This document shows positions 1-64,000 of a stretch of 64,000 nucleotides of DNA, one piece after another (positions within the stretch are counted from its first letter, which is position 1; every line of letters begins with the position of its first letter). The notes under the pieces were generated by a model. The model saw nothing but the letters and a program-made list of their open reading frames with translations. It ran no database searches and was not told where the DNA came from. The position numbers and the translations under genes were made by a program. Origin of the DNA: Streptomyces sp. NBC_01465 (GTDB lineage: Bacteria; Actinomycetota; Actinomycetes; Streptomycetales; Streptomycetaceae); NCBI RefSeq assembly GCF_036227325.1, contig NZ_CP109467.1:744001-808000 (forward strand). The letters are read 5' to 3'.

Positions 1-326
1 CCGGCGACCCCCGCCTCGCGCACGACGGGCAGCGCGCCGGAGTCCTCCACCGACCCCTGCCATCTCAGTCCGTACCCGATGGAGCGCTGCACGAGGTAGC
101 CCAGCACCTTGGCCAGTTGGGGCCCACCGTCGAAGGCGGAGCGCACTTCGGGATCGGTCTCGATCACCGAGTGCAGCAGATGGGCAGTGTCGATCTGCCG
201 GTCGCCGTCCCGCAGCGCACGCCGGCGCGCGCCTGTGACCACCGTCGCCAGCTCCACAGTGAGTCTGGCCTCGATCTCGGCACGGGGCGGGGCGGGCTGG
301 TCTCCGGGCCGGACAGAACTTTGCAC
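1..326 (-). CDS. Clp N-terminal-domain-like protein, C-terminus outside the window
   Basis: Only the first 108 codons are inside the window; the gene runs off the left edge. The GTG start at 326 is chosen because GAGGTGG lies just upstream on the minus strand; an in-frame ATG at 362 has no comparable ribosome binding site. Residues about 40-60 read IDTAHLLHSVIETDPEV after an arginine-rich helix. This resembles the repeat of Clp/Hsp100 N-terminal domains (double Clp-N), in which helices bind adaptor or substrate peptides. Stand-alone Clp-N proteins are common in Streptomyces and are often called peptidases without evidence. No catalytic residues are visible in this fragment, so the function is not resolved. 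Confidence 0.68.
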   Translation of the reverse strand, partial: MQSSVRPGDQPAPPRAEIEARLTVELATVVTGARRRALRDGDRQIDTAHLLHSVIETDPEVRSAFDGGPQLAKVLGYLVQRSIGYGLRWQGSVEDSGALPVVREAGVA

Positions 327-562
327 ATCTCCCACCTCATCAGGCGCCGCCGCCCGATCCATCCCCGCGGGGGCCCATTTCCGCATCCGACAGAAGGTGG
401 GCACGTACGACCGACTTCTCCTCCTTGCGGATGAGACGCCAGAAAAACGCTCCGGGGGCGCGCGCCGCCTTGCCACGCGCCGCCGACGCAACCGATGCCC
501 GCCCCGCACTCGTCTCCCACCCACAACACCACCACCCCGGCCACCACGAGACGGAGGACCCG

Positions 563-742
563 ATGCCCGTGTGGCTGGTCGCCCTTCTCGCGAAGGACGG
601 ACGGCAGTACGTGTACCGCGTGTACGCACCGCACGACGCCCTGCACGGCGACCTCTTCTGGGCCGCCTTCCACTGCCATGACGAGATGCGCCGGCCGCGC
701 GCCAGCGACTGGTTCGACTCCGCGGAGATCTGGCAGACCTGA
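563..742 (+). CDS. small conserved-looking hypothetical protein (59 aa)
   Basis: The 59-residue product begins MPVWLVALLAKDGRQYVYRV and is rich in aromatic and charged residues, ending DSAEIWQT. The ATG at 563 is preceded by GGAGG at 553-557, a near-ideal spacing, which favours this start over an upstream in-frame ATG at 425. There is no signal peptide or membrane segment. I do not recognise the family. The absence of frame-disrupting features, the good ribosome binding site and typical codon usage support a real gene. It lies on the same strand as the SRPBCC gene 78 bp downstream. Confidence 0.6.
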   Translation: MPVWLVALLAKDGRQYVYRVYAPHDALHGDLFWAAFHCHDEMRRPRASDWFDSAEIWQT

Positions 743-820
743 CAGTTCATCAGTATTGAATGTTCCGCGCCGGCCAGCTACTTTGCGCGACATCACAACC
801 CGACGAGAAGGGGTGGTCGC

Positions 821-1249
821 ATGGCCGAAGTCAGCGCGGAGGCACGTATCGAGGCACCGGCCGAGAAGGTCTGGTCGCAGCTGACCGACTTCGGCTCGTA
901 CGGCGAGTGGAGCATGACGCACACCGACTTCCCCAAGGGCGGGCCGGAGACGCTGGAGGCCGGAACCACGTACCAGGAGAACATGAAGCTCATGGGCTTC
1001 CCGGCCGAGGTGAACTGGACCATAGACGAGCTGGAGACCGCCCGGGTGCTCGCGATCCGCGGCAAGGGCCCGATGGGTGTCGCCCTCAGCCAGCGCTACA
1101 CGCTCATCCCCGACGGGGACGCCACCACACTCCGCATCGACAGCGAGTTCACCGGCGCAGCGGTGGCGCTGATGGCGGGCAAGCTCAAGGACTCGGCGAC
1201 CGCAGCGCTCAACGAGTCGCTCCGTAAACTCAACGGCCTGGTCACCTGA
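821..1249 (+). CDS. SRPBCC-superfamily (polyketide cyclase/dehydrase-like) protein
   Basis: The 142-residue protein has the typical size and opening of the START/Bet v1-like SRPBCC fold: residues 1-30 read as a beta strand followed by IEAPAEKVWSQLTDFGSYGEW, the hallmark N-terminal strand-helix. The C-terminal long helix (residues about 112-138) ends KLKDSATAALNESLRKL. Members bind hydrophobic ligands in an internal cavity; some are aromatase/cyclases, many have no known ligand. There is no polyketide synthase nearby, so a biosynthetic role is not supported. GAAGGGG precedes the ATG. A strong hairpin follows the stop. Confidence 0.85.
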   Translation: MAEVSAEARIEAPAEKVWSQLTDFGSYGEWSMTHTDFPKGGPETLEAGTTYQENMKLMGFPAEVNWTIDELETARVLAIRGKGPMGVALSQRYTLIPDGDATTLRIDSEFTGAAVALMAGKLKDSATAALNESLRKLNGLVT

Positions 1250-1271
1250 ACGACCTGCCGACACCAACGCA

Positions 1272-1307
1272 CTGAGGCGCCCCACGGATCTCCGTGGGGC
1301 GCCTCAG
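1272..1307. terminator. bidirectional hairpin between convergent genes
   Basis: A perfect 17-bp inverted repeat (CTGAGGCGCCCCACGGA at 1272-1288 and its complement at 1291-1307) with a 2-nt loop lies between the convergent SRPBCC and PadR genes. It lacks a long T-tract, as is usual for Streptomyces terminators. Confidence 0.85.
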
Positions 1308-1328
1308 TGTTCGGGCTATCAGGGCGTA

Positions 1329-1919
1329 TCAGTCTTCGTCGGCGAGGATCAGATACAGCTTCTTACGGGCATCGGTGATGACCGAGAGCGCCTTCGTGCG
1401 CTGGTCCGGGGTGCCGGTCTTCCAGACCTGCCCGAACGCCTCCATCAGACCGAAGCCGGCCTGGCGGATCTCGTTCATCGTCTCCCAGTCGACGCCGCGC
1501 CCGGCATCGTCCCAAGGAGCCTCGGGCCCCTCGGCGGCCGCGGTGCGCCCGGCGTCGGTGAGCGTGAACAGCTTCTTGCCGCCCTCGCTCTCACTGGTGA
1601 TGAGGCCTTCGTCCTCGAGCAGCTGGAGCGTCGGGTAGACCGATCCGGGGCTGGGGCGCCAGGCGCCGCCGCTCCGCTCACCGATCTCCTGAATCATCTC
1701 GTAGCCGTGCATCGGACGGTCCTTGAGCAGCGCCAGGATCGAAGCACGCACGTCTCCGCGCCGCGCCCTCCCCCTGGGACCGCCCCGGCCGCCACGCCCT
1801 CCAGGTCCGAAAGGCCCGCCGAACGGCGGCCCGAACGGGCCGAAGGCGCCACGACGCCCCTCGAAGTCGCCCCGACCCTGATGGCCGGGACCGCAATTTC
1901 CATGTGTATGGGAACGCAT
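1329..1919 (-). CDS. PadR-family transcriptional regulator
   Basis: The protein (196 aa from the ATG) has a glycine/arginine/phenylalanine-rich N-terminal tail of about 50 residues. A winged helix follows, with the PadR signature ASILALLKDRPMHGYEMIQE and GSVYPTLQLLEDEGLI. The C-terminal helical part is the dimerisation region. PadR proteins repress divergent or own promoters in response to small molecules. A GTG at 1928 is an alternative start, but GGAAG lies 8 nt before the ATG at 1919 and only 2 nt before the GTG. The gene is divergent from a PhzF-like gene, with a palindrome in the shared region, so both may be regulated. Confidence 0.9.
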   Translation of the reverse strand: MRSHTHGNCGPGHQGRGDFEGRRGAFGPFGPPFGGPFGPGGRGGRGGPRGRARRGDVRASILALLKDRPMHGYEMIQEIGERSGGAWRPSPGSVYPTLQLLEDEGLITSESEGGKKLFTLTDAGRTAAAEGPEAPWDDAGRGVDWETMNEIRQAGFGLMEAFGQVWKTGTPDQRTKALSVITDARKKLYLILADED

Positions 1920-1962
1920 CGCAAACACTTCCTTCCATCGTTGATCTGTCGCGATGCGTCAA

Positions 1963-1972
1963 CGATATATCG
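1963..1972. promoter_or_regulatory. candidate PadR operator (10-bp palindrome)
   Basis: CGATATATCG is a perfect palindrome and one of the few AT-rich words in the 141-bp region between the divergent padR-like and phzF-like genes. AT-rich palindromes of this kind are typical binding sites for PadR/MarR winged-helix proteins in Streptomyces. The link to the neighbouring PadR protein is inference from position. Confidence 0.45.
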
Positions 1973-2060
1973 GAACAGTTCGTTTGGCAACACCCGAAGA
2001 GTCCAGATCCCCGAGATTGGCCTTGGCCTGCGGCTTTCCCCCGCCACTACCGTCGGGGGC

Positions 2061-2870
2061 ATGCGGATTCGAATCGTCGACGCCTTCACCGACCGCCCCT
2101 TCGCCGGCAACCCGGCCGGGGTCCTGCTCCTCGACTCCTTCCCGGACGACGTCTGGCTCCGACACGTCGCCACGGAGGTGAACCACGCGGAGACCGCCTT
2201 CGCCCACCCGCTGCCCGCGGGCGGCGAGGCCGACTGGGCGCTGCGCTGGTTCACCCCGGCCACCGAGGTCGACATGTGCGGCCACGCCACGCTCGCCACC
2301 GCCCATGTCCTGCACACCACGGGCGCGGCGACCGGCACCGTCCGCTTCGCCGCGCGCTGCGGGATCCTGACGGCGACGGCCCAGGAGGACGGCACGATCA
2401 CTCTCGACTTCCCGACGTCCTCGCTCACCCCGGTCGAGGCCCCGGCCGGGGTCGCCGAGGCTCTGGGCGCCGAGGTGGTGTCGGTCCACGACACCTCGGA
2501 CCACGTCGGAGACCTGCTGGTCGAGCTCGCGGACGAGAAGGCCGTACGCGCCCTCACACCCGACTTCCCCGCCCTGGTCGCCCACTCCCGGCGGGGCATC
2601 ATCGCCACCGCGGCGGCCGAAGACCCCTCGCGCGGCTACGACTTCGTCTCGCGCGGCTTCTTCCCCCGCGTGGGCATCGACGAGGACCCGGTCACCGGCA
2701 GCGCCCACACGGCGCTCGCCCCCTTCTGGTCGGCCCGCCTGGGCCGCGAGACGCTGACCGGCCTGCAGGCCTCGGCCCGCTCCGGTCTCGTACGGACACA
2801 ACTGCGCGGCGACCGCACCCTGCTGACCGGATCGGCGGCCACGGTGATCGACGGCGAACTCCACGCCTGA
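2061..2870 (+). CDS. PhzF-family isomerase/epimerase
   Basis: The protein (269 aa) has the full PhzF two-lobed fold layout. The N-terminal strand MRIRIVDAFTDRPFAGNPAG includes the conserved GNPAG turn. NHAETAF carries the catalytic glutamate near residue 43, CGHATLA is the lobe hinge, and DPVTGSAH is the C-terminal lobe counterpart near residue 213. The family is related to diaminopimelate epimerase; PhzF itself isomerises trans-2,3-dihydro-3-hydroxyanthranilate, but most genomic members have unknown substrates. There is no phenazine cluster here, so phenazine biosynthesis should not be inferred. An in-frame extension upstream to 1707 overlaps the PadR gene and is rejected. Confidence 0.9.
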   Translation: MRIRIVDAFTDRPFAGNPAGVLLLDSFPDDVWLRHVATEVNHAETAFAHPLPAGGEADWALRWFTPATEVDMCGHATLATAHVLHTTGAATGTVRFAARCGILTATAQEDGTITLDFPTSSLTPVEAPAGVAEALGAEVVSVHDTSDHVGDLLVELADEKAVRALTPDFPALVAHSRRGIIATAAAEDPSRGYDFVSRGFFPRVGIDEDPVTGSAHTALAPFWSARLGRETLTGLQASARSGLVRTQLRGDRTLLTGSAATVIDGELHA

Positions 2871-2888
2871 CCGACCCCGAGAACGCCT

Positions 2889-2922
2889 CAGGGGGCGTAC
2901 GGAGAAATCCGTACGCCCCCTG
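2889..2922. terminator. bidirectional hairpin
   Basis: A perfect 15-bp stem (CAGGGGGCGTACGGA at 2889-2903, complement at 2908-2922) closes a GAAA tetraloop between the convergent phzF-like and CPBP protease genes. It serves both strands. Confidence 0.88.
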
Positions 2923-2931
2923 CGCATGCGC

Positions 2932-3732
2932 CTACGCCGTCGGCAGCCACCCCACCTTGCCGGCCAACAGCGCGTACCCGACGAAGGCCCCGATGTCGAG
3001 CAGCGAGTGCGCGACCACCAGCGGGCCCACCCGTCCCCAGCGCCGGTAGAGCAGCACGAACACCACACCCATGGCCATGTTCCCGACGAAGCCGCCGATC
3101 CCCTGGTACAGGTGGTACGAGCCGCGGAGCACCGAGCTCGCCGCCAGCGCGGCCATCGGCGACCACCCCAACTGCCCCAGTCTGCGCAGCAGATACCCGA
3201 CGACGATCACCTCCTCCAGTACGGCGTTCTGCACCGCGGAGAGGATCAGCACCGGGAACTTCCACCACACGTCCGGCAGCGACTCCGGCACCACGGTCAG
3301 GTTGAACCCCGCGGCCCGCGCCCCCAGATAGAAGGCGAGCCCGACGCTCCCGATGCCCGCCGCGACCAGCGTCCCGCGCCCCAGATCCGGCCACGGCCTG
3401 CTCCGGTCGAAGCCGATCGCCCGCAGCCCGGCGCCCTCCCGCAGCAGGAGATGCGCCACCAGCGCGACGGGCACCAGCGCGGTCGCGATGCCGAAGACCT
3501 GCCAGGCGAGATCAAGCCACGGCCGCCCGGGCGCGTACGAGCCGACGAGCGTGGCGGCCTGTTGCTTCAGTCCGCCGGGCTTCGTCAGCGACCCGATAAA
3601 GCTGATCAGCGCCGAAACTCCGCTCGCGCCGAGCGAAAGCGCCAGCACCAGCACCGTTTCGGACCGGAAGATCCGTCGCGAGATCCCCTCTGTGGGAAGA
3701 GAATCAGCCACGCGTCCCGCCTCCGCCTGCAC
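2932..3732 (-). CDS. CPBP-family intramembrane glutamic endopeptidase
   Basis: The protein (266 aa) has several hydrophobic segments (about 25-48, 78-98, 120-140, 160-180, 190-215 and 220-260) and the CPBP/Abi motifs. These are an EE pair followed by R (EEVIVVGYLLRRL), then SSVLRGSYHLYQG with the second-motif histidine, and finally AHSLLD near the C-terminus. Family members are membrane proteases related to Rce1; in bacteria some process peptides or confer self-immunity. The GTG start has GGAGG 5 nt upstream. No bacteriocin gene is adjacent, so the substrate is unknown. Confidence 0.88.
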   Translation of the reverse strand: MQAEAGRVADSLPTEGISRRIFRSETVLVLALSLGASGVSALISFIGSLTKPGGLKQQAATLVGSYAPGRPWLDLAWQVFGIATALVPVALVAHLLLREGAGLRAIGFDRSRPWPDLGRGTLVAAGIGSVGLAFYLGARAAGFNLTVVPESLPDVWWKFPVLILSAVQNAVLEEVIVVGYLLRRLGQLGWSPMAALAASSVLRGSYHLYQGIGGFVGNMAMGVVFVLLYRRWGRVGPLVVAHSLLDIGAFVGYALLAGKVGWLPTA

Positions 3733-3841
3733 ACCTGCCTCCAGTTGACCGTTCCCGCCTCATCCCCACCACCGTCCCGCTAGGGTCTCGGAGGCAGGTA
3801 CGAAGATCGCACACGACAGGCCGTGGGAAGGGCACCACCGC

Positions 3842-5617
3842 ATGGGACGTCACAGCTTGCCCGATGAGTTCGAGCCAGGGGGAACCCGGGTCCGACCGCC
3901 AGTGCGCCGCAGGACGGTGGCCATCGCCACCATGCTGGTCCTGTGCGTGGCGACAGGCACGGCACTGGCGGCCCAGGGCGGGCTCCTGGGCTTCTCCACC
4001 TCGTGCTCCGACTCCGCCGTGAAACTGCGCCTCGTGGCCTCCCCCGACATCGCTCCCGCCGTCCGTACGGTGGCCGACCGCATCCGCAAGGACAAGGTCA
4101 CCACCGACGGCCAGTGCATGGACATCACTGTCACGGCCCGCGACTCGTACAAGGTCTCCGACGCCCTCAGCACCATGTCCGCCAAGCCGGACTTCGAGAT
4201 CTGGCTGCCGGACTCCCAGCTGTGGGTGCAGCGCGCCCAGGCGACGGGCAAGAGCGTCCCGATCACTGCGTCCGGCAATGTCGCCGCGTCACCGGTCACA
4301 CTGGGCATGGTGCCCTCGGCCGCCAAGTCACTGGGCTGGCCGCGGAAGACGTACACCTGGGCGGAACTGGCCGGAGCCTCCATGCAGTCGGACAAGATCC
4401 ACCTGGGTGCGGCCGACCCGGCCCGCAGCGCCACCGGTCTGCTCGCCCTCAGCAGCATCAGCCGCTCCGCGGGTACGGGCCCGGACAGCGGGACCCAGGT
4501 CGCAGCGGCCGCGAAGGTGCTCTCCCAGCGAATATCCGACGGCGACAGCCAGGTCCTGGACACGCTCGCCCGCGACGACTCGGCCGCGGAGAAGGGCAAT
4601 CCGCGCCGCAATCAGGCCCTGATCGTCTCCGAGCAGTCGGCCTTCGCCCACAACACCGCGTCCGCCGCCGAAAAGCTCGACCTGTTCTACCCCAAGGACG
4701 GCGCGCCGCAGCTGGACTACCCGTACACCCTGGTCGACGAGGCCGCCCACACCACGGACCAGAGCCGTGCGGCCCTGCGCTTCATGACGCTGCTGGGCGA
4801 GGACTCGGCCCGGCACACCATCGAGAAGTACGGTTTCAGAACCCCCGACCAGCCCGTCAGCAACACCACTGTGAAGTCCGCGGGCGGCCTCCCGCCGCAG
4901 CCGTACACCAAGGAACCGCCCGAGCCGCTGACCGACCAGGAGCTCGAAGAGACGCTCGGCATGTGGACGATCACGGTCCAGAGCGCCCGGCTGACCACGG
5001 TGGTCGACGCGTCCGGCTCCATGGCCACACTGGTACCGGGCAGCAGCTCCCAGACGCGCATGGACGTCACCAAGGCCTCGCTCCTGCAGGCCCTCGCCCA
5101 GTTCACACCGGAGGACGAGATCGGCCTGTGGGACTTCGCCACCCGGCTCGACGGGGACCGCGACTACCGCAAGCGCGTGGAGACGGTCCGCCTCGGCGAT
5201 CCGGTGAAGGGCGGCGGCACCCAGCGCGACCGCCTCTCCGCCGCGTTCTCGGCTCTTGAGCCGGTGCCGGGCGGTGCGACAGGTCTGTACGACACGACAC
5301 TCGCCGCCTTCAAGGACGCGCAAGCGACGTATGTGAGCGGCAAGTTCAATGCGGTGGTCGTTCTCACCGACGGTGTCAACGAGGACAAGAACGGCATCTC
5401 GCGGTCCGCTCTGATCGCCAAGCTCAAGCAGCTCAACGACATCCACCGCCCCGTCCCGCTGATCATGATCGCGGTCGGTCCCGACACCGACAAGACGGAG
5501 GTCGAGCAGGTCGCCGAGGCCACCGGCGGCGCCGGCTACCAGGTCAACGACCCGGCGGACATCCATGCCGTACTCCTCAAGGCGGTGATCGCGGCCGCCA
5601 GCGCCAAGGCGTCATGA
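3842..5617 (+). CDS. secreted substrate-binding-like / von Willebrand factor A fusion protein
   Basis: The protein (591 aa) has a basic N-terminus followed by a hydrophobic stretch (about 25-44), giving a signal peptide or membrane anchor. Residues about 55-345 resemble periplasmic substrate-binding proteins (SBP_bac_11 type). Residues about 380-580 form a VWA domain with the metal-ion adhesion motif DASGSM near 397 and VVLTDGVNEDKNG. VWA domains mediate metal-dependent protein binding; fused SBP-VWA proteins are common, uncharacterised extracellular proteins of Streptomyces. No permease gene is nearby, so transport is doubtful. The stop codon directly abuts the convergent ligase gene stop. 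Confidence 0.87.
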   Translation: MGRHSLPDEFEPGGTRVRPPVRRRTVAIATMLVLCVATGTALAAQGGLLGFSTSCSDSAVKLRLVASPDIAPAVRTVADRIRKDKVTTDGQCMDITVTARDSYKVSDALSTMSAKPDFEIWLPDSQLWVQRAQATGKSVPITASGNVAASPVTLGMVPSAAKSLGWPRKTYTWAELAGASMQSDKIHLGAADPARSATGLLALSSISRSAGTGPDSGTQVAAAAKVLSQRISDGDSQVLDTLARDDSAAEKGNPRRNQALIVSEQSAFAHNTASAAEKLDLFYPKDGAPQLDYPYTLVDEAAHTTDQSRAALRFMTLLGEDSARHTIEKYGFRTPDQPVSNTTVKSAGGLPPQPYTKEPPEPLTDQELEETLGMWTITVQSARLTTVVDASGSMATLVPGSSSQTRMDVTKASLLQALAQFTPEDEIGLWDFATRLDGDRDYRKRVETVRLGDPVKGGGTQRDRLSAAFSALEPVPGGATGLYDTTLAAFKDAQATYVSGKFNAVVVLTDGVNEDKNGISRSALIAKLKQLNDIHRPVPLIMIAVGPDTDKTEVEQVAEATGGAGYQVNDPADIHAVLLKAVIAAASAKAS

Positions 5618-7120
5618 CCGCCCCGGGAACCCCACCGGCCAGGTGTGCACCGGCTCGCCCCGGTGCATCAGCTCGGCGTAGCGCCGGGTGGTGGCGGCCA
5701 GCGCGGCCTCCCGCTCCAGGCCGGCCTCCAGTGCACGGTGGTACGTGTCGACCTGCCAGGACGCGCCGTTGACCCGCCGCCTGCACCGCTCCTCGATCAC
5801 CCCCAGGTAGTGGTCGCGGTCGGCCGGCTCGATGCCCCAGGCATCGAGGCCGGCGGCCGCCAGGGGCAGCAGTTCATCGCGTACGAGCTTCACCGCGGGC
5901 ACCTTCGTGATGCCGCCGGTCCGCCCCGGGCGCACCCACTCCAGCTCGGCGTCGATCCCGTACCGGCAGGCGGCGTCGAAGTTGCGGTCGGCCGCCTCGA
6001 AGGGCATCCGGCGCCACACCGGCCGCGCGTCCTCGGCCAGGGCCCGCACCAGGCCGTAGTAGAAGGCGGCGTTGGCCATGACATCGGTGACGGTGGGGCC
6101 GGCGGGCAGCACCCGGTTCTCCACGCGCAGATGCGGGACGCCGTCGGCGATCCCGTACACCGGCCGGTTCCAGCGGTAGACCGTCCCGTTGTGCAGCACG
6201 AGCTCCTGCAGCTTCGGTATGCCACCGTCGTCGAGCACCCGCAGCGGCTCCTCCTCGTCGCAGATCGGCAGCAGCGGCGGGAAGTACCTGAGGTTCTCCT
6301 CGAAGAGGTCCTTGACCGAGTCGATCCAGCGCTCCCCGAACCAGGTCCGCGGCCGTACGCCCTGGGCCTGCAGCTCGGGCGGGCGGACGTCGGTGGCCTG
6401 CTGGAAGAGCGGCGGCCTCGATTCGCGCCACAGCTCGCGGCCGAAGAGGAACGGCGAGTTGGCACCGACCGCCACCTGCACCGGAGCGATGGCCTGTGCG
6501 GCGTTCCACACATCGGCGAAGCGGCCCGGGGTGACCTGGAGGTGCAACTGCACGGAGGTGCAGGCCGCTTCCGGGGTGATCGACCCGGAGGTGCAGGTCA
6601 GCCGCTCGACGCCCTGTATGTCGAGTACGAAGTCCTCGCCGCGTTCCGCCACCATCTGGTCGTTGAGCAGCATGTAGCGGTCCACGTCGGAGAGGTTCGC
6701 GGAGACCAGATCACGCTGGGCCAGCGTCGGCAGAATTCCGATCATGACGATCCCGGCGTCGACCTCGTTCGCTTTGCGGTGGGCGTACGCAAGACCGGTG
6801 CGCAGCTCCTCCGCGAGTTGATCGAATACCCGGCCGCCGAGCCGGTGCGGGACAATATTCACTTCCAGATTGAACATTCCGAGTTCGGTCTGGAAATCAC
6901 GGCTCGCGATGCGCTCCAGAACCTCGGCATTCATCATCCGGGGCATCCCGTCGCCACCGGCCAGATTCAGCTCGATCTCCAGCCCCATCAGATTCTTGGG
7001 CCGGTCGAACCGCCTCTCCTCCAGCAGCCTCTCCAGCCCCTCCAGGCACTGCTGCAGCTTTCTCCGGTACCTCTGCCGATCGGACAGCTCGAAGCCGCCT
7101 GCCACGACCTTCTCCCCCAT
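5612..7120 (-). CDS. glutamate-cysteine ligase family (GCS2-type) protein
   Basis: The protein (502 aa) has the GCS2-like pattern of an N-terminal substrate-binding segment, NLMGLEIELNLAGGDGMPRM, followed by FNLEVNI and later LHLQVTP and FGRELWRESRPPLF. These are typical of carboxylate-amine ligases that activate glutamate with ATP. In actinomycetes such enzymes are EgtA-like or of unknown specificity. No ergothioneine or mycothiol genes are adjacent, so a pathway cannot be assigned. The start at 7120 is chosen because AGGAGGG precedes it by 9 nt; an upstream in-frame start at 7156 lacks this. It shares a stop-to-stop junction with the VWA gene. Confidence 0.83.
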   Translation of the reverse strand: MGEKVVAGGFELSDRQRYRRKLQQCLEGLERLLEERRFDRPKNLMGLEIELNLAGGDGMPRMMNAEVLERIASRDFQTELGMFNLEVNIVPHRLGGRVFDQLAEELRTGLAYAHRKANEVDAGIVMIGILPTLAQRDLVSANLSDVDRYMLLNDQMVAERGEDFVLDIQGVERLTCTSGSITPEAACTSVQLHLQVTPGRFADVWNAAQAIAPVQVAVGANSPFLFGRELWRESRPPLFQQATDVRPPELQAQGVRPRTWFGERWIDSVKDLFEENLRYFPPLLPICDEEEPLRVLDDGGIPKLQELVLHNGTVYRWNRPVYGIADGVPHLRVENRVLPAGPTVTDVMANAAFYYGLVRALAEDARPVWRRMPFEAADRNFDAACRYGIDAELEWVRPGRTGGITKVPAVKLVRDELLPLAAAGLDAWGIEPADRDHYLGVIEERCRRRVNGASWQVDTYHRALEAGLEREAALAATTRRYAELMHRGEPVHTWPVGFPGRS

Positions 7121-7596
7121 CGAAGCGTCCCTCCTCGAGTGGGCGGCCTGCGGCAACAGCCGCTCGCGTCACGGTCGATAATGCCCAGGCTGACTGATCC
7201 ATAACGCCCCGCGGACGACCCGTCGGCGAGTAGCCTTGCCCTGGCACATTCCATCGGCATGACGCATGCCGCAGTTACCGGCCGTACCGGCGTGGTGAAA
7301 AACGCCGACGCTTTTCGGCCGACCGCTCGAGCAGCCTCTTCCGAGGCCAGGGTGGTGCACCGTTGCCAAATAGGGTAAATGCCCACCGAATTCGGGCCGA
7401 ATACCGACTTGCCCGCAATACCGGCGACAGCTAGACGAAACATCGTGTGAACACGTGTCGTATAAACTCCGCGAACGAGCCTGAGAGTTGGCGCCCCGGC
7501 CCACGCACCCGGCCCCCCTCCGGCCCCGCAAGCTGACATCGCCGTCCGCACCGCCCATGCGTCACCGTGTCTCCGAAAAGTGAGAGGCGACTCATC
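7121..7596. other. 476-bp divergent intergenic region
   Basis: This region lies between the divergent ligase gene and an unknown gene. It is less GC-rich than its surroundings and must hold both promoters. A small inverted repeat CGTGTGAACACG (arms CGTGT/ACACG) occurs around 7445-7456. I saw no confident -35/-10 pair, tRNA or short gene with a good ribosome binding site. Confidence 0.5.
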
Positions 7597-8181
7597 ATGC
7601 CGCTGCATGTCCCCCCGGCTCCCGCGCCCGCCCTGCGCAGTGTCCTCGTAGCACTCGGCTCCCCCACCGCCGTACGCGAGGCCCGCACCCCTGCCCTCCG
7701 CTCCGCCACCGGTCCCCTGACCCCCGAACTCCCCCTCCCGGTCCACGTACTGGACCGGATCGTGCCGGGCAGCCGGCCACCCCGCACCCGCCTGACCGGC
7801 TGGCGTTTCCTGATCCGCAGCGGCGACCGTGCCGTGGCGGCGGCGGAGACGACCCTCACGCCGGACGGCTGGACCTTCTCCCACTTCTTCGAGGGCCCCT
7901 ACATCGCCTCCACGGAGCACGCCCTGCGCCAGGCCGAGGCGATGAAGACGCACTTCCAGCCGCGCCTGCTGTCCATCCCCGAGCTCTACATGCTGGCGCT
8001 CTGGCTGCACGGCGACTGCGAGGCCGACCCCGCGGACTCCATGCCCGCCCCCACCGACCTCCTGGTGCCGCTCGCTCCCGCGCCGCCCGGCATCGCCGCC
8101 CACCGCCCGCGCCGGGTCGCCGACCTGCTGCCCGTGATGACGCTGCGCCTGACGCCACCGCTCCTGACCACCCGCGTCTGA
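7597..8181 (+). CDS. hypothetical protein (194 aa)
   Basis: The product is soluble and proline/alanine-rich, with a core around residues 40-150 containing VHVLDRIVPGSRPPRTRLTG, then WRFLIRSGDRAVAAAETTL and FSHFFEGPYIASTEHALRQA. I recognise this style of protein from Streptomyces genomes but know no function. The start at 7597 is preceded by GAGAGG at slightly long spacing; an in-frame ATG at 7567 would add ten residues. There are no membrane segments or cysteine motifs. Confidence 0.72.
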   Translation: MPLHVPPAPAPALRSVLVALGSPTAVREARTPALRSATGPLTPELPLPVHVLDRIVPGSRPPRTRLTGWRFLIRSGDRAVAAAETTLTPDGWTFSHFFEGPYIASTEHALRQAEAMKTHFQPRLLSIPELYMLALWLHGDCEADPADSMPAPTDLLVPLAPAPPGIAAHRPRRVADLLPVMTLRLTPPLLTTRV

Positions 8182-8438
8182 TCCACCGACCGCCCCATCC
8201 GGACTAGCCCGTACCGGCCACCCCGAACCACCCGAAGGGACAGTGCAGTTGAGCTGAACCGTCCGCACGGGTGATGCGTCATGGAGTAGTAGGAAGTGCT
8301 GCCGCGAAATCCCTGCGGATTGACGTCCGTGGGGCAACACTGGGAACGGACCGATGAAACCGGGGGGCGGCCATGAACACGAGTTCGAGCCGCAGGACAG
8401 TCAGCGCACTCACTACGACACAGCGAAAGAACGCATCC

Positions 8439-8645
8439 ATGTGCCAGCACGAGCCACCCTGCCCGACAGCCGCCTCCGCCGACCGGGAGGCCGCGCTCCT
8501 CGTGGCACACCACCCGGAGCAGGGCTGGAGCCTGCTGTGCAACGGCGTCCTCCTCTTCGAGGACACCGGCGAGCTGCTGCCGGACGGACGGATCATCGCA
8601 CCGCACCGTCCCCTGGGCGTGGGACAGGTGGTGGCCGCCGCCTAG
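8439..8645 (+). CDS. DUF5999-family small protein
   Basis: The 68-residue product starts MCQHEPPCPTAASADREAA and continues with PEQGWSLLCNGVLLFEDTGE and LLPDGRIIAPHRP, the recognisable layout of the DUF5999 family. The family is abundant in Streptomyces, often in several copies, and is of unknown function. The early Cys-x-His-x4-Cys could bind metal, but this is inference. The ATG at 8439 matches the family N-terminus; an in-frame ATG at 8373 behind a G-rich stretch could add 22 residues. A hairpin terminator follows. Confidence 0.85.
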   Translation: MCQHEPPCPTAASADREAALLVAHHPEQGWSLLCNGVLLFEDTGELLPDGRIIAPHRPLGVGQVVAAA

Positions 8646-8661
8646 CGGCGCAGGTACGACG

Positions 8662-8702
8662 AAGGGGCCGGCCCGGGTGACATCCCCGGAACCGGCCCCT
8701 CT
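8662..8702. terminator. bidirectional hairpin
   Basis: AGGGGCCGG at 8663-8671 pairs with CCGGCCCCT at 8692-8700, with additional pairing CCGGG/CCCGG inside. It lies between the DUF5999 gene and the convergent end of gcvP. Confidence 0.8.
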
Positions 8703-8710
8703 TGTGTCTG

Positions 8711-11596
<2,886 letters not shown>

Positions 11597-11657
11597 GGCG
11601 GAGGCCTCCTGGTCGACGCGACCTGCGAGGGGCACCACGGCGCGGGTGCCCGAACGG

Positions 11658-11882
11658 CCTCCCCCTCTGTCATCTCAACCTGAGAGTTTCACCGGCCCGC
11701 ACAAGGCGCACCGGCTTTCACCGTCGGTGAGGGAGAGCTCCGGAACGTGCCCGCCCGACGCCCGCCCTGCTTTCCAGAGTGACCTCGTCCACGCGGTACG
11801 TGTGCCTGAGAGATTCCGGGGAGGATTTGCTCCTTCGGCGCCCCCGGACGATCTCCGTCGGAGGACTCTCCCGCGCGGGGTC
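11658..11882 (-). promoter_or_regulatory. tandem glycine riboswitch upstream of gcvP
   Basis: Read on the minus strand, the leader contains two aptamer-like units. The first has GGGAGAGT, GGCGCCGAAGGAGCAA and ATCTCTCAGGCA, ending CACTCTGGAAAGCAGG. The second has GCTCTCCCTCACCG, GTGCGCC and AAACTCTCAGGTTGAGATG, ending ACAGAGG. These are the conserved words of gcvT-type glycine riboswitches. The element ends about 60 nt before the gcvP start, so ligand binding probably controls read-through or translation of gcvP positively. Boundaries are approximate. Confidence 0.93.
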
Positions 11883-11997
11883 AGCAGCCGTGCGCCAGCC
11901 TACCAGCGCACCGGACCACCAGGTCTTCGAGTGGACGGCATCCCAGATCTGCACTTTTGTAGTGTTTACAGAGCAGTTGCGACCAGTTGGAGGGACC

Positions 11998-12366
11998 GTG
12001 CAGACCGACATCGATCCGCGCAGCCTGATCGGCCGCAAGGCATTCGACCGCAATGGCACCAAGATCGGCACGGTCGACGAGGTGTACCTCGACGACGCCA
12101 CCGGCGTCCCGGAGTGGGCAGCCGTCCGCACCGGCCTCTTCAGCAGGGACGCCTTCGTCCCCCTGGAGCCGAGCGAACTCGTCGACGACACCCTTCGAGT
12201 TCCCTTCGAGCGATCCTTGATCAAAGATGCCCCGGACTTCGGGGTGGGTCGCCATCTCTCCCCCGAGCAGGAGCTCCAGCTCTACCACCACTACGGACTC
12301 GACGTCTCGGCCCCCGCCTCTGCCCCGGACCGCGACTTCGGCCGGCTCGCGGGCGACAACGACTGA
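11998..12366 (+). CDS. PRC-barrel domain protein
   Basis: The 122-residue protein begins with a GTG at 11998, with GGAGG 4-5 nt upstream. Residues 6-80 form a PRC-barrel: LIGRKAFDRNGTKIGTVDEV, VYLDDATGVPEWAAV and FVPLEPSEL. PRC-barrels are small beta domains involved in RNA or protein contacts; stand-alone actinobacterial versions are often stress related but uncharacterised. The C-terminal tail contains a helix LSPEQELQLYHHYGLD. Its last 76 bp overlap the 3' end of the convergent polymerase gene. Confidence 0.9.
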   Translation: MQTDIDPRSLIGRKAFDRNGTKIGTVDEVYLDDATGVPEWAAVRTGLFSRDAFVPLEPSELVDDTLRVPFERSLIKDAPDFGVGRHLSPEQELQLYHHYGLDVSAPASAPDRDFGRLAGDND

Positions 12367-13748
12367 CCGTCCCCAGCCCCGTCCGCATCCCCGGTCCGTA
12401 CGAGCGGCAACGGCTGCGACAGCTCGAGCCCGGGATCGTCCACCCGGAACGTCCGCACCCGCCCCGGCACCACCGACCAGGGTTCCTCGAACCGGACCGT
12501 GACCCGCCCCACCCCGCTCCCCTGGACCCACCCCGCTCCGAATTCGGCATGGTGTACGTCATGACCCGCCGGCCAGCGCCGCTCGGCCGGCGGCACGCTC
12601 TCCTCCTCCACCGGCGCCGCTCCGTCCTCCCGCGGCGCCACCTCCTCCGCGTCCTCCTCCAGCGCGGCCCGCTCGGTGGCGGCCTGCGCGAAGAGATCCT
12701 CCTGGGTGTAGTCGGCCAGACCCGTGACACCCACGCCGAGGAGCCGCACACCGCCCGTGGTGTCCACCGACTCCAGCAGCCGCCCTGCGGCCTCCCGCAC
12801 CACCGCGGGGTCGTCGGTGGGCCCGCGCAGCGTCTCGGACCGGGTCAGCGTCGAGAAGTCGTACCGCCGCACCTTGAGCACAACGGTCCTCCCCGACCTC
12901 CCGGCGCCCCGCAGCCGCTCCACACACCGCACGGCGAGCCGGTCCACCTCAGTCCTGACCCGCACCCGGTCGTGCAGATCCACATCGAAGGTGTCCTCGA
13001 CCGACACCGATTTGGTGTCCCGCTCGGCCACCACGGGCCGCTCGTCGTGCCCGACGGCCATCCGGTACAGCGAGGCGCCGTGCGACTTCCCCAGCAGCCG
13101 TACGAGCTCGTCCTCGCCCGCCGTGGCGAGATCGGAGACGATCGCCATCCCTGCCCGCCGCAGATGGTCCTCGGTGGCGGGCCCCACGCCGGGAAGCGTC
13201 CGTACGGTCATCGGCGCAAGCAGCTCACGCTCGGTCCCGGGCTCGATCAGCACGAGCCCGTCCGGCTTGGCCTGCTCAGACGCGATCTTGGCCAGCATCT
13301 TGGACCCGGCGAGCCCCACCGATCCGGTGAGGCCGGTGACCGCCAGAATGTCCTTCCGCAGCTGCTCACCGACCGCCCGCGCGGACCCCGAGTCGTCGGC
13401 GGCCCCGCCGGCCTCCAGATCCACGAAGGCCTCGTCCAGGCTGAGCGGCTCTATCAGCGGCGACAACTGCGCCAGCAGCTCCATGACCTGGTTGCTCACG
13501 TCGCGATACAACGAGAACCGCGGCACCAGATAGGCGGCGTTGGGACAGAGCCGCCGCGCCTGCGCCATGGGCATCGCCGACCCCACCCCGAAGCGCCGCG
13601 CCTCGTACGAAGCGGTGGAGACCACCCCGCGCGGCCCCAGCCCGCCCACCACCACCGGTTTCCCGCGCAGACTCGGCTTCGCCGCCTGCTCTGCGGCGGC
13701 GAAGAAGGCATCCATGTCCAGATGCAGGATGGTGGGCGCGGCTCTCAC
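12291..13748 (-). CDS. dinB: DNA polymerase IV (Y-family), with C-terminal extension
   Basis: The protein (485 aa) carries Y-family motifs: LHLDMDAFFAAAEQ (metal-binding aspartates 11 and 13) and the second catalytic motif SLDEAFVDLE near 103. Thumb helix-hairpin-helix MTVRTLPGVGPATEDHLRRA and the little-finger domain (about 240-350) follow. It performs error-prone translesion synthesis. The usual family length is about 350-400; residues about 365-485 add an acidic linker and a beta-rich segment HHAEFGAGWVQGSGVGRV. There is no obvious beta-clamp motif at the extreme C-terminus. The GTG at 13748 is the only reasonable start. Confidence 0.95.
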   Translation of the reverse strand: MRAAPTILHLDMDAFFAAAEQAAKPSLRGKPVVVGGLGPRGVVSTASYEARRFGVGSAMPMAQARRLCPNAAYLVPRFSLYRDVSNQVMELLAQLSPLIEPLSLDEAFVDLEAGGAADDSGSARAVGEQLRKDILAVTGLTGSVGLAGSKMLAKIASEQAKPDGLVLIEPGTERELLAPMTVRTLPGVGPATEDHLRRAGMAIVSDLATAGEDELVRLLGKSHGASLYRMAVGHDERPVVAERDTKSVSVEDTFDVDLHDRVRVRTEVDRLAVRCVERLRGAGRSGRTVVLKVRRYDFSTLTRSETLRGPTDDPAVVREAAGRLLESVDTTGGVRLLGVGVTGLADYTQEDLFAQAATERAALEEDAEEVAPREDGAAPVEEESVPPAERRWPAGHDVHHAEFGAGWVQGSGVGRVTVRFEEPWSVVPGRVRTFRVDDPGLELSQPLPLVRTGDADGAGDGQSLSPASRPKSRSGAEAGAETSSP

Positions 13749-13804
13749 ATCACCGATGCTGCCCTACGCCACTGACAATCGGCCGCCGGCGGCGCCCCGG
13801 CCGC

Positions 13805-14371
13805 TCAGACGGCGCGGTTGCGCCGCCTGGCCAGCTCGTCGGAGGGGTTGTGCCCGACCAGCGTCTCGCCGGTGTCGACCCGCTCCCCGTGCAGCTGGGA
13901 GAGCGCGCTCTCCACGTCCCGCCACACCACGCCCACAGCGATGCCGAAGACCCCCTGGCCGCCCTGGAGCAGATTGACGACCTCGTCGGGCGAGGTGCAC
14001 TCGTACACCGTCGCGCCGTCGCTCATCAACGTCATCCGCTCGAGATCGACAAAACCACGGTCCCGCAGATGCTGGACCGTGGTGCGGATGTTCTGCAGTG
14101 CGACCCCCGTGTCGAGGAATCGCTTCACGATCTTCAGAACGACGACATCCCTGAAGCTGTAGAGCCGCTGGGTGCCCGACCCGTACGCGGGCCGAACGCT
14201 CGGCTCCACGAGGCCCGTGCGCGCCCAGTAGTCGAGCTGCCGATAGGTGATGCCCGCCGCCGCACAAGCGGTCGGCCCCCGGTATCCGACCGTGTCGGCC
14301 ACATGTTCGACCGCTCCGCCGTGATGCGGATACGGCCCGCCCGCCGCCGTACCGTCAACGCTGCTGCTCAC
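13805..14371 (-). CDS. MerR-family transcriptional regulator (Rv1830-like)
   Basis: The protein (188 aa) starts with a GTG placed 6 nt after GGAGG. The MerR DNA-binding domain occupies about 25-95: GITYRQLDYWARTGLVEPS, then SGTQRLYSFRDVVVLKIVKR. The C-terminal part (105-188), with LMSDGATVYECTSPDEVVN and FGIAVGVVWRDVES, lacks metal-binding cysteines, so it is not a metal sensor. By position it corresponds to M. tuberculosis Rv1830, one of two MerR proteins flanking the bifunctional-nuclease gene. Its targets are unknown from sequence. Confidence 0.9.
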   Translation of the reverse strand: MSSSVDGTAAGGPYPHHGGAVEHVADTVGYRGPTACAAAGITYRQLDYWARTGLVEPSVRPAYGSGTQRLYSFRDVVVLKIVKRFLDTGVALQNIRTTVQHLRDRGFVDLERMTLMSDGATVYECTSPDEVVNLLQGGQGVFGIAVGVVWRDVESALSQLHGERVDTGETLVGHNPSDELARRRNRAV

Positions 14372-14538
14372 GACGACCTCCGTCCTTGACCTGCCTTCTC
14401 GACGGTAGGCAGTCACCCGGGGTGCGTCAACGATCGCCACACTCGGCACGCCGAGTGATAATCACCCTGAGAGTGGTTTCCCGTGCCCCTCTTCGGGGAA
14501 AGGCTACTCGAATGTGCTGACGGGACCCTGCCGGAACG

Positions 14539-15012
14539 TCACTGGCTGTTGGTCCCGAAGTCCTCGGGCGAGATCTGGTCGAGGAACTCGCGGAACTTCT
14601 CCACCTCGTCCTCCTGCTCGTCGGGGATCGCGATTCCCGCGTCGTCGAGCACCCCGTCACTGCCGTAGATCGGCGTGCCGGTGCGCAGCGCGAGCGCTAT
14701 GGCGTCGGACGGCCGCGCACTCACCTCGACCCCACTGGCGAAGACCAGCTCCGCATAGAAGACACCGTCACGCAGATCCGTGATGCGGACCTCGGTGAGT
14801 TCCTGGCCGACCGCTTCCAGGACATCCTTGAAGAGGTCGTGCGTCAGCGGCCTCGCGGGCGCCATCCCCTGCTGTGCGAAGGCGATCGCGGTCGCCTCCC
14901 CCGGTCCGATCCAGATGGGGAGGTACCGATCGCCTCCCACTTCACGCAGGAGAACGATCGGCTGGTTGGAGGGCATTTCCACCCGGACACCCACAACGTC
15001 GAGCTCGTTCAC
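14539..15012 (-). CDS. bifunctional nuclease (BFN/DUF151) family protein
   Basis: The 157-residue protein begins MNELDVVGVRVEMPSNQPIV and shows the BFN core YLPIWIGPGEATAIAFAQQG and VSARPSDAIALALRTGTPIY. The plant founder of the family has DNase and RNase activity; bacterial members are assigned by fold only. It lies between two MerR genes in the arrangement FtsR-BFN-MerR also seen in mycobacteria (Rv1828-Rv1829-Rv1830). It starts with GTG. The C-terminus is acidic. Confidence 0.92.
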   Translation of the reverse strand: MNELDVVGVRVEMPSNQPIVLLREVGGDRYLPIWIGPGEATAIAFAQQGMAPARPLTHDLFKDVLEAVGQELTEVRITDLRDGVFYAELVFASGVEVSARPSDAIALALRTGTPIYGSDGVLDDAGIAIPDEQEDEVEKFREFLDQISPEDFGTNSQ

Positions 15013-15065
15013 ACAGCAACCCTAGGACGTGCCCGGCACCTTTGGGTAGTCGGGCTCCCCCATAC

Positions 15066-15791
15066 TCAGCTCAACCGGACGCCGAGAGCCGTCTGCACCA
15101 GTGCCGCATGGAGCCGGACGGACAGCGTGGCGAGCTCCCTGGCAGTCGTCTCGGCATGCGCTCTGGTCTGCGGATTGCGGTGACGGCGCAGTGGTGCGAC
15201 CACCTGCTCCACCAGCCCGGCCTCACGGTCGGCCGCCGCCTTCATGGCGCGCAGATGACGGGGCTCGAGGCCGAATCGCCCCAGATCCGCCACAAGTCGC
15301 GCCACATTCACGGCCTCCGCGTCATAGCCACCCTCGGCCACGGGCTCGATGAGGCCGTACGACTCCCACTCGTCGAGCTCCTCCTCGCTGACCTCGGCAG
15401 CGGCGAGAAGCACGTCCCGCCCGATACGGGCAGCCGTGGCACGCTCCGCCTCGGGACCCTCCTGCACGGCGTCCGGGGAGGGCAGTTGAACCTGCTCGCC
15501 GCGTTCCAGCGCATCGAGGTGGTCGCGGATGACCCGCAGCGGCAGATAGTGGTCCCGCTGCATCCGCAGCACCTGGGCAAGCCGCTCCACGTCGCCCACG
15601 CTGAACTTGCGGTAGCCCGACGGAGTGCGCTGCGGTTCGACGAGTCCCTCGGCCTCCAGGAAGCGGATCTTGGAGATCGTCACTTCGGGGAACTCTTCGC
15701 GCAGTATGTTCAGGACGGTTCCGATACTCACCGGACGGCCGCCCGCAGGGGCGGTGCCGTCACCGGCACCGCCCGTCGTTGAGTGCAGCAT
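15066..15791 (-). CDS. ftsR: MerR-type regulator FtsR
   Basis: The protein (241 aa) has an N-terminal MerR helix-turn-helix at about 20-95: SIGTVLNILREEFPEVTISK, RFLEAEGLVEPQRTPSGYRKF and MQRDHYLPLRVIRDHLDAL. This closely matches what I know of Rv1828/FtsR, which in Corynebacterium and Mycobacterium is linked to ftsZ transcription. The middle and C-terminal domains lack effector cysteines. The ATG at 15791 has GGAAGG 4 nt upstream. It starts 18 bp after the FHA gene, so they are probably co-transcribed. Whether it controls ftsZ in Streptomyces is inference. Confidence 0.88.
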   Translation of the reverse strand: MLHSTTGGAGDGTAPAGGRPVSIGTVLNILREEFPEVTISKIRFLEAEGLVEPQRTPSGYRKFSVGDVERLAQVLRMQRDHYLPLRVIRDHLDALERGEQVQLPSPDAVQEGPEAERATAARIGRDVLLAAAEVSEEELDEWESYGLIEPVAEGGYDAEAVNVARLVADLGRFGLEPRHLRAMKAAADREAGLVEQVVAPLRRHRNPQTRAHAETTARELATLSVRLHAALVQTALGVRLS

Positions 15792-15808
15792 GGACCTTCC
15801 CTGGGGGG

Positions 15809-16570
15809 TCACACGCCCCGCTGGCTCGCGTAGAAGACCAGCCGGTACTTGCCAATCTGGACCTCGTCACCATTCGCCAGTGCAACGGAATCGATGCGCT
15901 CGCGATTCACATAGGTGCCGTTGAGGCTGCCCACGTCCGCGACAGTGAAGCCGCCGTCGGCGCTGCGCCGGAACTCCACGTGGCGGCGCGACACCGTGAC
16001 GTCGTCGAGGAAGATGTCGCTCTGCGGATGACGGCCGGCCGTGGTCAGCTCGCCGTCGAGCAGGAAGCGGCTGCCCGAGTTCGGTCCACGGCGGACCACC
16101 AGGAGCGCCGAACCGAGCGGAAGGGCGTCGACCGCGGCCTGGGCCTCGGGCGACAGCGACGGAGTGGCGGTCTGGCCGGTCGCCTCCGCCTCGTAGGCCT
16201 CCAGCCCCGAGATGGAGATGGTCGACGTCGTTTCCGAAGGCCGCTCGGGCACCGCCCCCGCCCGCAGCGGAGCGCCACAGTTGGAGCAGAACCGACTGGC
16301 CTCGGCGTTCCGATGCCCGCACCTCGTACAAACCGGCATGGACGAATCCTCCTGCGATGGGTCCCCGAAACCTATGCGGCCTTGACCGGCAGGGTCAACA
16401 GACGGCGCGCCCGGAATGTCGCCGCCGGTACCGGCCACCTCATCGCGGAAGAGCGGGCGTTCCCCTGCCTGCTCCTCACCCTGGCCATGCCGCGGGGCAC
16501 GGTGCCGGGCGGTGGCGTTGCCACTGTCCTCGCGTGCGCTCTTGCCGAACAACTTCGCAAACAACTTCAC
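15809..16570 (-). CDS. FHA-domain protein with zinc ribbon (GarA/OdhI-like)
   Basis: The protein is 253 aa from the GTG start. A basic N-terminus VKLFAKLFGKSAR is followed by a low-complexity linker. Next comes a zinc ribbon CTRCGHRNAEASRFCSNC (about 82-99), then a threonine motif ETTSTISIS resembling the PknB-phosphorylated ETTSVF of GarA, and a C-terminal FHA domain with AGRHPQSD, SRRHVEFRR and GSLNGTYVN. GarA/OdhI switch 2-oxoglutarate enzymes when unphosphorylated. An in-frame ATG at 16339 has a strong AGGAGG 8 nt upstream and would give a 176-aa form closer to GarA in size; both forms may be made. Confidence 0.9.
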   Translation of the reverse strand: MKLFAKLFGKSAREDSGNATARHRAPRHGQGEEQAGERPLFRDEVAGTGGDIPGAPSVDPAGQGRIGFGDPSQEDSSMPVCTRCGHRNAEASRFCSNCGAPLRAGAVPERPSETTSTISISGLEAYEAEATGQTATPSLSPEAQAAVDALPLGSALLVVRRGPNSGSRFLLDGELTTAGRHPQSDIFLDDVTVSRRHVEFRRSADGGFTVADVGSLNGTYVNRERIDSVALANGDEVQIGKYRLVFYASQRGV

Positions 16571-16760
16571 GGGCGATTCCCCTTGACCGAAACAGACCCG
16601 CCCGTGGGGCAGGACGAACCCTGAACGAACACACCTGCCGAACCTGACATCCACACAACGTGCGTATCCACCCGACAGTTTCCACCACGCACCCTGTTTG
16701 GGGTGCGGCGACCCCCCGCAACCTCATGCCCTGGTCCCACGGCCCCCATGCACCCCCGTC

Positions 16761-17540
16761 TCACTGCGATGACGACTGAGCGTAGTCAGGCCGCTTCGCC
16801 GGTCGCAAGGCGTCCACGACGATCTTCTCAACTCGTGTCACCGTGGCGGTGGCCTGCTCTTTCTCCAGAGTCTGCACGACACCGCCCGGGATGTTGAGCG
16901 CCGGCTCCAGATCCTCCGGCTTCCCGATCACCTTGAAGGTGTACGGCGCGCTGATCTTCTGACTGTCCACCCGGATGCCGTCGTCGTCCGAGAAGTAGGT
17001 GTCCCCCACCACCCTGACGTCATTGATCTGGATGGCCTCCGCGCCTGCCGCACGCAACTCCTGGATGGTGTCGAGCAGCATGTCGGCCTGCACCGCCTTG
17101 TGCGGGTCCTGGATCGTCAGAGTGATCCCGGGGCCTTGTGCCGCCACCGTCCCCGCCAGGATGCCGAGCTGGCGCGCCTTCTCCTGCGTCTGCTTCCGCG
17201 CCTCTTCCGCCTGGTCCGAGCTGCTCTCCAGCTCGGTCCGCTGACCCTCGAGGCGCTGCTTCTCGTCCTCGAGCCGCTGGGTCCTGTTGTCGAGTTCGTC
17301 GAGGATGCGCACCAGGTCCTCCTGGCGGGCACCTCGCAGCGCACTGTTGTCGCTCGTGGAACGGACCTGAATGGCGAGTCCGAGACCGAGTACGAACAGC
17401 AGGACAGCGACGATGAGTTGTGCACGCGTGAGCCGCGGCGGCCACAGCCCCGCGGCCAGCCGCTGCCGGCCCGTCTGCTGAACCGGTTCGGTCCGCTCTT
17501 CTTCGGTCCGTCCCTCTTCGGGAAGCTCTTCGTTGCTCAT
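16761..17540 (-). CDS. DUF881-family membrane-anchored protein (second copy)
   Basis: The protein (259 aa) has an acidic cytoplasmic N-terminus, one membrane helix (about 40-58) and a coiled coil (about 75-125, rich in E, Q, R). The DUF881 domain follows, with GPGITLTIQDP, LLDTIQELRAAGAEAIQIND and YTFKVIGKPEDLEPAL. The second of two DUF881 proteins here, it flanks the sbp gene; the arrangement DUF881-sbp-DUF881 matches Rv1823-Rv1825. These proteins are related to the coiled-coil envelope/division proteins near divisome genes in Firmicutes, but the role is unknown. The ATG is 5 bp after the sbp gene. Confidence 0.9.
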   Translation of the reverse strand: MSNEELPEEGRTEEERTEPVQQTGRQRLAAGLWPPRLTRAQLIVAVLLFVLGLGLAIQVRSTSDNSALRGARQEDLVRILDELDNRTQRLEDEKQRLEGQRTELESSSDQAEEARKQTQEKARQLGILAGTVAAQGPGITLTIQDPHKAVQADMLLDTIQELRAAGAEAIQINDVRVVGDTYFSDDDGIRVDSQKISAPYTFKVIGKPEDLEPALNIPGGVVQTLEKEQATATVTRVEKIVVDALRPAKRPDYAQSSSQ

Positions 17541-17545
17541 CGGCC

Positions 17546-17878
17546 TCAAGCCCGGAAGACGTGCCGGCGGATGGCCGCGGCGTTCGAGAAGATCCTGATG
17601 CCCAGCACGACCACGACGCCCGTGGACAGCTGCGCGCCGACGCCCAGCTTGTCGCCCAGGAACACGATCAGCGCCGCGACCACGACGTTCGAGAGGAAGG
17701 AGACGACGAAGACCTTGTCGACGAAGATGCCGTCGAGCATGGCCCTCAGGCCCCCGAACACCGCGTCCAGCGCGGCCACGACCGCGATCGGCAGATAGGG
17801 CTCGACCACCGCCGGCACCTCGGGCCGGACAAACAGTCCGACCACGACTCCCACCACGAGGCCCAGTACGGCGATCAC
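17546..17878 (-). CDS. sbp: small basic protein, Sbp family (DUF1290)
   Basis: The 110-residue integral membrane protein has three to four hydrophobic segments: VIAVLGLVVGVVVGLFV, YLPIAVVAALDAVFGGLRAM and VVSFLSNVVVAALIVFLGDK. The last is QLSTGVVVVLGIRIF. It has the exact expected size of the Sbp/DUF1290 family. The GTG start at 17878 overlaps the upstream DUF881 stop by four bases, showing translational coupling. Bacillus Sbp is encoded near division genes, and no biochemical function is established. A longer open frame upstream overlaps DUF881 and is rejected. Confidence 0.92.
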   Translation of the reverse strand: MIAVLGLVVGVVVGLFVRPEVPAVVEPYLPIAVVAALDAVFGGLRAMLDGIFVDKVFVVSFLSNVVVAALIVFLGDKLGVGAQLSTGVVVVLGIRIFSNAAAIRRHVFRA

Positions 17879-18792
17879 GATGTGCCCTTCCCTGTGTTGG
17901 CCGACGCGGCGGCCGCTGGCTGTGCTGTACGTACGATCAGGCTCGGGGCGGCAGGCAGCCGCACCTCGTCCTGGTCGGAAATGCTGCTGCGGATCGAGTA
18001 GTTCTCCTGCAGCACGTGCAGGTACTGTCCGTCGGCACTGTCCTGGAACGCGGTGCTCAGCCGCTTCCCGTCCCCCACCGCGAGCACCGTGTAGGGCGGC
18101 ACGAGCGGCCTGTTGTCCACCAGTATGGCGTCGCCCGCCGCCCGGATCGCCGAGAGCGCCGTCAGACGCTGCCCGTTGATGGCGATCGCCTCGGCACCGG
18201 ACTGCCACAGACCGTTGACGACCCGCTGCATGTCCCTGTCCCGTACGCGGCCGGTGTCGGAGAAGCCGGTGCTCTCGCGCGGTCCGCCGCCGCCCTGGTC
18301 GGTGTCCTTCGCGTCGTCCACGACAAGCTTCACACCCGGCCCGTGCACCTCCGTGGCGCCGGAGAGCAGGGCCACCAGTTCGCCCTGGTCCCCGCCGTGC
18401 TGTTCAAGGGCCTTGCGCTGGCGCTCGCTCACCTCGTCCCGGAGAGCGTCCACCTTCTCCTGCGCCTTGTCGGCCGCCGAGGTCTCCGACTCGACCCGGT
18501 CGATGAGCTCCTGGCGTTCCTTTGCCACTACCGGGGCGGTGACCCGGGCCTGTGCCGCGCCCACGGTGACGACCGCTGCGGCAAGTACCAGTCCGGCGGC
18601 AAGTCCCAGCTTTGCGCGCAGAGTTCGGGGCATCCCCGCACGGCCCTCGGCTGCCTGCCGGGCCGTCGCCTCCGCATACCCGTCGTCCAGGCTGTGGTCC
18701 ATCACGTTGGTCAGCAGCGACATCGACGCATCGGGGCGTGCGGGCGGAGTGCTTGTGCTCCGAATGGGGGGCTGCTGCGGCATGCCGCACAT
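17875..18792 (-). CDS. DUF881-family membrane-anchored protein (first copy)
   Basis: The protein (305 aa, or 302 from an ATG at 18783) has a cytoplasmic N-terminus of about 60 residues and a membrane helix LGLAAGLVLAAAVVTVGAA. A short coiled coil follows, then the DUF881 domain with GPGVKLVVDDAK, VVNGLWQSGAEAIAINGQRL and PLVPPYTVLAVGDGKRL. It opens the DUF881-sbp-DUF881 operon. A strong hairpin 40 bp upstream separates it from the nucleotidyltransferase gene. Neither candidate start has a clear ribosome binding site, so the start is uncertain by three codons. Confidence 0.88.
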   Translation of the reverse strand: MCGMPQQPPIRSTSTPPARPDASMSLLTNVMDHSLDDGYAEATARQAAEGRAGMPRTLRAKLGLAAGLVLAAAVVTVGAAQARVTAPVVAKERQELIDRVESETSAADKAQEKVDALRDEVSERQRKALEQHGGDQGELVALLSGATEVHGPGVKLVVDDAKDTDQGGGGPRESTGFSDTGRVRDRDMQRVVNGLWQSGAEAIAINGQRLTALSAIRAAGDAILVDNRPLVPPYTVLAVGDGKRLSTAFQDSADGQYLHVLQENYSIRSSISDQDEVRLPAAPSLIVRTAQPAAAASANTGKGTS

Positions 18793-18830
18793 CGTCGCAC
18801 GTCGGAGCGTCAGGTACCGAATGGCCCCAC

Positions 18831-18872
18831 CGGTGTGCCGGACGGTGTACGCCTACACCGTCCGGCACACCG
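18831..18872. terminator. hairpin terminator of the nucleotidyltransferase gene
   Basis: A perfect 19-bp inverted repeat (CGGTGTGCCGGACGGTGTA at 18831-18849; complement at 18854-18872) with a 4-nt loop begins 7 bp after the stop of the nucleotidyltransferase gene (minus strand). It separates that gene from the DUF881 operon. Confidence 0.88.
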
Positions 18873-18879
18873 CCATCGC

Positions 18880-21375
18880 CTAGTGACCTGCGCTGTCGAC
18901 GACCGCCGACCACTCGTCGAGCAGCGCCTGGGCGGAGGCATCGTCCGGCCCTTCGGCCCACAGATGAGTGACGGCTTCCGCCGGATCGGGCAGCACCATC
19001 ACCCAGCGGCCATCCGTCTCCACCACCCGCACGCCGTCGGTCGTGTCCACGGACCGGTCGGAGGCAGCCTCCACCACGCGGCGCATGACGAGCCCCTTGA
19101 CCGCCCACGGAGTGGCAAGATCCCTGCGGAGCACATGCGCACGCGGAATCCGTGCGTCGATCTGGCTCAGGGTGAGCTGCGTACGGGCCACCAGACCGAT
19201 CAGCCTGACAAACGCGGCCGAGCCGTCGAAGACACTGCTGAACTCCGGAATGATGAAGCCGCCACGCCCGTCCCCACCGAAGATGGTCGTCTCCTCGCGG
19301 CCCACCCGGGTCAGATCGTCCGGTGACGTGGTGGTCCACTCCACCTGTGTCCCGTGATACGCCGCAACCTGCTCGGCGATCCGCGTGGTGGTGACCGGCA
19401 GCGCCACTCGCCCGCTGCGCCGCTCGGCCGCGACGAGGTCGAGCATCACGAGAAGGGCCCGGTCGTCCTCCACGATCCGCCCTCGCTCGTCCACCAGGGA
19501 CAGGCGCTCGCCCACCGGGTCGAACCGCACCCCGAACGCGGCCCGGGCCGAGGCGACGATCTCCCCGAGTCTCACCAGCCCGGATCGCCTGGTGTCGGCC
19601 GTCTCCGTCGGCCTGGACTCGTCGAGACCCGGATTGATGGTCAGCGCGTCGACGCCCAGCCGCCCCAGCAGGCTGGGCAGAACCAGACCCGCGCTGCCGT
19701 TGGACGCATCGACGACCACTTTCAGCCCGGCCTCGGCAATGCCCGTGGTGTCCACATCACGGAGCAGGGAACCGGTGTACGAGTCGAAGACGCTGGACGG
19801 GAAGTGCAGATCCCCGATCTCCCCGGGAAACGCACGCCGGTACTCCTGCCGCGCGTACACCCGGTCCAGCTTGCGCTGGCCCCCCTGCGAGAGATCGGCT
19901 CCCCGTTCGTCGAAGAACATGATGTCGACGGAGTCGGGTACACCGGGAGAGGTCCGGATCATGATTCCCCCGGCGCTGCCCCGCGCCGTCTGCTGCCGCG
20001 CCACCGGCAGGGGTACGTTCTCCAGATCGCGTACGTCGATCGCGCTCGCCTGCAGCGCCGAGATCACGGCCCGCTTCAGCGCACGCGCACCGCGCGAGTG
20101 GTCGCGCGCCGTGGTGACGGTGGACCCCTTCTTCAGCGTAGTCGCGTAGGCGCCGGCCAGCCGTACCGCCAGCTCCGGCGTGATCTCCACATTGAGGATC
20201 CCGGAGACTCCACGAGCGCCGAACAGATGCGCCTGTCCCCGGGACTCCCAGATGACGGACGTGTTGACGAAGGCGCCGGCCTCGATGGTCTTGAACGGGT
20301 AGACCCGCACATTGCCCTGAACAATCGATTCCTCGCCGACCAGGCATTCGTCGCCGATGACGGCGCCGTCCTCGATCCGGGCCGCACGCATGATGTCGGT
20401 GTTCTTGCCGATCACACAGCCACGCAGATTGCAGTGCTGACCGATGTAGACGTTGTCGTGAACCACGGCCTTGTGCAGAAAGGCCCCGCTCTTCACCACG
20501 ACGTTGGAACCGACGACCGTGTGCTCGCGGATCTCCACGTCGGCCTCGACCTTGGCGTAATCACCGATGTACAGCGGACCGCGCAGCACGGCATCCGGGT
20601 GGACCTCCGCACCCTCGGCGACCCAGACGCCCGGCGAGATCTCAAAGCCGTCGATGTCGACGTCGACCTTGCCCTCGAGAACGTCGGCCTGAGCCTTGAC
20701 GTAACTCTCGTGCGTTCCCACGTCCTCCCAGTAGCCCTCGGCGACATAGCCGTAGATCGGCTTGCCTTCCTTCATGAGCTGCGGAAAGACATCGCCGGAC
20801 CAGTCGACGGACGCATCGGCCTCGACGTAGTCGAAGACCTCGGGCTCCATGACGTAGATGCCCGTGTTCACGGTGTCCGAGAAGACCTGGCCCCAGGTGG
20901 GCTTCTCCAGGAAACGCTCGACCTTGCCATCCTCGTCGACGATGGTGATACCGAATTCCAGCGGATTAGGTACCCGTGTCAGGCAGACGGTGACGAGTCC
21001 GCCCTTTTCCTTGTGGAAAGCAATGAGATCGGTCAGATCAAAATCGGTGAGCGCATCACCGGAGATGACGAGAAAAGTGTCGTCCTTCAGCGCCTCCTCG
21101 GCGTTCTTCACGCTGCCGGCAGTGCCGAGTGGCTTCTCCTCATTGGCATAGGTGAGCTCCATCCCGAGCTCTTCGCCGTCGCCGAAGTAGTTCTTCACGA
21201 GCGAGGCGAGGAACTGCACGGTTACGACGGTCTCGTTGAGCCCATGCCGCTTGAGCAGACGCAGCACATGCTCCATGATCGGCCGATTGGCCACCGGCAG
21301 GAGCGGCTTGGGCATGCTCGAGGTCATTGGGCGAAGGCGAGTGCCTTCGCCACCAGCCATCACGACGGCTTTCAT
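18880..21375 (-). CDS. mannose-1-phosphate guanylyltransferase-like nucleotidyltransferase with degenerate phosphomannomutase domain
   Basis: The protein (831 aa) has three parts. Residues 1-235 are a nucleotidyltransferase with the intact signature [20 protein letters not shown] followed by PKPLLPV. Residues about 250-370 are a left-handed beta-helix of hexapeptide repeats. Residues about 380-831 are a phosphoglucomutase/phosphomannomutase-like region. Its active-site motifs are altered: the TASHNP loop reads RTSPGV (about 474), the DGDGDR metal loop reads DPVGER (about 620), GGEESGH reads GGDGRGG (about 702), and the C-terminal phosphate loop RxSGTEP reads LPDPAEA (about 797). The enzyme probably makes a GDP- or other NDP-sugar but not the mutase reaction. 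AGGAGG precedes the ATG by 11 nt. Confidence 0.9.
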
Positions 21376-21490
21376 GTCGGAAGCGTCCTCCTAGAGAGAC
21401 GACGGGGGTCAGCCGACTTCACCCGTCCTGAAGAGCCTCTCAGGCATCATGCGCACACCGGCAACACCGCACGGCACCGCATCGACGAGC

Positions 21491-22099
21491 TCAATCGGCT
21501 ACTGCGTCCGCCCTGACAAGCCGGCGGACCTGTACTACGTAGAGGATCCCTGCCCACCAATACAGAGTTGTACCCCAAATAGCGAACGCCCATCCGAAAA
21601 CTGCCCCGAGGGACGCCAGCCACCCATGACCGTCGCTGAGCAGGAGCAACGGGAAGGCATACATCAGGTTGAAGGTGGCCGCCTTGCCCAGGAAGTTCAC
21701 CTGCGGCGGCGGATAGCCGTGCCTCCGGAGGATTCCCACCATCACCAGAAGCATCAGCTCACGAGCCAATAGCGCACCGGTCAGCCAGAGTGGCAGGATG
21801 TCGCGCCAGGTCAGACCGACCAGAGTGGAGAGAATGTAGAGCCGGTCCGCAGCGGGGTCGAGAAGGCGCCCCAGGTTGCTGATCTGGTTCCACCGCCTGG
21901 CCAGCTTCCCGTCCAGGTAGTCGCTGATGCCGCTGAGCATCAGTACGAGCAATGCCCAGCCGTCACTCTTCGGCCCGCCGAACTCAGGGCGGAGAATCAG
22001 CCACAGGAAGACGGGCACGCCAAGAAGGCGAGCCATGCTGAGGATGTTGGGGATGGTGAGGACCCGGTCCGTCTGAACTCGGGTCTCCTGGACCTCCAC
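21491..22099 (-). CDS. CDP-alcohol phosphatidyltransferase (PgsA/PIS-like)
   Basis: The protein (202 aa) carries the complete CDP-alcohol phosphotransferase motif DGx2ARx8Gx3Dx3D at about residues 60-85 and about five membrane helices. It transfers a phosphatidyl group from CDP-diacylglycerol to an alcohol at the membrane; the acceptor (glycerol phosphate, inositol phosphate or other) cannot be read from sequence. By position it corresponds to mycobacterial pgsA2 (Rv1822). The GTG at 22099 is chosen because AGGAGG lies 7 nt upstream; the frame stays open into the 5S rRNA, which is not coding. Confidence 0.9.
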   Translation of the reverse strand: MEVQETRVQTDRVLTIPNILSMARLLGVPVFLWLILRPEFGGPKSDGWALLVLMLSGISDYLDGKLARRWNQISNLGRLLDPAADRLYILSTLVGLTWRDILPLWLTGALLARELMLLVMVGILRRHGYPPPQVNFLGKAATFNLMYAFPLLLLSDGHGWLASLGAVFGWAFAIWGTTLYWWAGILYVVQVRRLVRADAVAD

Positions 22100-22212
22100 C
22101 CGGGGGCCTCCTGTGAGGAACGTGCCAACGATGCCCCCTGACCTTACCCTCAGCCGCGGCCGACAGGTACACAGGGGGTTCCCACCGGCCGGCACCGGCC
22201 CCGGAACGCAGA

Positions 22213-22242
22213 AAACCCCCGCACCAAAAGGTGCGGGGGTTT
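22213..22242 (-). terminator. rrn operon terminator
   Basis: A 13-bp stem (AAACCCCCGCACC and complement) with a 4-nt loop lies 14 bp after the 5S rRNA end, and on the minus strand it is followed by TTTTC. This is a classic intrinsic terminator for the rRNA transcript. Confidence 0.9.
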
Positions 22243-22255
22243 CCCATCTAAAAGA

Positions 22256-22375
22256 AGTTCGGCGGCGTCCTACTCTCCCACAGGGTCCCCCCTGCAGTAC
22301 CATCGGCGCTGAAAGGCTTAGCTTCCGGGTTCGGAATGTAACCGGGCGTTTCCCTAACGCTATGACCACCGAAAC
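22256..22375 (-). rRNA. rrf: 5S ribosomal RNA
   Basis: On the minus strand the 120-nt segment begins GTTTCGGTGGTCATAGCG and ends GGACGCCGCCGAAC, the standard Streptomyces 5S sequence. It contains the loop B-C segment CATTCCGAACCCGGAAGC. Terminal pairing of the two ends is visible. Boundaries are within a few bases. Confidence 0.96.
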
Positions 22376-22451
22376 ACTATGAAATTGAACCACCGGATAT
22401 GGACACGGTTGTTCGTTATTTCAGAACTAACACAGTGGACGCGAGCAACTG

Positions 22452-27405
<4,954 letters not shown>

Positions 27406-27788
27406 ATGTTTTCCCGTAATCGGGATCACACATCGGAAGAGCGGAACGGTCATGTCGGAATAGGACCGACCGTTCACTGCGTCCTCGCTGTGTTGCCTTG
27501 CCTTCAGTTAAGAGACAAGGTCTTTTTCAAAGGAACCACCAACCCACCAGAGGTGGGCCGGGGTATCAACATATCTGGCGTTGACTTTTGGCACGCTGTT
27601 GAGTTCTCAAGGAACGGACGCTTCCTTTGTACTCACCCTCTCGGGCTTTCCTCCGGGCGCTTCCCATTCGGTGTTCCACCACTCTATCAGGCCTTTTCGC
27701 TCTCCCTGACCACCAATTCTGCGGACATGCAGAAGCGGAATCCGGGTTAGGATCTTGGCTTATTAGAGGCCGCCGACCCCCGACTCAA
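27406..27788 (-). promoter_or_regulatory. rrn promoter and leader region
   Basis: Reading the minus strand, TTGAGT (27783-27788) and TAATAA (27760-27765) are separated by exactly 17 bp, a strong match to the HrdB consensus. A second -10-like TAGAGT lies further downstream (around 27683-27688). The leader then contains the CCTTGAGAACTCAACAG element and CAACGCCAGATATGTTG, common in actinobacterial rrn leaders, which presumably serve antitermination and processing. No coding sequence is supported between the rRNA and crr. Confidence 0.75.
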
Positions 27789-27991
27789 AGTCGCGTTGGG
27801 GTCAGGCAGGAGTACGACAGTACAGGGTGGCAGCAGACGAGGCAAATCGTTTGTGGTGCACCCCTAGGTCCGCCAACCGGTCGCTCTCATGCGGAACCGG
27901 GACTTCTTATGACTTACCCTTCTGAACAGTACGCCGTCCTGGACAGGTAGCGACGGCGGCACACGAATCTCCACCCCCTGGGAGGCTCCCT

Positions 27992-28441
27992 ATGACCAGC
28001 GTGACGTCCCCGCTTGCCGGACGCGCCATCGGACTCGCCGCAGTGCCGGACCCCGTGTTCTCGGGCGCGATGGTGGGCCCCGGCACCGCCATCGACCCCG
28101 TACGCGAGCCGTCTGCTGCCGTGGCTCCGGTCGACGGCATCATCGTGTCCCTGCACCCGCACGCCTTTGTCGTCGTCGACAGCGAGGGGCACGGTGTGCT
28201 GACGCACCTCGGCATCGACACCGTTCAGCTCAACGGCGAGGGCTTCGAGCTGCTCGTCAACAAGGGCGACACCGTGACGCGCGGCCAGGAGATCGTCCGG
28301 TGGGACCCGGCGGCCGTCGAGGCTGCGGGCAAGTCTCCGGTGTGCCCGATCGTGGCACTCGAGGCCACCTCGGAGTCCCTCTCCGACGTTCGTGAGGACG
28401 GCGACGTCAAGGTCGACGACGTTCTGTTCGGCTGGCAGTGA
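27992..28441 (+). CDS. crr: PTS glucose-type enzyme IIA (IIACrr)
   Basis: The 149-residue cytoplasmic protein is a full-length IIA-glucose domain: SPVTSPLAG-like N-terminus, PDPVFSGAMVGPG, the phosphorylated histidine in GVLTHLGIDTVQL (residue 72), and a second conserved histidine at 57 (SLHPHAF). It accepts phosphate from HPr and gives it to IIB domains; in Streptomyces it serves N-acetylglucosamine uptake. GGGAGG precedes the ATG. It is followed 77 bp downstream by ptsI and is divergent from the rrn promoter region. Confidence 0.96.
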   Translation: MTSVTSPLAGRAIGLAAVPDPVFSGAMVGPGTAIDPVREPSAAVAPVDGIIVSLHPHAFVVVDSEGHGVLTHLGIDTVQLNGEGFELLVNKGDTVTRGQEIVRWDPAAVEAAGKSPVCPIVALEATSESLSDVREDGDVKVDDVLFGWQ

Positions 28442-28518
28442 CAACGGCGCCGTGCTGACGGCGCGTTGGACATCCACCGCGGCGAAACGGTTCGCCGCAA
28501 CAATCGGAGACGGGTGAA

Positions 28519-30189
28519 ATGCAGACAACGCTGCGAGGCGTCGGCGTGAGCCACGGTGTGGCAATCGGCGAGGTTCGGCACATGGGTACGGCGGTTCTGG
28601 AGCCGCCGGCCAAGCAGATTCCGGCGGAGGAGGCCGATCGCGAACAGGGGCGCGCTCGGCAGGCCGTGGAAGCTGTGGCAGCTGACCTGATTGCGCGCGG
28701 CAATCTGGCCGGTGGCGAGGCACAGCACGTGCTCGAGGCCCAGGCGATGATTGCCCAGGACCCGGAGCTCATGGTCGACGCCGACCGGCGGATCGCCGTC
28801 GGGTCCACCGCTGAGCGTGCGGTGTACGACGCGTTCTCCCACTACCGGGAGCTGCTGGCCGGCGCCGGTGAGTACATGGCGGGGCGCGTTGCGGACCTCG
28901 ACGACGTACGGAACCGGATCGTGGCGCGGCTGCTCGGTGTTCCGATGCCGGGCGTGCCGGACAGCGACGAGCCTTATGTGCTCATCGCGCGGGACCTCGC
29001 TCCCGCCGACACCGCTCTGCTCGACCCCGCGCTGGTGCTGGGTTTTGTGACGGAGGAGGGCGGGCCTACCAGCCACAGCGCCATTCTGGCGCGTGCGCTC
29101 GGGGTTCCCGCCGTTGTCGCTCTGCCGGGCGCCGGTGAGATCGCCGAGGGCACGGTTGTTGCCGTCGACGGCAGCACCGGGGAGATTTTCGTCGAGCCGA
29201 GCGACGAGAAGCGCGCCGAGATGGAGGCCTCCGCGGCCGCGCGGAAGGCGGCGCTTGCCGCTTCCAGCGGGCCCGGTGCCACCTCCGACGGTCACAAGGT
29301 GCCGCTGCTCGCCAACGTCGGTGGTCCGGGCGATGTGCCTGCGGCCGTGGAGGCGGGCGCCGAGGGCGTCGGGCTCTTCCGTACCGAGTTCCTGTTCCTC
29401 GACGACTCCGCCAAGGCGCCGTCGGAGGAGAAGCAGATTGCTTCGTACCGTGCGGTGCTCGAGGCCTTCCCCGAGGGCCGAGTGGTCGTGCGGGTGCTCG
29501 ATGCGGGTGCCGACAAGCCGCTGGACTTCCTGACGCCTGCCGACGAGCCCAACCCGGCTCTGGGTGTGCGCGGGCTGCGTTCGCTGCTCGAGCACCCCGA
29601 CGTGCTGCGCACTCAGCTCACCGCGCTGGCCAAGGCGGCCGAGGGGCTGCCCGTGTACCTCGAGGTCATGGCGCCGATGGTGGCCGACCGGACCGACGCC
29701 AAGGCGTTCGCCGACGCGTGCCGCGAGGCCGGGCTCCAGGCGAAGTTCGGTGCGATGGTCGAGATTCCGTCTGCCGCTCTGCGGGCGCGGTCGATCCTGC
29801 AGGAGGTCGAGTTCCTGTCCCTGGGGACCAATGACCTCGCGCAGTACGCCTTCGCCGCCGACCGCCAGGTCGGTGCGGTGTCGCGGCTGCAGGACCCGTG
29901 GCAGCCTGCGCTGCTGGACCTGATCGCGATGTCGGCCGAGGCCGCTTCGGCCGAGGGCAAGAGCTGTGGTGTGTGTGGCGAGGCCGCCTCCGACCCGCTG
30001 CTCGCCTGTGTGCTGACGGGGCTCGGTGTCACCAGCCTTTCCATGGGTGCGGCTTCGATTCCGTACGTGCGGGCGACGCTCGCCAAGTACACGCTCGCCC
30101 AGTGCGAGCGTGCCGCGGCCGCCGCCCGTGCCGCGGACTCCGCCGAAGAGGCGCGTGTCGCCGCGCAGGCGGTTCTGTCCGGCGAGTAG
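28519..30189 (+). CDS. ptsI: phosphoenolpyruvate-protein phosphotransferase (enzyme I)
   Basis: The 556-residue enzyme has the expected length. The active-site histidine is residue 186 in GGPTSHSAIL. The C-terminal PEP-binding barrel shows VGLFRTEFLF, EIPSAAL and SLGTNDLAQYAFAADR, with the catalytic cysteine in CGVCGEAASDP. It transfers phosphate from PEP to HPr. ptsH is not in this window. Co-directional with crr, it forms the general PTS operon, closed by a strong terminator. Confidence 0.97.
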   Translation: MQTTLRGVGVSHGVAIGEVRHMGTAVLEPPAKQIPAEEADREQGRARQAVEAVAADLIARGNLAGGEAQHVLEAQAMIAQDPELMVDADRRIAVGSTAERAVYDAFSHYRELLAGAGEYMAGRVADLDDVRNRIVARLLGVPMPGVPDSDEPYVLIARDLAPADTALLDPALVLGFVTEEGGPTSHSAILARALGVPAVVALPGAGEIAEGTVVAVDGSTGEIFVEPSDEKRAEMEASAAARKAALAASSGPGATSDGHKVPLLANVGGPGDVPAAVEAGAEGVGLFRTEFLFLDDSAKAPSEEKQIASYRAVLEAFPEGRVVVRVLDAGADKPLDFLTPADEPNPALGVRGLRSLLEHPDVLRTQLTALAKAAEGLPVYLEVMAPMVADRTDAKAFADACREAGLQAKFGAMVEIPSAALRARSILQEVEFLSLGTNDLAQYAFAADRQVGAVSRLQDPWQPALLDLIAMSAEAASAEGKSCGVCGEAASDPLLACVLTGLGVTSLSMGAASIPYVRATLAKYTLAQCERAAAAARAADSAEEARVAAQAVLSGE

Positions 30190-30200
30190 AGGTTGGGTCC

Positions 30201-30245
30201 GAGGGGCTTTCCACCGCGTGCGGTGGAAAGCCCCTCAGGCTTTTT
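30201..30245 (+). terminator. intrinsic terminator after ptsI
   Basis: A perfect 17-bp stem (30201-30217 with 30220-30236) is followed on the plus strand by CAGGCTTTTT, giving a typical T-tract terminator for crr-ptsI. On the other strand it lies just after the stop of the unknown 298-aa gene. Confidence 0.93.
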
Positions 30246-31141
30246 CAGTGGTGGGATTCCTCCTCGGGGAGCGGGAAGCCCGCGCAGTATTCGACGCCCG
30301 ATTCGGGCGCCACCGGTTCACCTGTCTCCGCGTCGGTGCAGTACGCGTTGAAGACCTCGCCGGCGGTGAGGGGTGCCAGGTTGCCGCGGTCGAGCTTCCA
30401 GCCGTGGACCCGGTCCGGTTGTGACGGGGCGCTCGTACGGAGTACCAGACCGCCCGGGCTCTCGATGGCGATGCCTGCCGCAAGGACCGTGAGGAATGCG
30501 GCTCCCTCCGCCTGGTCCAGCCGGGCCGGTTCTCCCGGTGGACGTTCCGCGTGGAGCACCGCCAGGAGCGGTTCGTCCTCCGTGGGGACGCTGCAGACGA
30601 GGTGGTGGATGCCGGAGCCCGCGCTGTCGAGCAGGTGCAGCAGCGTGCGGGAGGCGCGGGCGAAGGCCGACTGGCCGATGTCCTCGCCGCAGTCGGCGCA
30701 CTCCCCCAGTCCGGCCAGGAGCATCGTCGCGTACTCCCAAGTCGCCTGGTTCACCGCTTCGTTGATGAGCTCGGGGACGAGCCGTTCGATGGGCTGGCCG
30801 CTGTACGGGACGGAGGCGCCGGCCGCCGCGATGTCCGCCGTGTAGCGCGTGCGGCTGTCGGCCGAGTCCGGGTCGAGTCCGGAGGCCTCGCAGAAGTCCT
30901 CGTACTCCTCGGGGTCGAAGAGGGCGACCGTGGTGTGGACGCCTTGTGAGGTCAGGGCCCTGAGCAGGGCGTCGACCTGACGCAGATAGGTCGGGTGGTC
31001 GTCGAAGGCGAAGGTGGCGTACCGCCTCATCTCCGCGAAGTCCTGTTCGTCCGCGAGCAGACCCACCGTGCTCGGCGCTTCACGCCGCAGTGCGCGCCGC
31101 ATGGACCTGGATTGTTGTGTCGTGGTGCCGGTCTGCGCCAT
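30245..31141 (-). CDS. hypothetical protein (298 aa)
   Basis: The cytoplasmic protein opens with a polar, arginine-rich tail. It then shows FAFDDHPTYLRQVDALLRAL and VHTTVALFDPEEYEDFC, resembling a small alpha/beta domain, a single CxxC (ECADCGE) and a C-terminal half with VHGWKLDRGNLAPLTAGEVF and YCTDAETGEPVAPESG. I do not recognise a family with a known function. The ATG has GGGGGAG upstream and follows the MFS gene by 21 bp on the same strand, suggesting one operon. It may be a conserved Streptomyces protein. Confidence 0.78.
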   Translation of the reverse strand: MAQTGTTTQQSRSMRRALRREAPSTVGLLADEQDFAEMRRYATFAFDDHPTYLRQVDALLRALTSQGVHTTVALFDPEEYEDFCEASGLDPDSADSRTRYTADIAAAGASVPYSGQPIERLVPELINEAVNQATWEYATMLLAGLGECADCGEDIGQSAFARASRTLLHLLDSAGSGIHHLVCSVPTEDEPLLAVLHAERPPGEPARLDQAEGAAFLTVLAAGIAIESPGGLVLRTSAPSQPDRVHGWKLDRGNLAPLTAGEVFNAYCTDAETGEPVAPESGVEYCAGFPLPEEESHH

Positions 31142-31162
31142 GTCTCCCCCTGGGCGGTGCGA

Positions 31163-32437
31163 TCAATGCTCACTCACCGTAACCGGCACCACTGACAGTG
31201 AGGGTCGCGGAAGGCGGTTGCGTACGAGACGGCGCTGGGCCGCGACGGTCGCGACCACGCCCGCGCCCAGCAGTGGCCACGCGAAGGGGCCTGCGGCGAT
31301 CACTGCCGTGACCAGGAGCGGGCCGCCGCTGCGCTGCGCCGAGGAGGACAGGCCGTGGACTCCGAGATAGGCGCCCTGCGCGTCGTCGGCGGCGAGTGCC
31401 ACGGAGAGTTCCCACGAGGCGATGGAGTGGAGGATCTCCGCGAAGGTGAAGGCGACGGCCGCGCAGACGAGGGCGGCGATCGCCAGTCCGGTGCCGCCCG
31501 CGACCGATGCCGTCATGGCGGCGCAGCCGACGACGAAGCAGGCGACGAGCGGGAGCAGGAGGGCGCGGGCCTTCTCCGGTGTGCCGCCGAAGCGGGACAG
31601 CGGGACCTGGCAGAGGACGACGAGTACGCAGTTGAGGACCATGAGGAGCGGGATCAGGCCGTGCGGGACGTCCGTGGTGTGGACGATCCACAGGGGGACG
31701 CCGACCTGGAGTACGGCGTCGTCGAGGAAGAGTGCCGACTCCGTGGCCGTGAAGAGGAGGAATGTCCGGTCGCGCCAGGGGTTGGACGGCGCGGTGGCCG
31801 GGGCCGTCCGTGAGGAGTCGGCCACGACCCGGGAGGGGGAGGGCGGTTCGGCGCAGCGGAGCGTGAGCACGGCTGCGGCGATGAAGCTGAGCACGTTGCC
31901 GACGAGCAGGGACTGGTAGGCGTGGAGGGTGCCGACGGCGATGGCGCCGGCTCCGGCCAGGCCGCCGATGGCCCAGCCCGCGTTGGAGACGGTGCGCTGT
32001 ACCGCCTGGAAGCGGGTGCGGTCCGGTCCTGCGATCCGGGCGGCGTACAGCTTGGTGAGAACGTTGGCGCCGCGGTCGGCGAGGCTGGCGAGGGCGGAGT
32101 AGAGGAGGAGCAGGGAGAAGGATTCCGTGGTGAGCAGGGCCAACAGGGCCACGGCCTGCAGGAGTTGGGCACCGATGAGGACGCGGGTGACGGGGAACCG
32201 GTCGGCGAGGTGTCCTGCGAGGGGGGCTCCCGCGATGCCGGCGGCTCCCGAGATGCCCATGAGCAGGCCGACCTGGGTGACGGAGAGGCCGGTCACCAGG
32301 GTGAAGTAGAGGGCGGCCGCGCCCATCCAGAGGCCGGTGCCCGCCTTGTTGATCAGCGCGATCCACAGCATGCGGCGGCCGTCGCGGCCTCCTGGTATCC
32401 CTGCGTACAGCGCGGCCCGGCGACGGCTGAAACTCAC
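31163..32437 (-). CDS. MFS transporter (likely drug/metabolite exporter)
   Basis: The 424-residue protein has about twelve hydrophobic helices. The MFS A-motif-like loop GHLADRFPVTRVLIGAQ lies between helices 2 and 3, preceded by GLLMGISGAAGIAG. It is probably a proton-coupled exporter with unknown substrate. The GTG at 32437 follows an AGGGGGA ribosome binding site; an upstream start would run into the divergent promoter. It is divergent from a MocR regulator 46 bp away, which probably controls it. Confidence 0.88.
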   Translation of the reverse strand: MSFSRRRAALYAGIPGGRDGRRMLWIALINKAGTGLWMGAAALYFTLVTGLSVTQVGLLMGISGAAGIAGAPLAGHLADRFPVTRVLIGAQLLQAVALLALLTTESFSLLLLYSALASLADRGANVLTKLYAARIAGPDRTRFQAVQRTVSNAGWAIGGLAGAGAIAVGTLHAYQSLLVGNVLSFIAAAVLTLRCAEPPSPSRVVADSSRTAPATAPSNPWRDRTFLLFTATESALFLDDAVLQVGVPLWIVHTTDVPHGLIPLLMVLNCVLVVLCQVPLSRFGGTPEKARALLLPLVACFVVGCAAMTASVAGGTGLAIAALVCAAVAFTFAEILHSIASWELSVALAADDAQGAYLGVHGLSSSAQRSGGPLLVTAVIAAGPFAWPLLGAGVVATVAAQRRLVRNRLPRPSLSVVPVTVSEH

Positions 32438-32446
32438 TGATCCCCC

Positions 32447-32474
32447 TTGACTTGCATCTTTGTATCGGTACATA
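32447..32474 (+). promoter_or_regulatory. candidate promoter and operator for mocR-like gene
   Basis: TTGACT (32447-32452) and TACATA (32469-32474) are 16 bp apart. A dyad with arms TGTA/TACA (32461-32472) overlaps the -10. The predicted transcription start falls about 7-10 nt later, at or next to the GTG at 32484, so the mRNA may be leaderless. The dyad is a reasonable autoregulatory operator. Confidence 0.55.
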
Positions 32475-32483
32475 CTTTGCTAC

Positions 32484-33803
32484 GTGGCAGCACAATATGC
32501 GATCAGTGGTACGACCGCCAAGGGGATTGCCTCGTCGGTCGAGCAAGTGGTGGCCGAGGGCGGGCTCGGTCCCGGGGACGCCCTGCCTCCGGTGCGGCGG
32601 CTCGCGGACCAACTCGGGGTCAGCGCGGGGACGGTGGCGACCGCGTACAAGGAGCTGCGTCAGCGCGGGATCGTGGTGACGCGCGGGCGCGGCGGGACGG
32701 TCGTCGCGCAGGCGCCCGCCGTGGGGGCCCGGCGGCCGCCGCGGGTGCCTCAGGGGGTGCGGGATCTTGCGGGCGGGCATCCCGATACGGCGTTCCTGCC
32801 GGTGCTGTTGCCTCCGGAGCGGGTGGATCCCGTGAATGGTTCGCATCGGGCTTCGCCTCGGCTCGCCGGTCTTGAGGAGTTGGCGCGGGCGTGGTTCGCG
32901 CGGGACGGGGTGCCTGATGGGCAGGTGACCTTTGCGCATGGGGCGCTCGACTGCATGGCGCGGCTGCTGTCGGTGGAGCTGAAGCCCGGTGACACCGTGG
33001 CCGTGGAGGATCCGGGGTTCCATCATCTGCTGGATCTCGTACCGGCGTTGGGGCTGCGGATGGCTCCGGTGGCGGTGGACGACGAGGGGATCAGGCCCGA
33101 GGCGTTGCGCGGTGCGCTGCGGGCGGGGGCCCGGGCGCTGGTGTGCAGTCCGCGGGGGCAGAGTCCGATGGGCGGCGCCTTCTCGGAGGAGCGGCGGGCG
33201 GCTCTGCTGGAGGTGCTGGGCGCGTATTCGGAGGTCCTGGTCGTCGAGGACGATCACAACGCGGAGATCGCGGGGGCCGCTTCGTACTCACTGGCGTCGG
33301 GCGGGCTCGCGCGGTGGGCTCAGGTGCGGACCGTGTCGAAGCATCTGGGGATCGATCTGCGGTGGGCGGCGCTCGCCTGTGACGCGACCACGCTGGCCCG
33401 GCACGAGGGGCGGATGCTGCTCACCTCGGGGTGGGTCAGTCACGTACTGCAGGAGACCGTGGAGCGGACCATGTCCGATGCCCGGGCGCGGGCGCTGGTC
33501 GGGCGTGCGGAGGTTGTGTATACCGAGCGCCGCGAGGCTCTGATCAGGGAGCTCGGGGGGCGCGGGATCGGGGCGCACGGGGCGAGCGGGCTGAATGTGT
33601 GGGTGCCGGTGCGGGACGAGTCCGCCGTCGTCAACGGGCTGCGGTCGCGGGGGTGGTGGGTTGCGGCCGGTGCGAGGTTCCGTATCGCCACGCCCACTGC
33701 TGTACGGATCACGACGGCCACCCTGGAGACGGCCGACGCGGTGCGGCTGGCCTCGGACTTCGCGGAGGTGCTGGGTGAGTCCGAGGCCACGTACGGGGGT
33801 TGA
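32484..33803 (+). CDS. MocR/PdxR-type GntR regulator with aminotransferase domain
   Basis: The protein (439 aa) has an N-terminal winged helix: GDALPPVRRLADQLGVSAGT and VATAYKELRQRGIVVTRGRG. A fold-type I aminotransferase domain follows (about 90-439), with FAHGALDCMARLL, VEDPGFHHLLDLV and the PLP-lysine region TVSKHLGIDLRWA. MocR proteins bind PLP or PLP adducts as effectors and usually control a divergent gene. GTG 32484 is preferred over an ATG at 32460 because the latter would place the promoter inside the coding region. Its stop abuts the acetoacetyl-CoA synthetase stop. Confidence 0.9.
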   Translation: MAAQYAISGTTAKGIASSVEQVVAEGGLGPGDALPPVRRLADQLGVSAGTVATAYKELRQRGIVVTRGRGGTVVAQAPAVGARRPPRVPQGVRDLAGGHPDTAFLPVLLPPERVDPVNGSHRASPRLAGLEELARAWFARDGVPDGQVTFAHGALDCMARLLSVELKPGDTVAVEDPGFHHLLDLVPALGLRMAPVAVDDEGIRPEALRGALRAGARALVCSPRGQSPMGGAFSEERRAALLEVLGAYSEVLVVEDDHNAEIAGAASYSLASGGLARWAQVRTVSKHLGIDLRWAALACDATTLARHEGRMLLTSGWVSHVLQETVERTMSDARARALVGRAEVVYTERREALIRELGGRGIGAHGASGLNVWVPVRDESAVVNGLRSRGWWVAAGARFRIATPTAVRITTATLETADAVRLASDFAEVLGESEATYGG

Positions 33804-35780
33804 TCAGCTGCGGCGGTCGCGGGCCAGGGTCTCGTAGAAGCGGAGCAGGTCGAGGTTGTCGACCGAGCCCGGGTTGACCGCCTTCGCGAGGGGGGTGCCC
33901 TGGAGGAGGCGCTTGACCGGGACCTCGATGCGCTTGCCGGTGAGGGTGTGCGGGACTCCGGCGACTTCGATGATGTCGTCGGGGACGTGGCGGGGCGAGA
34001 GCTGGGTGCGGATGGTGCTGATGATGCGGGTGCGCAGGGAGTCGTCGAGCGTGGCACCTTCGGCGAGGTGGACGAAGAGCGGCATCCAGTAGCCCCCGTC
34101 CGGTTCCTCCAGGCCGATGACGAGGGATTCCTTGATTTCTGGGAGGCATTCGACCGCTTCGTAGATGTCCGATGAACCCATGCGGACACCCTGGCGGTTG
34201 AGGGTGGAGTCCGAACGGCCGTGGATGACCACGGAGTTGTGGTCCGTGATCGTGATCCAGTCGCCGTGGCGCCAGACGCCGGGATAGGTGTCGAAGTAAC
34301 TGTCGTGGTAGCGGCTGCCGTCGGGGTCGTTCCAGAAGCGGATCGGCATGGAGGGCATGGGGGCGGTGACGACCAGTTCGCCGACTTCGCCTGTAAGGGG
34401 CTTGCCCTGGGGGTCCCAGGCCTGGAGGTCCGTTCCCAGGCAGGCCGCCTGGAGTTCGCCGATGTGGACCGGGAGGGTGGGGACCGCGCCGGCGAAGCAG
34501 CTGCAGACGTCGGTGCCGCCGCTGACCGAGGCGATCCAGACATCGTCGCCCGCCGCCTCGTGGAGCCAGCGGAATCCGTCGGGCGGGAGCGGGGATCCTG
34601 TGGTGGCGATGCACTTGACCGTGGAGAGGTCGTAGTCGCGGGCCGGGTGGATGTCGGCCTTGCGGCAGGCCATGACGTACGCGGCGGAGGTCCCGAAGAC
34701 GGTGGCGCGGGTGCGCTCCGCGACCTTCCACTGGGCGCCGGTGTCGGGGAAGCCGGGGCTGCCGTCGTACAGGACGATCGTGGTGCCCGTGAGCAGGCCG
34801 GAGACGAGGAAGTTCCACATCATCCAGCCGGTGGAGGTGTACCAGAAGAAGCGGTCGCCGGGGCCGAGGTCGCAGTGCAGGCCGATCTGCTTGAAGTGCT
34901 CGATCAGGATGCCGCCCTGGGACTGGACGATCGCCTTGGGGAGGCCCGTGGTGCCCGAGGAGTAGAGGACCCAGAGGGGGTGGTCGAAGGGGACCTGCTG
35001 GAAGACGGGGTCCGCTGTGCCGGCTGTTGCTTCGGACCAGTCGAGGGCGCCCTCGGGGGCCTCGGTGCCGAGGAGCGGGATGTGGATCACGGCGTTGAGG
35101 GTGGGGAGCTCGCGGCGGAGTTCGGCGACGGTTTCCGTACGGTCGTGGGACTTTCCGCCGTAGCGGTAGCCGTCGACGGTGAACAGCACGACGGGCTCGA
35201 CCTGTTGGAAGCGGTCGAGGACCGAGCGGGCGCCGAAGTCGGGGGCGCAGGAGGTCCAGACGGCGCCGACCGCCGCGGTGGCGAGGAGGGCGGTGACGGC
35301 CTGGGGGATGTTGGGGAGGTAGCCGCTGACGCGGTCTCCCGGGCGTACGCCGAGGGCGCGGAGACGGGCGGCGAGCGCTCCTGTCTGGCGGCGGAGTTCG
35401 GACCAGCTGACGGGCTGTACCTCGTGCGTCTCGTCGACGTGGAGGAGGGCCGGTTCGTCCGCGCGCGAGGGGTCTTCGGCGGTGCGCAGGGCGTGTTCCG
35501 CGTAGTTGAGGGTGGCGCCGGGGAACCACTGGGCGCCGGGCATGGAGCGGTCGGCGAGGACTTCGTCGTACGGGGTCGAGAAGCGGATCTCGAACCACTC
35601 CGCCACGGCCTGCCAGAACGTGTCCAGGCTCTCGACCGACCAGCGGTGGAGGGCTTCGTAGCCGCCGTCGGCCGGGGCGCCGTGGTGCTCTGCCGCCCAG
35701 GACTGGAAGCGGGTGATCGTGGCGCCGTCGATGCGCTCCTGGCTGGGCTGCCAGAGCGGGGCGTCGTGGGTCGAGGTCAT
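33804..35780 (-). CDS. aacS: acetoacetyl-CoA synthetase
   Basis: The 658-residue acyl-adenylate enzyme activates acetoacetate with ATP and CoA. The motif LWVLYSSGTTGLPKAIVQS is the AMP-binding P-loop; GWMMWNFLVSGLL and the SDSTLNRQGVRMG hinge are AacS-like. The catalytic lysine is K616 in HTLTGKRIEVPVK, the residue reported as acetylated in the Streptomyces lividans enzyme. Length and the N-terminal ACAS-type extension fit AacS rather than acetyl-CoA synthetase. It probably feeds ketone-body or polyhydroxybutyrate carbon into acetyl-CoA. It is divergent from the GH31 gene. Confidence 0.94.
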   Translation of the reverse strand: MTSTHDAPLWQPSQERIDGATITRFQSWAAEHHGAPADGGYEALHRWSVESLDTFWQAVAEWFEIRFSTPYDEVLADRSMPGAQWFPGATLNYAEHALRTAEDPSRADEPALLHVDETHEVQPVSWSELRRQTGALAARLRALGVRPGDRVSGYLPNIPQAVTALLATAAVGAVWTSCAPDFGARSVLDRFQQVEPVVLFTVDGYRYGGKSHDRTETVAELRRELPTLNAVIHIPLLGTEAPEGALDWSEATAGTADPVFQQVPFDHPLWVLYSSGTTGLPKAIVQSQGGILIEHFKQIGLHCDLGPGDRFFWYTSTGWMMWNFLVSGLLTGTTIVLYDGSPGFPDTGAQWKVAERTRATVFGTSAAYVMACRKADIHPARDYDLSTVKCIATTGSPLPPDGFRWLHEAAGDDVWIASVSGGTDVCSCFAGAVPTLPVHIGELQAACLGTDLQAWDPQGKPLTGEVGELVVTAPMPSMPIRFWNDPDGSRYHDSYFDTYPGVWRHGDWITITDHNSVVIHGRSDSTLNRQGVRMGSSDIYEAVECLPEIKESLVIGLEEPDGGYWMPLFVHLAEGATLDDSLRTRIISTIRTQLSPRHVPDDIIEVAGVPHTLTGKRIEVPVKRLLQGTPLAKAVNPGSVDNLDLLRFYETLARDRRS

Positions 35781-35995
35781 GGGGCGGCTCCCGGGCTGTA
35801 CGCGTGGTCTGCGTGGGTCGCGCGCACGTGCTGGGGTGTGCGCGTGACGCGGCTGTCAGGGACGATGCCATGTGATCGTCTTCTGCACCAGGGTGTTCCG
35901 CCCATAGTGGGGCGTACGGCGATGTGGTGCCACCACGGGTGAACGGAAGTTGAACGGCCCCCACAGCGCCGGTGGTCGGTGGCAGGGTGAACGGC

Positions 35996-38344
35996 ATGGA
36001 CGTCTCTGACCTGGTGCGCTCGGTGAAGGCAGTCGGAACGGTGCAGGGGCTGCGCGCCGTGCGCTCCGCGTGGCGGCGGCAGCGTACGGATGCCAGGGAG
36101 CTGCCGCCGCGCGGGGCCGAGCGGGCGCGCGTGCCGGGCGTGCTGACCGGTGTGGAGCCGCGGCCGGGGGGCGGGGTGGTGCGGTTCGCGCGCTCCGAGC
36201 TGCAGGTCACGGTCGCCGCGGGGGGCGCGGTCTTCTGGGGATGGGACGGGGCCGGGCCGCTGCCCTCGTACGCGATCGACGGGGACGCGCCCGAGCCCGA
36301 TGCGCGCGCCTTCCTCGAACCGGACAAGAACGGCGGCTGGCGGGTGGTCTCGGAGCGGCTGACGGTCGCCGTGTCGCGGCACGGGGCCGTCGAGCTGACG
36401 ACTCCCGGCGGTGTCGTCCTGCGGCGGGAGCTGCCGCCGCGCTGGTGGGAGCCGGCCGGCGGAGGGCAGTCGCGGTGGGTGCAGCGGACCGAAGTGCCCG
36501 CGGACGCACGGTTCTTCGGTCTGGGCGGACGGGGCGCGGGGCCCCGGCTGCGGGACGGTACGTATGCCTTGTGGAACACCGATCCGCGCGGGGGCTTCGA
36601 CCGGGGCGACGATCCGCTGTACATCACCATGCCCGTACAGCTGGTGGTGGCCGATGCGGGGACCCATCTGGCCTTCTACGACACCACGTGGGAGGGGAAG
36701 GTGGTGCTCTCCGAGGGCGAGGAGGGCGAGGGGTCCGGGCACGACAGGCCGGGCACCAGTGAGATGCGGATGGGGGGCGGGCCGCTGCGCTGCTGGGTGG
36801 TCGCGGGCACGCCCGCGCGGGTGCTGCAGGGGTGGACGGCGCTCACGGGTGCACCCGCGCTGCCGCCGTCGTGGGCGCTCGGAACGCAGCACGCGCGGTG
36901 GGGGTTCGGCAGCGAGCACGAGGTGCGGCGGATCGTGGCGGGCTACCGGGAGCGGGATCTGCCGCTGTCCGCTCTGCATTTGGACATCGATCACTACGAC
37001 CGGCACCAAGTCTTCACCGTGGACCGGGCGAACTTTCCCGATCTGCCGGGGCTTGCCAAGGATCTGCGCGCGGACGGGGTGCGGCTCGTGTCGATCGTCG
37101 ATCCGGCGGTGAGGGCGGAGGCGGGGAACGCCGTGTACGACAGCGGGGTTTCCGTCGACGCGTTCGTACGGGACGCACGGGGGCGGCCGGCGCGCGGCGT
37201 CGTCTGGCCGGGTGAGTGCGTCTTCCCCGACTTCACTGCTCCCCGAGTGCGGGAGTGGTGGGGCGGACTGTACGAGGAGCGGCTCGCGCAGGGGTTCTCC
37301 GGGGTGTGGCACGACATGAACGAGCCTGCATCCTTTGCCCCGTTCGGGGATCCGACGCTGCCCAGGTCGTCGCGGCACGACCTGGAGGGGCGGGGCGGGG
37401 ACCATCGCGAGGCCCACAATGTGTACGGGCTGACGATGGCGAGGGCCGGCTACGAGGGTCTGCTGAGGCTCCGGCCCGACGAGCGGCCCTTTCTGTTCTC
37501 GCGGTCCGGGTGGGCGGGGATGCAGCGGTACGGCGGGACCTGGTCGGGGGACGTGACGACGGGGTGGCCCGGGCTGCGCGCCTCGCTGTCGCTGGTGATG
37601 GGGCTCGGGCTGTGCGGGGTGCCGTACTCGGGTCCCGATGTGGGCGGCTTCGACGGGCGGCCGTCACCGGAGCTGTATCTGCGATGGCTCCAACTCGGGG
37701 CGTATCTGCCGCTGTTCCGTACGCATGCGGCGATCTGGGCGGGGCGGCGGGAGCCCTGGGAGTTCGGACCTCAGGTCCTTGAGCATGCGCGCGCCGCGCT
37801 GGAGGAGCGCGAACGGCTGCGGCCGTACTTCATGACACTGGCGCAGCTGGCCCGGCTGACCGGGGCTCCCTATGTGCGGCCGCTGTGGTGGGGTTCCTCG
37901 GCCGACCGGGCGCTGCGGGACTGCGAGGACGCCTTCCTCCTCGGGGATGCGCTGCTGGTGGCGCCGGTGTTCGAGCGCGGGGGCGACCGGCGGGCGGTGC
38001 GGCTGCCGCGGGGGCGGTGGTACGACACGGTGACGGGGCAGGCGCACGAGGGGCCCGGGCAGGTGCTGCTGGATGCGCCGCTGTCCCGTATCCCCGTACT
38101 GGCGAGGGCCGGTTCGGTGATTCCCGTACGGGGCGCGGACGGTGGTCTTGAGCTGGAGGTGTGGGCTCCGGCGGCGGGGCGCACCGGGGGCGGGGTCGTC
38201 GTGGGGGACGCCGGGGACGGGTGGGTGACGCCGGAGGTCGAGCGGTTCACCACCAAGCTGGTGAGGGGGCGGGTGGTGGTGGAGCAGATCGTCGACGGGG
38301 GTGCGGTGGAGCCGGGTCGTCCGGTGCGGGTGAGGGGGATTTAG
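35996..38344 (+). CDS. glycoside hydrolase family 31 protein (alpha-glucosidase-like)
   Basis: The 782-residue protein has the family 31 architecture. The beta-sandwich N-terminal part contains FFGLGGRGAGPRLRDGTYAL. The catalytic barrel carries LHLDIDHYDRHQVFTVD and WHDMNEPASF, the nucleophile aspartate being near residue 440. The acid/base region is RSGWAGMQRYGGTWSGD. It cleaves alpha-linked glucose or xylose units. There is no signal peptide, so it acts in the cytoplasm. The ATG at 35996 is chosen over an in-frame start at 35972 because AGGGTGA precedes it. The stop overlaps the convergent Nudix stop. Confidence 0.92.
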   Translation: MDVSDLVRSVKAVGTVQGLRAVRSAWRRQRTDARELPPRGAERARVPGVLTGVEPRPGGGVVRFARSELQVTVAAGGAVFWGWDGAGPLPSYAIDGDAPEPDARAFLEPDKNGGWRVVSERLTVAVSRHGAVELTTPGGVVLRRELPPRWWEPAGGGQSRWVQRTEVPADARFFGLGGRGAGPRLRDGTYALWNTDPRGGFDRGDDPLYITMPVQLVVADAGTHLAFYDTTWEGKVVLSEGEEGEGSGHDRPGTSEMRMGGGPLRCWVVAGTPARVLQGWTALTGAPALPPSWALGTQHARWGFGSEHEVRRIVAGYRERDLPLSALHLDIDHYDRHQVFTVDRANFPDLPGLAKDLRADGVRLVSIVDPAVRAEAGNAVYDSGVSVDAFVRDARGRPARGVVWPGECVFPDFTAPRVREWWGGLYEERLAQGFSGVWHDMNEPASFAPFGDPTLPRSSRHDLEGRGGDHREAHNVYGLTMARAGYEGLLRLRPDERPFLFSRSGWAGMQRYGGTWSGDVTTGWPGLRASLSLVMGLGLCGVPYSGPDVGGFDGRPSPELYLRWLQLGAYLPLFRTHAAIWAGRREPWEFGPQVLEHARAALEERERLRPYFMTLAQLARLTGAPYVRPLWWGSSADRALRDCEDAFLLGDALLVAPVFERGGDRRAVRLPRGRWYDTVTGQAHEGPGQVLLDAPLSRIPVLARAGSVIPVRGADGGLELEVWAPAAGRTGGGVVVGDAGDGWVTPEVERFTTKLVRGRVVVEQIVDGGAVEPGRPVRVRGI

Positions 38345-38757
38345 GCGTACGCGCCTGCGAACCACGACCGCAGGGCTGCCGTGTGGAGCGGGAAGGCGAG
38401 GTCCTGCGGGGCGTACAGGACGTGCCAGCCCGCCGTCTCGTCGGTCGGCACGGAAGGCGGCAGGTCCTGCAGGGCGCGCTCGGGGAGGAGGCCGAAGAGC
38501 AGGAGAAATCCGTCGGGGGCGCTCATCGCGTCGGCCAGTCGTACGCCGTCCTGGTCCGCCTCGATGCCGGTCTCCTCGCGCAGTTCCCGTACGACCGCGT
38601 GCCGCCAGTCCTCCAGGTGGTCGATGTAGCCGCCGGGGAGCGCGATGCCGCCGATGCGCGGCTCGATGGTGCGGGTGATGACGGCGAGCCCCGTTCTGTC
38701 GTTGTCCCTGACGGGCTGGAGGGCGACGGCGACAGGCAGCGGATTGCGGAAGTCCAT
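38341..38757 (-). CDS. Nudix hydrolase
   Basis: The 138-residue protein has a complete Nudix box GYIDHLE(x7)RELREETGI, matching Gx5Ex7REUxEExGU, at about residues 42-64. It hydrolyses a nucleoside diphosphate-linked compound in the cytoplasm; the specific substrate cannot be read. It overlaps the GH31 stop by four bases and is divergent from the VanX-like gene, which starts 64 bp away. Confidence 0.92.
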   Translation of the reverse strand: MDFRNPLPVAVALQPVRDNDRTGLAVITRTIEPRIGGIALPGGYIDHLEDWRHAVVRELREETGIEADQDGVRLADAMSAPDGFLLLFGLLPERALQDLPPSVPTDETAGWHVLYAPQDLAFPLHTAALRSWFAGAYA

Positions 38758-38820
38758 GGGCGCGGACTGTATCCGATCACCCTTCCCCCGAAGGCCGTTG
38801 ACCTGATAGATGGAGTGCCC

Positions 38821-39630
38821 ATGACACGAATGCCTTCTGCCGTACGTGCCCTGGTGACCGCTGCTGCAACGCTGCTGGCCGTCACCGTCCTCTCCCCCAC
38901 CGCCCGGGCGACGCCCGAGCCCAAGGCCCCACGCGAGTTCGTGGCGCTGAGCTCCGTGGATCCGACGATCATCCAGGAGATGCGCTACCCGTACGAGCAC
39001 AACTTCGTGGCCGCGCCGGTCGACGGCTACCAGCAGCCGCTCTGCATCCTGACCAAGCCGGCCGCGCAGGCTCTGCACCGGGCGCAGATCAAGCTGCTGC
39101 GGAAGGGCTATTCGCTGAAGGTGTACGACTGTTACCGGCCTCAGCGGGCCGTCGACCACTTCGTGCGGTGGGCGAAGGACCTGGACGACGAGAAGACGAA
39201 GGCGGAGTTCTATCCGCAGGTCGACAAGACCCGTCTGTTCGCGGACGGTTACATCGCGGAGAAGTCCGGGCACAGTCGCGGCTCCACGATGGACCTGACG
39301 CTGGTGCGGCTGCCCGCGCTGCCGACGCGCCCCTACCGTCCCGGCCAGAAGCTGGTCCCGTGCTACGCGCCGAAGGCGGAGCGCTTCCCCGACAACTCGG
39401 TCGACATGGGTACCGGCTTCGACTGCTTCGACACGCTCGCACACACCGACGACCCGCGGATCACCGGCGTTCAGCGGACCAACCGCGATCTGCTGCGTGA
39501 CGCGCTCGGCGCCGAGGGGTTCGTGAACCTCCCCGAGGAGTGGTGGCACTACACCTTCAAGCCGGAGCTCTTCCCCGACACCTATTTCAACTTCCCCGTC
39601 GCACGGCGGTCCGTGGCCGGTCACCACTGA
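38821..39630 (+). CDS. secreted M15 D-Ala-D-Ala dipeptidase (VanX-like)
   Basis: The 269-residue protein has a signal peptide: basic start, then VRALVTAAATLLAVTVLSP and an ARA cleavage site near residue 30. The M15 zinc site is SGHSRGSTMDL and EWWHYTF. These match D-alanyl-D-alanine dipeptidases. VanX itself is cytoplasmic and acts in vancomycin resistance; this exported form more likely takes part in cell-wall turnover. No vanH/vanA genes are adjacent. TGGAG precedes the ATG and a 20-bp terminator follows. Confidence 0.92.
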   Translation: MTRMPSAVRALVTAAATLLAVTVLSPTARATPEPKAPREFVALSSVDPTIIQEMRYPYEHNFVAAPVDGYQQPLCILTKPAAQALHRAQIKLLRKGYSLKVYDCYRPQRAVDHFVRWAKDLDDEKTKAEFYPQVDKTRLFADGYIAEKSGHSRGSTMDLTLVRLPALPTRPYRPGQKLVPCYAPKAERFPDNSVDMGTGFDCFDTLAHTDDPRITGVQRTNRDLLRDALGAEGFVNLPEEWWHYTFKPELFPDTYFNFPVARRSVAGHH

Positions 39631-39640
39631 CGCGCAGGGT

Positions 39641-39688
39641 GTGAAGGAGGGGCCGGGACCACCCCCGTGGGTCCCGGCCCCTCCTTCA
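39641..39688. terminator. hairpin after VanX-like gene
   Basis: A perfect 20-bp inverted repeat (39641-39660 and 39669-39688) with an 8-nt loop is one of the longest stems in the window. It ends the vanX-like transcript and insulates the following operon. Confidence 0.9.
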
Positions 39689-39745
39689 CTCCCTATCGGA
39701 CGCGGGCCGACCACTTCCGGTTCTCCGACACGCCGTGGCACACTT

Positions 39746-39760
39746 CTGACGTTCCGTCAG
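39746..39760. promoter_or_regulatory. perfect palindromic operator-like site
   Basis: CTGACGTTCCGTCAG is a 6-bp inverted repeat with a 3-bp spacer, 22 bp upstream of the DUF35 gene. Such sites are typical of TetR-family operators controlling acyl-CoA genes in actinobacteria. No TetR gene is adjacent, so the regulator would act in trans. Confidence 0.6.
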
Positions 39761-39782
39761 ATTACTGATGCCGGGAGGGGTT

Positions 39783-40235
39783 TTGGCACGCACGCGCACA
39801 CCCGTGGTGGCCGGCTGGTTCACTGCCGACGACGAAGAGGGAGGCTTCCGGCTCCTCGGCACCCGCTGTTCCTCCTGCTCGGCGGTCTTCTTTCCGCGCG
39901 AGGACTCCTTCTGCCGCAACCCGGCCTGTACGGGCGGGGAGTTGACGGAGTGGCCGCTCTCGCCGCGCGGCCGCGTCTGGTCGTACACCGACGGGCGCTA
40001 CCGGCCACCCGCCCCGTACGTCTCCGACCCCTCCGCGGAGTGGAAGCCGTACGTCCTGCTCGCCGTCGAGCTGGAGGCCGAGCAGATGGTGGTGCTCGGC
40101 CAGGCCGCCCCCGGCGTGGAGCTCGCCGACCTGACCGTGGGGGCGGAGGTGGAGGTCGTCCCCGGAGTGCTCAGCGAGGACACCGACACCACCTGGACCA
40201 CCTGGCACTGGCAGCCGACGGGAGCACGCTCATGA
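39783..40235 (+). CDS. OB-fold/zinc-ribbon protein (DUF35), thiolase partner
   Basis: The protein is 150 aa from TTG 39783. A rubredoxin-like zinc ribbon, CSSCSAVFFPREDSFCRNPAC, occupies about residues 30-50. An OB-fold follows, with GRVWSYTDGRYRPPAPYV and MVVLGQAAPGVELAD. DUF35 proteins bind acyl-CoA or form complexes with SCP-x-type thiolases and HMG-CoA synthase-like enzymes. TTG 39783 has GGGAGGGG 3-6 nt upstream; an ATG at 39768 has no ribosome binding site. Its stop overlaps the thiolase start by four bases, so they are translationally coupled and likely partners. Confidence 0.88.
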   Translation: MARTRTPVVAGWFTADDEEGGFRLLGTRCSSCSAVFFPREDSFCRNPACTGGELTEWPLSPRGRVWSYTDGRYRPPAPYVSDPSAEWKPYVLLAVELEAEQMVVLGQAAPGVELADLTVGAEVEVVPGVLSEDTDTTWTTWHWQPTGARS

Positions 40236-41422
40236 CCGGCGACATAGCGGTACTCGGAGCGGGCATGCACCCCTGGGGCAAATGGGGGCGCAGCTTCGTC
40301 GAGTACGGAACGACCGCGGCCCGCGCGGCCCTCGCCGACGCCGGAATCGGCTGGCAGGACGTGCAGTCGGTGGTCGGCGCCGACACGGTGCGCGGCGGCT
40401 ACCCCGGCTATGTCGCGGGGGCCACCTTCGCCCAGGCGCTCGGCTGGCAGGGCGCCCGGGTGACCAGCGTCTACGCCGCCTGTGCGTCGGGCGCGCAGGC
40501 CATCTCGACGGCCAGGGCCCAGATCCTCGCGGGCCTCGCGGACGTCGCCCTCGTGGTGGGCGCCGACTCCGCGCCCAAGGGCTTCTTCGCCCCCGCGGGC
40601 GGCGAGCGCCCCGACGACCCCGACTGGCTGCGCTTCCGGCTGCTCGGCGCCACCAACCCCGCCTACTTCGCGCTCTACGCACGACGCAGGATGGCCCTCT
40701 ACGGCGATACGCCCGACGACTTCGCCCAGGTGAAGGTGAAGAACGCGGCAGCCGGAGCGCTCAACCCCAACGCCCGCTACCGCAAGACCGTCACACCCGA
40801 GGACGTCGCCGCGTCCGCCGTCGTCTGCGACCCGCTGCGGCTCCTCGACATCTGCGCGACCTCCGACGGAGCGGCGGCGCTGGTGCTGACCAGCCTGGAC
40901 TTCGCGCGCCGGCACGGGGCCGCGGATCCCGTCCGTATCCGTGCCGTGTCGACCAACACCCCCGTCTACCCCAAGTCCGTACTGGACCTGCCGGACATCG
41001 CGACCGATTCGGCGGCGGCCGTGGAGGCGTCCGGGGAGTCCTTCCGCGCCTCGATCGCCCGGGCCGCGTACGAGGAAGCCGGCATCGGTCCCGACGAGCT
41101 GTCGCTGGCCGAGGTCTACGACCTGTCCACCGCCCTCGAGCTGCAGTGGTACGAGGACATCGGGCTCTGCGGCGAGGGCGAGGGCGCGAAGCTGCTGCGC
41201 GAGGGGGCGACCGCGCTCGGCGGCCGCGTCCCGGTCAACACGAGCGGCGGTCTGGCGTCGTTCGGGGAGGCCGTGCCGGCCCAGGCGATCGCTCAGGTCT
41301 GCGAGTTGACCTGGCAGTTGCGCGGCGCGGCCGGGGAACGGCAGGTGGCCGGAGCGCGCGCCGGTATCACCGCCAACCAGGGGCTCTTCGGGCACGGCTC
41401 CTCGGTGATCGCCGTTCGCTGA
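40232..41422 (+). CDS. thiolase / SCP-x-like acetyl-CoA acetyltransferase
   Basis: The 396-residue protein has the thiolase fold with nucleophile cysteine 84 in [10 protein letters not shown] and the C-terminal GLFGHGSSV glycine-rich loop. Substrate-facing segments such as [16 protein letters not shown] are visible. Its division from classical acetyl-CoA acetyltransferases is shown by the DUF35 partner and lipid-transfer-like sequence. It probably cleaves or forms a beta-ketoacyl-CoA of a branched or cyclic substrate (sterol side chain-like), but the substrate is unknown. The ATGA overlap with DUF35 defines the start. Confidence 0.9.
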
Positions 41423-41681
41423 ACTCCGGTCGGGGCAAGGGGATTTCGGGCCACCGGACGCCCGTTCGTCCCGCGACCTTGACGCTCCATCACCACCGGT
41501 GAACACTTCCCGTTGTCTGTCGGCGCCGCCGGACGCGGCTCGCCCACACGGACACGGCACGCCCGTCACGGAGGCCGCGCGGGGCGCGGGAACGCCCGCC
41601 ACCGGCTCCGTAGCCATGGGAAACGCACCCTGCACGGAGGACCGGGGCCCACCTGTCCCGGGCATGGGACAAGGAGCCGCC

Positions 41682-42407
41682 ATGAGCAATGGGGATATTT
41701 TCGTCGGCGAATTCATCGGTACAGCAGTCCTGATTCTGTTCGGCGCGGGCGTCTGCGCCGCCGTCACGCTCAACCACTCCAAGGCGAAGGCCGCCGGCTG
41801 GGTGGCCATCGCCTTCGGATGGGGCTTCGGTGTTCTCGCCGGGGCCTACACCGCGGCGCCGCTCTCGGGCGGACACCTCAATCCGGCCGTGACGATCGGC
41901 ATCGCGATCGACACCGGCAAGTGGGACAAGGTCTGGGTCTATCTGCTGGGGCAGATGGTGGGCGCGATGCTGGGCGCCGTCCTGTGCTGGCTCACCTACT
42001 TCGCACAGTTCCAGGCCAACCGTGACACCGAGACCGCGCTTCCGACACTCGGCATCTTCTCCACCGCCCCGGAGATCCGTAACCCGGTGGCCAACATGAT
42101 GACCGAGATCATCGCCACGATCGGGCTCGTGCTGCCTCTGCTGGCCCTCGGCGGCACCACGGGGCTCGCCGCGTCCGGCACGACGGTCCTGGTCGTCGCC
42201 CTCCTCGTGGTCGGCATCGGCCTCTCCCTCGGCGGGCCCACGGGTTACGCCATCAACCCGGCCCGTGACCTGGGGCCGCGCATCGTCCACGCCCTGCTGC
42301 CCATCCCCAACAAGGGCACCTCGGACTGGAGTTACGCATGGGTGCCGGTCGCCGGGCCACTGATCGGCGGGGCCCTCGCGGGGCTCATCTACAACGTCGC
42401 CTTCTGA
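41682..42407 (+). CDS. glpF: glycerol uptake facilitator (aquaglyceroporin)
   Basis: The 241-residue channel has six membrane helices and both NPA boxes: [11 protein letters not shown] (about 66) and [13 protein letters not shown] (about 189). It passes glycerol by facilitated diffusion. The aspartate after the second box (NPARD) is the GLP-subfamily mark. AGGAG precedes the ATG. It forms an operon with glpK 38 bp downstream. An in-frame upstream extension to 41499 has no ribosome binding site. Confidence 0.95.
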
Positions 42408-42444
42408 CCGCCCACCCACACGTCGTCCGACCAAGGGGACAGCC

Positions 42445-43956
<1,512 letters not shown>

Positions 43957-43973
43957 GCATCCGCTCCCGGAGC

Positions 43974-44011
43974 TGCGGCCCGTACCCCGGTCGGCGGGGG
44001 TGCGGGCCGCA
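43974..44011. terminator. hairpin between glpK and conservon
   Basis: TGCGGCCCGTACCCC (43974-43988) pairs, with one mismatch or bulge, with GGGGGTGCGGGCCGCA (43996-44011). It lies between two convergent genes and serves both. Confidence 0.75.
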
Positions 44012-44021
44012 CCGGCGCGCT

Positions 44022-44627
44022 CTACGTGGTGGCGTGCTCGCGGGCCCTGCCCGCCTGGGCCAGCGCGTGCTCGACCACGGCGATCAGTACGGCCTTCGCC
44101 GACTCACGGTCGCGTGCGTCGCACATCATCACCGGCACCCCGGGGTCGAGGTCGAGCGCCGAGCTGATCGTGTCGCCCGGGTAACGGTCGGCCCCGTCGA
44201 AGCAGTTGACGGCAACGGTGAAGGGGATGGAGCGCCGCTCGAAGTAGTCGATCGCGGCGAAGCAGTCCTCCAGGCGGCGGGTGTCGGCGAGGACGACGGC
44301 GCCCAGCGCACCCTGCGCCAGTTCGTCCCAGAGGAACCAGAAGCGGTCCTGGCCCGGTGTGCCGAAGAGATAGAGCACCAGGTCCTCGCGGAGCGTGATG
44401 CGCCCGAAGTCCATGGCGACCGTGGTGGTGTTCTTCTGCTCCACGCCCTCGACCGAGTCGACGGGGCGGCCGGCCTCGCTGAGGGTCTCCTCGGTGCGCA
44501 GCGGCCTGATCTCGCTGACCGCGCCCACCAGGGTGGTCTTGCCGACCCCGAAGCCGCCCGCGACCAGGATCTTGAGGGTCACCGGCTCGATGGGCGGCGT
44601 TCTGCGGCTAGAGCGCCCGAAGGCCAT
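44022..44627 (-). CDS. cvnD: conservon GTP-binding protein (CvnD)
   Basis: The 201-residue small GTPase has Walker A GGFGVGKTT at about 24-32 and AMDFGRI followed by FGTPGQDRF, the G3 DxPGQ-like motif. A guanine-specificity segment AVNCFDGAD is near 140. It is the last product of the conservon and is thought to relay signals from the kinase-like CvnA. The gene start overlaps cvnC by 20 bp. No P450 (cvnE) gene follows. Confidence 0.93.
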   Translation of the reverse strand: MAFGRSSRRTPPIEPVTLKILVAGGFGVGKTTLVGAVSEIRPLRTEETLSEAGRPVDSVEGVEQKNTTTVAMDFGRITLREDLVLYLFGTPGQDRFWFLWDELAQGALGAVVLADTRRLEDCFAAIDYFERRSIPFTVAVNCFDGADRYPGDTISSALDLDPGVPVMMCDARDRESAKAVLIAVVEHALAQAGRAREHATT

Positions 44628-44991
44628 TGATTACCTCACGGAGGATGCTGACGTCCGGCAGTTCGGCCGGCGGAACGGGCTGGGTGACGTGGACGAGTTC
44701 GTCGTCGACGAGATCGCCGACGAGGACCCGGACCACCCCGACGGGGAGATCGAGCCCCGCCGCGAGCTCGGCGATGGACTGCGGTGCGTCGCCGCAGCGC
44801 TCGACGATGTCCACATGTTCGGGCGAGAGCCGCTGGTCCCGGCCCGGGTCGTCCGCCGCGGGCTCCGGGACGACCAGGGCGATCAGGTCGAGGCGGTGCC
44901 TGCTCGCGCTGCTGGTACGGCCGCGCGTCATCGCGTACGGACGGACTACAGGTCCCGCGTCGTCGTCGAACCAGTGGGCCGGATCAGTCAT
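44608..44991 (-). CDS. cvnC: conservon DUF742 protein (CvnC)
   Basis: The 127-residue protein fits DUF742: VVRPYAMTRGRTSS near the N-terminus and the winged-helix-like segment SIAELAAGLDLPVGVVRVLV ending LREVINGLRAL. The family occurs almost only in actinobacterial conservons and may act in protein-protein contact within a membrane complex with CvnA, B and D. It lies 10 bp after cvnB. Confidence 0.93.
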   Translation of the reverse strand: MTDPAHWFDDDAGPVVRPYAMTRGRTSSASRHRLDLIALVVPEPAADDPGRDQRLSPEHVDIVERCGDAPQSIAELAAGLDLPVGVVRVLVGDLVDDELVHVTQPVPPAELPDVSILREVINGLRAL

Positions 44992-45001
44992 CGCATCCCA
45001 C

Positions 45002-45439
45002 TCACCCTCCGGCGATCAGGCCGGAACGTGGCGCGGTCGCGAGGTGCGCGCCGACGCGCTTGACCATCAGCGTCATCTCGTACGCGACCAGGCCCACGTC
45101 GGAGTCGGCGTCGGAGAGGACGGCCAGACAGCTGCCGTCTCCCGCCGCCGTGACGAAGAGGAAGGCGTCGTCCAGCTCCACGACGGTCTGGCGGACCCGG
45201 CCCGCCTCGAAGTGGCGGCCGACTCCCTTGGCGAGGCTGTGGAAGCCGGACGCGACGGCGGCCAGGTGCTCGCTGTCCTCGCGGGTCAGCTCCTTGGAGG
45301 CCCCGGTCGGGAGGCCGTCGCCGGAGAGCACCAGCGCCTTGCGGATCGACCCGACTCGCTGGACGAGTTCGTCGAGCAGCCAGTTGAGCTCACCGGAGCT
45401 CCCTGTGGCGTTCTGTGCTGCGGCGTTCGATGCGGTCAT
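45002..45439 (-). CDS. cvnB: conservon roadblock/LC7-domain protein (CvnB)
   Basis: The 145-residue protein is a roadblock/LC7 domain: LNWLLDELVQRVGSIRKALV, SGDGLPTGASKELTRED and VVELDDAFLFVTAAGDGSCL. Such proteins modulate small GTPases, here CvnD. Its start overlaps the cvnA stop by four bases (ATGA), showing translational coupling. Confidence 0.94.
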   Translation of the reverse strand: MTASNAAAQNATGSSGELNWLLDELVQRVGSIRKALVLSGDGLPTGASKELTREDSEHLAAVASGFHSLAKGVGRHFEAGRVRQTVVELDDAFLFVTAAGDGSCLAVLSDADSDVGLVAYEMTLMVKRVGAHLATAPRSGLIAGG

Positions 45440-47982
45440 CGACCGGTCCCCTCCGATGTGGTTCCTGGTGCTGTTTCGGCCGGGCTCGCGGTGACGTCGT
45501 CACCGTTCTGCTCCCGGCCCCGCTGCCAGCCGCGCTGGAGCGAGGCCATCCGGCTGCGTACTTCGTCTGCGTCGCGCTCGGTGTCGTCCGCGGCGGCAGC
45601 GGGCTGCTCGCTCGCGGTCGTGTCCCTGAGCTGCGGGGCCAGGTTGGCCTGGCGCACCCTGCGGGGCAGGGCGTCCGTGGGTACGGCCGCCGCCGGCTCG
45701 GGGGCCCTCGGCGCCGGTACGTCCACCCGGCGGCCGTGGTCGGACACCAGAGTGGGCGGCTGCGGTTTGCGGCGCCTGGGCAGCAGCGGGACGGTCGCGT
45801 CGGGGCGCGCCGACTCACTGGCCCGGGGTGCCTGGTCGGGTGCCTGCTGGTGCTGTTCGCGGCCGCGGAAGATCCCGCCGGGCTCGCTGTCCTCGTCCCC
45901 GAAGGGCGTCTGGCCGTACGTCAACGCCTCGACGGGCGCCTCGAGTTCCACCGGGCCGTCGATGAGGGGCGGCGGGTCCTGGAGCCCCGGCCGGACCGGG
46001 GAGAGGGCGGCGCGCACACGGGGCTCGCCGGTCGGGCCCGAAGCCTTGCGGTCGAGGCGGAAGCCGACGCCGTTGGTGTCGATGTCGGAGGCGTCGGTGA
46101 GCAGGGCGACGGGGATGAAGACGACGGCGGTCGTGCCCCCGTACGGCGACTGCTGCAGCGAGACGCGGACGTTCTGGCGCTGGGCAAGGCGGCTGACCAC
46201 GAAGAGGCCGAGCCGGTCGGTGTCGGAGAGTTCGAACTCGGGGGTCTCGGCGAGCCGGAGGTTGGCGTCGAGGAGTGCTTCGGCCGCCATCCCGAGTCCG
46301 CGGTCGTGGATTTCGAGGGTGAAGCCGTTGGCGACGCGCTCGCCGTGCACCTGGACCGCGGTGTGCGGGGGCGAGAACACCGTGGCGTTCTCGAGGAGTT
46401 CGGCGATGAGGTGGGTGAGGTCGGCGACGGCCGGGCCGCCGACGCCGATGCGCGGGAGCCTCCGTACCTCGATGCGCTCGTAGTCCTCGACCTCGGCGAC
46501 GGCCGCCCGTACGACGTCCATCAGCTGGACGGGCTTGCGCCACTGGCGCGAGGGAGAGGCGCCGGAGAGGATCACCAGGCCTTCGGCGTGGCGTCGCATA
46601 CGGGTGGTGAGGTGGTCGAGGCGGAAGAGGTCCGCGAGCTCCTCGGTGTCCTCGGTGCGCCGCTCCATGGTGTCGAGGAGGGTCAGCTGGCGGTGCAGCA
46701 GGACCTGGTTGCGGCGGGCGAGGTTGACGAAGACCTCGGAGACGCCTCGGCGCATGTCGGCCTGGCGTACGGCTGCTTCGACCGCGGCGCGCTGCAGGGT
46801 GTTGAGGGCCTGGCCGACCTGGCCGACCTCGTCCTTCTCGTAGTCCAGGCGCGGTGCTTCGGTCTCGACGTCGACCTGTTCGCCGGAGGCGAGGCGGCGC
46901 ATCACGCTGGGCAGACGGACCCCGGAGACCTCGTGGGCCTCCTTGCGGAGCCGGCGCAGGTCGCGGACGAGCTCGCGGCCGATGCGTACGGACACGATGA
47001 GGGAGACCGTCAGTCCGGCGATGCCCAGGGCGGCTGCGACCGCGAGCTTGACGATGACGTTGACGGCGGCCGGCTTCACCCGGTCCTGGAAGGACTCGCG
47101 CGCTTCGGTGCCCATCCGGTCGAGGTCGCCGAGGGCGGTCGACGCGGTCGCCTTCCAGCGGGCGGCGGGTATGGAGCGGGCGGCGCCGGAGGGGCCTGCG
47201 GCGAGGGCGTTGGTCTCGGCGTTGCGCAGGGAGACCGTGCGGGGGCCCTTCCAGTACGCGGTGAAGGCGTCGCGGTCGTGCCGGGGGAGCTGGGGCAGGC
47301 TGACGGAGTAGTAGACGGAGCGTGCGGTGGCGAGGTCCCCGATGTCGCGGAGGTCCCTGGGGTCCATGCGGCCGGCGACCAGTGCGGAGCCGAAGAGCGC
47401 GTCCTCGCGGGAGAGGGTCTCGCGGGCGCGGCTGATGCCGACGAGCGCGCGCGCCTGCTTGTCGAGCTCGGAGTTGTTGAGCGTCGGCAGGGCGAGCAGG
47501 AAGGTGAGGGCCGGGTCGACGAGCCGGTTGTACTGGTCGTAGGCATCACGACGGGTGACCGAATGGTCTCCGGCGTTCTGCCGGAGGGCTCCGAGTCCCG
47601 CGAATCCGTCCAGAATGGAACGGAGTTGGTTCGCGTCGCTCGTCGACAGATCGGAACTTCCCTTGCTGCGCTCCGCGTTGCGGCGCAGCTGCGCGAGGAC
47701 CGAGTCGGTGGAGAGGCGCTGCTGCCGCAGGGCGGTGAGAACGTCGGACGCCCCCGGGTCCGCGAGGTACCGCAGCGTCAGTGCCCGTTCTTCCTGGATC
47801 TCCTGGACGGAGTCGACGAGCGGGTAGCCCACATCCTCAACGACGCTTCCGGTGCGCATCAGTTGAAGGGCGTCACGCCCGGTGAGAAAAACGGCGAAGG
47901 CCCAGATTGCCGTCAAAGCGACAAGTGGGACCAGCAACAACGCCACGATCTTCCGGCGGATGGACTTCCCGCGAAAGCGCAT
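45436..47982 (-). CDS. cvnA: conservon sensor histidine kinase-like protein (CvnA)
   Basis: The 848-residue membrane protein has a first helix at about 12-34 and an extracellular helical nitrate/nitrite-sensor-like (NIT) domain at about 50-300. The second helix is at about 310-332, then HAMP-like helices and an H-box-like region RLDHLTTRMRRHAEG. The HATPase domain follows, with LLENATVFSPPHT (N box) and IHDRGLGMA (G1). A proline/glutamate-rich disordered tail of about 230 residues ends it. GGGGGAGG precedes the ATG. It starts the cvnABCD operon, which senses an unknown signal. Confidence 0.93.
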   Translation of the reverse strand: MRFRGKSIRRKIVALLLVPLVALTAIWAFAVFLTGRDALQLMRTGSVVEDVGYPLVDSVQEIQEERALTLRYLADPGASDVLTALRQQRLSTDSVLAQLRRNAERSKGSSDLSTSDANQLRSILDGFAGLGALRQNAGDHSVTRRDAYDQYNRLVDPALTFLLALPTLNNSELDKQARALVGISRARETLSREDALFGSALVAGRMDPRDLRDIGDLATARSVYYSVSLPQLPRHDRDAFTAYWKGPRTVSLRNAETNALAAGPSGAARSIPAARWKATASTALGDLDRMGTEARESFQDRVKPAAVNVIVKLAVAAALGIAGLTVSLIVSVRIGRELVRDLRRLRKEAHEVSGVRLPSVMRRLASGEQVDVETEAPRLDYEKDEVGQVGQALNTLQRAAVEAAVRQADMRRGVSEVFVNLARRNQVLLHRQLTLLDTMERRTEDTEELADLFRLDHLTTRMRRHAEGLVILSGASPSRQWRKPVQLMDVVRAAVAEVEDYERIEVRRLPRIGVGGPAVADLTHLIAELLENATVFSPPHTAVQVHGERVANGFTLEIHDRGLGMAAEALLDANLRLAETPEFELSDTDRLGLFVVSRLAQRQNVRVSLQQSPYGGTTAVVFIPVALLTDASDIDTNGVGFRLDRKASGPTGEPRVRAALSPVRPGLQDPPPLIDGPVELEAPVEALTYGQTPFGDEDSEPGGIFRGREQHQQAPDQAPRASESARPDATVPLLPRRRKPQPPTLVSDHGRRVDVPAPRAPEPAAAVPTDALPRRVRQANLAPQLRDTTASEQPAAAADDTERDADEVRSRMASLQRGWQRGREQNGDDVTASPAETAPGTTSEGTGR

Positions 47983-48287
47983 GGCCTCCCCCAGCTCAAC
48001 CCCGCGAGGCGGGGTGGTAATCCGGCAACAAACGGCGTGAGCCTACTACTGCCACACAGGTAACTCGAAGACACGTCCGGACCATTTTCGGCCAATGGCA
48101 AGGGTGTTGACCATATGCCACCCGCCCGACACCCGCTTTGTGGGGATGGATGACCAAAATTGTCCCGGACCGGGAATCTTCGGGGCGGATCGTTCGTCTT
48201 TCTGTACGAGGGACGGGGGCGGTGCGTAAAACGGCGCAAGCCGGGCAGCCACAGGGGTGTCGGACTGCACCGGGGAGTGAGGGGTCC
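47983..48287. other. 305-bp divergent intergenic region
   Basis: This lies between cvnA and a small membrane protein gene. It is somewhat AT-richer than its neighbours and presumably holds both promoters. I saw no confident promoter, RNA gene or strong hairpin. Open frames running through it in either direction lack ribosome binding sites. Confidence 0.5.
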
Positions 48288-48710
48288 ATGAGCATCGAAG
48301 AGGGCAACGAGAGGGGCACGCTGCGTCCGCTGTGGGTCGAAGAGCCCGCTGTGCGGCCGAGGTTGCCCGATCCTGTGCGTACGGCAGCGGTGCGCGCCGT
48401 GCTCATCGTGTCGGTGACGACCATCCAGGCGATGGTGGCGTTCCTGTCCACCATCACGGGGTCCTGGCTGGCTTTCCCGATGGTGGTGAGCAGTGTGGTC
48501 AGTACGGTGGTCGCGACCTGGAGCGTGCTGGACGTCTGGGTCACGCGTCAGGTGTGGAACCAGCGCAATGGCGTGATGTCGGTGCCGAGCAGTACGGCGC
48601 GGCGGCTGCGGCGCGAGCGGCGGCAGGCGCGGCGGGTGGCTCGGCAGGAGGCGCGGGACGCCGAGCGGATACGGCGGCGGGGTCCGGTGCGGCTGACGCC
48701 GCAGTCCTGA
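48288..48710 (+). CDS. small membrane protein (140 aa), unknown function
   Basis: The protein has an acidic N-terminus and two membrane helices (about 33-55 AAVRAVLIVSVTTIQAMVAF and 60-85). The C-terminal tail is very arginine-rich (about 105-135). GAGGGG precedes the ATG. The basic tail could bind acidic phospholipid or nucleic acid. It lies between the conservon and the SMC-like ATPase and is convergent with the latter. I do not recognise a named family. Confidence 0.75.
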   Translation: MSIEEGNERGTLRPLWVEEPAVRPRLPDPVRTAAVRAVLIVSVTTIQAMVAFLSTITGSWLAFPMVVSSVVSTVVATWSVLDVWVTRQVWNQRNGVMSVPSSTARRLRRERRQARRVARQEARDAERIRRRGPVRLTPQS

Positions 48711-48743
48711 ACCCCGCCCCGGGATGCGCGGGCCCCCGCCCGG

Positions 48744-51700
48744 TCAGGCTTCCTGTCCGGCGGCCGCCGGGGCGCGCTTGAACATGCGGGTCGCGGTGAT
48801 CTCGCCGTGCACGACTTCGCCGTCGGGGTCCTGCTGCGGCAGTCCGGGCCGCAGATGCTCCTCCACGCTGATGTACTTCAGCCCGGCCCTGAGGTCGGCG
48901 TCGTTGCGCAACCTGATCACCAGCGGGAACTCCGCGAGCGCCGTGGTGTCGAAGAGGCCGGTGGTGTACAGCAGCTGGACGCCGAGGGCGTCGGAGACCG
49001 CGCGCTGGAGTTCCAGCAGATAGGTGGCGTTGGCGCGGCCGATGGGGTTGTCGAGGAAGAGCGTCCCTGCGTGGCGGTGCTTGTCGCGGCCCCTGTCGTT
49101 GGAGCGCAGGGCGGCCATCGTGCAGTACAGAGCGATAGCCGCGGTGAGCAGCTGACCGCCGGAGAAGACGTCGCCCATCTGACCGACGGGGACCCGCTCG
49201 GCACGCAGCACGGCGTCCGGCTTGAGGATCTCGACCGCGATGCCCTTGGGCTCCAGTGCCGCCTGAACGCCCCGCAGCAGCAAGGACATACCGTCCCTGC
49301 GGAGGTCCGAGTTCTTCTTGAGGGCGGCGCGGGTCGCTTCGTCGATCACTTCGCCGAGGCGTTCGGTGAGCGTCGCCTGGTCCGGCTCCTCGAAGCGGAT
49401 CCGCAGGAACTCCTGGCCGGACCATTCGCCGAGCCCCTCGGGCAGCTGCGAGAGCCGCTGGGCGGAGCGGAGGGTGGTCAGCGCGGACTCCACGAGGCCG
49501 CGCAGCCGGTCGACGATGGAGTCGCGGTTCCGCTCCAGCTGCTCCAGTTCGTCGGTGAGCACGCGCAGCCTGGGTGCGAAGGCCGCCGCCCACTTCTCGG
49601 CGTGCTCGGGCAGCGCGGAGGCGGGGAGTTCGCGGATCTGCTGACGTGCGGGGGTGCGCACCTGCTCGTAGCGGGTGGAGTTGGCGTGCCGTACGAGGAT
49701 GTCGCTCGCCTCGCGGACGGCCGCCTCGGCGGCGGAGAGGTCTCCCGAGCAGCCGCGCAGCGAGCGGCGGGTCTCGGCGGCGGACCCGCGCGCCTCCTCC
49801 AGGCTGCCGGGGTACGGCTCGGGGGCCTCTTCCGACTCGTCCGTCTCGTCGTCGTGACGGTCGCGGAGCAGATCGCGCAGCAGCGCCGCGGTCTCGTCGA
49901 AACCGCCCGCCGCGTCCTCGGAAACACGGTGCGCGTGGAGCAGTTCGGCGTGGGCGGCGCGGGCCGTCTCCAACGCATCGGCGCAGGCGGCCAGTTCGGA
50001 GGTGGCGGTGCGCAGCAGTGCCTGGGCGGCGTCCGCGTCGGCGGGCACCTGCTCCTCGGGGAGCTCGGTGTGCGTGTCCTCCCCGTCGGCGGGGGCAAGG
50101 CGCTCGGCCTCGCCGCGCAGCCGTCCGAGCTGCTCGCTCGCGGTCGAGGCCCTGGTCTCCAGCATCTGGACGAGGGACTCGGCACGGGCCGCGGCCGCCT
50201 GTCGGGACGGGCCGTCGGCGCCGTCGGTGGATTCGAGGAGCTGGGCGGCGCGGGTGCGGACCTTGTTGGTCAGCCGGTCGAGTTCGGCGAGGGCCGCGCT
50301 CTCGTCGCTCTCGGCCCTGGCCTGTTCGGCCCGGAGGTCGGCGCCCACGCCGACCTTCTCGTACAGCTGGGACGCGGCGCGGTACGCCTCGCGCAGGGCG
50401 GGCAGGGCCGTGCGGGGGGCGTCGGGCTCCGGGTCGGGGATGTTCTCGGGCACACCGGCGATCTCGGCGCGCTCCGCGCGCAGGGCGCGTGCGGTGCGGT
50501 GTGCGTCGTCGGCGGTGCGCTGGGCGGCCCGGCGGTCCTCGTCGGCGGCCCTGGCCCGCTCCAGACAGGTGTGGGCGCGGGCCTCCGACTCGGCCGTCTC
50601 GTCGGCGAGTTCGCGGAGTTTCGCCTGCCAGCCGGCGCGCTCCCGCAGCCGGAAGGCGAGTCCGGCCAGGACGTCGGCCACGCGCCGGGCGCGCTGTGCG
50701 GTGTCCTGGCGCTCGTCCCGTACGCGTGCCGCGTCGGCGGCGGCCTCCTCGGTCTCGGCCCGTACCGTACGCGCTTCGGCGAGGACCGCTTCTGCGGCCT
50801 CGGCGGCGTCCCTGGCCGTCCGTGCCGCCCCCGCGAGTTCCGTGAGCATCCCGGGCGGGCAGTCCGCGCGCCAGGAGCCGAGCCGGGCCGCGAGCGTGCG
50901 GTCCCCGGCGAGCCGGGCGGCCAGGTTGCGGATCTCCTCGTCGCGTTCGGCGGTGCGGGACCGCAGCGCCTGGCGCTCCTCGTCGGCTGCGTGCTCGTCG
51001 TGCATGGCCGGGTTCGGTGGTACGAGGAAGACGTCACCGTCGGCGCCGGTGCCCGGCCCCGGGACGGGTGCCAGGAGGGCGGCGGTGGTTCCTACGGCGA
51101 CGGCGGAGCGCGGCAACAGGGCGGCACCGCTGAGGACTTCGCGTGCCCGGACGTGCGCGGCCGGGTCGGTGATCACCACACCGTCGACCAGTTCGGGCCG
51201 GGCGGCGAGGACAGCGGCATGGTCGGCAGGGTCGACTGCCTGCGCGAGATAGCGCCAGCCGGGGAGCGCCGGGATGCCGTGCTCGCCCAGATACTCGACG
51301 GCGGCCAGCACATCGGGTCCGGCCGGCAGGAGCCCGCCGTCGCCGAGCGCGCCCAGGATCCGGGCGTCGTCGGCCGCCGCGGTGCGCAGCTCGAAGAGCT
51401 GGCGCTCGGCGGCCGCCACACCCTGGTCGAGGACTTCCCGCAGCTCGTCGGCGCTGCGGTCCAGCTCTTCGGCGGTGAACGGCGCCTCCGTACGGGCAGC
51501 ACCCGATCCGTCCGGGTCCTGACTCGCTGCGGTGCCGCGTTCGGCGCCGGTGACGCCCGCGCCCCGGCGGGGCCCCGGCAGTCCGGCCGCGGCTGCGGGC
51601 GGGAGGCTGAGCAGTTCGCCAAGACGGGGGTCCGCCGCGATCGACTCCGTCGTACGGCGCTCGGCCTCGTACGCGTTCTCCGCAGCCGTAGCGGCGTCCG

Positions 51701-53441
51701 CGGCACGGGCGGCCGCGAGCTCGGCGCGGTTCTCCTCGCCGGCGGCCTCCTTGGCGTGCTCCCCCGTCGTACGGGCCGCCTCGCGGGCAGCGTCCCAGGC
51801 GGCGACCGCCGACTTCTCCGCATCGCTGGCCGCGAGGGCGGCCCGTGCGGGGTCGGCGTCGGGGGCGGTGTCGTCGAGCCATCCCGCGCGTACCGCCTCG
51901 GCGGTCTCCTGCTCGACCTCGGTGAGCCGCTGGCGCAGATGTCCGGCCTCGCTGCGGGCGCGCTGTGCTTCGGTGGCGGCGGCGGTGGCGTCGCGGTGCG
52001 CGGCCTCGCCCGCCTCCTGGAGTGCGGCGGAGCGCTCCTCATGCTCACCCGCGATGCGCTCGCCGTCCTCGGCGGCGGTGTGCAGGGCCCGTACGAGCTC
52101 GGCGGCTGCCGTGGCGCGTGCGGCCAGCGCCGGTGCCGCGTCCCGCTCGGCCTCGCGGATCGCGACGGCGACCCGGGCGGAGCGGTCTGCGGCCGCGCGG
52201 TGGCGCAGTACGGCCTCGGCGGCCTGCCAGGCGGAGTGCAGCGTACGGGCGTCGGCGAGCTCCTTGCGCTGGGCGGCTGCCGACTTCTCCGCGACGGTCA
52301 GCGCCAACGAGGCGTGCCGGTAGGCGAGTTCGGCGGCGATCAGTGCGCGGCGGCCGCGGACCGACTCGGCCTCGGTGACCGTGTGGGCCGCGGCGGTGAC
52401 CTGCTGGGCGAGGTCGGCGGCGCGCCCTCGTTCCTCGCCGGCCCTGGCCGAGAGCCTGCGGGCGAGGGTGCGCGTACGGCGCTCGGCGCCCGCGTGGATG
52501 TCCCGGGCGCGGGCGCGGGTGGCGGTGGCGTCGACGATCCGGCCGAGCAGGTCGACGGAGCCCGCGGTGAAGTCCCGCTCCGCGGTGAGCTCGGCCCGGC
52601 GGCCGAGCTTGTTGCCGAAGCCGCCGACCAGGTCGGCGAGACCGTCGGTGTCCCGTGTGTCCGTGACGGCGCGCAGCAGCAGGTCGGTGAAGTCGGAGTC
52701 CTTCTTCACCGCGAAGAGGCCGGCCGCCTCGCCCTCGTCGGCGTTCATCTCCCGCTGGTAGCGGAAGAGTTCGGGGTCGAGGCCGAGATCGCCGAGGTGT
52801 TCGTTCCAGCGGTCGTGGATCTCTTCCCAGTGCACGTCCAGGTGCGGGTACGCCTTGCCGGACTCGGTGATCGCGTCGCGGAACCCCTTCATGGTGCGGC
52901 GCCGCCCGCGCGCACCCGAGGCGCCCTCCACCGGGGGCCGTACGGCGGTGGATTCGGCGACCGGCAGCGAGTCGAGGCTGAGGCCGGGCCCGGGGCGGAA
53001 GGAGTACCAGCCCTCGGCGAACTTCCGGGGGTCGTTGGAGACCTGCCGTCCGCGCCACTCGCTCGCCTTGCCGACGACGACCGTTTCACCGGTGATCGTG
53101 TGCTGCCACTCCAGCGCGACGTGCCCGCAGTCGTCGGCGAGCAGGAATTTGCGCAGGACGCCGGAGCTGGCGCCGCCGAGAGTGTTGCGGTGGCCGGGCA
53201 GCATCACGGAGAAGATCAGCTTCAGCAGGACGGACTTGCCGCCGCCGTTCTCGAGGAAGAGCACCCCGGCCGGGGCGGGCCGGCGCGGCGGACCGACCGG
53301 CTCGTCGGCGAAGAACTCCGCCTGCGCCGGCGCCGGGTGGGGCACGGGCGCGCCCACTCCACGCAGGTCGAGGACGGTGTCGGCGTAGCGCGCACCGGCA
53401 GGACCGATGGAGTAGAGACGGACCCGGGACAGCTCGTACAT
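48744..53441 (-). CDS. SMC/MukB-like ATPase (condensin or Wadjet JetC-like)
   Basis: The 1565-residue protein has an SMC-like layout. Near the N-terminus is Walker A FLENGGGKSVLL (64-70), where the usual first glycine is Leu. Two long alanine/glutamate/arginine-rich coiled-coil segments follow. A globular middle region lies at about 700-860 (YLGEHGIPALPGWRYLA and DGVVITDPAAHVRAREVL), in hinge position. At the C-terminus are the ABC signature FSGGQ (1426-1430) and Walker B TLFLDNPIGRAN, with D1464 followed by Asn where most SMC proteins have the catalytic Glu. It is too long and too divergent for chromosomal Smc. It is the last gene of a three-gene operon with the 319- and 511-aa proteins. Confidence 0.85.
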   Translation of the reverse strand: MYELSRVRLYSIGPAGARYADTVLDLRGVGAPVPHPAPAQAEFFADEPVGPPRRPAPAGVLFLENGGGKSVLLKLIFSVMLPGHRNTLGGASSGVLRKFLLADDCGHVALEWQHTITGETVVVGKASEWRGRQVSNDPRKFAEGWYSFRPGPGLSLDSLPVAESTAVRPPVEGASGARGRRRTMKGFRDAITESGKAYPHLDVHWEEIHDRWNEHLGDLGLDPELFRYQREMNADEGEAAGLFAVKKDSDFTDLLLRAVTDTRDTDGLADLVGGFGNKLGRRAELTAERDFTAGSVDLLGRIVDATATRARARDIHAGAERRTRTLARRLSARAGEERGRAADLAQQVTAAAHTVTEAESVRGRRALIAAELAYRHASLALTVAEKSAAAQRKELADARTLHSAWQAAEAVLRHRAAADRSARVAVAIREAERDAAPALAARATAAAELVRALHTAAEDGERIAGEHEERSAALQEAGEAAHRDATAAATEAQRARSEAGHLRQRLTEVEQETAEAVRAGWLDDTAPDADPARAALAASDAEKSAVAAWDAAREAARTTGEHAKEAAGEENRAELAAARAADAATAAENAYEAERRTTESIAADPRLGELLSLPPAAAAGLPGPRRGAGVTGAERGTAASQDPDGSGAARTEAPFTAEELDRSADELREVLDQGVAAAERQLFELRTAAADDARILGALGDGGLLPAGPDVLAAVEYLGEHGIPALPGWRYLAQAVDPADHAAVLAARPELVDGVVITDPAAHVRAREVLSGAALLPRSAVAVGTTAALLAPVPGPGTGADGDVFLVPPNPAMHDEHAADEERQALRSRTAERDEEIRNLAARLAGDRTLAARLGSWRADCPPGMLTELAGAARTARDAAEAAEAVLAEARTVRAETEEAAADAARVRDERQDTAQRARRVADVLAGLAFRLRERAGWQAKLRELADETAESEARAHTCLERARAADEDRRAAQRTADDAHRTARALRAERAEIAGVPENIPDPEPDAPRTALPALREAYRAASQLYEKVGVGADLRAEQARAESDESAALAELDRLTNKVRTRAAQLLESTDGADGPSRQAAAARAESLVQMLETRASTASEQLGRLRGEAERLAPADGEDTHTELPEEQVPADADAAQALLRTATSELAACADALETARAAHAELLHAHRVSEDAAGGFDETAALLRDLLRDRHDDETDESEEAPEPYPGSLEEARGSAAETRRSLRGCSGDLSAAEAAVREASDILVRHANSTRYEQVRTPARQQIRELPASALPEHAEKWAAAFAPRLRVLTDELEQLERNRDSIVDRLRGLVESALTTLRSAQRLSQLPEGLGEWSGQEFLRIRFEEPDQATLTERLGEVIDEATRAALKKNSDLRRDGMSLLLRGVQAALEPKGIAVEILKPDAVLRAERVPVGQMGDVFSGGQLLTAAIALYCTMAALRSNDRGRDKHRHAGTLFLDNPIGRANATYLLELQRAVSDALGVQLLYTTGLFDTTALAEFPLVIRLRNDADLRAGLKYISVEEHLRPGLPQQDPDGEVVHGEITATRMFKRAPAAAGQEA

Positions 53442-53472
53442 GGCGGCGGACTCTCGTCGTTCTCGGCAGCGG

Positions 53473-54432
53473 TCAGGAGTGGAAGGGCAGGCCGGCGTCG
53501 GCGGCCAGCTCGAGGTCTTCGGGGTCGGTCGGCATCACCAGCGTGGCGGTGCCGTCGGTCACCGGGACGACGCCCAGTTCGAGGAGCTCGGCCATGGCGG
53601 CGGTGCCGGCCATGTCGCGGACCTGGAGCTGGTAACGGGCGGTGGTTCTGTACGCGCCCCCGGCGTCGTCCCCGGTGCGCTGGAGGAAGCCGGAGTCGGT
53701 GAGGAAGGCGACGGCCTTGCCGACGATGCCGGTGGTGGATCCGGCGAGGCGCCGCGCGTCCTTGGTGGCGCCGGTGGAGCTGCGCCGGGCGTAGATCCGC
53801 CAGGCCGCTTCGAGACCGGGGGCCTCGCTGGCCGGGTCGGTGTTCTCGCCGAGTTCCTCGGCCCGCTCCTCCAGCCGCCGGCAGGCCTGGCGTACGAACG
53901 CGTCGACTCCGTTGACGGTGATGCGTCCGATGTAGCCGTCGTCGGCGAGGTCCTCGGGGCGCGGGAAGGCCATGGCGGCGACCGCCAGATGCGCGAGTCC
54001 GTGCAGGAAGCGGTCGGCGGAGTCCGCGGCCGTACGCCGGGCGTAGTCGCCCATCCGTACGGCGAAGACCGAGTCCTCGCCCGCTGTCACGGCCATTCCC
54101 GCCCGGGTCGAGACCTCCAGGACGACCAGGCCGAGCCCGGCGGCGACCGCGTCGGCGAGCCGCGCGAAGGCGGACTCCTCGCGGTACCTGCGGAGCAGTT
54201 CCGCGTAGTCGGCGTCGCGTGCGGGCATCAGCTTGGGCTGCAGCCCGAAGGCGACGAGCCGTGCGGCGTCGGCGGCGTCGGCCGGTGTCACGGCGGCGGG
54301 CGACGCGGGAGTCCGGTCGGCCTCCACCGTGTCCGCGGCGGCCGCCTCGCTCCACGCGGTGTGCTCGGCGTGGGTCTCGCTCACGGCTTCGGCTCCTCGG
54401 TCATGTCGGTCGTTTCCGTACGCGGTGCTCAT
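53473..54432 (-). CDS. SMC-operon accessory protein (MukE/JetB-like by position)
   Basis: The 319-residue protein has a disordered N-terminal tail of about 60 residues, then helices (LRRYREESAFARLADAVAAG), a middle domain with ITVNGVDAFVRQACRRLEER, and a C-terminal winged-helix-like segment GIVGKAVAFLTDSGFLQRTG followed by YRTTARYQLQVRDM. Size, position between a helical kleisin-like gene and the SMC-like gene, and possible winged helix fit MukE/MksE/JetB, but I see no specific signature. The ATG at 54432 overlaps the upstream stop (ATGA). Confidence 0.75.
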   Translation of the reverse strand: MSTAYGNDRHDRGAEAVSETHAEHTAWSEAAAADTVEADRTPASPAAVTPADAADAARLVAFGLQPKLMPARDADYAELLRRYREESAFARLADAVAAGLGLVVLEVSTRAGMAVTAGEDSVFAVRMGDYARRTAADSADRFLHGLAHLAVAAMAFPRPEDLADDGYIGRITVNGVDAFVRQACRRLEERAEELGENTDPASEAPGLEAAWRIYARRSSTGATKDARRLAGSTTGIVGKAVAFLTDSGFLQRTGDDAGGAYRTTARYQLQVRDMAGTAAMAELLELGVVPVTDGTATLVMPTDPEDLELAADAGLPFHS

Positions 54433-55964
54433 GCGGCCTCGTTCCGGCCGGCGGCCATCGAGGCCGTGTCGAGGAGCGCCGTCCCCACGATCAGGTCGGC
54501 GCCGCCGAACTCGGGGTCGTCGAGCTCGGTCCCGTCGTCCACGGCGAACAGCAGCCGCTGCTCTCCCTGCCGGTAGGCGGTGCCGACCGGCGGGCTGGCC
54601 GCGTGAACCGCCAGCAGGGCGACCAGATACGGCAGTTCGGGATCGCGCCGGCGTGCCTCGGCGAGCAGTCCGGAGAGTCTGCGGGGCGCGTCGTGCTCCA
54701 GGTCGAGCAGTTCCATGGCGCTCGCCAGCTGCTCCTCGCTGAAGCGGCTGTCGTCGGGCGTGGCGATCAGATCGGGCTCGGGCATCTCGGCGCCCAGGTG
54801 TTCGCGCTCCGTCGGCGGGGTCAGCAGTATGTCGACGAGGTCCCCCATGCGTACGGACACGGGCGTGCGCAGCCCGGTGCCGCGCGCGAAGAACGCGTCC
54901 GTGACCCGGCGGGCCTGCTCCACCGGCAGGGGCAGCAGGGGGGCCACGAGCTGTCCGTACAGATCGAGGCCCGCGGTCGTGGTGGGTGCCGCGAAGGCCT
55001 GCCGGTCCTGCTCGGCGCGGAAGAGCGGGCCCGCTTCGAGGAGCCGGGACTGCAACTGCGTATGGCGGCGGATGCAGTCCTTGACGATGTCGACGAGCTC
55101 GGCCGCCCGCCGCTTGTGCTCTTGGTCCTCGGCCTCGTCGCGCGCCTTGCGGATGTTGGTGAGGATCGCGTTCTCGTGGCGGTAGCGGTCGGCGACGTGG
55201 TCGAGCGCCTCGGCGATCATGTCGGGCACGGCGTTGAGCCAGTCGACGGCCCGCACATTGCGCCGGGTCGCCTCCAGGGTCCTGCGCAGCGTCTCCGCGT
55301 ACTGCACGGTGCGGTATCTGGCCTGCTCGGCGGCGAGCTGGGCATCGGCGAGCCGCCCCCGGCTGATCAGCACTTCGAGCTTGACCTCGGCGGCGATCTG
55401 GGCGCTGGTCACATCGGTGTCGAGCGCGCCGACCAGGACGTTGACGGCCTCGTCCGTGGTGCGCAGATAGACGCTGCCGCCGTACCCGGGCACCTCCTCG
55501 ACGAGCTTGAAGTCGTAATCGCGCCGGGTGTACGCACCGTCGGACCCGAACGTCCCGTAGACCGCGCGGAAGCCCCGGTCGACGCTCCCCACGTTGATCA
55601 GGTTCTCCAGCACCCAGCGGGCCACCCGCTCGTGCTCGGATGCGGGGCGCCGCGGGGCCTGGGCCGCGACGCGCGGCAGCAGCCTGGCGATTATCTGGTC
55701 GTGGTCGGCTCCGGTGTCGAAGTCCATGTTGAGCGTGACCAGGTCGATGGCGGCGAGCGCGATCTCCGCCATGGCGTAGACCGTGTACTCCCCGGCCAGA
55801 TTGGCCTTGCGTACGTCGAGGTCGTGCAGCGGTGCGGTGCACGCGAGCGCACGAAGGCGCCGCGCGAGCCCTTCGTCGGCGGCCGGGCCCTGTGCGGGCC
55901 GCGGCCCCGCGCTGAGCTGGGGCGGAACGAATTCCGTCGAGGCGGTCGAGGCTGGCGATGTCAC
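54429..55964 (-). CDS. SMC-operon accessory protein (MukF/JetA kleisin-like by position)
   Basis: The 511-residue soluble protein is mostly helical, with a predicted-looking coiled segment around NILTNIRKAR-type sequence (RYRHENAILTNIRKARDEAE) and VDIVKDCIRRHTQLQSRLL. The N-terminal domain shows YTVYAMAEIALAAIDLVTLN. Length and first position in an operon ending in an SMC-like ATPase suggest a kleisin of the MukF/MksF/JetA group. Start GTG 55964 is inferred because a -10-like TAATCT lies 7 nt before it (leaderless); GTG 55988 and TTG 55994 are alternatives. No Shine-Dalgarno is present. Confidence 0.72.
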   Translation of the reverse strand: MTSPASTASTEFVPPQLSAGPRPAQGPAADEGLARRLRALACTAPLHDLDVRKANLAGEYTVYAMAEIALAAIDLVTLNMDFDTGADHDQIIARLLPRVAAQAPRRPASEHERVARWVLENLINVGSVDRGFRAVYGTFGSDGAYTRRDYDFKLVEEVPGYGGSVYLRTTDEAVNVLVGALDTDVTSAQIAAEVKLEVLISRGRLADAQLAAEQARYRTVQYAETLRRTLEATRRNVRAVDWLNAVPDMIAEALDHVADRYRHENAILTNIRKARDEAEDQEHKRRAAELVDIVKDCIRRHTQLQSRLLEAGPLFRAEQDRQAFAAPTTTAGLDLYGQLVAPLLPLPVEQARRVTDAFFARGTGLRTPVSVRMGDLVDILLTPPTEREHLGAEMPEPDLIATPDDSRFSEEQLASAMELLDLEHDAPRRLSGLLAEARRRDPELPYLVALLAVHAASPPVGTAYRQGEQRLLFAVDDGTELDDPEFGGADLIVGTALLDTASMAAGRNEAA

Positions 55965-56111
55965 GACGGACAGATTAGGTCCTCGCACTGACAACGGTCG
56001 AAACGGCGCGGATGGGGCAGCTCACTCGAAAGATTCGGCAGGCGGCTCAGCGTTGCCACCACAACACCGCTAGACTTTTGTTGAACAATCCCGAGCCGTC
56101 CCGGAGTTCCC
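55965..56111. promoter_or_regulatory. divergent promoter region of SMC-like operon and gntR-pxp operon
   Basis: On the minus strand TAATCT (55971-55976) precedes the GTG of the first SMC-operon gene by 7 nt. On the plus strand TAGACT (56071-56076) precedes TTGTTGAACAA (56078-56088), a perfect dyad (TTGTT-G-AACAA). The dyad is probably the GntR autoregulatory operator, overlapping the predicted start of transcription. Confidence 0.6.
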
Positions 56112-56759
56112 ATGGCGAACACCGCACAGCGCACCGCCGACCTGCTGCGTGAGCGCATCACGCAGGGCGCGCTGACGCCCGGGACGCGGCTCTCGGAGGA
56201 GGCACTCGGTGTGGCGATGGGCGTCTCGCGCAACACGCTGCGCGAGGCCTTCCGGCTGCTCGCCCACGGACGGCTGGTCGAGCACGAGCCGAATCGCGGG
56301 GTTTTCGTCCGCAGGCCGAGCGCGGCCGACATCGCGGACATCTATGCCGTACGGACCGCCTTGGAGACGGCGGGTGTACGGGCCCTGGCGGCGGCCCCCG
56401 CCGGACACCTGCGCGCCGTCACCGACGCCGTCGCCGACGCCGAGGCGTGCGCGGAGATCGCCGACTGGGCCGGTGCCGGCACCGCCGACCTCCGCTTCCA
56501 CCAGGCGCTGGGCGCGCTGTCGTGCAGTCCGCGCATCGACACGTACCTCGCCGGGCTGCTCGCGGAACTGCGCCTGGCCTTCGTCACCATGCCGTCGCAG
56601 CAGCTCCTCCACGAGCCTTTCCTGCACCGCAACCGGACCATCGCCGACCTCCTGACGGCAGGGCGCACGGCCGATGCGGAGGACGAACTGCACCGCTACC
56701 TCCAGGACGCCTGCCGGACCGTCCTCGGCACACTCCAGCTCCAGGAAGGGCCGCGATGA
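56112..56759 (+). CDS. GntR-family (FadR/FCD) transcriptional regulator
   Basis: The 215-residue protein has a winged helix at about 8-75 (LLRERITQGALTPGTRLSEE and VSRNTLREAFRLLAHGRLVE) and a C-terminal FCD helical effector domain (about 80-200). It probably senses 5-oxoproline or a related metabolite, since the next three genes encode 5-oxoprolinase. GGAG precedes the ATG. Its stop overlaps pxpA by four bases, so the repressor and enzyme genes are co-translated. Confidence 0.9.
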   Translation: MANTAQRTADLLRERITQGALTPGTRLSEEALGVAMGVSRNTLREAFRLLAHGRLVEHEPNRGVFVRRPSAADIADIYAVRTALETAGVRALAAAPAGHLRAVTDAVADAEACAEIADWAGAGTADLRFHQALGALSCSPRIDTYLAGLLAELRLAFVTMPSQQLLHEPFLHRNRTIADLLTAGRTADAEDELHRYLQDACRTVLGTLQLQEGPR

Positions 56760-57514
56760 CCACGATCGACCTCAACGCCGACCTCGGCGAGGGATTCGGC
56801 CGCTGGACGCTCACCGACGACGAGGCCCTGCTCTCGGTCGTCACGAGCGCCAATGTCGCGTGCGGGTTCCACGCGGGCGACCCGTCCACCATGCGCCGCG
56901 TCTGCGAGCTGGCCGCCGAGCGCGGGGTGCGGATCGGCGCGCAGGTGTCCTACCGCGACCTGGCGGGCTTCGGGCGGCGCGCCATGGAGGTGCCCGCGGA
57001 CGAGCTGGCCGACGAAGTCGCGTACCAGATCGGCGCGTTGGAGGTCTTCGCACGCGCGGCAGGATCCCGGGTCGCGTACGTCAAACCGCACGGCGCGCTC
57101 TACAACCGCACGGTGCACGACGAGGACCAGGCGGGCGCCGTCGTCGCCGGCGTACGGATCGCGGGCGGCGCGCTGCCGGTGCTCGGTCTGCCCGGTTCGC
57201 TGCTGCTGGAGGCCGCGCGGAAGGCCGGACTGCCTCCGGTGAAGGAGGCCTTCGCCGACCGCGCGTACACCTCCCGCGGCACCCTCGTACCGCGCGGTGA
57301 GCCCGGTGCGGTGGTCCACGACGGCGACGCGGTCGTCGCCCGCGCGCTGTCCATGGCGCGCGACCGGTCGGTGACGGCGATCACCGGCGAGCGGCTTCCC
57401 GTGCACGCGAGGTCCCTGTGCCTGCACGGCGACACTCCGGGAGCGGCCGCACTCGCCCAGCGCGTGCGGAGCGAACTGCGCGCCTCGGGCGTCGAGTTGG
57501 AGCCCTTCGCATGA
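56756..57514 (+). CDS. pxpA: 5-oxoprolinase subunit A (LamB/YcsF)
   Basis: The 252-residue protein starts MTTIDLNADLGEGFGRWTLT, the LamB/YcsF signature, with ANVACGFHAGDPSTM, YVKPHGALYNRTV and EAFADRAYTSRGTLVPRG. PxpA with PxpB and PxpC converts 5-oxoproline plus ATP to glutamate, disposing of damaged glutamine/glutamate. Overlaps of four bases on both sides tie gntR-pxpABC into one operon. Confidence 0.96.
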   Translation: MTTIDLNADLGEGFGRWTLTDDEALLSVVTSANVACGFHAGDPSTMRRVCELAAERGVRIGAQVSYRDLAGFGRRAMEVPADELADEVAYQIGALEVFARAAGSRVAYVKPHGALYNRTVHDEDQAGAVVAGVRIAGGALPVLGLPGSLLLEAARKAGLPPVKEAFADRAYTSRGTLVPRGEPGAVVHDGDAVVARALSMARDRSVTAITGERLPVHARSLCLHGDTPGAAALAQRVRSELRASGVELEPFA

Positions 57515-58134
57515 GGCCGCTGCGCATGGGAGCACACGCCTTGCTGATCGAGCTCGGCTCGGCCGAGGAGGTCGAGGCGCTCCACGCCGAACTGCTCCGC
57601 CGCCGCGGCGCCGGCACGCTCCCCGCCGTACGGGACATCGTCCCCGCGGCCAGGACCGTCCTCCTCGACGGCCTCGACCGACCGGGCGCCCTCGCCGAGG
57701 AGATGGCCCACTGGGACGTGCCGCCGCTGACCGCCGCGGACGGCCCGGAGGTCAGCATCCCCGTCCGCTACGACGGCCCCGACCTGGCCGAGGTCGCCTC
57801 CCTCTGGGGCGTGGCCCCCGCCGACATCCCCGGCATCGTCTCCGGCACGGCCTTCCGCGTCGCGTTCTGCGGATTCGCCCCCGGCTTCGGCTATCTGACC
57901 GGCCTCCCCGCCCGGTTCCGGCTGCCCCGCCGCGCCACGCCTCGTACCGCCGTCCCCGCCGGAACACTCGCCCTCGCAGGTGAGTTCGCAGGGGTCTACC
58001 CCCGATCGTCCCCCGGCGGCTGGCAGTTGATCGGCTCCACGGACACCGCGCTGTGGGATCCCTCCCGCGAGCCCGCAGCGCTCTTCTCACCGGGCACCCG
58101 TGTGCGGTTCATCAACACCGGGGCGGCACGATGA
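57511..58134 (+). CDS. pxpB: 5-oxoprolinase subunit B (KipI-like)
   Basis: The 207-residue protein shows the KipI/allophanate hydrolase subunit 1 motifs: IPVRYDGPDLAEVASLWGVA, CGFAPGFGYLTGLPARFRLP and PGGWQLIGSTD. It forms a complex with PxpC. Starts and ends overlap neighbours by four bases (ATGA). Confidence 0.95.
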   Translation: MRPLRMGAHALLIELGSAEEVEALHAELLRRRGAGTLPAVRDIVPAARTVLLDGLDRPGALAEEMAHWDVPPLTAADGPEVSIPVRYDGPDLAEVASLWGVAPADIPGIVSGTAFRVAFCGFAPGFGYLTGLPARFRLPRRATPRTAVPAGTLALAGEFAGVYPRSSPGGWQLIGSTDTALWDPSREPAALFSPGTRVRFINTGAAR

Positions 58135-58994
58135 GCCTCGAAGTCGTACGCCCGGGAGCCCTGACCACCGTCCAGGACCTCGGCCGCCCCGGCCATGCCC
58201 ATCTCGGCGTACCGCGCTCCGGCGCCCTCGATCCGTACGCCCACCGTCTCGCCAATCTCCTGACCGGCAACCCGCCGGAGGCCGCGACCCTGGAGACCAC
58301 CGTCGACGGCGCAGCCCTGCGCGCCACCGCCCCCGTCACGGCCGCCGTCACCGGAGCTCCCTGTCCGGTACGGATCGACGGCCGGCCCGCGCCCTGGGGC
58401 GCCGCGATCCGTGTCCCCGCCGGCTGTGTCCTCGACGTGGGGCGTGCGGTTTCGGGCGTACGGAGCTACGTCGCTTTCCGCGGCGGCATCGACGTCGAAC
58501 CGGTCCTCGACAGCCGCGCCACAGACCTCCTCTCCGGCCTGGGGCCCGCGCCGCTCACCACGGGGCTGACACTCGGCCTCGGGTCCCCGCACGCCCCCTC
58601 CACGGGCGCCGACGCCCTTCCCGCTCCCGGGCCGCCCACCGAACTGGTCCTCCCGCTGCACCTCGGCCCGCGCGACGACTGGTTCGCCCCACAAGCGGTG
58701 CAGGATCTCGCCCGCACCCGCTACCGGGTCTCCTCCGCGAGCAACCGCGTCGGCCTGCGTACGGAAGGCCCGCCCCTGGAGCGCACCACCCCTGGCGAAC
58801 TCCCCAGCGAGGGCATGGTGCTGGGCGCCGTCCAGGTCCCGCCCAACGGCCTTCCCGTCGTCTTCCTCGCCGACCACCCCGTCACCGGCGGCTATCCGGT
58901 CCTCGGCGCGGTCCCGGAGGAACACCTCGCCGCAGCCGCCCAGGCCGCCCCCGGCACTCCGGTGGTCTTCCTCCCGCTCCTCCGCCGCACCTGA
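58131..58994 (+). CDS. pxpC: 5-oxoprolinase subunit C (KipA-like)
   Basis: The 287-residue protein carries the KipA/allophanate hydrolase subunit 2 layout: VVRPGALTTVQDLGRPGHAH, LGVPRSGALDPYAHRLAN and the later SSASNRVGLRTEGPPLER. Its last codon abuts the stop of the convergent SGNH gene (58994/58995), so the pxp operon ends without a visible terminator. Confidence 0.95.
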   Translation: MSLEVVRPGALTTVQDLGRPGHAHLGVPRSGALDPYAHRLANLLTGNPPEAATLETTVDGAALRATAPVTAAVTGAPCPVRIDGRPAPWGAAIRVPAGCVLDVGRAVSGVRSYVAFRGGIDVEPVLDSRATDLLSGLGPAPLTTGLTLGLGSPHAPSTGADALPAPGPPTELVLPLHLGPRDDWFAPQAVQDLARTRYRVSSASNRVGLRTEGPPLERTTPGELPSEGMVLGAVQVPPNGLPVVFLADHPVTGGYPVLGAVPEEHLAAAAQAAPGTPVVFLPLLRRT

Positions 58995-59843
58995 TCAGAC
59001 CGCCTCCGCGGGCCCGGGAAGCGCGGACAGCGCGGACGCCACCGCATGCGCCGTCCCCAGATCGAGCCCCAGGCTGGTGCCGCGCACCCGGTGCCGTATC
59101 TCCTCCGCCGTCAGCCGCATCAGCTGCGGCAGCAGATCGGTGCAGCGCCGCGCCATCCACCCCGTCCCCGCCGTGGCCAGCCACAGCAGACTCGCCGACC
59201 GGGTGGGTCCCGGCTGCTCGGGTTCCGCAGCCGGTACGTCGCCCAACTCCAGCCCCGCTTCGCCAAGTCGCGCATGGAAGCGGACGGCCAGCATCCGGTG
59301 ACCGCGCTCCCCCGGATGCAGCCGGTCCGCGCTCCACATCGACCGGTCGCTCACCCACTCCCCGTCGGCGGCATGCAGATGCACGGCCCCGTACCGCCGC
59401 GACAGCTCGTGCACCACCGCGTTCACCGCGTGCTGCCGCCGGGCCAACGGCCGCCCGAGCACACCCGGAAGCCCCAGCATCGTCCCCGGATCGGGCAGAC
59501 AGGCGGTCATCACCAGCGCCCCGCGCGCGGCGAACTCCGCGCAGACGAGATCGAGTCGGGCCGTCACCTCATGAATGTCGAAGGTGCAGCGCAGGGTGTC
59601 GTTCACGCCCACCACCACCGACACGAGATCGGGCCGGAAGGCCAGCGCGGCGGGCAGCTGATCCGCCACGACGTCACCGGTCTGCGCCCCGCTCGCCGCG
59701 AAGTTGCGGAATTCCACCGGGCTTTCACCCGGTGCGAGCCCGTCCGCGAGCAGCGCCGCCCACCCGCGCCAGCCGCCCTCCACCGGGTCGCCGACCCCTT
59801 CGGTCAGCGAGTCGCCCAACGCGGCGAAACGGAGCGCCTTCAT
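58995..59843 (-). CDS. SGNH/GDSL hydrolase
   Basis: The 282-residue protein has the SGNH blocks GDSLTEG (residues 10-16; Ser nucleophile), GAQTGDVV, GVNDTLR and the catalytic DRLHPGERGH. It probably removes an acyl or acetyl group from a glycan or lipid in the cytoplasm. It is the last gene of an operon with two glycosyltransferases and overlaps the preceding gene by four bases, which suggests action on their product. Confidence 0.9.
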   Translation of the reverse strand: MKALRFAALGDSLTEGVGDPVEGGWRGWAALLADGLAPGESPVEFRNFAASGAQTGDVVADQLPAALAFRPDLVSVVVGVNDTLRCTFDIHEVTARLDLVCAEFAARGALVMTACLPDPGTMLGLPGVLGRPLARRQHAVNAVVHELSRRYGAVHLHAADGEWVSDRSMWSADRLHPGERGHRMLAVRFHARLGEAGLELGDVPAAEPEQPGPTRSASLLWLATAGTGWMARRCTDLLPQLMRLTAEEIRHRVRGTSLGLDLGTAHAVASALSALPGPAEAV

Positions 59844-60991
59844 CGCGGCTCCCCCGCCCGCACCCGCACCGGCGCCTCATGAGCCGCCAGAAAGGCGTCC
59901 ACCGACCCCTGCCACCCGAAGAGCGACGCCCGCGCCCGCGCCGCCCTGCGGCGCTCCCCCTCGTCCCTCCGCAACAGTTCCTGTACGGCACCGGCGAAGC
60001 CGCGTCCGGTGTCCGCGGCGGACACCCCCGCGTCCCCCACCACCTCGGGAAGCGCCGACGACGCGCTCGCGACGACCGGCGTGCCGCAGGCCAGCGCCTC
60101 CAGCGCCGAGAGTCCGAAGGTCTCGGCGGGCCCGGGTGCCAGCGCGATGTCCGCGGCGGCCTGCAGATCCGCCAACTCGTCCCGGTCGCCCACATGCCCC
60201 AGGAACACCGCGGGCAGCCGCTCGGAACGGGCCCTGCGCTCCAGCGACCTGCGCAGCGGCCCGTCCCCGGCCACCACGAGCGTGGCCCGCACCCCGCGCC
60301 CCCGCAGCACGGCCAGTGCGTCCAGGGCGGTGCCCGGCCGCTTCTCGACGGAGAGCCGCGAGCACAGGACGAGCAGCACGGCACCGCCCCGCACATGCCG
60401 GGCGCGCAGCACGGTGCTCCGCCGCCCCGGCCTCCACTGCTCCAAGTCAACACCGAGCGGCGCCCGCAGGACGTTGCGCGCCCCGATCCGTACGAACTCG
60501 CGCTCGGCCCACTCCGTCGTGCACACGATCCGCGAATACGCCCACGCACTACGGCGGTTGAGCCGGTCCGCGGCCCCCGCGGCAACACCCCCGGGCACCC
60601 CCCACGTCCGCAGCACCCCGTCGGCGGTCTCGTGCGAGACCATCACCGACGGCACCCTGCTGCGGCGCGCCCACTCCCCCGTCCACCGCAGCGTCGTACG
60701 GTCCGACACCTCGATCCGGTCGGGCGCAAGCCCTTCGAGCACCGCCCGCACCCGCTGCCGGTCGGCCAGCACCCGGTAGCCTCCGGTCCCCGGCAGCACG
60801 GGCCCGGGCAGGGTGATCACCCGTCCCTGGTCGGTGAGTTCATCCTTCTCGTACGCACCCGGAATGACCAGCACCGGTTCGTGTCCGGCCGCCCGATACC
60901 CCTTCCCCAGTTCGGCCAGCGCGGTCCGCAGCCCGCCGGACGCGGGGGTGACGAAGTTCGCCAGCCGTACGATGCGCAGCGCCCCGCTCAT
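59840..60991 (-). CDS. GT4-family glycosyltransferase
   Basis: The 383-residue protein has GT4 Rossmann domains: an N-terminal part IVRLANFVTPASGGLRTALA and the C-terminal nucleotide-sugar site with GPAETFGLSALEALACGTPV (Ex7E-like). It resembles mannosyltransferases that act on phosphatidylinositol or glycolipids in actinobacteria, but donor and acceptor are not fixed by sequence. The ATGA overlap at 60988-60991 couples it to the preceding gene. Confidence 0.9.
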   Translation of the reverse strand: MSGALRIVRLANFVTPASGGLRTALAELGKGYRAAGHEPVLVIPGAYEKDELTDQGRVITLPGPVLPGTGGYRVLADRQRVRAVLEGLAPDRIEVSDRTTLRWTGEWARRSRVPSVMVSHETADGVLRTWGVPGGVAAGAADRLNRRSAWAYSRIVCTTEWAEREFVRIGARNVLRAPLGVDLEQWRPGRRSTVLRARHVRGGAVLLVLCSRLSVEKRPGTALDALAVLRGRGVRATLVVAGDGPLRRSLERRARSERLPAVFLGHVGDRDELADLQAAADIALAPGPAETFGLSALEALACGTPVVASASSALPEVVGDAGVSAADTGRGFAGAVQELLRRDEGERRRAARARASLFGWQGSVDAFLAAHEAPVRVRAGEPR

Positions 60992-62106
60992 GCCGCCACC
61001 GCCGTACGTCCGGCCAGCACCTCGGCGTAGTGCCCGAGCAGCGCGTCCCCGACGGCCGCCCAGGTCCGCCCCTCGACCGCCGCGCGGCCCGCCCTTCCGT
61101 ACGACGCGCGGAGCCCGGGGTCGCCCGCGAGTGCCCATACGGCGGTCCGGACCGCGTCCGCGTCCCAGGGCGGCACCAGGAGACCGGTCCTGCCGTGGTC
61201 GACGAGGTCCATAGGCCCGCCCGCGGCCGGGGCGATGACGGGCACTCCGCTGGCCATGGCCTCCTGCACGGTCTGGCAGAAGGTTTCGTACGGTCCGGTG
61301 TGCGCGAACACGTCCAGCGAGGCGAAGATCCGGGCAAGTTCGGCCCCGGTCCTGCGCCCGAGGAAGACGGCGCCCGGGAGCGCGGCCCGCAGCGACGGCT
61401 GGCTCGGCCCGTCGCCGACGACCACGAGCCGTACGCCCGCGAGCCCGCACACGCCGCTCAGCAGTTCCACGTGCTTCTCGGGGGCGAGCCGCCCCACGTA
61501 CCCCACGAGCAACTCCCGGCCCGGCGCGAGCTCCCGCCGCAGCGCGGCATCGCGGCGCCCGGGCGCGAACCGTACGGTGTCGACGCCGCGCGGCCAGAGC
61601 CGCACCCGCGGCACACCGTGCGCCCGCAGGTCCTGGAGGGCGGCCGTCGACGGGGCGAGGGTCCGGTCGGCGGCGCTGTGGACGGCTCGGATGCGCCGCC
61701 AGGCGGTGGTTTCGCCGGCGCCCATGTAGGTCCGGGCGTAGCCGGCCAGGTCGGTCTGGTAGACGGCGACGGCCGGGATCCGCAGCCGGGCCGCGGCGGC
61801 CATCCCGCGCACGCCCAGGACGAACGGGCTGGCCAGATGGACGAGTTCGGCCCGGTGCGCGACCAGCGTCGCGGCGAGCCGCCGGCTCGGCAGCGCGAGA
61901 CGTACCTGCGGGTATCCGGGCAACGGCACGGACGGCACACGTACGACGGGGCAGGGCGCTCGGCCATCCGCGGCGGCGGTCGCCGCCGGGGCTATGACGA
62001 GCGGTTCATGACCGCGTGCGGTGAGGTGTGCGGCGGTCTGCAGGGCGCAGTGGGCCACACCGTTGACGTCGGGCGGGAAGGATTCGGTGACGATGACAAC
62101 TCGCAT
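60988..62106 (-). CDS. GT4-family glycosyltransferase (MgtA/PimB-like)
   Basis: The 372-residue protein begins VVIVTESFPPDVNGVAHCAL, a glycine-poor GT4 start, followed by WPRGVDTVRFAPGRRD, LVGYVGRLAPEKHVELL and GPYETFCQTVQEAMASGVPV. These are typical of actinobacterial alpha-mannosyltransferases such as MgtA. It leads the operon GT-GT-SGNH and may begin synthesis of a glycolipid or capsule-like glycan. Confidence 0.9.
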   Translation of the reverse strand: MRVVIVTESFPPDVNGVAHCALQTAAHLTARGHEPLVIAPAATAAADGRAPCPVVRVPSVPLPGYPQVRLALPSRRLAATLVAHRAELVHLASPFVLGVRGMAAAARLRIPAVAVYQTDLAGYARTYMGAGETTAWRRIRAVHSAADRTLAPSTAALQDLRAHGVPRVRLWPRGVDTVRFAPGRRDAALRRELAPGRELLVGYVGRLAPEKHVELLSGVCGLAGVRLVVVGDGPSQPSLRAALPGAVFLGRRTGAELARIFASLDVFAHTGPYETFCQTVQEAMASGVPVIAPAAGGPMDLVDHGRTGLLVPPWDADAVRTAVWALAGDPGLRASYGRAGRAAVEGRTWAAVGDALLGHYAEVLAGRTAVAA

Positions 62107-62206
62107 GTCGCTGTTGTCGCCGCGCCCGGGGTGGCTGGGCCAACGTGGATCTTTCCACGCGCCGAACGTCCCATGAGCTTTTGCGCTCGTTCCCGGTCAA
62201 CTCTGT

Positions 62207-63625
62207 TCAGATAGCGCTGCCTTCAGGAGAAATCCGGCTGCGTACAGCCGTCTGCACTTCGGCTTCCTCGGCCGGATCGGCGGCGAGCCTCCGCAGCCGG
62301 TCGACCACGCGCACATCACCGGTCTCGGCATGGTGCGCGGCCACTTCCCTGGTCGTCTCCTCGCAGTCCCACAGGCACTCGACGGCGAAGCCGGCGCCGA
62401 AGGACGGGTCGGTGGAGGCGAGGGCCCGGGCCGCGTTGCCGCGCAGGTGCGAGGAGGCGGTCTCCCGGTACACATGGCGCAGTACGGGTGCGGCGCAGGC
62501 GATACCGAGCCGTCCGGCGCCGTCGACGAGCGTCCACAGGAGCGGCGCGTCGGGCCCGTCGGCCCGTACGGTCTCCCGCAGCGCGCCGAGCACCAGCGGG
62601 GCGTCCTGCGCCCCTCCTCTGCAGGCGAGCACACCCGCCGCCGAACCACCCAGCGCATCGGGCCGGTGGACCCAGCCGCGCGCCCGGTCCACGGCGTCCT
62701 CGCCGCACATCCGCTCGAAGGCGCACACGGCCGCTTCGGCGACGGTACGGCTCCCGGTATTGACGGCGTTCTCGATCAGATCGAGGACGACGGGGTCCCG
62801 TGACTCGGCGAGATAGTGCAGCGCGGCCCCGCGCGCCCCGTCCGTGCCGCCGCGTGCGGCCTCGACGATCGCGTCCCGGTCGTCGGGCCCGGCAACGGCG
62901 GTCAGGCACCGTGCCGCGGGCAGATGCAGCTCCGCGCCGCGGTCGAGCCCCTGCTGGGCCCAGTCGAACACGGCCTGGACGCTCCAGCCGGGCCGCGGCC
63001 CGGTCGGTCGCATCTGCCGCTGCCATCGGTCGAAGGAGCCCTGCTCCTGCGCCGCCCGCACCCGTTCCCCCACGCTCTCGCGCGGATCCTGCGCCCACAG
63101 CCGCCAGGGCCGGGGCTCGAAGGAGTCCCGTACGGCGGAGGCCAGCTCGGCCTCGCCCTCGGGGGTACGGGGGAATCTGCCCAGCACGGGCACGGCGAGG
63201 GCGCGCAGCCCCGCGTCGTCGTCGCGCAGGGCCAGCTCGTCGAGGGCCCAGGCCCAGTTGGAGCCGGTCTCCGCGTAGCGCCGCAACAGCCCCAGGGCGT
63301 CGTTCCTGCCGTACGAGGCGAGGTGCCCGAGGACGGCGAGCGCGAGCCCGGTCCTGGTGTCCTCGCCGTCGAGGAGGTCGTCGGCGCCGAAGAGGTGCTG
63401 TTGGATCTCTTCGAGCCCGCCGTCGAGGTCCAGATACAGACGGGCGTAGTACAGGGATCGGTTCTCGACCTGCCAGTCGTGGCGGGGATCGCTCACGACA
63501 CAGTGGTTCAGAGCCGCCAGCGCTTCCGCGCGGGGAGCTGCGAGCGCGTGCAGCGTGCCGTCGCCGCGGCCCCTCTGGAGGAGACCGAGCAACGTGCCGC
63601 TCGGCGCTATGACTGGATCAAACAT
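62207..63625 (-). CDS. HEAT-repeat protein
   Basis: The 472-residue protein is made of helical repeats, with recognisable units such as DRDAIVEAARGGTDGARGAA and VLRHVYRETASSHLRGNAAR. HEAT repeats form a scaffold for protein contacts. No enzymatic motif is visible. The ATG has GAGG 8 nt upstream. The following ankyrin gene is on the same strand and 200 bp upstream in transcription. Confidence 0.85.
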   Translation of the reverse strand: MFDPVIAPSGTLLGLLQRGRGDGTLHALAAPRAEALAALNHCVVSDPRHDWQVENRSLYYARLYLDLDGGLEEIQQHLFGADDLLDGEDTRTGLALAVLGHLASYGRNDALGLLRRYAETGSNWAWALDELALRDDDAGLRALAVPVLGRFPRTPEGEAELASAVRDSFEPRPWRLWAQDPRESVGERVRAAQEQGSFDRWQRQMRPTGPRPGWSVQAVFDWAQQGLDRGAELHLPAARCLTAVAGPDDRDAIVEAARGGTDGARGAALHYLAESRDPVVLDLIENAVNTGSRTVAEAAVCAFERMCGEDAVDRARGWVHRPDALGGSAAGVLACRGGAQDAPLVLGALRETVRADGPDAPLLWTLVDGAGRLGIACAAPVLRHVYRETASSHLRGNAARALASTDPSFGAGFAVECLWDCEETTREVAAHHAETGDVRVVDRLRRLAADPAEEAEVQTAVRSRISPEGSAI

Positions 63626-63825
63626 GGAAGAAGCCTCACATCAAGCTGTCGACGCAACCGGAAATCGTGGATTACCTGGCCGCGCGACAACATGCTCGGC
63701 TGCCCGCCGTCTCTTGCTTGGTGTAGACCATCTTCCTGCCTCTCGTCGGTGGCCCGAATCGGACCCGCGTCGTCATGATGACCCAGCCGTATTGACCGCC
63801 GCGACCACATTTACGACGCGCAGTC

Positions 63826-64000
63826 TCAGGAGGTGCCGAACAGCTCCACCAGCTCCGCCTTCCCGAACATCCGCGCGGTATCCAGCGCGGACGGAGTTCC
63901 GGCCGCCGGATCGGCGCCCCCGGCGAGCAGGGCACGGATCACCGCGTCCTCGCCCTTGAAGACGGCCCCGGCGAGCGGGGTCTGTCCGCGGTCGTTCGCC
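63826..64000 (-). CDS. ankyrin-repeat protein, N-terminus outside the window
   Basis: Only the last 57 codons are visible. They read ANDRGQTPLAGAVFKGEDAV and IRALLAGGADPAAGTPSALD, then TARMFGKAELVELFGTS, a canonical ankyrin repeat pair with the TPL and GADP turns. Function is probably protein binding. The stop is at 63826. Confidence 0.85.
   Translation of the reverse strand, partial: ANDRGQTPLAGAVFKGEDAVIRALLAGGADPAAGTPSALDTARMFGKAELVELFGTS

Follow-up and report, generated by a model that had tools for sequence, protein, structure and literature searches.

The window, a stretch of 64,000 nucleotides from Streptomyces sp. NBC_01465, carries a three-gene operon on the minus strand of positions 48744-55964 (Table 1). 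All three frames are called as coding by the ORF caller, and the sizes and the order of a kleisin-like, a MukE-like and an SMC-like protein, as proposed in an earlier sequence-only reading, were confirmed. The overlapping arrangement claimed there holds for the first two genes, which share 4 bp (54429-54432), but not for the second and third, which are separated by a gap of 31 bp (53442-53472). The neighbours are also those described, namely a small protein, which has two helices and is encoded on the opposite strand, and the gntR-pxpABC genes.

Table 1. Features of the operon and its convergent neighbour (positions in the window)
Feature	Position	Strand	Remarks
JetA3-type kleisin, 511 aa	54429..55964	-	Operon gene 1; GTG start
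JetB/MukE-type KITE protein, 319 aa	53473..54432	-	Operon gene 2
JetC3-type SMC ATPase, 1565 aa	48744..53441	-	Operon gene 3, last; assigned by PADLOC JetC3 and aligned motifs
Small basic two-helix protein	48390..48710 (ORF caller)	+	Convergent with the SMC gene

By sequence and predicted fold, the operon is a type III Wadjet JetABC. The kleisin matches the PADLOC model JetA3 with 623 bits, and the SMC ATPase matches JetC3 (PDLC00588) with an E-value of 0 and 1404 bits; the window proteins match type III models only and none of type I or II. The predicted model of the KITE protein matches the fold of MukE/JetB, and that of the kleisin has its best fold match in MukF, with modest confidence. 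Homologues of JetA, JetB and JetC thus stand together in one operon, as in type III Wadjet, and a kleisin-KITE-SMC operon without a nuclease is also the make-up of a JetD-less MksBEF-type complex. In Pfam and NCBIfam, no family above the cut-off was found for any of the three proteins; the SMC ATPase gave no Pfam match at E ≤ 1, not even to the SMC hinge (PF06470), and the kleisin has no match to ScpA (PF02616). Sequence searches against solved structures, with the SMC protein alone and with the three alignments, returned only noise. E. coli MukBEF resembles the operon in its kleisin-KITE-SMC order and in the folds of both small proteins, but differs in lacking a convincing sequence match: hhalign against single E. 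coli proteins, which are targets of limited sensitivity, gave a probability of 0.4 for MukF, 0.6 for MukE and 21 for MukB, the last over the Walker A stretch only.

Two other SMC-type identities were rejected. Smc-ScpAB does not fit, since the operon has neither an SMC hinge nor a ScpA match and the genome's own matches are located elsewhere. As the sequence-only reading had expected, the genome encodes ScpA (PF02616) and a canonical SMC hinge (PF06470) protein at other loci. MukBEF has apparently replaced Smc-ScpAB in its hosts, according to a review (PMC10586767), whereas the genome of the window keeps ScpA and SMC. A Rad50/SbcC/RecN-type ATPase is rejected because kleisin- and KITE-like partners are present and the SbcC-type Walker B (PF13558) is absent from the SMC gene; two matches to this domain lie elsewhere in the genome, of which one passes the cut-off and the other falls short of it. 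Small proteins without kleisin or MukE folds, or an ATPase of the RecN/Rad50 type, had been named as findings that would speak against the assignment, and neither appeared in the comparisons, which cover this ground in part.

The operon shares with Wadjet type III the gene order A-B-C and the sequence motifs, among them an unusual Walker B, LDN; the difference is that the operon and the genome lack the JetD Toprim nuclease. It had been remarked that no JetD precedes or follows the operon, and this extends to the whole genome: Pfam JetD_C found nothing in the 9.14 Mb at E ≤ 10, and PADLOC JetD3 found nothing at E ≤ 0.001. Similarly, no JetD match above 30 bits was obtained in 67 of 80 named core loci, those with 1.2 kb or more of sequence beyond the SMC gene, in 22 of 22 loci from other Streptomycetaceae, or in the 10 Frankiaceae loci reaching past the SMC gene (of 13 read, from 19 genomes with a core-like locus). 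As controls, JetD was found at no less than 106 bits in 12 of 12 loci that hold a second copy of the system, and was recovered at 9 of 10 divergent copies. The locus-by-locus search gave short JetD matches in seven core loci (L093, L098, L112, L139, L197, L207 and L243), of 37-95 residues, 27-30 bits and E 0.001-0.009. These were rejected as true JetD, since they differ in place and query from locus to locus and stay far under 106 bits; a pooled search of the 80 named loci gave no JetD at E ≤ 0.01. A separate JetD and conserved synteny had been suggested as checks. The kleisin-KITE-SMC order is retained in related loci, and a strong JetD3 is missing from 139 of 150 Streptomyces genomes. Ten weak JetD3 matches were seen in this survey; two of them (G307 and G343) lie inside five-gene clusters of another kind and were rejected as partners of the core operon, and the stretch around a third (G424) gave no called JetD.

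The JetD-less operon is nearly universal in Streptomycetaceae. Strong matches to it were found in 119 of 121 genomes of the family, covering 16 of 17 genera, at an identity of at least 76%; the same holds for 146 of the 150 sampled Streptomyces genomes, and strong matches extend to 19 of 35 Frankiaceae genomes. Wadjet type III is, in contrast, sporadic. A plasmid origin is unsupported: among 72,556 plasmid records, the kleisin finds a match in 4, each at less than 60% identity.

A second, divergent JetA is found in 11 of the 150 Streptomyces genomes, and a strong JetD3 occurs in these same 11 and in no others. The second-copy loci are ordered A-B-C-D in 12 of 12 cases. It could be proposed from this coexistence that the core JetABC works in trans with JetD supplied by the mobile second copies. 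This is highly improbable, since 135 of the 146 core-copy genomes are without a strong JetD3, and the second copies, with kleisins just ~25-53% identical to the core kleisin, bring their own JetABC alongside.

In three trees, the JetD-less copies group apart from, and beside, the JetD-bearing relatives, with moderate support. Because of this grouping, it is likely that JetD was lost long ago. The JetA tree was built from JetA ORFs of 331 aa or more, and shorter or missing genes were left out of the other two trees and of a column comparison (below), for which the minimum lengths were 400 aa for JetA, 220 aa for JetB and 1300 aa for JetC. Three loci with broken contigs or frames (L052, L055 and L190) were kept in the trees with their JetD state labelled as unknown, and for L193, whose kleisin is split by an insertion, the longer piece represents it in the JetA tree. 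The JetA3 and JetC3 matches, the three trees, the absence of JetD wherever the flank is readable and the near-universal presence in Streptomycetaceae support one of the two possibilities first put forward, a Wadjet relative without its nuclease; the same evidence joins it with the other, a chromosomal condensin, into a single reading.

As judged from the aligned genes, the ATPase motifs are intact and the operon is under purifying selection. The SMC protein carries a Walker A ENGGGKS, a signature SGGQ and a Walker B LFLDN, aligned with its relatives, and the dN/dS of the operon genes against four relatives is 0.07-0.20; three pairs of JetD-bearing JetABC gave 0.17-0.37. A decaying, functionless remnant, for which the lost nuclease might be taken as a sign, is scarcely credible with such ratios and motifs and with a gene order kept in nearly all sampled genomes. 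The Asn of Walker B (LDN for LDE) was rejected as a mark of JetD-less copies, as it is present in 120 of 120 type III JetC, 20 of them JetD-bearing; a further 21 JetC loci did not match the pattern D-x-P-x-G used for the count. The Streptomycetaceae copies retain unchanged 75 of 77 JetA, 48 of 52 JetB and 145 of 159 JetC columns that are conserved among the JetD-bearing relatives. The positions altered in both JetD-less groups number 0, 1 and 3, respectively, and those of JetB and JetC are swaps among hydrophobic residues; so no JetD docking site was identified by this comparison.

That almost all of these positions are kept would also suit a complex still engaged in defence, in which JetABC detects DNA that is circular or foreign and recruits a nuclease effector, unrelated or unlinked, from another part of the genome. 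JetABC is a known defence family, and the operon lies towards the chromosome end, as do most Wadjet systems of Streptomyces (PMC10482375). Such a role is nonetheless unlikely in view of the JetD3 results in the window's genome and the Streptomyces survey, and a near-universal presence is unlike that of sporadic defence systems. Moreover, the search for a fourth gene common to the 22 Streptomycetaceae and 13 Frankiaceae loci gave only one ORF pair (30% identity over 120 residues, one locus per family), which was judged to be chance kinship within a common enzyme type.

A motor and partner subunits left intact without the nuclease could also target plasmids or further extrachromosomal DNA and leave it uncut, compacting or silencing small circles or limiting their copy number. 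A role of this kind has been proposed for Smc5/6 against viral DNA, and silencing of the compaction type by Smc5/6 is described in a review (PMC10586767). However, suppression of plasmid transformation in B. subtilis needs all four Wadjet subunits, according to the same source, and such a role alone leaves the retention in nearly every family member unexplained. It is thus quite unlikely.

The wide conservation without JetD suggests, instead, that a system for destroying plasmids was converted to the handling of chromosomes. We lean, by a little, towards a disarmed type III Wadjet that has been retained to serve the chromosome as a second SMC complex, or condensin, alongside Smc-ScpAB. The ancestor would have been an anti-plasmid JetABCD, from which JetD was lost at or before the Streptomycetaceae ancestor, leaving the motor. 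The remaining kleisin-KITE-SMC complex would load on DNA and, by analogy with JetABC and MukBEF, extrude loops with ATP. With no JetD to fire on stalled extrusion, it may act on the chromosome. Hyphae that grow and sporulate contain many genome copies, and the most plausible tasks would be to fold, resolve or segregate these. A function in chromosome handling is what we infer for the complex.

There is a precedent for this reading. Pseudomonas MksBEF likewise consists of three genes, kleisin-KITE-SMC, with no nuclease. The Wadjet branch behind it is probably one other than type III, and the window proteins differ in matching type III models alone. It has been proposed in a review that MksBEF also arose through the loss of JetD (PMC10586767). 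Corynebacterium MksBEFG and Mycobacterium EptABCD are similar in being actinobacterial Wadjet-type operons; both differ in possessing the nuclease (MksG/JetD) and are directed against plasmids (PMC10123090, PMC10586767). No phenotype of the JetD-less operon described here was found in the parts of the literature that were searched.

In the sections available of work on chromosome folding in Streptomyces, Smc-ScpAB is treated as the condensin (PMC13121528, PMC8410768, PMC8410849), and even an smc parB double mutant of S. coelicolor is reported as viable (PMC4255302). It is an even call whether nearly all Streptomycetaceae possess a second, unstudied condensin, derived from an ancestrally disarmed Wadjet III, which serves in hyphae and spores and is partly redundant with Smc-ScpAB. 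Should a second SMC complex be near-universal, redundancy could explain why smc mutants are viable, and their Hi-C maps would have to be complemented by those of a double mutant. Such a condensin would add to the cases in which an SMC immune system has become a chromosome machine, here by way of a Wadjet branch that is probably distinct from that of MksBEF. The 11 genomes with both armed and disarmed copies offer a natural comparison, and such pairs make the interconversion of immune and chromosomal SMC motors directly testable.

The small two-helix protein has no Pfam or PADLOC match and is unmatched at the 13 Frankiaceae loci. In Streptomycetaceae it recurs as a conserved gene beside the operon but is not regarded as a subunit of the SMC complex; it is matched at 44 of the 80 named loci, where the flanks often end early.

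The sequence-only reading had described the operon of the window as lacking a JetD nuclease, and searches of the whole 9.14-Mb genome bear this out: the Pfam domain JetD_C (PF09983) has no match even at E<=10, and the PADLOC type III model JetD3 (PDLC00594) has none at E<=0.001. JetD_C does detect JetD in two of 14 control genomes, and in all five divergent relatives tested, the gene of about 340 aa adjoining JetC matches JetD3 with 200-409 bits. Core loci, the counterparts of this operon in other genomes, were searched for JetD in two ways. Pooled, the 80 named Streptomyces loci, of which 67 contain the end of the SMC gene plus at least 1.2 kb further, gave no match at E<=0.01 to any of six JetD queries (a 191-aa piece among them). 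When each locus was searched separately, an approach that makes E-values smaller, single short matches appeared at 4/80 of these loci, 2/12 from other genera of Streptomycetaceae and 1/13 from Frankiaceae, and none at ten further Streptomyces core loci. These matches span 37-95 residues at scattered positions and reach at most 30 bits; 12 second-copy loci score 106-642 bits against queries taken from other loci. Beyond the SMC gene, sequence extends for 4-7 kb at all 22 other Streptomycetaceae loci and for at least 1.4 kb at 10 of the 13 from Frankiaceae.

Core copies are thus without JetD, and the divergent second copies carry it. A separate JetD, sought across Streptomyces, is limited as a strong JetD3 match (E of 9.6e-50 or better) to 11/150 genomes, exactly those that hold a second JetA. 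Their 12 second-copy loci have the order A-B-C-D, counting one whose JetD frame is partly called (L047) and one whose JetC frame is split (L172). JetD is also found at nine of ten other divergent loci, the tenth running into a contig edge. Weak JetD matches, in frames 394-533 aa long and with E from 2e-7 to 8e-4, occur in ten other genomes, and the stretches inspected are other systems or have nothing called. Among 34 selected genomes, JetD3 is strong in four (G474, G529, G753 and G761), each with a second JetA, and weak only in four more; the Frankia G691, which has one JetA, matches the model in part (positions 9-178), on another contig.

The operon is close to fixed across the whole family of these mycelial bacteria. 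With the window kleisin as query, 147/150 Streptomyces genomes match, 146 of them strongly (E<1e-170), with identities of 82-100% among the matches listed. In the family search, 120/121 Streptomycetaceae genomes match, and identity is at least 76% in 119, covering 16 of 17 genera; in G445, the kleisin is just 25% identical and is part of a JetD-bearing system (L196). The members without a strong core copy are, in Streptomyces, G409 (the sole weak match) and G344, G365 and G371 (no kleisin match; two have a completeness of just 82% and 78%, and the third consists of 1140 contigs) and, outside the genus, G503, where a kleisin match is absent. A class-wide sample gave matches in 43/296 genomes, namely 28 Streptomyces and 15 Frankiaceae, the latter 60-64% identical. 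A Frankia kleisin finds strong matches in 19/35 Frankiaceae genomes; therefore, presence in that family is patchy. In a phylum sample, the JetA3 model matches 13/296 genomes, nine of them Streptomyces, the window's own included.

According to a review (PMC10586767), JetABC is the sensor and proposed loop extruder and JetD the cutter, and all four subunits are required against plasmids in B. subtilis. The same text holds that P. aeruginosa MksBEF likely arose from JetABCD via JetD loss and has a part in organising and segregating the chromosome. The window operon has this MksBEF pattern, JetABC without JetD. Owing to this likeness and the near-fixation in a mycelial family, a chromosomal role is judged most likely, with moderate confidence. 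A non-cutting action on plasmids is ranked third and is doubtful.

Walker A (ENGGGKS), signature (SGGQ) and Walker B (LFLDNPIGRAN) motifs are identical across the aligned core SMCs, all three being readable in ten. Nei-Gojobori dN/dS between the window operon and four relatives is 0.07-0.16 for JetA, 0.15-0.20 for JetB and 0.14-0.20 for JetC; three JetD-bearing pairs give 0.17-0.21, 0.20-0.23 and 0.27-0.37, and four neighbouring genes against one relative 0.18-0.45. Of the positions conserved in 13-14 JetD-bearing relatives, Streptomycetaceae copies keep the residue at 75/77 in JetA, 48/52 in JetB and 145/159 in JetC. Together, intact motifs, low dN/dS and retained columns argue for a machine that is, by its sequence, complete apart from the nuclease. 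Retention this close to perfect would also be consistent with a partner that acts in trans; defence through an unlinked effector, though unlikely, is ranked second to the chromosomal role. MukB has LFLDE at Walker B, whereas type III JetC, including the window SMC, has LFLDN, with Asn at the position of the MukB Glu. With or without JetD, all 120 type III JetC loci in which the motif could be located have this Asn; another 21 loci yielded no match.

In the JetA tree (70 rows; SH-aLRT 87, quick method), one branch sets the JetD-less Streptomycetaceae and Frankiaceae apart from all other rows. The same grouping has support of 86/60 with JetA+JetB (45 rows), graded by the program as 'not shown and not rejected', and 85/82 with JetC, for which 30 rows, many of unusual composition, were run under a simpler model. 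Each family alone has support of 98-100. Rows outside the grouping are JetD-bearing or of unknown JetD state. The simplest account would be that JetD was lost once in the distant past and the operon was then passed on mainly by descent; two independent losses are possible as well, as is a transfer from one family to the other.

The gntR-pxp neighbourhood noticed from the sequence is indeed conserved in Streptomyces, with a GntR-type regulator at 66/80 core loci and pxpABC at 62-64/80. The regulator has the same direction as the operon in 65 of 66 named relatives with a match, unlike in the window; those of five relatives compared are 48-54% identical to the window's. On the opposite flank, which often ends first, lie a small two-helix protein (44/80) and a kinase with NIT, HATPase_c and roadblock domains (43/80), which we take to be conservon-type. 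Frankiaceae loci have different neighbours, TerD among them. Since the neighbours at 22 Streptomycetaceae and 13 Frankiaceae loci have just one weak ORF pair in common, it is unlikely that an effector replacing JetD is linked to the operon. In 27/33 single-contig Streptomyces assemblies, the operon is situated within 20% of an assembly end (sizes rounded, starts at face value).

Coordinates of features discussed in the text
Feature	Sequence	Coordinates	Remark
SMC ATPase (JetC3-type)	window	48744-53441	
GntR-type regulator	window	56112-56759	divergent from operon
Five-gene cluster	L178 (G307)	909-7763	
Five-gene cluster	L180 (G343)	2267-9108	

The open-access papers searched gave no account of the window operon; this set lacks bioRxiv preprints altogether and the bulk of subscription journals. 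Streptomyces papers name Smc-ScpAB as the condensin (PMC13121528, PMC8410768, PMC8410849), and a survey of actinobacterial defence places Wadjet in Streptomyces mostly towards chromosome ends (PMC10482375).

Some JetD-bearing second copies have features of their own. One chromosome assembly, that of G380, carries a JetABCD copy near each end (L176 and L177, about 9-17 kb in), a placement suggestive of terminal inverted repeats; their JetA, JetB and JetC are identical, and JetD is called at 389 versus 286 aa. The kleisin gene of L193 (G533) is broken by two ORFs whose first residues resemble an insertion sequence. At L049 and L050 (G378, G425), JetABCD directly adjoins genes of 440 and 1059/1060 aa, whose first residues suggest SbcD and SbcC. 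In the L178 cluster, a 472-aa JetD_C protein and a 1023-aa protein weakly similar to JetC3 are accompanied by three genes without family matches; this cluster and that of L180 may represent a Wadjet-like arrangement of Streptomyces that has yet to be described.
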